Below, piece by piece: positions 1 to 64,000 of a stretch of 64,000 bases of DNA. Under the pieces are notes generated by a model, which was given only the letters and a program-made list of their open reading frames with translations, made no database searches and was not told the origin of the DNA. Origin of the DNA: Flectonema sp. DT1601. Its lineage: Eukaryota; Euglenozoa; Diplonemea; Diplonemida; Diplonemidae. The stretch is taken from the NCBI GenBank assembly GCA_964019425.1, contig OZ025780.1, positions 514,001-578,000 of the forward strand. The letters run 5' to 3'. Position numbers and translations under genes: made by a program. How positions within the stretch are numbered: position 1 is the stretch's first letter; each line of letters opens with the position of its first letter.

Positions 1-1708
1 CAGGATCCCGCAGTCCATCCAGCGGCCGGAAGGCTCGCTGGGAATCCCAAGTTCTGAGTCTTCGAGCAAGGTGGGCAGTGGTACACCACAACCAAGAACG
101 TGCACGACGCGCTGTCTCCGCACTCCACTTCGAACTTCGCTCCCGCCGCCACTGGAAGGGCAGGAAAGAACGCGTCCATCTGAGAGTACACGTCAGGAAC
201 CTGCACCAGGTTGAGACCCTGTCCAGACACAGCGGTCGCTCCACTGACTGGGGTCAGGGCGAGCTCAACTCCATTCTGTCTCACTCCGTAGAAAGGAACA
301 CGGCAGCACGATTCCAACTTGCACGGGAAAGTCGCGCACGCGGTGCTCACCGGAAGTGGAAAAGGGGAAGCAGCTGGGCACATCGAACCTGCTGGCAGAG
401 TCTCACAAGTGGCGAGGAAGGTTTCAGTTTCCCTCTTTCTCGACGATTGCATTTCGAAGAAGGTGATTCCGTATCCAGCACTCTTGTAAAAGGCGTGTGG
501 TCTGAAGTTTGGTCCGATTTCGTAGAACTGTCCTTGGGCTACCCCGTGGTCTGAGTACTCTTGGCTGACAATTCCTGTTTGTTTTTTTTAATAATAACAA
601 CAACAACAACAACCGTTACTCTTGACCATATGCGCCACATAAAAAACACGAAAATATCAAAAAAAAAAGAAAACATGACAAGAAGGAAGAAGGCAATTAT
701 ATAAAATCACAAACCGTTGTATCCCAAAGCACTATTTTCAATCCAACTGACGACGTATCCTCCCCAACCCTGGGCACCGATCCCCGTGAGAGTGTGAAGA
801 AGCTGCTGGTCATCAGCGGCCGTGTTCGAAGTGTGGCGAAGCTGCACGATCCCCGTCGTCGCTGAACCACTTCCATCGTACCTTCTCATGAAAAGTTTGC
901 CGTTGTAGTTCCAGACAACTGCGAACCCTCCGCTTCCGGACAACGTGGCCACGCTTGGAAGCTCAGGTTGGGTACCGGCGAAGATTTCAGCTTGAGTTGC
1001 CGTCTGGCTCACTTGAAATGTTGTTCTGCTCAATCCTCCGGATGGCTGAATCGTTACCTCGACACTTCCACGGGCTTCGTACGCAATCGCCCATCCGCCT
1101 CCCACCAAAGCAACCACCCGCGGTCTGTTTCCGAAGTCCGAAATCTCCTCCGCGTGAACCGACCTGCTTCCATCAGCTGCGTACACCGAAAGGTACAACT
1201 TGTAACGAATGGCGCTGTGCCACGTCACCGCGAACCCTCCTCCCTCCAACATCGACACGTCCGGGTGCCACTGACCCTGTCCGCTTGGGTCCACGAACTC
1301 CAATTCGTCGCTCAGCTTCACACCCGCGGAGTTGAAGATCGCCGTGTGCAGCGTTCTCCCCGTCTCCTCGACGTACACAATGACAAACCCTCCCTGCCTT
1401 CCGGAGATCACCGGCCAAGCGTACGGAGCCTCGTCGTTGTGATTCAAAGCCCAGAACTTGAACAGGTCCGGCAGCTGTACTTCCACATCAGGTCCGGTCA
1501 CGTGACCGTCGCAGTCGTAGGTCCTAATATGGTGCTTGCTCTTCGTCGCCAAGTCAGTTCGGTGTTCAACGTGACCACATGTAGGAAGCGGTGACGCCCC
1601 GATGACGAGGTAGTCCCCAGCAGGTGTCAGCGGCTGGCGGGTGTACGGCGAAGGAGTCGCTGATGCCGTCAGTGCCGCAACACCGACCGTGAAAGCTGCG
1701 CGAAGCAT
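1..1708 (-). CDS. Secreted GGF-V-W repeat protein, array copy 1 (3' end cut by window)
   Basis: Exon 1 is 715-1708, the intron 575-714, and exon 2 runs from 574 off the window edge at position 1. It is the same protein as the complete copy at 3064-4985: a signal peptide (MLRAAFTVGVAALTASA), four full GGF-V-W repeats in exon 1 and a fifth completed by splicing. The 5' splice site is GTTTGT. The C-terminal part of the Cys-rich domain is missing only because the window begins there. No function is assigned. Confidence 0.85.
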
Positions 1709-3063
1709 TATTTTTTTTTTTTTTTTAGTGAAAAAGAGATAACTGCGAGAGAAGCAATAAAGTAATTATAATCCAGTCCGCAACAAAAACACCAACAAAG
1801 AATACGGAAAGACTACTAACAACATGTTACCCACCCGACAACACGACACAACAAAACACAACACAACACACACAAGTCCAACTCCGTAAACCGTCGCACA
1901 CACAAACATCGTTATCCTGTAGCGGGGAAAGGAATGAGTGATGATCTAATGTCAGCATCACAATAGTCACGACAAGAAAACGATCGATTCATGCGGTGGG
2001 AAGCAGAAGAATGCCAACACACCCGCAGGATGGAAGAAAACAAGGAAAAAGAAAATAGAAACGGAGAGGAAAGGGGAGGGGAAAGGAAGTGAAATACCAC
2101 TAATTCCCTCACAAGAAGAACTCAGTCACAGACACCAGTAGATCAGCGGATCAAGACCATCTACGAATAAGACTCAAGTGATGGGAAGTGGTGTTATAAT
2201 ATGGATCGCATGTAATATTTACATGTCATATTTCAAAAACCTTTTCAAAACAATTCCATAACAAGAGATCACATCAATGCCGGGATAAGATAAAGATTGC
2301 AAAAGCGGCAAGGCTGTGCACCTGAAACGAAATTGAGTGAAGAAACCATTCTATTTTTAGTTTGATAAATTAGTTTGTTTTTGGCAGCAGAGCTATCTCG
2401 AAACGAAAAACCACTTTTCTCAAAACAGCGTTTTCGTCGAGTCAATGATAAAACAGGCGCGGTGAGCAGAATGTGAAATCTTTTTCACGTTCCTTGCGTC
2501 CCCGCGAAGGAAAAAAAAAAAAAAAAAGAAACGTTTCCAAAAAAGCAATCCGAAGACGCAGAGAAGTCAGTAATGCGTTAAATAAAAACACGACACCACC
2601 TGGAAAGCGGTGGAATGATTCATTCACTGGTGAAAGGAAACAAAAGACCGCACCTCACCCACTGCTGCATGTGCCTCACGAAAAAACACTGATGACCGAT
2701 TAACAACAACAACAACTTTCGGTCAACTCTCTCGTGACTCGGCACAGCTCTATAATTGTACTCCGCCCGTACAACTTGATGCACCTCCGATGACCTTCCT
2801 AAGAAGGCTGCGGGGATGCTTGCTGTGAGCAAGGTCGGCCAAATGTCAAAGGAAAAAATAAGATTTTGCGGATAACGAGTTGTTTGTGTTGGGAAGGGGG
2901 GGGGCATATAATGAGGTGGGAAAAAACAACCAGTTTTAAAAAATAGAATAGAGAGAAGTGCAAGAAAAATAAGTAAATTCAAAAAAAAAAGAAGCAGAAA
3001 ACAAGGCAGACATTTATAAGGACATATCATGTGGTCCATTCAAATGCGCTGTTCCTTTTGCTC
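1709..3063. other. Array spacer (same sequence at 4986-6340)
   Basis: This is 1.36 kb between neighbouring genes of the array and so contains the 3' flank of one and the 5' flank of the next. It has A/T runs, a CA-rich stretch near 1800-1900, a G8 run at 2897 and a (CAA)n tract at 2703. Six-frame reading gives only short frames of biased composition. No RNA gene or mobile element was recognised. Confidence 0.6.
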
Positions 3064-4985
3064 CTACAAACAAGTGGAGCATCCCAAAACTCCATTGAAT
3101 GCTGGTCCACGACTCTTCTGACACCACAGCGCAGGAAGGGCTGCCTGGTATCCGAACACGGCGACGTGGCTGCTGTCAGTCTGAGCAACTGGAAGCTCAA
3201 CCGTCTCACCTCTCGCGACATCCAAGCGGAATGCGGTCATTGGGAACCCCGCTCCGTTCACTTCGATCTTCGGAGCACAGGATCCCGCAGTCCATCCAGC
3301 GGCCGGAAGGCTCGCTGGGAATCCCAAGTTCTGAGTCTTCGAGCAAGGTGGGCAGTGGTACACCACAACCAAGAACGTGCACGACGCGCTGTCTCCGCAC
3401 TCCACTTCGAACTTCGCTCCCGCCGCCACTGGAAGGGCAGGAAAGAACGCGTCCATCTGAGAGTACACGTCAGGAACCTGCACCAGGTTGAGACCCTGTC
3501 CAGACACAGCGGTCGCTCCACTGACTGGGGTCAGGGCGAGCTCAACTCCATTCTGTCTCACTCCGTAGAAAGGAACACGGCAGCACGATTCCAACTTGCA
3601 CGGGAAAGTCGCGCACGCGGTGCTCACCGGAAGTGGAAAAGGGGAAGCAGCTGGGCACATCGAACCTGCTGGCAGAGTCTCACAAGTGGCGAGGAAGGTT
3701 TCAGTTTCCCTCTTTCTCGACGATTGCATTTCGAAGAAGGTGATTCCGTATCCAGCACTCTTGTAAAAGGCGTGTGGTCTGAAGTTTGGTCCGATTTCGT
3801 AGAACTGTCCTTGGGCTACCCCGTGGTCTGAGTACTCTTGGCTGACAATTCCTGTTTGTTTTTTTTAATAATAACAACAACAACAACAACCGTTACTCTT
3901 GACCATATGCGCCACATAAAAAACACGAAAATATCAAAAAAAAAAGAAAACATGACAAGAAGGAAGAAGGCAATTATATAAAATCACAAACCGTTGTATC
4001 CCAAAGCACTATTTTCAATCCAACTGACGACGTATCCTCCCCAACCCTGGGCACCGATCCCCGTGAGAGTGTGAAGAAGCTGCTGGTCATCAGCGGCCGT
4101 GTTCGAAGTGTGGCGAAGCTGCACGATCCCCGTCGTCGCTGAACCACTTCCATCGTACCTTCTCATGAAAAGTTTGCCGTTGTAGTTCCAGACAACTGCG
4201 AACCCTCCGCTTCCGGACAACGTGGCCACGCTTGGAAGCTCAGGTTGGGTACCGGCGAAGATTTCAGCTTGAGTTGCCGTCTGGCTCACTTGAAATGTTG
4301 TTCTGCTCAATCCTCCGGATGGCTGAATCGTTACCTCGACACTTCCACGGGCTTCGTACGCAATCGCCCATCCGCCTCCCACCAAAGCAACCACCCGCGG
4401 TCTGTTTCCGAAGTCCGAAATCTCCTCCGCGTGAACCGACCTGCTTCCATCAGCTGCGTACACCGAAAGGTACAACTTGTAACGAATGGCGCTGTGCCAC
4501 GTCACCGCGAACCCTCCTCCCTCCAACATCGACACGTCCGGGTGCCACTGACCCTGTCCGCTTGGGTCCACGAACTCCAATTCGTCGCTCAGCTTCACAC
4601 CCGCGGAGTTGAAGATCGCCGTGTGCAGCGTTCTCCCCGTCTCCTCGACGTACACAATGACAAACCCTCCCTGCCTTCCGGAGATCACCGGCCAAGCGTA
4701 CGGAGCCTCGTCGTTGTGATTCAAAGCCCAGAACTTGAACAGGTCCGGCAGCTGTACTTCCACATCAGGTCCGGTCACGTGACCGTCGCAGTCGTAGGTC
4801 CTAATATGGTGCTTGCTCTTCGTCGCCAAGTCAGTTCGGTGTTCAACGTGACCACATGTAGGAAGCGGTGACGCCCCGATGACGAGGTAGTCCCCAGCAG
4901 GTGTCAGCGGCTGGCGGGTGTACGGCGAAGGAGTCGCTGATGCCGTCAGTGCCGCAACACCGACCGTGAAAGCTGCGCGAAGCAT
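3064..4985 (-). CDS. Secreted GGF-V-W repeat protein with Cys-rich tail, array copy 2 (complete)
   Basis: Two exons, 3992-4985 and 3064-3851, join across a 140-nt intron (GTTTGT...CAG) to give 593 residues. A signal peptide covers residues 1-17. GGF-type strands (GGFVIVY, GGFAVTW, GGWAIAY, GGFAVVW, GGYVVSW) start near residues 106, 157, 204, 260 and 316, a period of about 50 suggesting a beta-propeller-like or stacked-sheet fold. Similar repeats are common in large secreted bacterial proteins. The intron falls inside repeat five, and only the spliced product completes it, which supports the model. The last 200 residues hold many Cys, including CC and CPPC, so an extracellular role is likely. 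The stop after CSTCL overlaps another GTTTGT; splicing from 3071 to 2823 would swap the last residues for about 67 others, but that exon lacks the gene's codon bias and I do not favour it. Function unknown. Confidence 0.85.
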
Positions 4986-6340
4986 TATTTTTTTTTTTTT
5001 TTTAGTGAAAAAGAGATAACTGCGAGAGAAGCAATAAAGTAATTATAATCCAGTCCGCAACAAAAACACCAACAAAGAATACGGAAAGACTACTAACAAC
5101 ATGTTACCCACCCGACAACACGACACAACAAAACACAACACAACACACACAAGTCCAACTCCGTAAACCGTCGCACACACAAACATCGTTATCCTGTAGC
5201 GGGGAAAGGAATGAGTGATGATCTAATGTCAGCATCACAATAGTCACGACAAGAAAACGATCGATTCATGCGGTGGGAAGCAGAAGAATGCCAACACACC
5301 CGCAGGATGGAAGAAAACAAGGAAAAAGAAAATAGAAACGGAGAGGAAAGGGGAGGGGAAAGGAAGTGAAATACCACTAATTCCCTCACAAGAAGAACTC
5401 AGTCACAGACACCAGTAGATCAGCGGATCAAGACCATCTACGAATAAGACTCAAGTGATGGGAAGTGGTGTTATAATATGGATCGCATGTAATATTTACA
5501 TGTCATATTTCAAAAACCTTTTCAAAACAATTCCATAACAAGAGATCACATCAATGCCGGGATAAGATAAAGATTGCAAAAGCGGCAAGGCTGTGCACCT
5601 GAAACGAAATTGAGTGAAGAAACCATTCTATTTTTAGTTTGATAAATTAGTTTGTTTTTGGCAGCAGAGCTATCTCGAAACGAAAAACCACTTTTCTCAA
5701 AACAGCGTTTTCGTCGAGTCAATGATAAAACAGGCGCGGTGAGCAGAATGTGAAATCTTTTTCACGTTCCTTGCGTCCCCGCGAAGGAAAAAAAAAAAAA
5801 AAAAGAAACGTTTCCAAAAAAGCAATCCGAAGACGCAGAGAAGTCAGTAATGCGTTAAATAAAAACACGACACCACCTGGAAAGCGGTGGAATGATTCAT
5901 TCACTGGTGAAAGGAAACAAAAGACCGCACCTCACCCACTGCTGCATGTGCCTCACGAAAAAACACTGATGACCGATTAACAACAACAACAACTTTCGGT
6001 CAACTCTCTCGTGACTCGGCACAGCTCTATAATTGTACTCCGCCCGTACAACTTGATGCACCTCCGATGACCTTCCTAAGAAGGCTGCGGGGATGCTTGC
6101 TGTGAGCAAGGTCGGCCAAATGTCAAAGGAAAAAATAAGATTTTGCGGATAACGAGTTGTTTGTGTTGGGAAGGGGGGGGGCATATAATGAGGTGGGAAA
6201 AAACAACCAGTTTTAAAAAATAGAATAGAGAGAAGTGCAAGAAAAATAAGTAAATTCAAAAAAAAAAGAAGCAGAAAACAAGGCAGACATTTATAAGGAC
6301 ATATCATGTGGTCCATTCAAATGCGCTGTTCCTTTTGCTC

Positions 6341-8262
6341 CTACAAACAAGTGGAGCATCCCAAAACTCCATTGAATGCTGGTCCACGACTCTTCTGACA
6401 CCACAGCGCAGGAAGGGCTGCCTGGTATCCGAACACGGCGACGTGGCTGCTGTCAGTCTGAGCAACTGGAAGCTCAACCGTCTCACCTCTCGCGACATCC
6501 AAGCGGAATGCGGTCATTGGGAACCCCGCTCCGTTCACTTCGATCTTCGGAGCACAGGATCCCGCAGTCCATCCAGCGGCCGGAAGGCTCGCTGGGAATC
6601 CCAAGTTCTGAGTCTTCGAGCAAGGTGGGCAGTGGTACACCACAACCAAGAACGTGCACGACGCGCTGTCTCCGCACTCCACTTCGAACTTCGCTCCCGC
6701 CGCCACTGGAAGGGCAGGAAAGAACGCGTCCATCTGAGAGTACACGTCAGGAACCTGCACCAGGTTGAGACCCTGTCCAGACACAGCGGTCGCTCCACTG
6801 ACTGGGGTCAGGGCGAGCTCAACTCCATTCTGTCTCACTCCGTAGAAAGGAACACGGCAGCACGATTCCAACTTGCACGGGAAAGTCGCGCACGCGGTGC
6901 TCACCGGAAGTGGAAAAGGGGAAGCAGCTGGGCACATCGAACCTGCTGGCAGAGTCTCACAAGTGGCGAGGAAGGTTTCAGTTTCCCTCTTTCTCGACGA
7001 TTGCATTTCGAAGAAGGTGATTCCGTATCCAGCACTCTTGTAAAAGGCGTGTGGTCTGAAGTTTGGTCCGATTTCGTAGAACTGTCCTTGGGCTACCCCG
7101 TGGTCTGAGTACTCTTGGCTGACAATTCCTGTTTGTTTTTTTTAATAATAACAACAACAACAACAACCGTTACTCTTGACCATATGCGCCACATAAAAAA
7201 CACGAAAATATCAAAAAAAAAAGAAAACATGACAAGAAGGAAGAAGGCAATTATATAAAATCACAAACCGTTGTATCCCAAAGCACTATTTTCAATCCAA
7301 CTGACGACGTATCCTCCCCAACCCTGGGCACCGATCCCCGTGAGAGTGTGAAGAAGCTGCTGGTCATCAGCGGCCGTGTTCGAAGTGTGGCGAAGCTGCA
7401 CGATCCCCGTCGTCGCTGAACCACTTCCATCGTACCTTCTCATGAAAAGTTTGCCGTTGTAGTTCCAGACAACTGCGAACCCTCCGCTTCCGGACAACGT
7501 GGCCACGCTTGGAAGCTCAGGTTGGGTACCGGCGAAGATTTCAGCTTGAGTTGCCGTCTGGCTCACTTGAAATGTTGTTCTGCTCAATCCTCCGGATGGC
7601 TGAATCGTTACCTCGACACTTCCACGGGCTTCGTACGCAATCGCCCATCCGCCTCCCACCAAAGCAACCACCCGCGGTCTGTTTCCGAAGTCCGAAATCT
7701 CCTCCGCGCGAACCGACCTGCTTCCATCAGCTGCGTACACCGAAAGGTACAACTTGTAACGAATGGCGCTGTGCCACGTCACCGCGAACCCTCCTCCCTC
7801 CAACATCGACACGTCCGGGTGCCACTGACCCTGTCCGCTTGGGTCCACGAACTCCAATTCGTCGCTCAGCTTCACACCCGCGGAGTTGAAGATCGCCGTG
7901 TGCAGTGTTCTCCCCGTCTCCTCGACGTACACAATGACAAACCCTCCCTGCCTTCCGGAGATCACCGGCCAAGCGTACGGAGCCTCGTCGTTGTGATTCA
8001 AAGCCCAGAACTTGAACAGGTCCGGCAGCTGTACTTCCACATCAGGTCCGGTCACGTGACCGTCGCAGTCGTAGGTCCTAATATGGTGCTTGCTCTTCGT
8101 CGCCAAGTCAGTTCGGTGTTCAACGTGACCACATGTAGGAAGCGGTGACGCCCCGATGACGAGGTAGTCCCCAGCAGGTGTCAGCGGCTGGCGGGTGTAC
8201 GGCGAAGGAGTCGCTGATGCCGTCAGTGCCGCAACACCGACCGTGAAAGCTGCGCGAAGCAT
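6341..8262 (-). CDS. Secreted GGF-V-W repeat protein, array copy 3 (complete)
   Basis: Exon 1 is 7269-8262, the intron 7129-7268 and exon 2 6341-7128, giving 593 residues as in copy 2. It differs from copy 2 by His185Arg and one silent change in exon 1. This is the array's edge copy. Its upstream flank matches the other units only to about 8338, roughly 75 bp before the start codon, so any promoter element beyond that is different for this copy. An A-run of about 18 followed by TA precedes the ATG. Confidence 0.85.
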
Positions 8263-8338
8263 TATTTTTTTTTTTTTTTTAGTGAAAAAGAGATAACTGC
8301 GAGAGAAGCAATAAAGTAATTATAATCCAGTCCGCAAC

Positions 8339-8699
8339 GACTAAAAAAATGAATAAAAATTTATTCCACAGCATAGGATTAAATCACAATAACGAACTGC
8401 TAACACACACCCAGTATTCAGACATTGTTTCTGCTGGTCTTCTGGGCAATGAGTACACAATTAAATCTCTCTTTTTAAGTACAAAAAGCAGGCGGAGTCG
8501 AAAAAAGAAACAGAAGAAGTTATGGTACAGGAAGTTGAGTCAGACAGTAGCTGTCTGAGAAGGCTCTTCTTCTGCTATTAAAAAAAGAATCACATATCCC
8601 TGCTGCTTGTTAAGTAAGTTAGGTACCTTCTCTTCGAGATGTGAGGGATGAATTCAATAAGCAGAAAATTGTTTCGAATCAGTTGAGAAATAATAGTGA
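8339..8699. other. Intergenic sequence between array edge and Beclin gene
   Basis: AT-rich sequence. A 69-codon plus-strand frame at 8349-8558 has a Lys/Arg-rich end but no recognisable domain, so I do not call it a gene. The 3' untranslated region of the Beclin gene should lie here. Confidence 0.5.
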
Positions 8700-9738
8700 C
8701 TAAGGAAGGTGAGCAGCAGTCATGGATATAACCCATTTAAGGTTTATTAACATACACTTTAAGGCTTTTGTCCAGTTCTCATCAGACTGACCGTGACTTG
8801 TAAGTCTAATAGAACAATTTCCAATCTTATCCTCATCCATGTGAAAAGGAATGGCTTCTCCAGGAGGAACTCGACTAAGACAATGTCGACAGAGTTCATC
8901 AACACAACACAGAAAGCCTGCCATTCCATTGTCATAGCGAGCTGATGCCCAAAGACCAGTCGCTCCAGCCCAAAGCTCATATTGGTGTTTGCTGCCAACT
9001 TTTTTAACGGTACTGAAATTCCCTTTTGGTATTGTTTTATATCTCGATGTAGTAACTTTCCATTTTAATAAAAGAATATCCAATAGCTGTGCTGTGTATC
9101 CCCAGGCAGCGTTTGTTTCATTTTGTTCAACAGGTTGAGAGACAAGTTTTCCAAGTCTCAGTTTGTTTATTGTACCAAAATGACCATCACACCAAATATG
9201 AAAAGCTTCATTAAGAATATTAGTTTTATTTATACGAGTGGATTCTATCTCATCGGTTTGGCAAATTCGAAGTAGATTTTCTCTTTGCTCATACAACTCT
9301 GTTTCTTTTACAGCTTGATTGTTTAATTTAGTCCAAAGATCTTGTTTTTCAATTGATATTTTAGTATGTTCTTCATTCTTATCTTTTATGGAATCAGCGA
9401 GTAGTCGTTCTTCTCTTTCTATTTCTTCGATCTCTTCGATTAGACGTTTTTCTTCATTTGAGAGTTGCTGTAGTTCAGCTTCGCATTGATTTCCGTTTTC
9501 CTCCGCAATAATATCTTCCAATCGGAGTTGACGATATTGTTCTTTGTGAATCATTATGTCAGCTTTTAGGTGGTTTAATTGTTCATTAAGACCAGCTCTA
9601 CCTAAGGTAGTCGCGTGATAACACTCTTGGCATAGCGGAGTATCAACATTAGCTTCATTGGAGGCATACAACAGAAGCGTGCAAACTGTCTGATGGATTG
9701 CTTCAGGTGTCATGTCAGGGGGAATGGTATCTGTGTTG

Positions 9739-9783
<45 letters not shown>

Positions 9784-9991
9784 ACAAACCTTGAATCCAA
9801 GCATAAGCACTGTTTTCTTCATTCTTTGTAAGACCTCCTTCAATTAGTTTGAATGATCTTTTACAATTTTGACAGGTATAATATCTACCAACTGCTGGTA
9901 CTTGACTCATAGTGGTCGATGCATTTGAGTGAGCTTGTCGAGGCGTTTTAACTGGAGTTCCGCTAGATGACTGAACACTACGAGCTGACAT
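8700..9991 (-). CDS. BECN1: Beclin-1 / Atg6 (Vps30) autophagy protein
   Basis: Exons 9790-9991 and 8700-9730 flank a 59-nt intron made mostly of one T-run (GTTTGT...CAG), giving 410 residues. The N-terminal part holds two Cys pairs (CQNC, CQEC) as in Atg6 proteins. A Glu/Lys-rich coiled coil spans roughly residues 100-200. The C-terminal BARA domain is clear from FHIWCDGHFGTINKLRLG, then NAAWGYTAQLLDIL and SRYKTIPKGN. Beclin-1 is the regulatory subunit of class III PI3-kinase (Vps34) complexes in autophagy and endosomal sorting. The protein is a little shorter than animal Beclin (about 450), mainly at the N terminus. Fourteen A residues followed by TAAT precede the ATG. The intron's 5' site carries an in-frame TAA, so unspliced RNA would stop after 68 codons. 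Confidence 0.95.
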
Positions 9992-10059
9992 ATTATTTTT
10001 TTTTTTTTTTGATGTTCAGAGACTCTGTTTTAGTATTAATAAAAGTTCTCTCTCTCTCT

Positions 10060-10091
<32 letters not shown>

Positions 10092-10215
10092 GTAATAGAG
10101 AATAGTGTGTGCTGTTTTAACAAAATTAGGTTACAACATTGACGAAAAATTGAAAAAAAAAGCAACAAAACAAAAAAATTGGCTGGAAAAATAACCCGAT
10201 ACCGATACCCCCTTT

Positions 10216-10246
<31 letters not shown>

Positions 10247-10661
10247 CGGGAGAATAATAAATATAATGAAAAAACCACTAACATAAAAAATTAAAAACAA
10301 GTCTCCCCATCTCCCTAAATTGAAAAAGACGAAGAAAGAGCTCCTCAAATCGAAAGTCGAGACTTGCTTATCCACTGATGTGATATAATGGAGATTAGTG
10401 ACATTTGCCCTTTTGCTTGTTATGTTTTTTTTTTTTTTTTTTTAAAGTTCGAAGGACAGTGTCAATATAAAAGGCAAAAAAAAAAACCATGTCATCAAAA
10501 AAATAAAATAAAAGAGAACAAAGAAGAAAAGAAAAAAGGGGGAAAGAAAGAAAAAAAAAGAATAATCAAAATAACACTCCCATTTTCCAAAGGTTCCCTT
10601 GAGTGGGTGGGCGGTGAGGTGGGTAGTTGGGTAGAATAGGGAATACAGATTACTAAAATGC
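9992..10661. other. Low-complexity intergenic sequence
   Basis: Long T-runs lie at about 9993-10008, 10062-10091, 10220-10246 and 10425-10443, with a short (CT)n tract at 10048-10062 and A-rich stretches from 10480 to 10570. Apparent frames here are Lys or Phe runs from homopolymers. It should contain the Beclin promoter and the 3' end of the first ATP synthase gene. No other feature is seen. Confidence 0.6.
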
Positions 10662-12463
<1,802 letters not shown>

Positions 12464-13169
12464 TTTTTGTTATTTAATGATGCTGAGTTGAGCAATTATA
12501 TAAACTATAAGCTTATTGAAGTCCTCAATCACAATAATAGTTTTTAACTACGTCTAATAATTACATCATTCAGTACTACAGACTTCACTTTGATTATGTT
12601 TCTCCTGTAAGAGGAAGAAGAGAACGTATTTTTATGTTGGCAGAGATACTTAATCAGAAAACACCACTTCGATAATGATTTTCCCGACCCGACACACCCT
12701 CCCGTGACCCTCCCCAGGGACTCCCATTGAAAACAAAAATAAAGCAAAAAAAATGCATCCACTTGTATTTTATTTCTTTTTTTTGAGTTTTTTTTTTTTT
12801 TTTTTTTTTTTTCGATAACCCCACGGCCTTGTATTTGCTCGCCGGTGTGGCAATACAGTTTTTTTTTTTTTTTTTTTTTTGAAAATTTCTTTTTTTTTTT
12901 TTTTTTTTTCCTTCTCCCGGGTGCGCCATACTAAAAACAATAGTAGCAAAAAAAGAAAAAGAAAAGGTTTAAAACAAAAGAAAATAGAAAATATCGTAAA
13001 TGAGAAATGAAGAGATTTGGAACCTCACAATTCTGATTTTTTGACCTCACGCGAGACGTAATAATTAATGGCTGTGAGAAAGTATTAACAACTGCCATAG
13101 CGCTAGACGATTAGTTTGTTTTTTCCTGAGGTGAAACTATTCCACTTACACTAGTCGTTGAGTTGGTGT
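12464..13169. other. Spacer between the two ATP synthase beta genes
   Basis: AT-rich, with T-runs near 12785-12812, 12859-12880 and 12889-12909. It shows no similarity to the 3' flank of copy A or the 5' flank of copy B. It must hold the promoter of copy A and the 3' end of copy B. No other gene is seen. Confidence 0.55.
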
Positions 13170-14968
<1,799 letters not shown>

Positions 14969-15801
14969 TTTATAAAATGGGATCGCCTGAATGAAAAACA
15001 ACTCATTTTTAAAAATAATTCACCCTCTCAAATAATCCATTCCTTCACGACCTGCTAAAGAAATACAACATAACCACACTCACACACGAACACCTTTAGT
15101 CAGGATTACAAGTGTGTGGGAGAGAAGCTACAAAACACACTCTGACTATTAGAGGAAGAGATGAATTTTGTTTGTTTTTTTTTTTTGAATCAGTAAAAAC
15201 GATCGTTCAAAACAAATCTTTTCCCCCTTCAACACAATTAATTTTTTGAAATAATAAAAAGAGTCGACTGAAGATACAAATAGTTTGGTGTAAGCTATTG
15301 GAGAACAGTAAACGTAGAGTTAGAAATAGTGAAAGTAGTGAAATATTAATTAATAAAAGAAATCTCTTAACCCGTCTAATGCTGAGACGTTTATTCATCA
15401 AAGACATTAACTGGGAATTTATTCTTGCGATATAAAAAAAAAAAAAAATTAACTCAAATTAGCCTTATATTTCGTTTGAACGTAGACGAGATGTTCTTCA
15501 CGGAAGAAGAGAGTGATAAAGTTATAACTATAAAGAAATATCGGCTTTTTTTCAATCTGAATAACTACACGGATATAAAAAAATATATATTTAAACTAGA
15601 GTTGTTGAAAGAGAATTATCCCAGAGAAGACTTATTGCAATGACAATGGATAGCTACATTCACAATAAAGACAGGTGGGTGATACAGCGACAGTACTCAA
15701 ATTAACCTAATCTTGTTTAAGTTGTTTTCTTTTGATTTGATAATATTTGTCATTGAGGTGGATACAAAAAAAATTGATTGATTTTTTTTTTTTTTGTCTT
15801 T
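14969..15801. other. Intergenic sequence
   Basis: AT-rich sequence with short T- and A-runs (15178-15187, 15434-15447). A 72-codon plus-strand frame at 15425-15643 starts within an A-run and has no recognisable domain or codon bias, so it is not called. The promoter of copy B and the 3' flank of the VOC gene should be here. Confidence 0.5.
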
Positions 15802-16422
15802 TTACATCTTTGACTTCTTTTGCCTCTCATCAATAAATGCCACAGGTGTCTTCATTCCATTAGTATGTTCTCTCACAGTAAATATAAATCTTTCTTTGTT
15901 TTGATAAGATGCTCTTGCAGGAGACACAGCACAACCCCTTTCACTGATGTAGTCACGAGAGTTTTTTGAGTTGGTAGTACAGAAAGTAATTCCCATAATG
16001 ACAGTTTTACTTGAGGGAGATTCCAAAACTTCCAAAACGGTATTCTTGACCAGATAAAACATAATACTACGTCCTTTAATAGAGACAGGTCCCTTTCGTG
16101 GATTTATCTTCAGGTTGTTATAAAAACTAGTTTTAAAATCATTCAGGTTTTCAGCTCTAACTACGACATGATCAATTCCCGATGCCGGTCCATTTGAAGT
16201 AATTTCAGGAGCATTCTCTAACTTCTTAATTGTAGTTGGTATTCCACAAATGTCAACAACCTTATCGCAATCACCGCTGAATTCCCATCCCTGAGAGCCG
16301 CCTTCTTTAATTGATATTTGTGTTCCTCCGATATTGAAATCTCCTGTTTTCTGAACAGCGAATCCAATCTTGTCCCACAACTGTTTCTTATCAACTAGGG
16401 TGAGTCCTGTCAAAAACGTCAT
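15802..16422 (-). CDS. VOC (glyoxalase-fold) superfamily protein, substrate unknown
   Basis: A single-exon frame of 206 residues. The centre, GIDHVVVRAENLNDFKTSFY, followed by MFYLVKNTVLEVLES and MGITFCTT, has the beta-alpha-beta-beta-beta pattern of vicinal-oxygen-chelate proteins: His early in strand one and Glu at the end of strand four, the usual metal-ligand positions. The N-terminal 80 residues may be a second, weaker half. The family includes glyoxalase I, extradiol dioxygenases and epimerases, and nothing here fixes the reaction. The start follows an A-rich leader (AAAAAAAAACCAA). No signal peptide or membrane segment is seen. A Lys-rich end (RQKKSKM) closes the protein. Confidence 0.7.
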   Translation of the reverse strand: MTFLTGLTLVDKKQLWDKIGFAVQKTGDFNIGGTQISIKEGGSQGWEFSGDCDKVVDICGIPTTIKKLENAPEITSNGPASGIDHVVVRAENLNDFKTSFYNNLKINPRKGPVSIKGRSIMFYLVKNTVLEVLESPSSKTVIMGITFCTTNSKNSRDYISERGCAVSPARASYQNKERFIFTVREHTNGMKTPVAFIDERQKKSKM

Positions 16423-17939
16423 TTGGTTTTTTTTTAACTTTTTATTTTTTTGACTAATAGGAAGAGAGAGAGAGAGGGAAAAAAATTAAAAAATTTCACT
16501 TTCATCTTCAACAACATTATTTTTACCTCCCAAGGAAGTAATATTAAAAAAGGAACACAAAGTGGGAAATCCCGAGAAATATTCAACCACACGCTCTGAA
16601 TGCGGATGCAATACGTTTTTTTGTTTGTTTTTTTTTTTTTTTTTTTTTGCATTAATAAGTATAATAAGAACTAAAAAGAATGTTGGGGGGCAACACACGT
16701 AAATCTCCTTTAGCTTTATTAGTTTAAGTTGATTCACGGTTTCGTGCACAAATAAGAAATCACGGTCAGTGTTATATTACTATTGCAATGGATGATATTT
16801 AAATCTGTCAGTGAGTATCAATTGGTGGACAAGTCTGGTGCCAGCACCCTCGGTAATTCCAGCACCAATAGCGTATATTAATGCTGCTGCTGTTAAAAAG
16901 CTCGTAGTTGGATCCAGAGTACAAGTTACATCGGGCTTCCTCGGTGGTAGCTCCCGTACTGGGGGTTATGATTGTTAAAGACTATTTTCTGTATAGTTCA
17001 AGAGAAAAGCCAATTCTTTTTTTTCCCTGGCACAATTTTTCCTCTTTGAATGTACGATAAGATGAAGTCGTTTAAACGATACAAAAAAAAAAAAAAAAAA
17101 AAAAGCAGCAGCAGCAGCTGTCAGATTTTTCTTCACTTGGCAGATTCCGTTTTCGACACCAGGGAAATAATACATTCAAGTTGGGGAGTATGTTCGATTT
17201 TGTCAAAATCACAACCGTGTTTGTATCATAAAACATAAAGATAATTTTAACATTAGTTTTTTAGATACATGTTGACTACGGGTGATGCGCAACTAAGCAT
17301 AATAAAGTAACTATTTAGGTTTCGAGAATAATCCATATACCTCTTTACCTCTATTCTCTCTCATCAGTATGGTGTAGAAGTAAGTCAGTCAAATGTTGAG
17401 ACTGAGTCATTCCAGTTTGCAGGACTGGAATGTAGTTACTTTAAGAAGAATTATTTTATAATTATAAAAAAAGAAGGGAAATTATATTTTTTTTGTCTTA
17501 TTGACCTTTAAGTGGGGGGGAGAATCGAAAAGAAGAAAAACGGAAAAAAAATAATAAGAGGTTCAACGATTAGCAGTTTATTAACACCAACGCCAAGAAA
17601 AACAGACAACACAACATATTTGTGTGAAAACAAAGGTTATTCACCGATCTTCGTCGGTGCAAACAGGAAAAAAAAGAAGAGAGGGGGAAAAAGAAAAAAA
17701 AGCATTGCGTTGAAAGCATTGTTCACGGTGGCCTAAAAACCTGTAATTTTTTTTTTTTCATTTTTTTTTTTTTTTATTGCACCGTAGTAATAAATAAAAA
17801 AAAAATAAAAAATAAAAAACAAGAAAGGTAATCGTTCAGTTAAAAATAGAAAATACCTGAACGAAGAAAAAAGAATATACAGCAGCAGTAACATAAGTGA
17901 TGTTGTAAATAAATAAATGAAACAAACAAAAAAAAAAAA
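16423..17939. other. Intergenic sequence containing a degenerate rRNA fragment
   Basis: AT-rich, with T- or A-runs at about 16628-16648, 17083-17104 and 17749-17775, and a short (CAG)n tract at 17105-17116. Apart from the 18S-like fragment at 16811-16917, listed separately, I see no gene. Short frames around 16980-17240 and 17512-17736 are homopolymer-driven. Confidence 0.5.
16811..16917 (+). pseudogene. Degenerate 18S rRNA fragment (530-loop region)
   Basis: The stretch reads like the universally conserved small-subunit rRNA segment: CAAGTCTGGTGCCAGCA, then GGTAATTCCAGCACCAATAG, GCGTATATTAA and TTAAAAAGCTCGTAGTTGGA. In working 18S rRNA the first block continues GCCGCGGTAA; here it reads CCCTCGGTAA, altering near-invariant bases, and other positions also differ. 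No further rRNA sequence is obvious on either side, though similarity may run weakly to about 16970. I read it as an old rDNA-derived insertion and not a working gene. Confidence 0.85.
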
Positions 17940-19334
17940 GGGAAAAACTATAATTCCACAAAAAAGTTTCTGAAATGTCCGATCTCAACATGAAAGTTTC
18001 CGAAATGGACAGCTCCACACAAAAAAGTTTCCGAAATGGACAGCTCCACACAAAATAGTTTCCGAAATGGACAGCTCCACACACGAAAGTTTCCGAAATG
18101 GACAGCTGTTTTTTTTTTTTTTTATAGCTTACTGCCAGTGCATTTCGGGGTCGCCCAAAGTCATGGGGATTTTTTTTTCTCCCAAAAAAATTTTTTTTTC
18201 CTACATAAGGCAAGGCCATCCGACGAGATGAGTGAAATACACCGAACCTGTGTGACCTGGGCCTAGGACTGACTGCGCCCCTGGATCGGCATAGCTCGGT
18301 ATGTGCAGGGCCAGGTATAGGGATGGACGAATTTCGGGTAGAGACACTTGTCCCGACTTGTCAGCTCATACAACCATGAGAATTCAGAGTGTATTAAAAT
18401 ACTAGAGGTGCATCACAAGCGTCAGATAGGAGACAAGAGAAATCCAACATCATGAATCTTTAGAAGAGTGATACAGCTCGGTATGTGTGCAGGGCCGGGT
18501 CACCTACGCAGAGACAAGTCTCCGCTACACGTCGTACCAACCAAGATGAGGTATGAGAGCGCAAAAACCAAGTATACATGATCAGCGGCCTAGGGCTTGA
18601 CATGAATAGCTGTGGAGTGGCGAAACCATTTAGTGTTCTCAAGTCTGAGATCACCTCACTGAGCCACACAGTACTGTCCTTTCGGAGTTTCTGTGAAAGT
18701 AGCCCACGGAACACTTTTCTAAAGATTCAATCAGCCGAACTACTCCGCTACTGACTTTCACTTGATTAGCGAGCTACTAGTATATATTATTATGTCACCT
18801 GTTGAAGGAGTACTAAGAGGTTGATTCAGGCCCTGCACGTATTAGTTGTAATTACAGCACTTGCTTTACCTTAAATTACTCCTTCCCTCATTGAGAACCA
18901 ACCCATCTCGGCCATCCCGGTGTATTTGGGAACGAAGAAAAACCTTGTTTTCTTACCGAACAGCGAAAAATCCGAATATCACTTTCAGTGAATAGCGAAA
19001 GAAAAACTTTTCCGTTTACTGAACAGCGAAAATGAAATTACCTACCATAGCAATTTTATACAGGAAAAAAAAAGTTGTTCACTAGCGAAAAGTTTTTTTG
19101 GGTGCAGGCAACGGAGAAAAAAAAAAAAAAAATTCATTTTGCCAACAAAAAAAAAAAAAATTTTTTTTGCTGTCCATTTCGGAAACTTTCGTGTGTGGAG
19201 CTGTCCATTTCGGAAACTATTTTGTGTGGAGCTGTCCATTTCGGAAACTATTTTGTGTGGAGCTGTCCGTTTCGGAAACTTTCATGTTGAGATCGGACAT
19301 TTCAGTAACATTTACGTGGAATTAGAGGTTTTCC
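17940..19334. mobile_element. Foldback-type element with internally repeated terminal inverted repeats
   Basis: The ends at 17940-18108 and 19172-19334 are inverted copies of each other. Each is built of about five tandem 31-bp subrepeats with the core TTTCCGAAATGGACAGCTCC. The outermost subrepeat in each arm differs in the same way (core GAAATGTCCGATC). The 1.06-kb interior shows no protein frame; it has a repeated CTCGGTATGTG motif at 18296 and 18478. TIRs made of tandem subrepeats are the hallmark of foldback elements. Half-copies of the same end occur at 33152-33452 and 47757-48057. No transposase is seen, so it is probably non-autonomous. Both flanks are A-runs, which hides any target duplication. 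Confidence 0.75.
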
Positions 19335-19817
19335 CAAAAAAAAAAAAAGAAACATTTAATTAGCGCGATTCATTTATACTTTTATTGTTTTCAATTCAGA
19401 AAATGAATTTTTTTTTTTTTTTTTACAGTAAACATACACAGTCGATATCAAGTGAGTCCTGCAGTAACCGATCGTCCAACAAGTGAATGCTTCTGCTCTG
19501 CTACACTTACATGATGAAGAAGTAAGTATCTTATCTCTGTAGCTAAAAGAGTGCGAATTGTGTACACCGATTGTCGGCAAAAAAAAAAAAAAATGAAATA
19601 ACATAAAACACTGCTATAGAAATCGAAAACAAACAACTCACATACGTATGTGTAAGACAGTTTCCCTTCACACACAATAGAATGATAGTTCCGTTCTCAC
19701 GTAAATAAAAAATGTCGCAAACGGAACAGGACTCCCCCCCCCTCCCCCAACAGCAGCGACACAGAAAACACACATCCCAGCTGCAACACTACGGATTTAG
19801 GTTTTTATAAAATTTTT

Positions 19818-19848
<31 letters not shown>

Positions 19849-20163
19849 CCAACCCCCTTCTTTGAAGTGATCAAAAACAGATAATTCCGATTGCAAGTTA
19901 CGCGAGTGTTTCTTAACAACCATCGAGTAACGTTTTTAAAAAAATACAAAACATTTCAGGTATTTTTAATAAACATAATCACTCGTACCTACACATAACA
20001 TTATTAATAGAATACATAATAGTACAGTTACCAACGGCAGAACGGTAGCAGATATTTCCGAGGAAAACAAAAAGGGTATTTGGGATACGATCGATTCTAT
20101 AATGTGATGATGTTTTCACTATTATTATCACCGATGAGTAATTGATACGTAAAAATGAGTTCC
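19335..20163. other. Intergenic sequence
   Basis: AT-rich, with T-runs at 19409-19424 and 19818-19848, an A-run at 19579-19593 and a C-rich stretch at 19734-19747. No supported gene is seen. The ClC gene's 3' untranslated region should lie at the right end. Confidence 0.5.
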
Positions 20164-22905
20164 TTATTGCGCTACTTCTATTGCTGCACTCATTCCTTGC
20201 TCAATAGCGTGACCAGTAAGATTCTTTCTGGTAATCATTCCAACGACCTGATTATGAGCATTCACAACTGGCAGATGACGAAGTGCCATCGTTCTAAATA
20301 AGTTTCTTACGATATTCACAGTGAAAAATTCTGAAACTGAGAACGATGAAGTATTGACGTGTGGAACCAAATCCAAGAACTGCCCGCTGACATCACGAGA
20401 AGGGTTCGGAATTCCACATCTTTTATAAAGCATAATGTCTTTACTTGCTTCAAAGTCTTTCCAGTCGTGAGGAGATCCCGGGCTTCTTGGACTGTTTGGT
20501 TGCTCACCACTCACAGCTAGGTGCAGTAACGCATATAATTGAGATCTGAGAATAATTCCTTTGAAGACATTGTTACCTTCTGGGCTATCGTCAATAACCG
20601 GAAATCCATTATGCGAACAGTTAGCAAGCATCCGAACTAGGTCTCCAACCCGTTCTCGACTTTTCACAAGTTTTACGGGTGTGACCATTATGTCTCGGGC
20701 TTGGAAACAATCCATTTTCTTGATATCGCATAAAAAGTCTAAAAATGGAACACACTTAACTTCCAACAGCGCGTGGTACAAACTGTGAGTTGCGAAGTCA
20801 GCCACCCACTTAGCCACCAAAACTGTAGCCATTATAGGCAATAAGAAGTGCACAGCCCCACTGACTTCTAACATGATCACTGCTAATGAAATCGTCAATC
20901 GAGAAACACCAGCGAAAAAGGCTGCAGCGCCTAACAAGGCAAAGATTGACGGGTCATTCCAGTGAGCTGTTGCTACTGTTTCGATAAGAACTCCACACAA
21001 CCTGCCCATCGTTGCTCCAGTTATCAACATTGGGATAACAAGACCTGATGAGATAGTCATTCCTGATTGTAATATTGGATTATATTTATAACAGTCAATA
21101 CACTGCTCACACGAACATAAATAAAAATCATACCTGCAGACCAACAAGCAAACGTAAAATAAACACAAAGAAACCCAGCGAGGTGCAACGCTCCAATATC
21201 GAAACCCAGTTTCGGAGATGTGAATAGTAGTTTTACGACTTCTTCACCAGAGCTGAGAAACAGCGTAGCGGCTGGTGAGAATCGATTTGGAACTGGCTTG
21301 TCCTTATGTTGCTTACAGACGTGGTGAACGATCCACTCACAAGCAGGTTGCTCAATAACTTCGGTTTGTAGACCAAAACCGATTTCAGATGCTTCCGCAG
21401 GTTCAGCGCAACCCAAATAGTCTGGAATATCTGTACAATCATCAGTGAAGGCAGCGACACTAAAAGTTATCGTTAAGTACACTGCCGTGACAGCGCACAC
21501 CTATTTTTTTTTTTTTTTTTTTAAATTCATCAATGTTGGTATACATTATTGAATTTGAGAAGAAGGAAAACCATACCTCTAACACCCGAAGGAATCTCTT
21601 ATTTGCCAGGTTTCGAAGCCTCATTCTGACAATCTTAAGGTTAAAGAATGTAAAGATCCCACCAAGTGCCCCACCTATGAGCCCCAGAACAATAGTTGGA
21701 ATCATCGTCAATATGTGAAAGCGATAACCGTCGGCACGAAGAGGGAAAATTATGTCTAATTTATCAGCAAAATAACCGAACCCACCTGTATTCAAGTTTT
21801 TTTTATTCCTATTAGGGTGTAAGCTCACTATATGGTATGTACAAAAAAGAAATGAAAACAAACCTTCAAATTCCCATGCCTCAAATGAAGAAGCAAAGAA
21901 TGAATTCGCAAATGAAGACATTAAACAAGCAAAGAAAACCATCCAAGTAAGTCGAGGCTCCCAGAATGAAGCAACTTCTTCAAAGACGAAAAGTAGTCCA
22001 CCAACAGGTGCAGAGAACGCAGCGCTGACTCCGGCAGCTGCGCCACCTGTGATGAAATCTCTGTGTTCCTTTGGTTCACGAAACTTTTGAAACCAATAAT
22101 TAAGTCGAGTGTTTTCACAAGCTACTCCAAGAGTTCGTGAACGACCCGTAGGTAACCCTGCTCCAAGTAAAGCTCCGATGTGGATGATTGGACCTTCAGG
22201 ACCAACAGGTATACCTGATCCTACCGCAAGAATGCAGGAAGTAAATTTTACCAACAGAGTCTTCACATTAAACACGTGAGGAATAAGAACACCATTTAGG
22301 TATCCCATAACATCAGGAACTCCTGAACCTGCAGCTGCAGGAGCCACAAACATAACAATACAAGACGCCAGACATGAACAGAGTACACCACTCCCAACAT
22401 GAAAGAAGTAAGCCTCCCAATAAGTTGAATTATCTGATGGATCGATACTCGTGAGAGTCGCTTCTTTTCTTTTTTTTGCAATAAAACCGATCGATTGAAA
22501 TAACAAGAAAGCAATAACACCGACAGTGAGTCCAATAATCATAAACATTATCCACTTAGAAGTGAAAGAGGCGGGTTCTTTGTCAGCGGCAATGTGTCGT
22601 TTGTAGACCGTGTTTTCTTCTTTGCAGTAGTCAAGCCCCTCAAAAGTGTTCATTTTATCAATTTCTTTGAGTGTGAACTTGTGGCTCACATTACTGCTTT
22701 CAAAATCTCTTCCAGGGTGAAAGAATCCAAATTCCTCTCTCGGAACATCCTCCATAAGAAGCTCATTTTCAGGTCCCTCAGTCGCTTCTCTTACTACCTC
22801 TTCCATTCCCAACATTGATATTGGAGTCCATCCTCGTTGGACATTACCTGGAACATTGTCAGCAGGCGCCTCCTGAAGCAACGACGTAGTCAGTGGTGTT
22901 GCCAT
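20164..22905 (-). CDS. ClC-family chloride transporter, predicted Cl-/H+ exchanger, with CBS domains
   Basis: Four exons (21864-22905, 21577-21785, 21134-21500, 20164-21062) give 838 residues. A hydrophilic N terminus of about 120 residues precedes the membrane domain. Selectivity-filter motifs are GSGVPDV (usually GSGIPE), GPEGPIIHIG with the gating Glu, and SGLVIP. GGLLFVFEEV keeps the Glu pair that contains the proton glutamate of exchangers, so I predict exchange, not a channel. Two CBS domains follow: one around ARDIMVTPVKLVKS, the other near the end with RHLPVVNAHNQVVGMI. Such proteins usually sit in endosomal or vacuolar membranes. Introns: 21786-21863 (GTTTGT), 21501-21576 (GTATGG, A-run before TAG), 21063-21133 (GTATGA). 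The first intron is 78 nt, in frame and stop-free, so retention would insert 26 residues. The start is the first in-frame ATG. Confidence 0.92.
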
Positions 22906-23589
22906 ATCTTTAGACACCTTTGAGTAATAATTATTATCATTCAATCAAAAAAAAAAAAAAAGCAAAAGCAAAAGCAAAAGCAAAATTTCGTAGGACAACA
23001 AACAAGTTGGTTTCGGGCTAAGACTAAAAACAATCTTTCTTCAGACCATTCCCCTTACCCAGCCCTCTTCAGCGAAGAAAGCAACGACGTAGTCAGTGGT
23101 GTTGCCATATCTTTAGACAGCTTTGAGTAAATTTAATAAATACTAATATGATGAACCTGATTGTTTAAAAATAATCTTCAATTCCGCATTAGCGATTCGC
23201 ATCTCCTTACCTGAAGGGAGAAAAACTGACTTATCGCACAAAGGACTACAGAAGTCAAAGAAAAAAAACAATTCTTTGCAAGAAAATTAAAAAAGAATTA
23301 TTAAAAAAAAAAGTGATAGAGCAGGCAACTCCCAAAATCAACGTAAGGAATGCGCTCAGAAACAATGCTAGCGAAGGTGATACTGACGAGGGAAAATAGA
23401 AAATGAAAACGCAAACAGCCAACTCACACAGCAAGACACAAGACAACAGCAGATGGGTGGTTCCCGAACGGTAACTACCCCTCTGCAGTATCACGCGCAG
23501 TCTCTTGGAGAGGAAACAATACGCTAAATATGATCCTACACATCCGCTGCAATATTCGCTCAAGATGCTGCACTGACTACTAGTTGACT
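22906..23589. other. Intergenic sequence with a duplicated ClC start region
   Basis: A GCAAAA hexamer is repeated about four times at 22962-22985. At 23081-23130 about 50 bases repeat the ClC start region (22872-22921) with one mismatch near its end, including the ATG and the codons for MATPLTTSLL. The rest is AT-rich with no supported gene. Confidence 0.7.
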
Positions 23590-25271
23590 TTACCACCAGG
23601 CAATACTAGGATCCATCGCTGGCAGGATAGCAGCCACAGCAATAGGTAAAATTAAAAAGATAATGACCACCCACACTGTCCACTGTTGAAAGAATGGCTT
23701 CTTTAAGCATGTCGTTCCTCTTACTGAGTGTTTGGTAGCTGAAACTATCCTCGCCGTTATATTTGTTCCGATCGCTGCTTCTGAAGGATCGATAAGAACC
23801 TGAGCGTATCCCTTAGTATGACCAACTAAATTATGACCGTCGTGCGCAAATTCTGTTATCCAAACCCTCTGAATCGAACCTACAAGAGAACTAGTGTGAC
23901 TTGAGTACGAGTCAAATACCTGAGTGATTCTCCTGCTCCTATTCTTCTTAATCTGAGTAATTAACTGCTGCATACCAGCAGCAGGAGTTCCCCTTCTTGG
24001 GTAAAATTGACTGATGTACAATGACGGGAATTCATATTTCTGACAGAGGCGTAACGTTCTTTGAAAGCTTTCTTCACTTTCAGTAGGAAATCCACAGATG
24101 ACATCAGTCGCAATCAGAACTCCAGGAACTTTGGTCATTAAGGTGTCACATATCAGCTCAAAGTCTTCTACTGTATATTCTCTGTTCATAGTTTCTAACA
24201 CGTCATTACAACCAGCCTGAACCGGAACGTGCAAAAAAGCATAAACCCTCGGATGATTTAATATTTTAACTATATCCTCTAAATGTTCTAATATGTAAGG
24301 AGGGTTAGTCATTCCCAGTCTTAGCATTACTCCATCGGGGATCAGCTTTACAACTTCGCGAAGAAGAAGAACGATGTTCGTGCCTGTGTTTGTTCGTTTT
24401 TTTGTTTTTCTTTGTATCGTATAATTGAAAAATACATTTCCAACTATCATGAAGTACTTACTTGAATAAAGAAAGCGGGGTTCAATCATTTAACGTTGAA
24501 TTCGCACATATCAAAAAAAGAGTTCACACCAATATCTTTACCATATGCACCAGAGTCTTCAGATGTGAGACGGATTTCGGTTACTCCCTCTTTGAGGACT
24601 TGTTCAACCCGTTCACAAATTTCACTAATTGGGTAGGACATCAAGTCACCTCTGGCGTGTTTCGTCTTACAGTAGGTGCATTTATTGAGACAACCAGCAT
24701 TGATTGGAATTATCTCAACCCATTTATTGCGTCGAATTTTGGCGTGTTCTGTAAGGGAGGGGAGGCCTGCGGCCTTACCCTTGGCGGTCAAGGTGACGGT
24801 ATTTCCACGAAGGGTTTCCTTAACTGCTTCCGATATCCTGTGAATCTGCTGGACTCCGACAACCGAAACATTTGCGAATTCAGGGTTCTTGGGATCGCCT
24901 TGCGGGACACAGCCGCTTACAATTGTTGGCTTATTGGTTTTTTGAGCTTTTTTCATCTCGTGAATAAAATGTTCCTCAGATGGATTCTTGACTGTGCAAC
25001 TGTTGATTAAGTAAATGTCAGCCTCGTTGAAGTCTTCAGTTATTCCATATCCCTCCTCCGCCAGGATCCCTGCCATGTACTCACTGTCACTGTTGTTGTG
25101 ACTACACCCGTAAGTCTTCAAATAAACCATTTGCGACCCGGGGATGTCATAACCAACAGCTTTAGGTCGATTCTTTCTTGCACGTGGTACCACGCCACCC
25201 GGAGTTCCTTCAATTTCCGATGTTGGAACTGCGGGCCGCATGTTTGCTGCCATATCTTCCAAGTCCTCCAT
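23590..25271 (-). CDS. CDKAL1: CDKAL1-type tRNA methylthiotransferase (ms2t6A37), tail-anchored
   Basis: Exons 24530-25271 and 23590-24383 with a 146-nt intron (GTGTGA...CAG) give 511 residues. The N-terminal methylthiotransferase domain has its three cluster Cys in KTYGCSHNNSD, INSCTVK and VSGCVPQ. The radical-SAM domain has CLNKCTYCKTKHARG, and the spliced junction restores the family order SEDSGAYGKDIG, then LREVVKLIPDG and MLRLGMTNPPYILEHLE. A TRAM-like region follows. A C-terminal hydrophobic segment (WVVIIFLILPIAVAAIL) matches the ER tail anchor of animal CDKAL1. The enzyme adds a methylthio group to t6A at position 37 of tRNAs reading ANN codons, notably tRNA-Lys. Identification is firm; the ER location is inferred from the tail. 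Confidence 0.96.
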
Positions 25272-27235
25272 TTTTTCTTTATACTTTTGAGTATTGCTGT
25301 GTAATAATTATTTAGTTAAAGAAATTTCTCCAAACACTCACTATTTCCCTCCAACACCTCGTAACCTAGCTGTATAATACAAACACAGTAGGAAGAGTTT
25401 TCGCATCAGACAAGGAAAGAAACAAGCGATATCAATGCAACAGTATTACGAAGTTATAAGATAGTGCACTAAATCAAAATATATAAAAAAAAAAAGGAGT
25501 TTTAAAACCCACACACAACTGTTCTGCTGTTCCACACTGTGGAATATGTAGTTTCAGACCTTAATTTATACTACTTGTCCCTCTTAGGACTTCATTCTAG
25601 TTTTTTGATAAATCAGATTTATTAATATCTATATTTCAAAAGAACTGAAGTCCATTTAGACGAAGGAGTAGAAGCACTTATGCTTGTCTTATTCTGACCT
25701 ACGATGAGAACACCGAGATCTCTTGAAGGGCTCCCCTCTGCGACTCTTGGGTAACCGATTCTAATCCATTATTATTTCTGGTTCTGAAAGAATGAGAAAA
25801 CTGCTTCGGAACAACTGGTGGAACTGCTTGACTCCTTACACCTCACAATGAGGCGATCGGCAGGGTGGAGGTGTTCACGATTTTTCACTTTGCTACACGA
25901 AAATTCACGATTTTTCACTTAATTTTTTGCTGCTTTCTGGTAGTGAAATCCCGTGAAAATGTGTGAAAATGTGTGAATTCTAGTGAAAAAAGTGAGTGAT
26001 ATCCTGTTAACAATATGTGTTGCAATAGTACTGCTTTTGGATCTCTATGTGTCTTCGTTGCAATCTCTGCTGTCTTAACGATGGTGTGTCGACATCAATG
26101 TTCTCATGTGGAACTCGCACAAGTAGGATGGTACCGTTGGTGCTGGTGTGCTGTGCGATGTCAAACCTGTTCAGTTTGCCATACATGTCACTTTGACAAC
26201 TAAATGGGCATCGCTTGTGCCCAGTGACCCATCACCCTTCCTGACCATCGCTTGTGGTGAGGTTCCGGACTTTGGACCGGCGCATCGCGTGTGCGGTGGG
26301 TTTAATCACTGAGGGGCTCATTCTCGTTCAGACTGTTCTGTTCTGTGGTGTCTTTCCATTACTCGCGGTGTGCGATGCTCCCGGGAGAATGAGATGAGAC
26401 GTCTGAGCACACCATTCACAATACTATATTGTGCACACATGAACTTCATGATGTTGCCCATTTCCTCGTTACTGAGAGACATCAGGTAAGCGTATGCCCG
26501 CCTGCGACGATGAGAGTACTTGATGAGGCGCTTGTTGCGCTGCAAGAATGTGAGAACCCACCTGAGGAATGGAATACCTCGAAGCGGGCATGATAACACA
26601 TAGCATGCAAATGCTAAGGTTCCGAAGCGCCCATTCGTAACCTTCTCTTTAAATGGGCACGCCCTAAAAGAGATGCGGTGCTTCTTGCGAAGCCAGTAAG
26701 CAAACGACCTATGAAGAAGCACAGCGTTACTATTGAACGGAGGAAGTCACTGAGGCCAAAGTACTTCGCAATCCAGGAGGCAATGCAATGAACTCGGTGT
26801 GTAGGCTCCGGGATGAGGCAGATATTGCCATCTTGGTCAAATAATTTAAACCCCCTGTATTCTGATCCACCCCGATCACTGAGCGCAGGTAATCGTGCAG
26901 GTTGACAGAGGTGGTGGTGCCGGATCAGTGATTAAGATTCCGAGCTGCTGGAAGTGGTGCAGCGCACGTCGTAGCGTGTCACAGAATGATTGAGCTTGGT
27001 GGCTCTGTGTCAGTGTGTTAGAATAGTTCAGCAACCACATGAAACTGTAACAAGAGCTGGATTAAAGAGAACTTTAGTATTAACAACGGTGCATCATTGC
27101 AAGAACTTTGAAGAATGTGATTGAGCTACTCAACAATCAGAAGCAATCGCGATGTTTTCGCAACATCGACATCGTGAATTTTCGTGAATTTTGATATTGA
27201 GATTTGTAGTCGTAAAAAAAACTACTCAGGGGGGG
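25272..27235. other. Unassigned sequence, possibly old mobile DNA
   Basis: The left part is AT-rich. At 25880-26000 a TCAC/GTGAAA-type motif recurs many times (TTCACGATTTTTCACTT on one side, GTGAAAATGTGTGAAAATGTG on the other), and a related CGTGAATTTTCGTGAATTTT occurs at 27173-27192. Between them the composition becomes balanced. A minus-strand frame at 26318-26722 (134 codons, Arg-rich, no in-frame ATG start) has a coding-like look but no domain I recognise. I suspect a decayed element; nothing fixes its family. Confidence 0.3.
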
Positions 27236-27690
27236 CCCGAACTGCATTGCTTCGTAGTTGTCATAGTGAACTTTTGATTCAGGCCCTTCCCATCGAACAG
27301 GACGAAGACTTCTAAAACCTGAGATGAACCAATTGAGTTGAAACAAACAAATAACAGAGACGCAACACATACCGGAACATCATCGCAAGCAATGCTTCGG
27401 ACCTCCGTCGACCTTCGTTCTTCCGGCGGCAAAAGGGAACAAGAAAGAACGGGCAATGAGACAAACCTGTTAGTTGGTGTTGTGTTGTTGTTAAAAACAA
27501 AAACATAAACGCCAGGAAGTTCGACAACGAAGACATCGACATCGATCGCTGCTCTGCAGATGTCCGGCGGGTGTTTGTCTACACTGTGTTTATTGTTTGT
27601 TTTTTTCCCAAGGTTCAACCTTGGGAAGAGAGGTAAAAAATTCCGTCAATGTTGGCCTTCCTGCTCGAAGGTGCGCACCAATGACGATAA
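27236..27690 (-). repeat. Repeat R-A, inverted partial copy
   Basis: The complement matches 33490-33920 and 48095-48525 closely. It contains the palindrome CCCAAGGTT-G-AACCTTGGG (at about 27608). On the minus strand an intron-like stretch (GTATGT...CTCAG) separates two short coding-like blocks, one with CDDVP and the next with RPVRWEGPE, as in the other copies. This copy continues past the point where the others diverge, adding KVHYDNYEAMQFGPP in the same frame. Confidence 0.8.
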
Positions 27691-27700
27691 ATAGAGTGAC

Positions 27701-28030
27701 ATGGGCAGAAGGTTTGAGTCCGCCAGACACAGAAGAACATGAGGAAAATGAAACTCCGCCGAGAAAGTCTGAGCGTTCAACTCTGAAAAAACGAACCCCT
27801 CCATCAAGATATCGTTACAATCGAAGGAGATGTTCTGCTGATGACGTTCACGGTGACTCCACCCCCTTGTAATTCTCTTTTTCCTTACTTTCACATCACT
27901 TTGTTTATTTAGTTTTTTAGCTTATTTATTATTTATTGTTCGTTTTTGTTTGTATTATTTTATCGATATGTTTATGTCCGTCAGATCATAACGTTAATCA
28001 GGTTAATTGTTAATTGTTAATTGTAAATGG
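27701..28030 (+). repeat. Copy of the 3' end of the 49.3-kb LINE reading frame and its flank
   Basis: From TGGGCAGAAGG onward this is nearly identical to 50536-50865. It encodes the same acidic-then-basic tail (SWAEGLSPPDTEEHEE to DDVHGDSTPL, stop at about 27872) and the same 3' flank with TTAATTGTTAATTG. It is a 5'-truncated fragment, joined on its left to R-A. Confidence 0.85.
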
Positions 28031-28033
28031 TCT

Positions 28034-28855
28034 CCATGGTGTCCAACTAAATTAAAGGACAAGTCTGGGATAATCCCTGCCAGAGGGGCGAGTATTCTAC
28101 CATGGTTGAAATACTCTGGCAACTGATCTTCAATTTTATGTTGTTTGTTAGCTGCTGGTGTATCTTGATCATGTGTTGATACTTGCATTTTTTTATTTGT
28201 AATCTTCTATTACAATTCTCTTTCTGTTCTGGTCTGTTACTTCATTTGTCTTGTTTAACTTCAGTTATATGCATTTTACTTTTTATTGTTTCCCATCTAC
28301 TTTTTATTTTCTATTAGTTCTGGTCAGAAACCCCTGGGCAGCAAGAAGGAAAGCAGTTAAGTACTTCTGGGTGTTTGGCATCACCCCCCATAGTGAGCAA
28401 GTACAACAGGTAGCATTGGTAGTCTGTTGATCCTGAGTGATCCCAGCTACAGTTTTGTTTTTCTTTCTTTTTTTAGAAGAAGATCAGGACATCCAAGCAC
28501 TGCTGGATAGTTGCTGAATGCAGGGCCTGCCTGTGGCATTATAATAACAGGCTAAGTCATTTGTAGTTCATAGTTTACCTTTGATTTTATAACTTCACAT
28601 AGGTACTATGAACGATGAGAGATCCAGTGGGATCACTCAGGGTCTAGTAGAGACCACCAATGTTGTGCGTTGATATGCAAGGTGACCAACCTTGACATTC
28701 TTTCTTTTCTCTCCTGTTGTGACAAACACAAAATACACACACAGCTTACAGTGTGTTCTTTGTGTATGTTTTCTTCAGGTGTGAGTAGTTTTTTTGTTCT
28801 TGCTCTTCAGGGAGGGCCTTAGCCAAAAGCTAACAGTCCAAATCTCACCTGGTAG
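28034..28855 (+). repeat. Repeat R-B, full copy
   Basis: This is a 0.82-kb dispersed repeat starting CCATGGTGTCC and ending CTCACCTGG. Other copies: 46006-46387 (partial), 46921-47745, 60364-61183 (inverted), 62368-62858 (partial) and 63392-64000 (cut by the window). It has no convincing protein frame; short minus-strand frames of about 60 codons recur but look incidental. It is rich in perfect short hairpins: GATCC/GGATC, GGTCT/AGACC, AAGGT/ACCTT and TTAGC/GCTAA, each with a 4-5 nt loop, all within its last 250 bases. Confidence 0.85.
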
Positions 28856-29175
28856 GACGCTAAACTGATTGTTTTTTCTTTAAAAATAAATAAAAAGAAT
28901 AAAAAAAAAAAAAAAAAGGAATAAACAATGTTATCATTGTTTTTTTTTATCGATCGACTATGTCGATTACTTTCTATTTTCCGTCCTGGTCAAGACGCTA
29001 AACTGATTGTTTTTTCTTTAAAATAATTAAAAGGATTTAAAAAAAAAAAAAAAAAAAAAAGAATAAACAATGTTATCATTGTTTTTTTTTCTATCGATCG
29101 ACTATGTCGATTAATTTCTATTTTCCGTCCTGATCGAGACGCTAAACTGATTGTTTCCTTTTTTTTAAATAATAA

Positions 29176-29212
<37 letters not shown>
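28856..29212. repeat. 136-bp satellite, short array (2 hairpin units)
   Basis: Two units carry ACAATG-TTAT-CATTGT hairpins (28926, 29069), the ATCGAC/GTCGAT hairpin and the GACGCTAAACTGATTG block, separated by A- and T-runs. The same unit forms the large arrays at 52.5-55.2 kb and 57.4-60.0 kb. It abuts R-B directly on the left. Confidence 0.85.
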
Positions 29213-29216
<4 letters not shown>

Positions 29217-31405
29217 ATCTCCCTGCTATCCCTCATATCCCCACAATAATATTATACCTTTTCATTTTCTCTTTCCTTTTCTGGTCTTTTTTTTTTTTTT
29301 TTTTTTTTTTTTCCTTTTTCATACAACGTTTTTTTATTTATATATGAGGATGTGCAGAAACCCCCCCCCCAATTTTTACCAGGCTATCCCGTGGGCACCT
29401 AACACCCAATCCGAGCCCACCACCCCACGAAAATAGTATCCAAAAAACTCAAATCCGGTACTGGGGCACCCTTTTACTGCCCACCAGTTTAAAAATTTCA
29501 CTTTTTTGACTGTTTCTAGTAACATTTGCCTTGTAAGCTGTGTGGCACTGGTAGAAATTATGTTTGAAATTTTGTTTTTCTTGAAGGCCCAGATTTCCTG
29601 CGATTTAGATGCGAGTGTCAGCACAGATGTGATATTGCCAAAGTGTCAACCACATTCGGACTTGCCATGCCGACTAGGGAAAAAGTTAACCCAAGCTGAT
29701 TAACCTATTTTACAGAACAGGCTGATGACGGTTGTGTTCTCAAGGTGCCTACCAGCATCAGCCCAATAGTGAATCATCTTATCATTCTCAGACATCAAGA
29801 AGAACTTATTCATAACCTGATACGTTACTATCGCATTCTGGTTGATGTGTGGGAGTAGGAAGTTGTTATGGCCACACTGAACCTCAGTTCCAAACTGCTC
29901 ATGTAGTACACATCCAAGCAGACTATTTCCCCTGTTGATAGAAAGGGGAATTTGGCCCTTCTGTCATTAGAAGCCCTTTTCTTTATAATCCAGAGTCATG
30001 ATATAGTCACCAGGATGGATTAGATGTATCTTCTCAATACACCTGACATGTCTCTTATCTTCAATGTGAGAATCTATTTCAATAATTCCTCTCATTGTTG
30101 TTCGCTTCTCAGCTTCGGACTTTATGAGCGCCAGAAGGAAGTTACGATGATGTTGAAGGCCCCAGAGATCCACCCATTACGTCTGTCAACATCACAGATA
30201 CATGTGGCGAATACTGAAGATGCCGGGCAGGCAAGCTTCTTTCATGGATTCTTGTCGATGAGACGGTAGTTGCACACATTCGTACAGCGTCGTAACTGCT
30301 GAAACTCAACTCCAGGTAGAGAACAGTACTGTGTGTATGAGATAGTGTCTTTTAGAGGGGAGTTATTATCGACTAGTTGATACGAGGTCATCATGTTTTC
30401 AACAGTAACAGTAAAAGTAACTGCCTCTCTCCTTTTTTTGATACTTGGAGGAGTTTTATATTATGGTACCAATAATGGTTACCAGTTCTTATTGAACCTG
30501 ATTTTTCATGTCAGGTGTTACAACTGACAGGCAACCACTGACTCCACCTTCTTGTCCCTATTCTTCCACAATTCCTTTCCTACTACTATCCCAGTCTTAT
30601 TCACTTCTGCTATCCCCAGCCACTGGAACATAGAGCTTGTAGCGGCGTCCTCAAGCGGCTATAGATTCTAGAAAAACTCCAGTAATCCTGAGGGTGTACT
30701 TATTGTGAACAGCATGCTCACATTGCTCAATCATCACTGCCAGCAAGGGTGACTCAGAATCACCACCCGATATCGTACTCTGCAGTTCTCACGGGATCTA
30801 TGATTCTCCTGTCTCATCACTTCTCCTGTTCCTATCATTCCAGTCTTCATAGGAACCCAGGGTGTAAACAAATTTTTGCAATGTAGCTGCTAAGCTGGTT
30901 TTTGAGTATTTTGAGGGCAACCAACAGAGACACAAGGCAAAAGTACCAGAAACAGTCAAAAAATATAGAATTTTGAAACTGGTGAGCAGTTAGAGGATGC
31001 CCCAGTACCGGATTTGAGTTTTTTGGATAGTATTTTCGTGGGGTGGTGAGCTCGGATTGGGTATTAGGTGCCCACAGAATAGCCTGGTAAAAATTGGGGG
31101 GGGGGTTTCTGCACCGCCTCATATATATTTTTTTTTTTTTTTTTCATGTTTGATTATTTCCTCTTCATATTTTTTTCTTTTTTCTTTTCTTTCTTTTTTT
31201 TCTTTTTTTTCTCTGCCTCTCTCTTAATTCTGTTCGTTTCTTTGAAACGAAAATTCATTTGAATATTATTCCTTGGTCAGCAACCATCATTGTCGCCCTT
31301 TGGGCCTGTTAAAAAAAATAAAAAATAAAAAGAAAGTTTACATCGGGAATAGGGCAGGAGCCAAAAGCTCCCAGTCCGTTACTTCCCACTTTATCGAAAT
31401 TCAGC
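29213..31405 (+). repeat. Repeat R-D (hairpin-ended), split by a TIR element
   Basis: 29213-29344 and 31122-31405 together match 55227-55628 and its inverted copy at 57010-57412. The 1,777-bp insert at 29345-31121 is absent there. The right end carries the hairpin GGAGC-CAAAA-GCTCC at 31357-31371 and stops at about TATCGAAATTCA, where a MULE fragment begins. It is T-rich and has no reading frame. Confidence 0.8.
29345..31121. mobile_element. 1.78-kb terminal-inverted-repeat element inserted in R-D
   Basis: The ends are inverted repeats of about 180 bp, roughly 90% identical, starting TGAGG...GTGCAGAAACCCC. TATATA lies on both sides, and the unoccupied site at about 55345 reads TTATTTATAT, so a target duplication of two to six bases is likely (the AT repeat hides the exact length). 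The interior has short minus-strand open stretches around 29967-30173 that I cannot assign to a family. It looks like an old, incomplete or non-autonomous copy. Confidence 0.75.
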
Positions 31406-31906
31406 CCTGTCTTTGCTAGGTATGGGCACCCCTGCCAGCATGTTATAAGAACTCTCATGCACCTCAGCATTGACATTAAGACCGGAGCCCTTCCCCACTG
31501 CTATAGTATTCTGGGTTATCGGAAGCTGTATCGTCCAGCGCTATACCCTTCACGAACACCATTAGGTGCCCTTCAAGCAGATGGCACACTGCCACCGGAA
31601 GTGAGGAAGGGAGTTGGGAGAAAAAAGAAGCTCCGAATTAGGAGTAAGGGGGAGGTCCGTGAAATCACGTGCCGTAAGTGCTTGCAGAAAGGTCACAACA
31701 AGAGGGGATGCAAAAACACAACGGCTGGAGCTGCCAAGCCTGCCCCAAAGGTAGCTGCCAAGAAGTCATCTGCCAAGCCTGCCCCAAAGGTAGCTGCCAA
31801 GAAGTCATCTGCCAAGCCTGCAAAGAGGCGGAAGCGTAAGTACTCATCAAGCTCAACAAGTTCCTTAACAAGTTCATCGTCAAGTTCATCATCAAGTTAT
31901 TCATAG
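31406..31906 (+). pseudogene. MULE (Mutator-like) transposase, C-terminal fragment
   Basis: The frame runs through YGHPCQHVIRTL (second half of a SWIM zinc finger), then a Tyr-rich segment YRKLYRPALYPS, a basic stretch GRKKKLRIRSKGE and a CCHC zinc knuckle CRKCLQKGHNKRGC. This order (SWIM, basic linker, zinc knuckle) is typical of MULE transposase C termini. The tail repeats KPAPKVAAKKSSA twice and ends in a Ser run. The DDE catalytic core and first half of the SWIM finger are absent; the frame is cut off at its 5' side by the R-D end. It cannot be active alone. Confidence 0.8.
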
Positions 31907-32161
31907 GGCAAGTTAGTTAGTTAGTTAGTTAGTTAGCAAGTCCATCAGACCACCGAGTATCGGTTAGGTGGACACTCAAAGAGTACCGGGTGGCTCTCCT
32001 GAGGGTCCCCAATACTGCGGCAGTAGGAAGAACCTAATCCCGGGGGATTATTTTGTTAGTATCAGCACAGGGCATACTAGATCAGGAGATCTAGAAACCC
32101 TTTGCTTCCACCTTGTCCGGTATACTAGCAGGAAACCACGCAATTAAGTAAACAAAAAAAA
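31907..32161. other. TTAG microsatellite and unassigned sequence
   Basis: A (GTTA)n tract of about six units lies at 31912-31937, directly after the MULE fragment stop. The following 220 bases are of balanced composition with small inverted repeats (AGATCAGGAGATCT region). Nothing further is recognised; they could be the remaining MULE 3' end. Confidence 0.4.
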
Positions 32162-32900
32162 AGCTAGGGACTCCACGAAGGAGGTCTCAAGAGTCGAGGA
32201 AAAGACAGAGCCAAGACCCCAGAGCCAACCCAAAACACATGGTAGAGGACGAGGGAGAACAAGAGCGGGAGCGAGGTTAGAAACGTGACCAAAGCCCCCT
32301 CGAAGCAGGAGACACAACCTGCAACCAGACCCCCCCAAAAAAAAAAAAAAACCCCCGGTCAACGAGGCAAACTCAGACCAGAACATGCTTTTCACCCCCC
32401 CCAGGAAACACCGACCAGTGGAGCCAAAGGCCGCACACATATTATAAAAATCAAAGGCCGCCCCCCAACCCAAGAAAAGGATGAAAAACTATCAAGCGAA
32501 AAAACTTGACGTCCGTACGCCCCAGAGAACAAAGGACGGACGACTCACACCCCCTTCTTTCGCCCCATTTTATTTACTGGTACAGCGACAAATGTAAAGC
32601 TGGGTAGACGACGAATTATTTTTTGTGCACAGAGACAAGGGATCCATGAGAACAAAGGATCAAGAGAAGAAGTGCACATTCCCCATCCCAAACCCAGAAA
32701 CATGAGAACTCATTAAATTGAAGGGTCATGTCTTTTCAAGTCGAAAAATGCTTAAATGCTAAAGAAGACTGTCGTCCCCAGCTCGCGGGTTTTCCCTGTC
32801 GCTGTATGTCGAGACAACGATCAGAGTCAGTAGAAAGATTGTACAAATTTGTTGTATAATGAGAAAGGACAAAGAGAGTAGTTTCCATTTTATCTTCCCG

Positions 32901-32964
<64 letters not shown>
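32162..32964 (+). mobile_element. 5'-truncated copy of the OTU/USP LINE 3' end, with A64 tail
   Basis: It matches the complement of 34717-35458 base for base apart from a few changes. It begins within GCTAG, the codon before the stop plus the stop of the full-length frame, so no coding sequence remains. It ends in a 64-nt A-run at 32901-32964 at the same point as the full-length copy. 5' truncation with a poly(A) tail is normal for target-primed reverse transcription. It lies in opposite orientation to the complete element, about 1.7 kb away. Confidence 0.93.
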
Positions 32965-32966
<2 letters not shown>

Positions 32967-33151
32967 AGTTCTAATCTGAAACACTAAATAAACTTGGCAA
33001 GAGGAAAAGAAAAGCCTTATGGTAAAAAAAGCTAAATATCATCATAATTTATTGGATTTGGTTCATATAGAAAATTATTTCACGTATTCCACCCACAGGG
33101 GGTTGTAGGGTCAGGGCCCCAGTAACTTAAAAAAAAAAAAAAATGGCTGTC
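32965..33151. other. Short AT-rich stretch with an A-tailed repeat end
   Basis: The right end, GGTCAGGGCCCCAGTAACTT followed by A15 and TGG (33110-33149), recurs at 45959-45996. It looks like the 3' end of a small A-tailed retroposed repeat. The rest is not recognised. Confidence 0.5.
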
Positions 33152-34649
33152 TATTTCGGAAACTATTTTGTGTGGAGCTGTTAGCAGATTATAGGTTTTC
33201 TACTGGAAAAAAAAAATTTTTTGCTGAAAAAATTTTTTTTGTTGCTGAAAAAAAAATTTTTGTTGCTGAAAAAAAAAATTTTTTTTTGCTGTCCATTTCG
33301 GAAACTTTCGTGTGTGGAGCTGTCCATTTCGGAAACTTTTTTGTGTGGAGCTGTCCATTTCGGAAACTTTTTTGTGTGGAGCTGTCCATTTCGCAAACTT
33401 TTGTGTTGAAATCCGACATTTCGCAAACTTTTTTGTGGAATTATCAGCTCGTGAAGGGATCCAGTTGGTTCAAAGGTTTTCTCCCCCCACTCTATTTATC
33501 GTCATTGGTGCGCACCTTCGAACAGGAAGGCCAACATTGACGGAATTTTTTACTTCTCTTCCCAAGGTTGAACCTTGGGAAAAAAACAAACAATAAACAC
33601 AGTGTAGACAAACACCCGCCGGACATCTGCAGAGCAGCGATCGATGTCGATGTCTTCGTTGTCGAACTTCCTGGCGTTTATGTTTTTGTTTTTAACAACA
33701 ACACAACACCAACTAACAGGTTTGTCTCATTGCCCATTCTTTCTTGTTTCCCTTTGCCGCCGGAAGAACGAAGGTCGACGGAGGTCCGAAGCATTGCTTG
33801 CGATGATGTTCCGGTATGTGTTGCGTCTCTGTTATTTGTTTGTTTCAACTCAATTGGTTCATCTCAGGTTTTAGAAGTCCTCGTCCTGTTCGATGGGAAG
33901 GGCCTGAACCAAAAGTTCACTGCCCCTATTCCTTTCCCAAATCTCTTATCCATTGTTTTTCCCAAAAAAAAAAAAAGGAAAAGAAAAAAAAAATATGAAG
34001 AGGAAATAATCAAACATGAAAAAAAAAAAAAAAAAAAAAATATATACTGTAAATATTCTTGTGGGGAAAAACCCGCGAGTTTTTTTTATTTTTTCTAAAT
34101 CCGCGAGAATTTTTCCCCGCGAGAGTATTTCCCTGCCAGCATACATTTTTATACAGCCATTTTTTTAGTTCCTTTTTGTGGAGGAGTGAATAAATCAACA
34201 GGGGGGATAGGGGCTGGATCCTTTTGGGATCGGCCCTCCCTTCACTTCCGCTCTCCAACGGGGGTCGCATCCCAGCCAATCGTCAGCGAAGAAAAGATTG
34301 CAAGGCATCGGCAAGCAGGCACAAAGAAACACTTAAGAGGGTAATAGTACAAACCTGTTTATTTTGTTTTTTTTAGGCGATTAACTATGCCAGATGCCAA
34401 GCAAACCAAGCGAGTGACGATCAGCTTCCTTCAGAGGTGGAGGAGCAGCGGCAGTGTGGCAAACCTCCTCCTTCATCTGCATCCATGCTCCAGTGCAGGT
34501 GAGCCACTCTCTTCATCAAGTTGATGCTATCGCCTGTAACTGATGCATGTGACGTTATAGTCTATAGCCCGAAATTAAAAAAAAAGGAATAGTTTAAAAA
34601 AAAAAAAGATCTTAACTCATTGATATTGTTTCTGAGCCATTCTCTTTTC

Positions 34650-34650
<1 letters not shown>
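33152..34650 (+). repeat. R-A repeat with half a foldback end (copy 1 of a 1.5-kb duplication)
   Basis: It is nearly identical to 47757-49255, at a constant offset of 14,605. The left part (33152-33452) holds one foldback-type end with the 31-bp GGACAGCTCC-type subrepeats. The middle has the palindrome CCCAAGGTT-G-AACCTTGGG at 33561, then exon-like blocks separated by introns with GTATGT...CTCAG signals (33813-33868). Near 34377-34500 an AG acceptor, a short ATG frame (MPDAKQTKRVTISFLQRW...) and CAG/GTGAG form another exon-like block. A segment at 34060-34120 forms a long imperfect hairpin. It may carry pieces of a captured host gene; no protein family is recognised. Confidence 0.75.
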
Positions 34651-34707
<57 letters not shown>

Positions 34708-35453
34708 TTTTTTTTTCGGGAAGATAAAATGGAAACTACTCTCTTTGTCCTTTTTCATTATACTGTTAATTAGTACAATCTTTCTACTGACTCTGATCGT
34801 TGTCTCGACATACAGCGACAGGGAAAACCCGCGAGCTGGGGACGACAGTCTTCTTCAGCATTTAAGCATTTTTCGACTTGAAAAGACATGACCCTTCAAT
34901 TTAATGAGTTCTCATGTTTCTGGGTTTGGGAAGGGGGAATGTGCACTTCTTCTCTTGATCCTTTGTTCTCATGGATCCCTTGTCTCTGTGCACAAAAGAT
35001 AATTCGTCGTCTACCCAGCTTTACATTTGTCGCTGTACCAGTAAATAAAATGGGGCGTAAGAAGGGGGTGTGAGTCGTCCGTCCTTTGATCTCTGGGGCG
35101 TACGGACGTCAAGTTTTTTCGCTTGAAAGTTTTTCATCCTTTTCTTGGGTTGGGGGGCGGCCTTTGATTTTTATAATATGTGTGCGGCCTTTGGCTCCAC
35201 TGGTCGGTGTTTCCTGGGGGGGGTGAAAAGCATGTTTTGGTCCGAGTTTTCCTCGTTGACCGGGGTTTTTTTTTTTTTTTTTTGGGGGGGGTCTGGTTGC
35301 AGGTTGTGTCTCCTGCTTCGCGGGGGCTTTGGTCACGTTTCTAACCTCGCTCCCGCTCTTGTTCTCCCTCGTCCTCTACCATGTGTTTTGGGTTGGCTCT
35401 GGGGTCTTGGCTCTGTCTTTTCCTCGACTCTTGAGACCTCCTTCGTGGAGTCC

Positions 35454-38400
35454 CTAGCGCCTTCCCCCTTTCGACGAGAAGTCCAGGACCCTTCGCGTTG
35501 GATCCCCTTCTCTCTCCCTCATCTCTCCTTGGGTGCTTTTCTCACTCTGTGACGACGACCTTGTGACCAACTCTACTCCTGCCACACCTTGTCCGTCTCG
35601 CTCCGCCGGCTCCGGGCGTACGCCCGCGTCCGTGAACGAGGTCAGGGAGCCCGGGGGCCCGTGTGCGTACCCCATTGTGTCGGGTGTGTCTCCCTTACCT
35701 ACCCGACGCAGTGTGGGTTTCCTGTTGTAACTCCGCGGCGCCTGTTCCCTCGTGGTGCCCTCCACTGGCTCCGGTTCCTTCTGCTTGCGTCTCTTCCTCT
35801 TCGCTTTCCTGCTCGGGTCTGGGGAGAGAACCTCTATCCTCTCCCTCTCTTCTCCCTTCCTGTACCTCCTCCTCGCCTGCCGTTCACCTGAGCTCGGGGT
35901 GGACTCTCCCATTTCCGCCTGCAACACCTGCGGACTTGGGTCCTCCTTTCCGGCCCCCTTTGCCCCCGTCTTTGCCTTCCGGCCTCTCGTGCGTCCCCTT
36001 CCCGTATTTGTCTTCGGCGACACACACTCCTCCCTCTCCTCCTCCATTCCCTTTCTGTACTTCGTCCTCCCTCTCGTGCTCGGTGTCGACACCGTGCCCG
36101 GCGATCTCTCTGCGTCTTCCCCGCTCCCGTCACTACCCACTGCGCGTGGTCCCATCTTCGCCCCCAAACTGGATCTCTCGGCCATTGGTTTTGTTTCGCC
36201 TGAGTTCACCAGCTTTGAAAGGGGCTCCGATTGGCCCTCCCGTCGTGTTTCCGCGTTCCCCCCTTCTGGGTGTAGTCCCAGCATCCAGGCCATCTGACCT
36301 GCGTTCCCCTCGGGCGCCGCTCCCTCTTCCCATTCCTGTTCATCGACCGTCATGGTCATTTGGGAGTCTGACGATCCCTCCTCCTCTGTGTCCGACTCTG
36401 CCACCTGGACCACGTCCTCTGACGTCTCCTCGACGTACTGGACTACTGACCCTTCCGTCACATTTTCTCCGTCGACTTCCATCTCCGACTGTGAGTCTTC
36501 CAGGTCCTCCAACCCCTCCACTCCGTCCATGCCGTCTGACGACGGTGGTTCTCCTGAGTGGTGGGACGTCTCGTCCAGCTCGTCCCCCTTCTCGGCTTGC
36601 AGGTCCTCGGCCAGGTGATGGTTTTCGCCTGAGGTCTCTGCTGCCGACGGGTCTACTGACTGGTCCCTTTCGTCCGTCTGTTCTTCCGCTTCCATGTCCG
36701 ACGTCCCTGGACTCCCCAAGGAGCCTCCCGACATGGAACCGTTCCCTTCGTCCTGCCCTGTCGCTGGGGAGGATGATCTATCGTCATCTCCCTCCGACCC
36801 TTCCGAGCTCAACTCCAGGACTCCCGCCTCTACCCTTTGCACGGCCCCCTTCGGGGTTGGGACCGGGCTCTGCTCGTCTCGGCCCTCTACCCTCGCGTCT
36901 TCTCCTTCCACCGACTCTCGGCCGCCTGACGATCCCGTCCCCTCTTCTGTGTACTGGGGTTCCAGACGCAGTTGTCTTCCCTCCCACCGCATCGTGAAGG
37001 GACCCGTCTGTGTCCCGTGTCCCAGGCAGTTCTTTGCCCCCTCTGTGAAAACCTTCATCACGGCTTCCGTCACTGAGGTCGAGCCCTCCTTCGCCGCTTT
37101 TTCAGCCTCCTCCGTCGCGTGTGTTCTCATCCTCTCTGGCATCTCCACCAGCGTCGTACGCCTCCCCATCAACTCCGCCTCCTCCAGCACCTCTCTCTGG
37201 TCCGTCGACCAGTGTGTCGTGCTTCCTCGCAGCAGCAGGGATGCCTCCGCTGGGACGAGGCCTCCACACGCCTTGGCCGCTACCAGCCCCACCAGGGCTG
37301 CGAAGTATCGCCCCCAGTGTGTGTCTCCCGCTGGCAGGCCAGCTGACCATGTGCCCAACACCTCGAAACGGTGTGTGTCCAACCAGCTCGCCGCCGCCCC
37401 CAGACGGCCCGTTACCGGGTCTTCCTCGCATGCGTACACCAAGGTGTACCTCGTCCCTACTTCGCCAACCACCTCCCCCAGCAGGTGGGTTCGGAGGTAT
37501 CCCTCCGCCTCCCCCTTGCTTGCGAAACTCTTGTGTCTCGCCGCCGCGTAGCCTGACACCATCGAGTTCGCCTCGTTCCAGCATTGGAACAGGCCTACCG
37601 CCCTGCCCCTCGCCACTGCGTACCACTTACGTGGGCTGACACCCTCCGTGGCCCGGGTCGGTTCCCTGGTCTCCGGCTGCCACCTCTCTACGAACCTGTC
37701 CGCCTCCTTCCTGGAGGAGAAACTCTGGTGTGTCGCATTCGGGCACCCTTCCGTCTGTGCCTTCGCCTCCTCCCACGATGCATACACTCCCGGTTTCCAT
37801 CCCACCGCCACCGCATACAGCTTCTCCTCCTTCGACGGGGGGTCGGGGGATGGGGGCTCTTTTTCCTCGGGTTGTCCCACTTCCTGTGCTGGCTCGTCTC
37901 TCAGCCCTACTGCTTCCGCTCCTTGTGCGTCCGTCGTCCGCGCTTCCACCTGGGCTGGCGCTTCGGCTCGTGGTCTGTCTTCGCCTGATGCCGTCGACCC
38001 TCCTGGGAGCGACTGGGATTCATCCGGTTCCGCCGCCTTTCCCCTCAATTGGGACAGCCCCAGATTCATCTCCAGCTCGATCACCAAGTAGTCGAGCCCG
38101 TCCTCCGAGAGTTCCACCGGCTCGTCCCATGCCGCCGATTCCGCTTCCCAGAGGGCCAGGTTCTCCACCCCTCGTGAGCTTTCCGTCACCTGGTGTTCTA
38201 TCACCGACGGGAGCGCTACCAACTTCAGCGCCTCCTGCTGCTCGACTCCCCACCCCTGCTGCGGTGTGACCACCTCGATCTGTGTCTCACCCCCCAGCAG
38301 TTGCGATCTCTCCCTGATCGCGTTGAGCCCTAGCAGCGCTGCCACGTACTCCGCAGTCGCTTCGTCCCATGTCGGTAGGCAGCCCGACCACGTGAACCTC

Positions 38401-41400
38401 CTGTCGAGCGTTCCCATGTGTATCAGGCATGCCGCCGCCCCCAGCTTCTCCATCTCCGCGTTCCAGACGCTCGATACCAGTAGGAGCAGCTTGCGCTGTG
38501 CCTGCCCCCCTGTTACTCGCGTCCGGAGGACACACTCCGCCTCTTCCCTGGACGTGTACCCCGCGGTGTCCTCCTCCGACGGCGGTGCCTCGCGTACCTC
38601 CATCCGGTCCTTGTTCGCCACCGGAATCCATCTCACCGGCACCCCGACGTCCTCTTGGGTCGATCCCTCCACCCTCGAGTAGACCACTACTACTGGTTTC
38701 GTCCCGTGGATCTCCTCTGTCGACACTTGGCTTATTGCCTTGTCGTCTTGCTTCTGCCAGCCTACTCCGTCCCACGTGTATGACACGTAATGCCCCGCGT
38801 TGTCACTCCCGAGGTGTGCGATCGCTCCCGTTTGCTGGTACGTCATCACCCTCTCCCCGACCTGCACCTGGAAGCGCTCTTCCCATCCCAAGGACCCTTG
38901 CGTGTCCTGCTTGTCTCTCTGGAAGATCAAGGAGCTTGGGAGCGAGGCGAAACTCTCTTCCAGCGTGGCCTCATTGCTGCCGCACAGCTTCTCGCAGGAC
39001 CGCTCGACTCTCTCCTTCGTCGGCTGAAGCCTCACTTGTGGTGTACGGCCACACAGTGGGATCAGCGTCAACTCATCCGTCGATCCGGAGGCGTCCGCAC
39101 ATCCCGTGCAGACCAGCTGTTTCAGCTGTACTGCCGAGAACAACGGTTCGCACACCTCTTTCTTCTCCTCCAACAGGGCGTCTACTATGGACGTCAGGGT
39201 TCCTACTACCTCCCCCTGCCGCCTGTCTTGTAGCGGGTCGAACATCTCGGACAGCTTCTCCAGGCACTCCCCACTCCCTTTGACCACTCCACTCAGGAGG
39301 CCCGACATCCCCACTTCCTCCTTCCCCGTCAGCACTTGTGTCAGTGCCGTGCCCTTCAGCAGGCACTGTACGGACGCGTTGAGGTAGCAGGAGTTCCCGA
39401 TGTTCGGCAAACCTCTCATCGTCGGGGGCGGTCCTGCCGACTGTCGCATTACTTCCGGCTGCTGGATCTCTTCCGTTTCCGCTCTCGGTCTTGGTTCTCT
39501 CTCTTGTGATGTCGGCTTCTCCGTCATCTCGGGCGGCGGTTTCGTCCTTGGCAATGGGTTCACTGAGTCCATCGCCACCGACGCCTCCCTCGCTCTCAGT
39601 GCTTCCGCCGTCGCCACTACCACCGATGTCGAGATCCTCCTCGCCATCTCCCCCGCGATCTCCCGGTGTGGCACCGTCGAGTTCGTTGCGCAGATCTGCA
39701 CCAACTTCTTCAGGGTCCCCACTGCTTCCCGTCCCATCCCTCCGTACGCTTCCAGCGCAATTGTCGAGAAATTAATCCCGTGTTTCGTGCACTGCTCCGC
39801 GTACTTGTTCCCTTTCAGGGACTCTGCTTCTCTCGCGGCTTGCCCCGGGGTTTTATACAATTTAATTTTCCCCGGGTTTACCACTGTGATGTCGAAGGCT
39901 CTGCCTCTCCCCTCCCTCAGCCCCTCTTGGCAGTACCAGTCCCCCGGTCTCTGCTTGTTGGGTCCCAGTAGGTGGCTGGGTTCTCTCAGCAGCGGCAATC
40001 CCGCCTGCTTAAAGATGGAGATGAACTCCTCCTTCACCCTCTCGTGTCGCTGGTGCACGTGGCCGTTTTTGATACAGATTGAGGCATGGTATCCCTGCCT
40101 ATCCTGTGGGCCTGAGCATATCCTGCATACTGCCCCTTCCGCGAACAGCGCTGCGCCCAATCGCATCCCACATGCGATCCTGAACGTCTCTGGGTCCATC
40201 GCGCACTCTTCATCTGCTTGTTGCAGCCATGCGCTCGCCTTATCCATGCGCAGGGAGAGCAGCCTCCCTTTATCGCGCGGGTCATTCGCCCCCGCCAGCA
40301 GGCAGTCTCTCTTGACCTGGTCCAGTTTCGCCGAGGACAGCCTCTGGGGGTTCGGCCCCGGCCCGTCTTCTTCTATCCTTAGCTCCTCCGGGAGGGCGAG
40401 GTTCAACCCCTTCTTCAGTGCTGGCATCAGCACCCCCTTGAACCCCTCCCACAGTGACTTGCTCACCCCTTGGACTAATTCCAGGGATCCCAATAGTGCT
40501 GCTCCCCTGTGCTCTGCACATGACCGCAGCCCCAATCCCCCCATCCGGGTCGGCAGTTGTGCTTGCATCCACTTTGGCCCCTCCAGTGTCAGGCCCAACA
40601 CTCGGCTCGCCGTGGACCTCATCAGCTCGTCCACCTTCCGCATCGAGGTGTCCATTTTCCCATGCGTGCAGCATCGCATCAGGTGGGTCACCTTGCAGAA
40701 GCCCATGCATTGCCTTAGGAGCACCATGGCCACCTGCCGGTCCTGCAGGTCTGCTAGCAGCTCCGCTTTCTTCTCCAGCTGCGCCACCTTCCTGTCGACG
40801 AACTCCTGGCAGTGTTCCTCCGTCCCGAACGGTGCCCCCAGGAAGTCCCCGTTGTACAGTGGGGGTCTCATCCCTTCCAACCCCCACCCCAAGGGCAGGG
40901 TGTTCTGGGCTGAGTCGAGCACGTGCGTCTGGCACTTGTCCGGCCTCAGCGTCAGCCCCAGCTCCGCCGTCTCCTTCTGCAGGATTTGGAGGGCCTTGTC
41001 TACCTGTTCCAGGGTGCCCGCCACCAGCCCATCGTCCAGGTAGAAGCACGCCAACTCCGGCTTCGCCTCCAACACCTTCTGCAGCGCCGGCTTGATTGCC
41101 AACGAGAACAGCAAGGGACCCAACGGATCCCCCTGCTGAGCGCCCTCCTCCGAGCTCAGCCTCTCGTCCCCAAACAGCAACCACGTCGGCGCTCCGTAAC
41201 ACCAGCTGACCCAGCTCTCCAGCAGGGTATCCCTCGTCGAATCCAGGAACGCCCCCCTCTTCACGCAGTTGAAGGCGTTCGAGAAGTCTATCTTCACGAA
41301 CACTTTCTGTGACGAGAGCGCGTGCTCCGCGCGGAACTCATGCAGGGTGTGCACCGCCGCCTCCACTCCCCCCGACACCGCTACTCCCAGCTGTCTCACT

Positions 41401-43976
41401 TCTAGCAACGAGCTCCTCGCCTGGGACCTGTATGCCCCGCACAGGATCTTCGCCACCAGCCGCCTCCATGTTTCCCCCACCGCGACTGGCCGGTGCTCCC
41501 CCGGCTTCCCTTCTTTCTCCAGCGCCGTCAGGTTCGCCCCCGCCAGCAGCGGCGCTACTTCCCGCGGCGCCCTCCCGTTCGCCAGAATCCTCACCACCTC
41601 CGTGATCGAGGCTACCAGCCCCGGCACCTCACCCCGCTCCACCACGTCCTTCAGGTGTTGCGGCGCGAGGCCCGAAGGCCCTCCACTCGACCCCCTGTGG
41701 AAGGAGCGTAGGCATGCTAGCAGCTCCACCTCTGCTATCTGCACCTCCTGCCCTGCCGTGGCCGATGGGGGTCCGCTCGCCCTCGGGTGTAGGGTGCGCA
41801 TCTGCTCCAGCACCTTCTCGGTTCGTTCTGCTGGCGGCGGCGCGTCTAGGGCCGAGATCGCCTGTGACAGGCAACCCTCCCTCGCTAGCGACGTGGCCCT
41901 GTCGTTCCTTCCTTTTTGCCCCGCCTCTTTCACTGCTGGCCTTCCCGTCGCCTTGCGGGGGGCCGCCGCTTTCCACAGTCCCTCAAATTCCCCCCGAATC
42001 CATGCTTGCAGGTCGTCGACCGCCCCTGTCAGCTCGCTGGTCGACAACCTCCTACCCCCCCTCCGTATCCTCCGCAGTGTACAAGTCGGGAGCATCAAGA
42101 GCAGCTTCCATGCCCACTCATCGTTCCGCTCCACGACTAGGTCGAGCGACAGCTTGAGTGCTCGCCCCAGATGATGCAACAGGGACACCGGCAGCTTCTT
42201 CGCTATCGGCCTCCTCCTGCTGGCTATTTCCTCCAAAGAGGGGAAGCTCTGGCTCTCCAGCACCCGCTTCCGGAACGCCGTGTACACGTCCCCCAGTTGG
42301 ACCTTCTGCAGTTTCTCACTGCACCCCGGATGCATCGGCTGGTCCTGCCCGATGATCCCACAGCACACCGGACATTCCCGGAGGCCTAGCCTCGCCAACT
42401 GTCCATGCGTCAGCGGGTTGCCACTGAATGCGTGCTCGTCCACGTGTCTTAGGAGCTCCGCCCACTCCTCGAAGCCTCCCTTGTGTTTCGGGCACTCCGC
42501 TTGGGGGCACTCGTGCAGCTGGGCCTGTCGGGAGGCTGTCTGCAGCACTGCCGGCTCGCCTCCTGCTGCTTGCGACAGCGGGCCTGGCGACACTAACTCC
42601 AACCTCCGGGCGCTCTGTAGCAGCCGCGCGACGCAGTCCTCGGATGCCTCCACTGGGTCGTAGTGACACCCGTTCTGCAGGGTCAAGACCAGCGTCTGCT
42701 TCGGGTCCGATGGCCCTTCCACCACCAGCGTTTCCGTCCTCACCACGACGACGAAGCGGCACTGTAGGTCCTCTGCCATGACCTGTAGGGCCAACGCATC
42801 GCCCCAGCATCCATCTTCTTCTAACGCCCTCGCATATACTCCGAATGCGTTCGCGTCCTGGAAGAAGACCTCGAACCTTTCCCTGTTCTTGGTCAGGTAC
42901 CCTGCCGTTCTCCTGCGGAGCTCTCCATGTCTGCCCTTCCACCCCTCTGGCGTCTCTAGGAGTTGGCACACACTCCTGAACAGGCAATTCCCATCCCCAA
43001 TCACCCGAAATACTTTTGCTCCCTCGCACTTCAGGCTTGCCAGTTCCGGCGCGGGTCCCGTCGCTACCCCCAGCCGTCCCTTGAGGTCCAACATCTCCCG
43101 ACACCTCACTGTCTGGTGCACCAATCCGGTACTCAGCTCCCCGCAGGCCTTGCAGATCTGCTTTCCGAGTCTGTCGGAAGCCATCTGGGCCGTTACCTCC
43201 CCCGGTACCACTCCCTTCAGGTGTTGTTTGAAGTGGTACTCTAGGTCACCCCTCACCCAGACGCTGCACCCCACCACCGGGCACTTCGTCCTCTCCTTGC
43301 TTTGCCCTCCTCCTGCCAGGTCTGACGGCCTCGCATACCATGGTCTGGGCTCCGCCTTGTGCCCTCCTGGCTTTGTCCAGTCCCTTTCGGGCCCTGCCCG
43401 TCGCTTCTTCGGTGTCTCCGCCTTGTTCTTCCTTGGCCTCTCTGTCTCCGCGCGGAATCTCTCTCGCCTGGCGTGGAACTTCTCCAACTCTCCCGCCCAC
43501 CGCTCCCACCTCTCCTGCCGTTCCTTCAGCAGCTTCCTCCTCCTCCTTTCCAGCCGCCTTGCCGCCTTGGACGCCACTTTCGGGGACGCCCTCTTCAGGA
43601 GCTCCCTTCCTCCCTTGTCTGGAGGTGGCTTTGGGTGGTCTCGCCTCACCCGGTTCCCGGCCGTTTCCGTTCCCCTCCGCGGGACCCACACCCCCTCTCG
43701 TCCATGTTGGAAAGCGCGTCCGCTTGCCGTATTGTTGGGGCTGTTTGAGCTGTTGGGGGTTACAAATGGGTGCGGGGGGATCGGGCGTGTTACGCGTCGG
43801 CTGATGCGCGATGAAAACAGTGGGCCTTTGTCCAGCGTTGTGAATAGAGGGGTGTGCCATCCGCCTGGCACTGGGGCTAACCTCTGCTTACCCACTCCGG
43901 ACGTCTGTTGCGCCCTCGTTCCACTTAGTAGTGCCCACAGCAGCACGTACCCACACAGTAACATTGTTTTCTCCAT
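35454..43976 (-). CDS. LINE polyprotein: zinc fingers, OTU, RT, restriction-like endonuclease, USP, RNase H-like
   Basis: 2,840 residues from the first in-frame ATG. In order: hydrophobic signal-like segment 4-22 (MLLCGYVLLWALLSGTRA); Arg/Lys-rich region; C2H2 finger 232-254; second Cys/His cluster from 275; OTU protease with DGNC (Cys331) and His438; finger from 490 (CPQAEC) and CPVCC from 535; reverse transcriptase with Asp897 (IDFSNAF), QQGDPLGPLL and YLDD 979-982; CCHC 1284-1301; PD-(D/E)XK-type nuclease around RPGDW (Asp1346) and FDITVVN (Asp1362); USP with NIGNSCYLN (Cys1530) and GHYVSY (His1729); RNase H-like region 1826-1950; two RNase H1-type hybrid-binding domains about 2052-2095 and 2116-2165; second RNase H-like region about 2175-2300; acidic then basic tail. 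RT plus CCHC plus this endonuclease places it with the R2/CRE/NeSL-like LINEs. Both RNase H-like regions lack the usual Asp/Glu set. Roles of the proteases are inferred only. Confidence 0.92.
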   Translation of the reverse strand: MEKTMLLCGYVLLWALLSGTRAQQTSGVGKQRLAPVPGGWHTPLFTTLDKGPLFSSRISRRVTRPIPPHPFVTPNSSNSPNNTASGRAFQHGREGVWVPRRGTETAGNRVRRDHPKPPPDKGGRELLKRASPKVASKAARRLERRRRKLLKERQERWERWAGELEKFHARRERFRAETERPRKNKAETPKKRRAGPERDWTKPGGHKAEPRPWYARPSDLAGGGQSKERTKCPVVGCSVWVRGDLEYHFKQHLKGVVPGEVTAQMASDRLGKQICKACGELSTGLVHQTVRCREMLDLKGRLGVATGPAPELASLKCEGAKVFRVIGDGNCLFRSVCQLLETPEGWKGRHGELRRRTAGYLTKNRERFEVFFQDANAFGVYARALEEDGCWGDALALQVMAEDLQCRFVVVVRTETLVVEGPSDPKQTLVLTLQNGCHYDPVEASEDCVARLLQSARRLELVSPGPLSQAAGGEPAVLQTASRQAQLHECPQAECPKHKGGFEEWAELLRHVDEHAFSGNPLTHGQLARLGLRECPVCCGIIGQDQPMHPGCSEKLQKVQLGDVYTAFRKRVLESQSFPSLEEIASRRRPIAKKLPVSLLHHLGRALKLSLDLVVERNDEWAWKLLLMLPTCTLRRIRRGGRRLSTSELTGAVDDLQAWIRGEFEGLWKAAAPRKATGRPAVKEAGQKGRNDRATSLAREGCLSQAISALDAPPPAERTEKVLEQMRTLHPRASGPPSATAGQEVQIAEVELLACLRSFHRGSSGGPSGLAPQHLKDVVERGEVPGLVASITEVVRILANGRAPREVAPLLAGANLTALEKEGKPGEHRPVAVGETWRRLVAKILCGAYRSQARSSLLEVRQLGVAVSGGVEAAVHTLHEFRAEHALSSQKVFVKIDFSNAFNCVKRGAFLDSTRDTLLESWVSWCYGAPTWLLFGDERLSSEEGAQQGDPLGPLLFSLAIKPALQKVLEAKPELACFYLDDGLVAGTLEQVDKALQILQKETAELGLTLRPDKCQTHVLDSAQNTLPLGWGLEGMRPPLYNGDFLGAPFGTEEHCQEFVDRKVAQLEKKAELLADLQDRQVAMVLLRQCMGFCKVTHLMRCCTHGKMDTSMRKVDELMRSTASRVLGLTLEGPKWMQAQLPTRMGGLGLRSCAEHRGAALLGSLELVQGVSKSLWEGFKGVLMPALKKGLNLALPEELRIEEDGPGPNPQRLSSAKLDQVKRDCLLAGANDPRDKGRLLSLRMDKASAWLQQADEECAMDPETFRIACGMRLGAALFAEGAVCRICSGPQDRQGYHASICIKNGHVHQRHERVKEEFISIFKQAGLPLLREPSHLLGPNKQRPGDWYCQEGLREGRGRAFDITVVNPGKIKLYKTPGQAAREAESLKGNKYAEQCTKHGINFSTIALEAYGGMGREAVGTLKKLVQICATNSTVPHREIAGEMARRISTSVVVATAEALRAREASVAMDSVNPLPRTKPPPEMTEKPTSQEREPRPRAETEEIQQPEVMRQSAGPPPTMRGLPNIGNSCYLNASVQCLLKGTALTQVLTGKEEVGMSGLLSGVVKGSGECLEKLSEMFDPLQDRRQGEVVGTLTSIVDALLEEKKEVCEPLFSAVQLKQLVCTGCADASGSTDELTLIPLCGRTPQVRLQPTKERVERSCEKLCGSNEATLEESFASLPSSLIFQRDKQDTQGSLGWEERFQVQVGERVMTYQQTGAIAHLGSDNAGHYVSYTWDGVGWQKQDDKAISQVSTEEIHGTKPVVVVYSRVEGSTQEDVGVPVRWIPVANKDRMEVREAPPSEEDTAGYTSREEAECVLRTRVTGGQAQRKLLLLVSSVWNAEMEKLGAAACLIHMGTLDRRFTWSGCLPTWDEATAEYVAALLGLNAIRERSQLLGGETQIEVVTPQQGWGVEQQEALKLVALPSVIEHQVTESSRGVENLALWEAESAAWDEPVELSEDGLDYLVIELEMNLGLSQLRGKAAEPDESQSLPGGSTASGEDRPRAEAPAQVEARTTDAQGAEAVGLRDEPAQEVGQPEEKEPPSPDPPSKEEKLYAVAVGWKPGVYASWEEAKAQTEGCPNATHQSFSSRKEADRFVERWQPETREPTRATEGVSPRKWYAVARGRAVGLFQCWNEANSMVSGYAAARHKSFASKGEAEGYLRTHLLGEVVGEVGTRYTLVYACEEDPVTGRLGAAASWLDTHRFEVLGTWSAGLPAGDTHWGRYFAALVGLVAAKACGGLVPAEASLLLRGSTTHWSTDQREVLEEAELMGRRTTLVEMPERMRTHATEEAEKAAKEGSTSVTEAVMKVFTEGAKNCLGHGTQTGPFTMRWEGRQLRLEPQYTEEGTGSSGGRESVEGEDARVEGRDEQSPVPTPKGAVQRVEAGVLELSSEGSEGDDDRSSSPATGQDEGNGSMSGGSLGSPGTSDMEAEEQTDERDQSVDPSAAETSGENHHLAEDLQAEKGDELDETSHHSGEPPSSDGMDGVEGLEDLEDSQSEMEVDGENVTEGSVVQYVEETSEDVVQVAESDTEEEGSSDSQMTMTVDEQEWEEGAAPEGNAGQMAWMLGLHPEGGNAETRREGQSEPLSKLVNSGETKPMAERSSLGAKMGPRAVGSDGSGEDAERSPGTVSTPSTRGRTKYRKGMEEEREECVSPKTNTGRGRTRGRKAKTGAKGAGKEDPSPQVLQAEMGESTPSSGERQARRRYRKGEERERIEVLSPDPSRKAKRKRRKQKEPEPVEGTTREQAPRSYNRKPTLRRVGKGDTPDTMGYAHGPPGSLTSFTDAGVRPEPAERDGQGVAGVELVTRSSSQSEKSTQGEMREREGDPTRRVLDFSSKGGRR

Positions 43977-43979
43977 TCT

Positions 43980-44016
<37 letters not shown>

Positions 44017-44127
44017 ACTCTTCCTTTTCCGTTCCCTTCGCTGTGGATGATTTGTGTATGGAACCCGAAAAAAGACAATCGACTTACCTGCTCTTCTCCT
44101 TGTTAGCCCTGTACGTGTGTGTGGAGT

Positions 44128-44182
<55 letters not shown>

Positions 44183-44334
44183 CCGGCTCGCGTATCCTCC
44201 GCTTTCCGAACTCTTCTGTCTATGCGGTCACCCCCGTACAGTTCCGACGCAGAATGGTAGTCACCACCACAGGCACCAAACAAAGCTAGTGAGAGAGTTC
44301 TTCCTTCTCCTCTCCCGCAGGCTGATTCGTAAAG

Positions 44335-44660
44335 TTTTGTCTTAAAAGAGAGTTTTAACAAGAACAAAAAAAGGATATGCTCTGTTTGCAGGTCTTAAAA
44401 GCAAAGTTTAAACGAGAACAAGAAAAGATATGTTCTTCTCGCGCGCTGACTAGCGGAAGACCGTGTATCAAAGCAGAGTTTAAACAAGAACAAAAAAAAA
44501 AAAAAAGGATTTGTTCTTTTCGCTGTCTTAAGCGGTGTTTAAACGAGAACAAGAAAAGATATGTTCTGTTCGTGCGATGTTTTGCGGAAGACCGTGTCTC
44601 AGTGTAGTCTTAACGAAGAACAAAAGAAAATATTTGTTCTGTTTGCGCGTTCACCAGCGG
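44335..44660 (-). repeat. Tandem monomers upstream of the LINE frame
   Basis: About five related copies of a module containing GTTTAAACGAGAACAAGAAA and ATATGTTCT recur, alternating short (about 53 bp) and long (about 80 bp) versions. The long ones share GCGGAAGACCGTGT. Each core has a GAACA...TGTTC inverted repeat. Position and repetition resemble the promoter monomers at the 5' ends of some LINE families; promoter function is inferred. Confidence 0.6.
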
Positions 44661-44887
44661 TCCAGTCTCCAGAAAAGATGAGAAGGACGTATGAGCTGGA
44701 GGAATAATTAACTTTTGACAAAAGCAAAGTACTCTCGAAGACAACTCGAATCAGAATGCAGGTGGGGAAAATTTCAACTCCCTCTTCAGCAGAGCAAGGT
44801 TTCCACAGCAACAACAATTATCCGCGCCTTCAATGTCCGTTTGTGACTGCTGGCCGACTCAAAGCGTTCGTAGACCGAAGATAGATG

Positions 44888-44918
<31 letters not shown>

Positions 44919-45002
44919 TCCTACCCCGCCGATGTACTAGAGCTTACTGAAGGACCCGCGTTTATCTCCTCCTCTGCAAGTATGCCTATGCAAAATCTAA
45001 TT

Positions 45003-45034
<32 letters not shown>

Positions 45035-45154
45035 CCTCTTTCTTCCTTAGTATTTTCTAAATAAACAACGACAAGTAATACCAAATTCTTCTAAATAAAT
45101 ATGACCTAATTAATATATATAATAAACAATAAATAAAAATTTTTTTCAACAATA
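44661..45154. other. T-run-rich sequence upstream of the LINE
   Basis: T-runs of about 30 lie at 44891-44920 and 45004-45034, each possibly the A-tail of a small minus-strand retroposed piece. The sequence between them (44921-45003) is short and unassigned. No gene is seen. Confidence 0.45.
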
Positions 45155-45270
45155 TACTTTGGCGCAGTGGTTTTTGTCACCGTCTGTCTTCTGGTCCACC
45201 TGGGTTCAATACCCTGTGGGGGTCGGGGGGCGACGGGGGCGACTTCTGCGACTTAAAAGACTTTAAAGCG
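45155..45270 (+). repeat. tRNA-derived SINE-like module
   Basis: TGGCGCAGTGG (45160-45170) fits a pol III A box and GGTTCAATACC (45203-45213) fits a B box, spaced as in a tRNA. The T-arm CTGGG/CCCTG pairs at four of five positions. No tRNA acceptor stem or clear anticodon arm forms, so this is a tRNA-derived head and not a working tRNA. It directly precedes the direct-repeat pair at 45276. Confidence 0.5.
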
Positions 45271-45275
45271 CTAAG

Positions 45276-45928
45276 CGCTTCGCTACACGAACACGAGTGT
45301 GTCACGTGGCTGCCGCCGATTTCTTCTTTTGTTGGGGTGGGGGAGGGTGGATGGGGTGAGCGTGGGGAAGGGTGGTCGGGTTGTGGGATCCGCTTGCGTG
45401 GAAAAATTCCTAGCTGCGCTTTCCTACTCGCTGACGGGGATGGGGCGAGGGAGGGAAAAAACTGTGAAGAAGATGTTTTAATTTAACAATAACAAAAATG
45501 TACTCTAATGTAGACAGATAAATGTAACAAAATAACAGATAGTAACAGAATATACAGACAGATAAACAGACAGATAAACAAACAAATAAATAAGCAAATA
45601 AACAACAATCTAAGAGAGGAATGAAATTAAGAGGAAGTAATTAACAAAAGTAAACAAATAAATAAGGAAGAAGAAGGTCAGTCACATACACCGTCTCTTC
45701 TACGTCGTCGTCGTCGTCGTCTTCGAAGTCGCCGAAACGCTTCGCTACACGAACACGAGTGTGTCACGTGGCTGCCGCCGATTTCTTCTTTTGTTGGGGT
45801 GGGGGAGGGTGGATGGGGTGAGCGTGGGGAAGGGTGGTCGGGTTGTGGGATCCGCTTGCGTGGAAAAATTCCTAGCTGCGCTTTCCTACTCGCTGACGGG
45901 GATGGGGCGAGGGAGGGAAAAAACAATA
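45276..45928. repeat. Pair of 190-bp direct repeats around 270 bp
   Basis: 45276-45466 and 45738-45928 are the same sequence (GCTACACGAACACGAGTGTG to AGGGAGGGAAAAAA), 462 bp apart. The middle is A-rich with GACAGATAAA repeats and a (GTC)n tract at 45703-45721. G-rich stretches inside each repeat could form quadruplexes. There is no reading frame. It could be a local tandem duplication or a miniature element with terminal direct repeats. Confidence 0.8.
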
Positions 45929-46005
45929 AAGTACAGAAACTGTAGCTTTAGAATCGTTGGTCAGGGCCCCAGTAACTTAAAAAAAAAAAAAAATGGTTTT
46001 TTTTA

Positions 46006-47751
46006 GAAGAAGATCAGGACATCCAAGCACTGCTGGATAGTTGCTGAATGCAGGGCCTGCCTGTGGCATTATAATAACAGGCTAAGTCATTTGTAGTTCA
46101 TAGTTTACCTTTGATTTTATAACTTCACACAGGGTACTATGAACGATGAGAGATCCAGTGGGATCACTCAGGGTCTAGTAGAGACCACCAATGTTGTGCG
46201 TTGATAGGCAAGGTGACCAACCTTGACATTCTTTCTTTTCTCTCCTGTTGTGACAAACACAAAATACACATACAGCTTACAGTGTGTTCTTTGTGTATGT
46301 TTTCTTCAGGTGTGAGTAGTTTTTTTGTTCTTGCTCTTCAGGGAGGGCCTTAGCCAAAAGCTAACAGTCCAAATCTCACCTGGTAACTTAACTCATTCTT
46401 TGTCAGTTTTGGCATCAAACTTGTAATGGTTTAATCATTACAGGTTATTTACTGAAATATTTGTTCTAAAAGTTGCTAAGTATTTCTCACTTAGATAATT
46501 TTTATTTTTTTATTTTCAGCTTAATTAGCTACAAATTGTTTCTACTAAGTGTTTCTCACTTAGATTTTTTTTTTTGCTTTTCAGCTCCTTAAAAGCTGCT
46601 AAGTGTTTCTGCTAAGTGTTTCTCACTTAGAATTTTATTTTTATGTTCGTTTTCTATCCCTTCTCCTATCCCTTTTGTTCAAAATAAGCGGGAGGAAATT
46701 CTCTCATTCACGCTAAGATGCACTCTGAACTTTGATTTTTTGATCTGAGTGTGAGGGAATGACCTGTTAGTGCATTGGGCATAAGCTGGGCTGCAGTTTA
46801 GATGTCTTGGGTGTTAATAAGGGGTTCCTCTTAGCATTTTTCTTTGTTCCCACCTTATGATTTTCTTGAAGAAAAAAAAATAGAAGTCATAATGGTGCTT
46901 CCCTCTGGAAGGGTTGTAAGCCATGGTGTCCAACTAAATTAAAGGACAAGTCTGGGATAATCCCTGCCAGAGGGGCGAGTATTCTACCATGGTTGAAATA
47001 CTCTGGCAACTGATCTTCAATTTTATGTTGTTTGTTAGCTGCTGGTGTATCCTGATCATGTGTTGATACTTGCATTTTTTTATTTGTAATCTTCTATTAC
47101 AATTCTCTTTCTGTTCTGGTCTGTTACTTCATTTGTCTTGTTTAACTTCAGTTATATCCATTTTACTTTTTATTGTTTCCCATCTACTTTTTATTTTCTA
47201 TTAGTTCTGGTCAGAAACTCCTGGGCAGCAAGAAGGAAAGCAGTTTAGTACTTCTGGGTGTTTGGCATCACCCCCCATAGTGAGCAAGTACAACAGGTAG
47301 CATTGGTAGTCTGTTGATCCTGAGTGATCCCAGCTACAGTTTTGTTTTTCTTTCTTTTTTTTAGAAGAAGATCAGGACATCCAAGCACTGCTGGATAGTT
47401 GCTGAATGCAGGGCCTGCCTGTGGCATTATAATAACAGGCTAAGTCATTTGTAGTTCATAGTTTACCTTTGATTTTATAACTTCACACAGGGTACTATGA
47501 ACGATGAGAGATCCAGTGGGATCACTCAGGGTCTAGTAGAGACCACCAATGTTGTGCGTTGATATGCAAGGTGACCAACCTTGACATTCTTTCTTTTCTC
47601 TCCTGTTGTGACAAACACAAAATACACATACAGCTTACAGTGTGTTCTTTGTGTATGTTTTCTTCAGGTGTGAGTAGTTTTTTTGTTCTTGCTCTTCAGG
47701 GAGGGCCTTAGCCAAAAGCTAACAGTCCAAATCTCACCTGGTAACTTAACT
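46006..47751 (+). repeat. R-B tail, 0.53-kb linker, then full R-B
   Basis: 46006-46387 is the last 380 bp of R-B. 46388-46920 is a linker with repeated CTAAGTNTTTCTCACTTAG palindromic motifs (at about 46476-46493, 46545-46562 and 46602-46628). 46921-47745 is a complete R-B. The same order recurs at 62368-64000, so tail-linker-full is a compound repeat of its own, or part of a tandem series with a period near 1.36 kb. Confidence 0.85.
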
Positions 47752-47756
47752 CTGTC

Positions 47757-49254
47757 TATTTCGGAAACTATTTTGTGTGGAGCTGTTAGCAGATTATAGG
47801 TTTTCTACTGGAAAAAAAAAATTTTTTGCTGAAAAAATTTTTTTTGTTGCTGAAAAAAAAATTTTTGTTGCTGAAAAAAAAAATTTTTTTTTGCTGTCCA
47901 TTTCGGAAACTTTCGTGTGTGGAGCTGTCCATTTCGGAAACTTTTTTGTGTGGAGCTGTCCATTTCGGAAACTTTTTTGTGTGGAGCTGTCCATTTCGCA
48001 AACTTTTGTGTTGAAATCCGACATTTCGCAAACTTTTTTGTGGAATTATCAGCTCGTGAAGGGATCCAGTTGGTTCAAAGGTTTTCTCCCCCCACTCTAT
48101 TTATCGTCATTGGTGCGCACCTTCGAACAGGAAGGCCAACATTGACGGAATTTTTTACTTCTCTTCCCAAGGTTGAACCTTGGGAAAAAAACAAACAATA
48201 AACACAGTGTAGACAAACACCCGCCGGACATCTGCAGAGCAGCGATCGATGTCGATGTCTTCGTTGTCGAACTTCCTGGCGTTTATGTTTTTGTTTTTAA
48301 CAACAACACAACACCAACTAACAGGTTTGTCTCATTGCCCATTCTTTCTTGTTTCCCTTTGCCGCCGGAAGAACGAAGGTCGACGGAGGTCCGAAGCATT
48401 GCTTGCGATGATGTTCCGGTATGTGTTGCGTCTCTGTTATTTGTTTGTTTCAACTCAATTGGTTCATCTCAGGTTTTAGAAGTCCTCGTCCTGTTCGATG
48501 GGAAGGGCCTGAACCAAAAGTTCACTGCCCCTATTCCTTTCCCAAATCTCTTATCCATTGTTTTTCCCAAAAAAAAAAAAAGGAAAAGAAAAAAAAAATA
48601 TGAAGAGGAAATAATCAAACATGAAAAAAAAAAAAAAAAAAAAAATATATACTGTAAATATTCTTGTGGGGAAAAACCCGCGAGTTTTTTTTATTTTTTC
48701 TAAATCCGCGAGAATTTTTCCCCGCGAGAGTATTTCCCTGCCAGCATACATTTTTATACAGCCATTTTTTTAGTTCCTTTTTGTGGAGGAGTGAATAAAT
48801 CAACAGGGGGGATAGGGGCTGGATCCTTTTGGGATCGGCCCTCCCTTCACTTCCGCTCTCCAACGGGGGTCGCATCCCAGCCAATCGTCAGCGAAGAAAA
48901 GATTGCAAGGCATCGGCAAGCAGGCACAAAGAAACACTTAAGAGGGTAATAGTACAAACCTGTTTATTTTGTTTTTTTTAGGCGATTAACTATGCCAGAT
49001 GCCAAGCAAACCAAGCGAGTGACGATCAGCTTCCTTCAGAGGTGGAGGAGCAGCGGCAGTGTGGCAAACCTCCTCCTTCATCTGCATCCATGCTCCAGTG
49101 CAGGTGAGCCACTCTCTTCATCAAGTTGATGCTATCGCCTGTAACTGATGCATGTGACGTTATAGTCTATAGCCCGAAATTAAAAAAAAAGGAATAGTTT
49201 AAAAAAAAAAAAGATCTTAACTCATTGATATTGTTTCTGAGCCATTCTCTTTTC

Positions 49255-49255
<1 letters not shown>
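47757..49255 (+). repeat. R-A repeat with half a foldback end (copy 2 of the 1.5-kb duplication)
   Basis: A near-identical direct copy of 33152-34650 with the same foldback end, palindrome (48166) and exon-like blocks. It ends, like copy 1, at a long T-run. After that run copy 1 meets the LINE 3' tail and this copy meets a different LINE reading frame. Confidence 0.85.
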
Positions 49256-49317
<62 letters not shown>

Positions 49318-49319
49318 TA

Positions 49320-50705
49320 TTGCTACTTCACAACAAAAAAAAAAAAGAAACACCGGGCCGGCGGTGTCATAAAGATACTGGCAACCATCTCTCAGCCAAC
49401 CCAGCCCCCGAGGCTTTACAAGAGGCTATTTCGAGATCGGCTCTGGATGGGGATAAAACTTTAGTAGCCAAATGTCCTTTATGTTTTGAGACATACCTCA
49501 AAGGTCCAGTTGCGCATTTTAGACGTAACTGTAAGTTTAGTAAGGAATTTAAGGACTATAAGTCACGTTTTCCCCCATCTACCCACTCCCAAGTTAAAGA
49601 TTGTTACCACTTACCTTGTCCAGAATGTGGTAAGCTTTTCAAAAGTATCGCTACGAGAGCGAAACACTGTGTTAACGGTACATGTAAAGGTACACCTCTG
49701 TCTCCCCTCACAGGGAATAATTCAGACCTGGAACCTCCCTTTGTAGGAGAATCTGTAGATTTTAAAACTTCACAAACAGCTTTCGTTCCTTATAACTCTA
49801 CAACACCCACTTTTACCCCGTTACACCCGTCTCGTCTCAAATTCCGATCTTTTGGAACTGAATGGAAGGACATCGACGTTTCTGCTGCAGAAAAACTTCA
49901 AACTTTCACCGTCGAAACAGAAAACTCTTCAAAACCTGCCGACCAACTTGATAAACTACTCAAAACGGTTTATCAAATATGTAGCGGTTTCTTTGAAGAA
50001 ACAAAGCGGAATTTACCCCGCAAACAGAAATCAAGGGAAGAGGTCATCCTCGACCAAGAAAAACTTGAATGTCGTCTGGAAATGAAACAGCTAAGACAGG
50101 AGCTCCGCAAATCCGGGCCTTCTATAGAGAACGCTGTCAAATGGAAAGAGGCAAGAACGAGAATGAAAAGGATTTTCCGAATGTATCGGAATTTAGAAAA
50201 GAAAAATTTATTCAAAAAATTACAAGATAAATTTCGTCAAAATCCGTTTACTGCCATAAAAGAAGAACTCCAAAAAGAAGATCCTCAACCCCCCTCCCTT
50301 GATATTCCAGAGGAAAAAATAATTGAACATTTTAAAAACAATTATTGTGACAATGAAAAAAAAAAAACTGATTTCACCCAACTTCGCCTCTCGGAGCTGA
50401 ATCACCAACGGTGTACAACTCACGCAGAGCAGCTTGAGCAATCCATGATGTTAACGGGACTGGCGAGCGATTTAAATGCTCAACTCGCCTTGGCACGGTC
50501 TCAAATTGCGGCCCTGAAGTTCCAATTAGCTTCATGGGCAGAAGGTTTGAGTCCGCCAGACACAGAAGAACATGAGGAAAATGAAACTCCGCCGAGAAAG
50601 TCTGAGCGTTCAACTCTGAAAAAACGAACCCCTCCATCAAGATATCGTTACAATCGAAGGAGATGTTCTGCTGATGACGTTCACGGTGACTCCACCCCCT
50701 TGTAA
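49320..50705 (+). pseudogene. LINE zinc-finger protein region, 5' part (second LINE family)
   Basis: An open frame of about 461 codons with no usable ATG near its 5' side, so it looks cut off or starts elsewhere. It has C2H2/CCHC-type fingers CPLCFETYLKGPVAHFRRNC and CPECGKLFKSIATRAKHC. A long Lys/Glu-rich stretch follows, then a Leu-rich coiled coil (EQLEQSMML to FQLASW) and an acidic-basic tail. Zinc fingers of this kind precede the reverse transcriptase in R2/CRE-type LINEs, and an RT piece that may belong to the same family lies at 55663-56083. The last 55 codons and 3' flank recur at 27701-28030. The long T-run 49258-49316 separates it from R-A. Confidence 0.6.
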
Positions 50706-51174
50706 TTCTCTTTTTCCTTACTTTCACATCACTTTGTTTAGTTAGTTTTTTAGCTTATTTATTATTTATTGTTCGTTTTTGTTTGTATTATTTTATCGAT
50801 ATGTTTATGTCCGTCAGATCATAACGTTAATCAGGTTAATTGTTAATTGTTAATTATAAATGGTCTAAACCCCAATCCAAGTTCCCAAGGCTTGGCATAG
50901 ATTTGAGTGACGCCTTACTGGCCTCCTCATCCTCTATGAGTGGTGAGGGGGCCAGCAATGGTTTTTTTTTTTTTTTTTTTTCTCTTATTTCTTTTTTTCT
51001 TTTTCTTTTACTCTAATATGAAATATTTTTGAACAAAATGTGATTATTAATTTAAAAAAAAAAAAAAAAAATAATAATGTAAATGAATAATAAAAAAAAA
51101 AAAAAAAAAAACATGCCTTGGGAATACAATCAAAGCCCCAATTAATCGGTCCTTTCTTTTTCCTTCTTGTCAAG
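50706..51174. other. 3' flank of the LINE frame and AT-rich sequence
   Basis: 50706-50865 matches the flank at 27872-28030. The remainder has T- and A-runs (50962-50980, 51054-51070, 51091-51111). No gene is seen. Confidence 0.5.
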
Positions 51175-51840
51175 TGATCGCTCCACTCGTCGATCACCAA
51201 AACCGATTGTATTTATATCTGTTCTTTTCTCAACGATCGGCTATACCGACCATTTTTTTTTTATAAATAATTGTTTTCTTCTTCTCGACGATCAGATCCA
51301 ATTGATCGACCTTTTTTTTTTTTTTTTTTCCTTTATTCCTTCCATCCCTCCCGCTCCCCTAATTTTAAATAAAAACAAGATCAGCTCAGCTTGATCGTTA
51401 ATCTTTTTTTCTTTTTTTAATTTAAACTGATTGTATTTATATCTGTTTATTTTTCTCGACGATCGGCTATACCGATCAACCTTTAAAATAATTTCTTCTT
51501 CTCGACGATCAGATCCAATTGATCAACCTTTTCTTTTTTTTTCCTCTATTCCTTCCATCCCTCCCGCTCCCCTATTTGTAATAAAAACAAGATCAGCTCA
51601 GCTTGATCGTTAATCTTTTTTTCTTTTTTTAATTTAAACTGATTGTATTTATATCTGTTTATTTTTCTCAACGATCGGCTATACCGATCAACCTTTAAAA
51701 AAATTTCCTCTTCTCGACGATCAGATCCAATTGATCAACCTTTTCTTTTTTTTTTCCTCTATTCCTTCCATCCCTCCCGCTCCCCTATTTGTAATAAAAA
51801 CAAGATCAGCTCAGCTTGATCGTTAAATTTTTTTTTCTTT
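51175..51840. repeat. Tandem repeat, about 215 bp, three copies
   Basis: GATTGTATTTATATCTGTT recurs at 51205, 51429 and 51641. Each unit has a GATCGG-CTATA-CCGATC hairpin, a GATCAGATCCAATTGATC block, a C-rich CCATCCCTCCCGCTCCCC block and GATCAGCTCAGCTTGATC. The hairpin-plus-T-run layout resembles the 136-bp satellite but the sequence is different. Confidence 0.85.
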
Positions 51841-52140
51841 CTTTTTTGTTGGTCCTAGTCAAGACCTTAAACTGACTAACCGGTCTTAATTTTAAATAAG
51901 TGTTAACCTAGTTTCTCTTTTCCTTTTCAATTTCCTTTTAATACTCTCTATCTGGTCTGTTATGTCATATTTCTCATTTAATTTTATCATCCATTTTACT
52001 TTTCACTGTTTCCCATCTACATTTTATTTTCAAATAGTTACGGTCTGTTAAAAAAAAAAAAAAAGTTTAAATAAGTTAAATTGAACATGTTAACTCAATT
52101 CCTCAATTCTTCCGTCATGGTCATGACATTCTTTTTCGTT
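51841..52140. other. Diverged R-B/R-D-like sequence
   Basis: GGTCCTAGTCAAGACCTTAA at 51850 resembles the satellite's CCTGGTCAAGACGCTAA block, and TTTCCCATCTACATTTTATT at 52009 resembles an R-B segment. It is probably an older member of these repeat families. No frame is seen. Confidence 0.4.
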
Positions 52141-52151
52141 TCTCTAATGCA

Positions 52152-52255
52152 CAAGAGATACCATCACTCATGAGATACCAACGCACATACGAGATACCAG
52201 CACTCCAGAGATACCGACACGCTAGAGATACCAAGTCACTTGAGATACCTCCTTG
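52152..52255. repeat. Six GAGATACC repeats, 25-27 bp spacing
   Basis: GAGATACC occurs six times with 9-11 variable bases between copies (ATCACTCAT, AACGCACATAC, AGCACTCCA and so on). The variable parts share ACTC/CACT-like bits. The left edge of the palindrome arm (about 52178) falls inside this run, and the complement of four copies lies at 60252-60320. Confidence 0.8.
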
Positions 52256-53534
52256 TAAATTAATTCCCGGTATTTCAAATTTGAATTGATAGTGTCAACT
52301 CTGCTTGCTGCTCTTGTTAATGTGTTGTCTCCTGAAAGTGATCTTAACTCCTGTAAAAAGAAAAAAAAAAAGAAATCAAAAAAGAAGAATTTTCAAACGA
52401 AGTTATAACAACCCCTACCACCCATTATGATCAATTCCGCTTGTTTTTTTTTTTTTTTTTTAAAACAAAAAAAAAAATAAAAAATTATAAAAGATTAAAC
52501 AATGTTATCATTGTATTTTTATCGATCGACTATGTCGATTACTTTCTATTTTCCGTCCTGGTCAAGACGCTAAACTGATTGTTTTTTTTTTTTTTTCAAA
52601 ATTAATAAAAAAGAATATAAAAAAAAAAATAAAAAAAAGAATAAACAATGTTATCATTGTTTTTTTATCGTTCGACTTTGTCGACTAATTTCTATTCTCC
52701 GTTTTTTTCTTAAAAAATAAATAAAAAGAATTTAAAAAAAAAAAAAAAAAAAAAAGAATAAACAATGTTATCATTGTTTTTTTATCGATCGACTATGTCG
52801 ATTACTTTCTATTTTCCGTTTTTTTCTTTAAAAATAAATAAAAAGAATAAAAAAAAAAAAAAAAGGAATAAACAATGTTATCATTGTTTTTATTTTATCG
52901 ATCGACTATGTCGATTACTTTCTATTTTCCGTCCTGGTCAAGACGCTAAACTGATTGTTTTTTCTTTAAAAAATAAAAAGAAGGATTTAAAAAAAAGAAG
53001 AAAAAAAAAAAAAAGAATAAACAATGTTATCATTGTTTTTTTATCGATCGACTATGTCGATCACTTTCTATTTTTCGTCCTGGTCAAGACGCTAAACTGA
53101 TTGTTTTTTCTTTAAAAATAATAAAAAGGATTTAAAAAAAAAAAAAAAAAAAAAAAGAATAAACAATGTTATCATTGTTTTTTTATCGATCGACTATGTC
53201 GATCACTTTCTATTTTCCGTCCTGGTCAAGACGCAAAACTGATTGTTTTTTTTTCAAAATTAATAAAAAAGAATACAAAAAAAAATAAAAAAAAAAAGAA
53301 TAAACAATGTTATCATTGTTTTTTTTTTTATCGTTCGACGTTGTTGACTAATTTCTATTTTCCGTTTTTTTTTTTTCTTTTTAAAAAATAAATAAAAAGA
53401 TTTAAAAAAAAAAAAAAAAAGAATAAACAATGTTATCATTGTTTTTTTTATCGATCGACTATGTCGATTACTTTCTATTTTCCGTCCTGGTCAAGACGCT
53501 AAACTGATTGTTTTTTCTTTAAAAAAAAAAAAAG

Positions 53535-53571
<37 letters not shown>

Positions 53572-54907
53572 ATAAACAATGTTATCATTGTTTTTTTTTT
53601 ATCGATCGACTATGTCGATCACTTTCTATTTTCCGTCCTGGTCAAGACGCTAAACTGATTGTTTTTTTTTTCAAAATTAATAAAAAAGAATATAAAAAAA
53701 AAAATAAAAAAAAAAGAATAAACAATGTTATCATTGTTTTTTTTTTTATCGTTCGACTTTGTTGACTAATTTCTATTTTCCGTTTTTTTTCTTTTTAAAA
53801 TAAAAAGAATTTAAAAAAAAAAAAAAAAAAGAGTAAACAATGTTATCATTGTTTTTTTTATCGATCGACTATGTCGATTACTTTCTATTTTCCGTCCTGG
53901 TCAAGACGCTAAACTGATTGTTTTTTTTTCAAAATTAATAAAAAAGAATATAAAAAAAAACAAAAAAAAAAAGAATAAACAATGTTATCATTGTTTTTTT
54001 TTATCGTTCGACTTTGTCGACTAATTTTTATTTTCCGTTTTTTTTCTTTAAAAATAAATAAAAAGAATTTAAAAAAAAAAAAAAAAAAAGAATAAACAAT
54101 GTTATCATTGTTTTTTTATCGATCGACTATGTCGATCACTTTCTATTTTCCGTCCTGGTCAAGACGCTAAACTGATTGTTTTTTCTTTAAAATAATAAAA
54201 AGGATTAAAAAAAAAAAAAAAAAAAAAAAAGAATAAACAATGTTATCATTGTTTTTTATCGATCGACTATGTCGATCACTTTCTATTTTCCGTCCTGGTC
54301 AAGACGCTAAACTGATTGTTTTTTCTTTAAAATAATAAAAAGGATTAAAAAAAAAAAAAAAAAAAAAAAAGAATAAACAATGTTATCATTGTTTTTTATC
54401 GATCGACTATGTCGATCACTTTCTATTTTCCGTCCTGGTCAAGACGCTAAACTGATTGTTTTTTCTTTAAAAAATAATTAAAAGGTTTAAAAAAAAAAAA
54501 AAAAAAAAAAAAAGAATAAACAATGTTATCATTGTTTTTTTATCGATCGACTATGTCGATCACTTTCAATTTTCCGTCCTGGTCAGGACGCTAAACTGAT
54601 TGTTTTTTCTTTAAAAATAAATAAAAAGAATAAAAAAAAAGAAAAAAAAAAGGAATAAACAATGTTATCATTGTTTTTTTTTTATCGATCGACTATGTCG
54701 ATTACTTTCTATTTTCCGTCCTGGTCAGGACGCTAAACTGATTGTTTTTTCTTTAAAAATAAATAAAAAGAATAAAAAAAAAAGAAAAAAAAAAGGAATA
54801 AACAATGTTATCATTGTTTTTTATCGATCGACTATGTCGATCACTTTCTATTTTCCGTCCTGGTCAAGACGCTAAACTGATTGTTTTTTCTTTAAAATAA
54901 TTAAAAG

Positions 54908-54940
<33 letters not shown>

Positions 54941-55193
54941 ATAAACAATGTTATCATTGTCTTTTTTCTATCGATCGACTATGTGGATCACTTTCAATTT
55001 TCCGTCCTGGTCAGGACGCTAAACTGATTGTTTTTTCTTTAAAAATAAATAAAAAGAATAAAAAAAAAAAAAAAAAAAAGGAATAAACAATGTTATCATT
55101 GTTTTTTTTCTATCGATCGACTATGTCGATTAATTTCTATTTTCCGTCCTGATCGAGACGCTAAACTGATTGTTTCCTTTTTTTAAATAATAA

Positions 55194-55231
<38 letters not shown>

Positions 55232-55628
55232 ATCTCCCTGCTATCCTCATATCCCCACAATAATATTATACCTTTTCATTTTCTCTTTCCTTTTCTGGTC
55301 TTTTTTTTTTCTTTTTTTCCTTTTTCATACAACGTTTTTTATTTATATTTTATTTTTTTTTTTTTTTTTCATGTTTGATTATTTCCTCTTCATATTTTTT
55401 TTCTATTCTTTCTTTTTTTTTTTTTTTTTTTTTTTCTCTACCTCTCTCTTAATTCTGTTCGTTTCTTTGAAACGAAAATTCATTTGAATATTATTCCTTG
55501 GTCAGCAACCATCATTGTCGCCCTTTGGGCCTGTTAAAAAAAAAAAAAAAATAAAAAGAAAGTTTACGTCGGGAATAGGGCAGGAGCCAAAAGCTCCCAG
55601 TCCGTTACTTCCCACTTATCGAAATTCA
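52178..55628 (+). repeat. Left arm of an 8.15-kb palindrome
   Basis: The arm is the inverted copy of 57010-60327. It contains part of the GAGATACC run, a unique 0.2-kb segment (TTTGAATTGATAGTGTC...), about 20 satellite units, and R-D with its terminal hairpin. Even rare variants inside single satellite units (TATGTGGATC at about 54979, AAACGGAGAATAG-type units) occur at the mirrored places, so the arms are very similar. Confidence 0.92.
52490..55215 (+). repeat. 136-bp satellite array, about 20 units (left)
   Basis: The core ACAATGTTATCATTG occurs 20 times between 52499 and 55090, a mean period of about 136 bp, varying with A/T-run length. Each unit has the hairpins ACAATG-TTAT-CATTGT and ATCGAC-TAT-GTCGAT, and a CGTC...GACG block that is sometimes a 7-bp stem (CGTCCTG-GT-CAGGACG). 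There is no reading frame and no pol III A/B box. Confidence 0.92.
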
Positions 55629-55662
55629 TCCCTCTTTTTTACCTAAGTCTGACTACAAGACA

Positions 55663-56083
55663 ATGGATGATATCCAGTTCCCGAGCTTCGAACAGTTTGG
55701 TATTCTCTTATCAAAGAAAAAAAACAAATGTGCCCCTGGTCCCAATTGCATACCTTATGTTGTATGGAAAAAGGTCCCAACTTTTATGGAAGCACTTTAC
55801 AAGGTATTAAAGAGAATTTTCGAACTCAAGGCCTATCCGGATAGTTGGGGCTTAGCATTTGTAACAATGCTCCCAAAGCCCAACTCCGATGGGAAAGACA
55901 TCTCGAAAACGAGACCGATAGCTGTGGGCAACTGCGACGGGAAAATTTTTAATACGGTTATTCAGGAAGCCGTCGCAAACCACACTCTTTCTAAATTTAA
56001 TTTTCAAAAAGGCTTTAGGAAAGGTGTCTCTGGGTGTATCGAACATGCCACGATCACCTCAGAGATTTTTAAAGAAGTGAAAG
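55663..56083 (+). pseudogene. LINE reverse transcriptase, N-terminal fragment
   Basis: About 140 codons read KKKNKCAPGPNCIPYVVWKK, then a helix-rich stretch, LPKPNSDGKDISKTRPIAVG and NFQKGFRKGVSGCIEHA. This is the start of a LINE-type reverse transcriptase (blocks 0-2, before the first catalytic Asp). It ends at about 56083, where the 224-bp direct repeat begins. The YxDD core is absent. It sits in the single-copy centre of the palindrome. Confidence 0.85.
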
Positions 56084-56997
56084 GAATAATCATCATCGTC
56101 CATATTGTGTAATTAAGACTGAATAAACAAAGGGATAATAAAATTATAGTGAATCAATGAAATAAAACATAAACTACTGACGTCGGGGTAATGTTGCATC
56201 TTCAAGAGGTCAGAAACCCAAGACTTTGAAAAGCACCGAGGTAAGAGCGGTGCAACAAGCCAAAAACAACAGGTATACAATAAACGAACCTCAAGAAGAA
56301 ACACCCAGGGTGGGATGGGTGGGAAATTCTTTTGTTTTAATATAAACAGAAAGAAGAGCAAAATTTGCTAAGGAAAGGAATTAAAATATAAGTTAAAAGT
56401 GTACCGATAAACTATAACGTCTCAAACACAGCGCTAACCAGTGCAACGAGAGCTAATAAATTCGATAAGCCACTGCTGAACCAACATCTTAGGTGCAGAG
56501 TGCATTTTAGATAAGGAAGGACATTTTTCATTTTCCGTTCCGCTAGGACAGAAAAGTAATAAGTATAAATAAATTTTCGACGTACCAGAGCCTGCATAGC
56601 CGAGTGGTTATGGTCGTCGACCTTAAATCGCTTACGTAGCCGTGGTCGGGGGTTCGATTCCTGGTCACGGCAGATTTTTTTGGTATTTTTAACCAGAAAA
56701 TTTTAAAGTAAAAACAAGTAAGAAAAAGAGCACAAAAGTGGACTTGGTGATCATTCCCTGAGTAAACTAAGAGAATAATCATCATCGTCCATATTGTGTA
56801 ATTAAGACTGAATAAACAAAGGGATAATAAAATTATAGTGAATCAATGAAATAAAACATAAACTACTGACGTCGGGGTAATGTTGCATCTTCAAGAGGTC
56901 AGAAACCCAAGACTTTGAAAAGCACCGAGGTAAGAGCGGTGCAACAAGCCAAAAACAACAGGTATACAATAAACGAACCTCAAGAAGAAACACCCCA
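56084..56997. repeat. 224-bp direct repeats 690 bp apart
   Basis: 56084-56307 and 56774-56997 are the same sequence (AATAATCATCATCGTCCATA to AAGAAGAAACACC). Between them are 466 bp that include the tRNA-like module at 56588-56672. It could be a tandem duplication of a 690-bp unit or a small element with terminal direct repeats. No reading frame is supported. Confidence 0.85.
56588..56672 (+). tRNA. tRNA-like sequence, Leu/Ser (class II) type, probably degenerate or SINE head
   Basis: TAGCCGAGTGG (A box) and GGTTCGATTCC (B box) are perfect, followed by a T-run terminator at 56675. The D-stem GCC/GGT pairs. The 5' acceptor strand (GCCTGCA) pairs poorly with the 3' end (TCACGGC). Instead GCCGTG in the variable-arm region pairs perfectly with CACGGC, extending the T-arm into a hairpin of about 12 bp. 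The anticodon arm is weak, so I do not assign an anticodon. It is more likely a tRNA relic than a working gene. Confidence 0.45.
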
Positions 56998-57009
56998 ACG
57001 CCAGTCAAG

Positions 57010-57408
57010 AAGGAATTTCGATAAGTGGGAAGTAACGGACTGGGAGCTTTTGGCTCCTGCCCTATTCCCGACGTAAACTTTCTTTTTATTTTTTTTTTTT
57101 TTTTAACAGGCCCAAAGGGCGACAATGATGGTTGCTGACCAAGGAATAATATTCAAATGAATTTTCGTTTCAAAGAAACGAACAGAATTAAGAGAGAGGT
57201 AGAGAAAAAAAAAAAAAAAAAAAAAAAGAAAGAATAGAAAAAAAATATGAAGAGGAAATAATCAAACATGAAAAAAAAAAAAAAAAATAAAATATAAATA
57301 AAAAACGTTGTATGAAAAAGGAAAAAAAGAAAAAAAAAAGACCAGAAAAGGAAAGAGAAAATGAAAAGGTATAATATTATTGTGGGGATATGAGGATAGC
57401 AGGGAGAT

Positions 57409-57446
<38 letters not shown>

Positions 57447-57699
57447 TTATTATTTAAAAAAAGGAAACAATCAGTTTAGCGTCTCGATCAGGACGGAAAA
57501 TAGAAATTAATCGACATAGTCGATCGATAGAAAAAAAACAATGATAACATTGTTTATTCCTTTTTTTTTTTTTTTTTTTTATTCTTTTTATTTATTTTTA
57601 AAGAAAAAACAATCAGTTTAGCGTCCTGACCAGGACGGAAAATTGAAAGTGATCCACATAGTCGATCGATAGAAAAAAGACAATGATAACATTGTTTAT

Positions 57700-57732
<33 letters not shown>

Positions 57733-58124
57733 CTTTTAATTATTTTAAAGAAAAAACAATCAGTTTAGCGTCTTGACCAGGACGGAAAATAGAAAGTGAT
57801 CGACATAGTCGATCGATAAAAAACAATGATAACATTGTTTATTCCTTTTTTTTTTCTTTTTTTTTTATTCTTTTTATTTATTTTTAAAGAAAAAACAATC
57901 AGTTTAGCGTCCTGACCAGGACGGAAAATAGAAAGTAATCGACATAGTCGATCGATAAAAAAAAAACAATGATAACATTGTTTATTCCTTTTTTTTTTCT
58001 TTTTTTTTATTCTTTTTATTTATTTTTAAAGAAAAAACAATCAGTTTAGCGTCCTGACCAGGACGGAAAATTGAAAGTGATCGACATAGTCGATCGATAA
58101 AAAAACAATGATAACATTGTTTAT

Positions 58125-58155
<31 letters not shown>

Positions 58156-58929
58156 CCTTTTAATTATTTTTTAAAGAAAAAACAATCAGTTTAGCGTCTT
58201 GACCAGGACGGAAAATAGAAAGTGATCGACATAGTCGATCGATAAAAAACAATGATAACATTGTTTATTCTTTTTTTTTTTTTTTTTTTTTTTTAATCCT
58301 TTTTATTATTTTAAAGAAAAAACAATCAGTTTAGCGTCTTGACCAGGACGGAAAATAGAAAGTGATCGACATAGTCGATCGATAAAAAAACAATGATAAC
58401 ATTGTTTATTCTTTTTTTTTTTTTTTTTTTAAATTCTTTTTATTTATTTTTAAAGAAAAAAAACGGAAAATAAAAATTAGTCGACAAAGTCGAACGATAA
58501 AAAAAAACAATGATAACATTGTTTATTCTTTTTTTTTTTGTTTTTTTTTATATTCTTTTTTATTAATTTTGAAAAAAAAACAATCAGTTTAGCGTCTTGA
58601 CCAGGACGGAAAATAGAAAGTAATCGACATAGTCGATCGATAAAAAAAACAATGATAACATTGTTTACTCTTTTTTTTTTTTTTTTTTAAATTCTTTTTA
58701 TTTTAAAAAGAAAAAAAACGGAAAATAGAAATTAGTCAACAAAGTCGAACGATAAAAAAAAAAACAATGATAACATTGTTTATTCTTTTTTTTTTATTTT
58801 TTTTTTTATATTCTTTTTTATTAATTTTGAAAAAAAAAACAATCAGTTTAGCGTCTTGACCAGGACGGAAAATAGAAAGTGATCGACATAGTCGATCGAT
58901 AAAAAAAAAACAATGATAACATTGTTTAT

Positions 58930-58966
<37 letters not shown>

Positions 58967-60327
58967 CTTTTTTTTTTTTTAAAGAAAAAACAATCAGTTT
59001 AGCGTCTTGACCAGGACGGAAAATAGAAAGTAATCGACATAGTCGATCGATAAAAAAAACAATGATAACATTGTTTATTCTTTTTTTTTTTTTTTTTAAA
59101 TCTTTTTATTTATTTTTTAAAAAGAAAAAAAAAAAACGGAAAATAGAAATTAGTCAACAACGTCGAACGATAAAAAAAAAAACAATGATAACATTGTTTA
59201 TTCTTTTTTTTTTTATTTTTTTTTGTATTCTTTTTTATTAATTTTGAAAAAAAAACAATCAGTTTTGCGTCTTGACCAGGACGGAAAATAGAAAGTGATC
59301 GACATAGTCGATCGATAAAAAAACAATGATAACATTGTTTATTCTTTTTTTTTTTTTTTTTTTTTTTAAATCCTTTTTATTATTTTTAAAGAAAAAACAA
59401 TCAGTTTAGCGTCTTGACCAGGACGAAAAATAGAAAGTGATCGACATAGTCGATCGATAAAAAAACAATGATAACATTGTTTATTCTTTTTTTTTTTTTT
59501 CTTCTTTTTTTTAAATCCTTCTTTTTATTTTTTAAAGAAAAAACAATCAGTTTAGCGTCTTGACCAGGACGGAAAATAGAAAGTAATCGACATAGTCGAT
59601 CGATAAAATAAAAACAATGATAACATTGTTTATTCCTTTTTTTTTTTTTTTTATTCTTTTTATTTATTTTTAAAGAAAAAAACGGAAAATAGAAAGTAAT
59701 CGACATAGTCGATCGATAAAAAAACAATGATAACATTGTTTATTCTTTTTTTTTTTTTTTTTTTTTTAAATTCTTTTTATTTATTTTTTAAGAAAAAAAC
59801 GGAGAATAGAAATTAGTCGACAAAGTCGAACGATAAAAAAACAATGATAACATTGTTTATTCTTTTTTTTATTTTTTTTTTTATATTCTTTTTTATTAAT
59901 TTTGAAAAAAAAAAAAAAACAATCAGTTTAGCGTCTTGACCAGGACGGAAAATAGAAAGTAATCGACATAGTCGATCGATAAAAATACAATGATAACATT
60001 GTTTAATCTTTTATAATTTTTTATTTTTTTTTTTGTTTTAAAAAAAAAAAAAAAAAACAAGCGGAATTGATCATAATGGGTGGTAGGGGTTGTTATAACT
60101 TCGTTTGAAAATTCTTCTTTTTTGATTTCTTTTTTTTTTTCTTTTTACAGGAGTTAAGATCACTTTCAGGAGACAACACATTAACAAGAGCAGCAAGCAG
60201 AGTTGACACTATCAATTCAAATTTGAAATACCGGGAATTAATTTACAAGGAGGTATCTCAAGTGACTTGGTATCTCTAGCGTGTCGGTATCTCTGGAGTG
60301 CTGGTATCTCGTATGTGCGTTGGTATT
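57010..60327 (-). repeat. Right arm of the 8.15-kb palindrome
   Basis: The mirror image of 52178-55628: R-D hairpin (57036-57063), the R-D T-rich body, about 20 satellite units (57420-60010), the 0.2-kb unique segment and part of the GAGATACC run (as GGTATCTC). The arms differ mainly in homopolymer lengths. The centre between them (55629-57009) is 1.38 kb. Confidence 0.92.
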
Positions 60328-60363
60328 GATAATAAAATATTAAAATTAAGAAGTTGAATTTCC

Positions 60364-61183
60364 AGGTGAGATTTGGACTGTTAGCTTTTGGCTAAGGCCC
60401 TCCCTGAAGAGCAAGAACAAAAAAACTACTCACACCTGAAGAAAACATACACAAAGAACACACTGTAAGCTGTGTGTGTATTTTGTGTTTGTCACAACAG
60501 GAGAGAAAAGAAAGAATGTCAAGGTTGGTCACCTTGCCTATCAACGCACAACATTGGTGGTCTCTACTAGACCCTGAGTGATCCCACTGGATCTCTCATC
60601 GTTCATAGTACCCTGTGTGAAGTTATAAAATCAAAGGTAAACTATGAACTACAAATGACTTAGCCTGTTATTATAATGCCACAGGCAGGCCCTGCATTCA
60701 GCAACTATCCAGCAGTGCTTGGATGTCCTGATCTTCTTCTAAAAAAAAGAAAGAAAAACAAAACTGTAGCTGGGATCACTCAGGATCAACAGACTACCAA
60801 TGCTACCTGTTGTACTTGCTCACTATGGGGGGTGATGCCAAACACCCAGAAGTACTAAACTGCTTTCCTTCTTGCTGCCCAGGAGTTTCTGACCAGAACT
60901 AATAGAAAATAAAAAGTAGATGGGAAACAATAAAAAGTAAAATGGATATAACTGAAGTTAAACAAGACAAATGAAGTAACAGACCAGAACAGAAAGAGGA
61001 TTGTAATAGAAGATTACAAATAAAAAAAATGCAAGTATCAACACATGATTAAGATACACCAGCAGCTAACAAACAACATAAAATTGAAGATCAGTTGCCA
61101 GAGTATTTCAACCATGGTAGAATACTCGCCCCTCTGGCAGGGATTATCCCAGACTTGTCCTTTAATTTGGTTGGACACCATGG
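60364..61183 (-). repeat. Repeat R-B, full inverted copy
   Basis: Complement of R-B, from CCAGGTGAGATTTGG to ACACCATGG. Its start edge faces the reverse transcriptase-RNase H fossil. The terminal hairpin TTAGC-CAAAA-GCTAA is at 60382-60396 on the minus strand. Confidence 0.9.
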
Positions 61184-61200
61184 GTTAAAATTAAGTGTAC

Positions 61201-62350
61201 TTAAGTGCGGAAGAACAACCCCACCGCTTGTATGACTTGAGACCGGAGTTTTTCAGATGACAGCTGCCCATAGGAAGTCCTTGAAGGACCATCTGCAGGA
61301 TTCAGAGCAGATCTAACATATCTGATGTTGAAAACCAACTCTCTCATCGCAAGCCAATCAGAAACTGCGAGTACTAAGTCATTCAAGATTTTGTTTTTCT
61401 GACACTGTCTCTTTCTAACTGCCCCCATCACGGAAGTGTTGTCAACTCTTATATCCAACTGAAACCCTTGCAAATTCCAATCATTCAAAGCCAATAATGA
61501 GTTATGAAGAGCTTTCGCCTCAAGAATATTGATATGAAGACCTCTCTCTTTCCTCCATACATCGCCAACCACAGTCAACGCCCCTGATTGCTCAACAACT
61601 ACACCTCCCCAACCTTCCAAAGAAGCGTCGACAAAGAGAGTCAAACACTTTGACACCGATAATTTTTTCTTAATAATCCTGATCCCTACTGCATCAGATA
61701 GCCAACGAGATAATTCCAATCGAATAGAACGGGGAACAAGAACCGTCTCATCAAGACCAAGGAGACCTCGATTAATCTTGTTTATTACTCTTCTAATAAA
61801 CTTCAGAGTAAACCAAAACCTACCAGGAGATATTCCAGAAACCGCCGATGCATGCATTAGCCTGCCCATCAACGACTCCAAACCACTGGCAGTAATCAAA
61901 GTCAAATCAACAGCAGCCAATTTTCCTTGTAGTCTTTCAGACACTACAACAGATCTATCTTGGTGATTGAAACGCACACCTAAGAAATCATACTCTTCTG
62001 CCAAATTAAATGAATCTAATTCCTTCCATGTTGATGAAGCCTTCTTTGCAATAAGATCGAGTTGAGCAGTTCTCATAGCTACATCCTTCCTCGAACCAGA
62101 ATACCTGATGTTGTCGATCCAGGCATCGACTCTCACATCATGAACAGCTATGTCAGATCTAACATAGTCCGGATGACCCGCAATGGTAGCAGCCAATGTG
62201 TGCATAATTTCTGGTGCACAAGAATGACCCATTGGCAACCGAGTCAATTCGAAATACTGCCCATCGTCCGATCTAAAACCAAATAACTTGCGAGCATCAT
62301 GAGGAATCTCGACCTGATAAAAACCAGTTCTGAAATCCCTTCCGCTTGCA
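61201..62350 (-). mobile_element. Fossil reverse transcriptase-RNase H piece, DIRS/VIPER/TATE-like
   Basis: A minus-strand stretch encodes the later part of a reverse transcriptase (RLPMGHSCAPEI, then the active-site-like WIDNIRYSG and YDFLGVRF) followed by an RNase H domain (TLFVDASLEGWGG, ILEAKAL, IRVDNTSVMG, NPADGPSR). This order, with the ID-N active site and no aspartic protease in sight, most resembles tyrosine-recombinase retroelements of the DIRS/VIPER/TATE kind. No recombinase or gag-like part lies beside it, so it is an incomplete fossil. Inverted R-B copies lie on both sides. The family assignment is tentative. Confidence 0.75.
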
Positions 62351-62367
62351 CAATCAAATAGAACGGG

Positions 62368-64000
62368 GGGTGTTTGGCATCACCCCCCATAGTGAGCAAG
62401 TACAACAGGTAGCATTGGTAGTCTGTTGATCCTGAGTGATCCCAGCTACAGTTTTGTTTTTCTTTCTTTTTTTTAGAAGAAGATCAGGACATCCAAGCAC
62501 TGCTGGATAGTTGCTGAATGCAGGGCCTGCCTGTGGCATTATAATAACAGGCTAAGTCATTTGTAGTTCATAGTTTACCTTTGATTTTATAACTTCACAC
62601 AGGGTACTATGAACGATGAGAGATCCAGTGGGATCACTCAGGGTCTAGTAGAGACCACCAATGTTGTGCGTTGATAGGCAAGGTGACCAACCTTGACATT
62701 CTTTCTTTTCTCTCCTGTTGTGACAAACACAAAATACACACACAGCTTACAGTGTGTTATTTGTGTATGTTTTCTTCAGGTGTGAGTAGTTTTTTTGTTC
62801 TTGCTCTTCAGGGAGGGCCTTAGCCAAAAGCTAACAGTCCAAATCTCACCTGGTAATTCAACTCAGTCCTTGTCAGTTTTGGCATCAAACTTGTAATGGT
62901 TTAATCATTACAGGTTATTTACTGAAATATTTGTTCTAAAAGTTGCTAAGTATTTCTCACTTAGAAATTTTTTATTTTTTTATTTTCAGCTTAATTAGCT
63001 ACAAATTGTTTCTACTAAGTGTTTCTCACTTAGATTTTTTTTTTGCTTTTCAGCTCCTTAAAAGCTGCTAAGTGTTTCTGCTAAGTGTTTCTCACTTAGA
63101 ATTTTATTTTTATGTTCGTTTTCTATCCCTTCTCCTATCCCTTTTGTTCAAAATAAGCGGGAGGAAATTCTCTCATTCACGCTAAGATGCACTCTGAACT
63201 TTGATTTTTTGATCTGAGTGTGAGGGAATGACCTGTTAGTGCATTGGGCATAGGCTGGGCTGCAGTTTAGATGTCTTAGGTGTTAATAGGGGGTTCCTCT
63301 TAGCATTTTTCTTTGTTCCCACCTTATGATTTTCTTGAAGAAAAAAAATAGAAGTCATAATGGTGCTTCCCTCTGGAAGGGTTGTAAGCCATGGTGTCCA
63401 ACTAAATTAAAGGACAAGTCTGGGATAATCCCTGCCAGAGGGGCGAGTATTCTACCATGGTTGAAATACTCTGGCAACTGATCTTCAATTTTATGTTGTT
63501 TGTTAGCTGCTGGTGTAATTAAATCATGTGTTGATACTTGCATTTGTTTATTTGTTATCTTTTACTACAATAACGCTTGCCTATATCTTTTCTTTTTATT
63601 CCCTATCTGTTCTGATCTGTTACTTCATTTGTCTTGTTTAACTTCAGTTATATGCATTTTACTTTTTATTGTTTCCCATCTACTTTTTATTTTCTATTAG
63701 TTCTGGTCAGAAACTCCTGGGCAGCAAGAAGGAAAGTAGTTTAGTACTTCTGGGTGTTTGGCATCACCCCCCATAGTGAGCAAGTACAACAGGTAGCATT
63801 GGTAGTCTGTTGATCCTGAGTGATCCCAGCTACAGTTTTGTTTTTCTTTCTTTTTTTTAGAAGAAGATCAGGACATCCAAGCACTGCTGGATAGTTGCTG
63901 AATGCAGGGCCTGCCTGTGGCATTATAATAACAGGCTAAGTCATTTGTAGTTCATAGTTTACCTTTGATTTTATAACTTCACACAGGGTACTATGAACGA
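62368..64000 (+). repeat. R-B tail, linker, then R-B running off the window
   Basis: 62368-62858 is the last 490 bp of R-B, 62859-63391 the 0.53-kb linker, and 63392 onward R-B again up to the window edge. Order and sequence match 46006-47751. The internal part near 63520-63600 differs more (TAATTAAATCATG in place of TATCCTGATCATG, plus extra bases). Confidence 0.85.

Follow-up and report, generated by a model that had tools for sequence, protein, structure and literature searches.

An open reading frame on the reverse strand of the window (the whole 64,000-nucleotide stretch of Flectonema sp. DT1601 DNA analysed here) seems to join two unrelated deubiquitinase folds, OTU and USP, to the reverse transcriptase (RT) of a LINE. 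Does a mobile element encode both domains on a single protein, are both kept as enzymes, and what might they do for the element?

Architecture of the element and its protein

The frame runs without interruption from 44078 to 35454 (-). It codes for 2840 amino acids from an ATG at 43976 (single ORF, 35454..43976, -) and is open upstream to a TTG at 44078; the start methionine at 43976 is kept in 14 of the 16 copies of the window's own family (F1). Residue numbers given here (361-448, 1555-1800, C365 and so on) count from the TTG, and subtracting 34 converts them to the numbering from the ATG. The whole element spans about 11.3 kb (34653..45960, -), from a spliced-leader 5' end to a poly(A) 3' end, both of which were read.

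Searched as a whole against Pfam, the frame contains, above cut-off and in this order, OTU (PF02338, E 1e-12 at 361-448), RVT_1 (E 7.5e-17), UCH (PF00443, E 2.7e-11 at 1555-1800, covering all 254 profile positions) and two stretches of Cauli_VI, the hybrid-binding N-terminal domain of RNase H1 (E 2.6e-27). Alignment places a CCHC finger and a restriction-like endonuclease (RLE) motif after the RT. The earlier note, which had read an OTU before the RT and a USP after the endonuclease, was right in both the order and the coordinates.

At the N-terminal end lies a candidate C2H2 zinc finger (CPVVGC...HFKQH, 43221..43283, -), recognised by pattern only. The OTU cysteine protease domain (42636..43034, -) was identified by Pfam, by alignment and by a PDB sequence search, in which OTUD3 (4bou) matches at E 7.7e-9 with an alignment spanning both Cys and His. 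Beside the profile match, its catalytic Cys (codon starting at 42986) stands in a DGxC context and its His (codon starting at 42665) in an xHY context. The RT core (RVT_1, 40920..41516, -) possesses the YxDD box (YLDD at 41042-41031) and the catalytic Asp of motif A. It is followed by the CCHC finger and the RLE motif RPxD...D[IV]T (39879..40127, -), which are present at motif level in an alignment of five families of the element with two outside proteins, P0002 of Diplonema and P0004; no Pfam model matched this region in the whole-frame search. The USP (C19) domain (38679..39416, -; codons for Cys, His and Asp beginning at 39389, 38792 and 38747) was identified by Pfam and alignment, and combines the profile match with a Cys box, a His box and a third residue, Asp or Asn. 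Its matches in the PDB sequence search are weak and partial, with USP8 at E 4e-4 over 1513-1581 and others weaker. At motif level, its finger cysteines form two CxxC pairs in families F2-F5, and CxxC plus CxxxC in F1 (16 of 16 copies).

The two hybrid-binding domains (Cauli_VI; 37692..37823 and 37491..37628, -) are flanked by a pair of modules. Module 'a' (38130..38525, -) is RNase-H-like by eye, without the catalytic set and without a Pfam match, and module 'b' (37092..37493, -) was recognised as its repeat by pairwise comparison (27% identity, E 6e-10 in a single comparison). The F2 protein (P0005) has the second module ('b') only. The PDB sequence search also matches the R2 retrotransposon protein (9nl2) at the RT and RNase H1 (3bsu) at the second hybrid-binding domain, that is, at the corresponding places.

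Poly(A) 3' ends and 5'-truncated copies (L030 and the copy following L031) are LINE-type features, and no long terminal repeats were seen in the element ends read. By its sequence the element is an RLE-type (R2-like) LINE, with P0002-P0004 as the only outside RTs that the RT tree took in.

Elsewhere in the window, a 3277-base unit stands in tandem at 707-8262, with a 333-aa frame occurring three times and a 266-aa frame twice, and an odd partial match to eukaryotic SSU rRNA is found at 16710-17124 (+; 84 bits, model positions 4-1116 in 415 bases). Elsewhere in the genome, HSP90 is encoded in one open frame in six like copies, with HSP83-1 (3hjc) as the top PDB match.

Families, active sites and selection

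A profile scan over the 89.5 Mb of the genome gave at least 134 UCH matches and at least 67 OTU matches. When contig, strand and frame length were matched between the scans, OTU and USP fell within one open frame at 29 loci or more, which sort by score, profile range and frame length into five families: 16 loci in F1, three in F2, two in F3, six in F4 and two in F5. One more F1 locus (C16), with both domains in two separate frames, was left out of this count. Because at least 29 loci in five families carry both domains, the frame is not a one-copy oddity, and a nested insertion or a chimeric gene is likewise ruled out. The earlier note had treated specificity to this one copy as a point against its finding; neither domain proves to be so restricted, and the catalytic residues are conserved between copies.

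The order OTU, RT, UCH and Cauli_VI is the same in F2-F5 as in F1 (Pfam, one copy each). Both OTU and UCH are above the Pfam cut-offs in F1-F4. In F5 the UCH is above, and the OTU reaches 21.3 bits in the frame search, just short of the 23.3-bit cut-off, and 27.7 bits in the genome scan, above it. RT identity between families ranges from 37 to 95%, and the RT region separates two groups, (F1,F2,F3) and (F4,F5), with about 64% identity within a group (95% for F2-F3) and 37-39% between them. The 15 further F1 copies are 98.4-99.4% identical to the window in main aligned pieces of 6.3-10.0 kb, the sequence compared reaching 5' only to about window position 45106; the family is therefore young. 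A survey of RVT_1 candidates, 150 of 759 of which were scored, placed none in a frame longer than 2016 aa, and is silent on related families without a USP. In F2 and F3, the linker between RLE and USP contains tandem repeats (TISIAGGLEV...) that differ in number (about 1690-2110 in L032 and about 1810-2390 in L033).

OTU domains are also seen in other frames of the genome. L057 (394-3501, -) shows a weak RVT_1 under cut-off, Penelope-like by eye, and then an OTU (Pfam E 1.6e-6), a domain that scores 32.0 bits in the genome scan, as do five other OTU matches. L056 (1021-7101, +), continuing by coordinates into L036, is a Helitron (Helitron_like_N, PIF1 helicase) with a frame of about 2800 aa and an OTU at its end.

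Active sites were read in 20 copies, namely 16 of F1 (the window and L017-L031) and one each of F2-F5 (L032-L035). Within F1, the OTU residues D362, C365 and H472 are identical in all 15 copies that contain the region, the remaining copy (L031) having a shortened frame without the OTU. The USP residues N1559, C1564, H1763 and D1778 are identical in 16 of 16 copies, which also keep the RT aspartates and the RLE motif. All five families have the same OTU Cys and His and the same USP Cys, His and first Asn. F5 has Asn where F1-F4 have Asp, both at the third USP residue and just before the OTU Gly (its motif reads NGDC); Asp and Asn alike serve at the third catalytic position of known USPs. The OTU Gly is followed by Asn or Asp. 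The catalytic Cys and His reported for both domains in the earlier note are thus present, and are kept among F1 copies as well as between families.

Codon changes were counted against the commonest codon among the 16 F1 copies, as simple counts with no tree. Omega is about 0.21 for the OTU (p 0.011; 7 silent and 4 replacement changes) and about 0.33 for the USP (p 0.012; 11 silent, 10 replacement), compared with 0.10 for the RT, 0.07 for the RLE and 0.31 overall (p 1e-20). Since replacement changes in the F1 USP are about as many as silent ones (10 and 11), selection is weaker on the USP than on the RT. Between F2 and F3, omega is 0.14 for the OTU, 0.34 for the USP and 0.05 for the RT. Judged from these codon counts, both OTU and USP are under purifying selection, in keeping with the earlier suggestion that selection for activity is plausible.

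Origin, relatives and element ends

In the USP tree, a phylogeny of the kind that the earlier note had proposed, a 98/95 branch separates the five LINE USPs from 20 host USPs. The host set comprised 25 loci (L001-L008, L039-L055), from which L043 and L052-L055, whose Cys box was missed by the motif search, were dropped; in five of the 20 in the tree, between one and four stop codons were replaced by X, and the genome has further host USPs outside this set. On the LINE side, the topology is (F1,(F2,F3)) and (F4,F5), two groups that are also found with the RT region. The F1 USP has an end branch of 2.82, and the tree comes with a program warning of long branches meeting. That a host USP was captured recently is rejected, since the LINE USPs stand together and are not close to any of the 20 from the host in this comparison, with a long-branch warning that includes F1. 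A single USP capture before the families split would be the simplest reading, weakened by the long branches.

In the OTU tree, none of five branches is starred, and the sole host OTU included is L010, of three (L009 and L011 were missed by the pattern). For viral relatives of the LINE OTU, 56 stretches matched the pattern and none was confirmed. When the RT tree is rooted on P0004, a very long outgroup, the deubiquitinase-free Diplonema LINEs come out within the families, beside F1-F3 (95/95). At face value, this placement would mean a loss in Diplonema or two gains, from a root that we do not trust.

A protein search with the F1 OTU-to-USP region, the F3 USP and the F5 USP as queries found no LINE-borne USP outside the genome itself; the search requires shared five-residue words and similar length, and distant relatives can be missed by it. 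P0001 (100%) and P0006 (99%), which are identical to queries at these levels, and P0005 (99% to F2) represent the genome's own families. The sole named proteins resembling the LINE are those of Diplonema papillatum (P0002, P0003). Their RT and RLE regions align with the element, but neither OTU nor USP nor hybrid-binding domain was found in them (Pfam at E 0.5). As this Diplonema RT relative is without both deubiquitinase domains, they are not needed for such LINEs in general. P0004, an ENA protein, resembles the element in an OTU before the RT and an RLE-like end; it differs in that its OTU scores 20.3 bits against the cut-off of 23.3 bits and in that, as in P0002 and P0003, Pfam detects no USP. 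Among the matches listed in a literature search covering mainly open-access titles and the openings of abstracts, there was no LINE with a USP and no mobile element with OTU and USP together.

OTU occurs in Dualen-type LINEs. According to the part of PMC4640811 available, NeSL and Utopia-1_TSP LINEs possess an N-terminal Ulp1-like protease. The element shares with R2/NeSL/Utopia-type LINEs N-terminal fingers, an RT, a finger and an RLE; some of these have an N-terminal Ulp1-like cysteine protease. In the element, by contrast, an OTU replaces Ulp1, and a USP after the RLE and two RNase H1 hybrid-binding domains are added. The accessible part of PMC2836005 describes Ginger1 elements with OTU or Ulp1, never both, Helitrons with OTU, and a Trichomonas transposase_11 with Peptidase C19; these too have a deubiquitinase-type domain but are DNA transposons. 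For D. papillatum, retroelements including SLACS reverse transcriptases are mentioned in the portion of PMC10161547 available. As a whole, the kind is known, an RLE LINE with a ubiquitin-system protease; what makes it remarkable is the pair of unrelated, predicted deubiquitinase domains on one protein, kept in five families.

SLACS, CZAR and CRE of trypanosomatids are RLE LINEs of Euglenozoa that are inserted into spliced-leader genes. The present element differs from them, as the leader is its own 5' end and its 5' flanks are unlike leader genes. In the window, this end is a copy of the spliced-leader exon (45924..45960, -; 37 nt, exact pattern, context read) joined directly to the element's leader sequence, without an intron. 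The 37-base pattern occurs 702 times in the genome, and its reversed control 0 times. In the tandem spliced-leader gene arrays (L058, L059) the exon is followed by GTACAG, i.e. by the intron. The L058 leader reads AACCAACG... and is, by eye, two bases off the 39-nt 'Euglenozoa 14' leader printed in the part of PMC3795323 available. Leader, HSP90 and the Diplonema proteins resembling the LINE together point to a euglenozoan host, probably a diplonemid. A 5S rRNA gene lies inside the spliced-leader repeat unit of about 610 bases (L058, 530-649).

The same intron-less exon is found in L021 and L025 right after a LINE poly(A), followed by the element's leader sequence. Further starts with that sequence occur in L060, L061, L063 and L068, and L062 is of another kind, probably F4's; because L060-L063 and L068 were chosen for holding the exon, they provide no independent count. 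Among the matches listed, three of four F1 OTU loci on C1-C17 (C1, C6 and C16) have the exon 2.95-2.97 kb upstream, and at the C17 locus it lies 5.3 kb upstream. At the F4 OTU locus on C18, an exon with a different leader (L064) lies 8.7 kb upstream and is not shown to be that element's start. The 3' end reads TTCCCG and then a poly(A) run. The spliced-leader intron is absent from the element; this shows that the template was a trans-spliced, polyadenylated mRNA. The spliced leader, the hybrid-binding domains and the further families are additional to what the earlier note had found.

Insertion into spliced-leader genes is ruled out, as the 5' flanks read are unlike a leader gene and its intron is absent. 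An A-run of at least six precedes seven of eight element starts, all but that of the window copy. We also observed LINE copies standing head to tail, joined at the poly(A) (L021 at 9685, L025 at 9700, L030 at about 272 and L031 at 9727). Together, the head-to-tail copies and the starts after A-runs suggest A-run targeting. No clear target-site duplications were seen in the few copies inspected by eye. In L061, L063 and L068 the start comes after an A-run belonging to a repeat that all three seem to share. Intron-less leader copies are joined to other sequences in L064, L066 and L067, possibly as retrocopies of other mRNAs or elements, and in L065 a leader copy is followed by GT.

Possible roles of the two deubiquitinase domains

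We postulate, with slightly more confidence than doubt, that the element is a young, probably mobile RLE LINE whose two deubiquitinases are most likely active and work in cis on the retrotransposition complex. The LINE protein would bind its own mRNA, and the RLE would open the target, often an A-run, at which reverse transcription would be primed. OTU and USP, differing in linkage or substrate preference, would free of ubiquitin the LINE protein itself, chromatin or repair factors where the target is cut, or both. Deubiquitination would protect the complex against removal by the proteasome until the whole 11-kb copy has been made with its spliced leader, and the hybrid-binding domains probably keep hold of the RNA-DNA hybrid over so long a synthesis. 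That the element may remove its own ubiquitin or resist degradation, as the earlier note had also considered, is the reading we prefer. The wider proposition, that an old LINE lineage has kept two catalytically active, unrelated deubiquitinases since before the families split, and that OTU and USP have separate substrates or act at separate steps, seems to us evenly poised between true and false.

Alternatively, the domains may act in trans, deubiquitinating host silencing or restriction factors, or histones genome-wide, and be kept as a counter-defence. We regard this as unlikely. The USP evolves faster than the RT, as expected of a host-facing domain, yet faster change fits relaxed constraint as well, and although the genome has an OTU in a Helitron too, and in a further frame with an RT, LINE proteins as a rule work on the RNA that encodes them and no host target is known. 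It is distinctly unlikely that OTU or USP is a polyprotein protease that cuts the 2840-aa protein into RT/endonuclease and C-terminal pieces, in the manner of the tymovirus OTU. R2-type proteins function without being cut, and self-processing is disfavoured because none of the di-glycine sites at domain borders is common to all families. F1-F3 do share an RRGG/RKGG site between OTU and RT, but a like RGG is seen by eye at a similar place in a Diplonema protein that has neither OTU nor USP; the sole site found throughout F1-F5 falls within the RT region. The long linkers between domains, very long in F2-F5, would suit such processing, and a viral OTU with both protease and deubiquitinase activity has been published (PMC5695851, in the part available); even so, this suggestion of the earlier note did not fare well.

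Two further alternatives bear on the domains themselves. One or both might merely bind ubiquitin or another modifier without catalysis, as the divergence of the LINE USPs from host USPs (F1 end branch 2.82) and the variation of some motif positions among families could indicate. We consider this very improbable, given that the USP Cys, His, first Asn and Asp/Asn and the OTU Cys and His are kept in five families in which the rest falls to as little as 27% identity. That two host genes or nested insertions are read as one frame is scarcely credible: elements do insert beside one another (L021, L025, L030, L031), but the same order recurs at no fewer than 29 loci, in five families and on many contigs, the domains are under selection, and the LINE USPs and the host USPs compared are separate.

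Ubiquitin-system cysteine proteases recur in mobile elements, and here two unrelated ones are kept in five diverged families. A part of the ubiquitin pathway in transposition, suggested in the available text of PMC2836005, becomes testable with two point mutations, which is feasible because the domains are small, their active sites are textbook ones, and they are readily made and assayed. The spliced leader at the 5' end offers a built-in marker of complete reverse transcription. If two active deubiquitinases have indeed been kept since before the families split, the ubiquitin system would be a constant part of the life cycle of these LINEs, which would carry their own programme of deubiquitination in cis.
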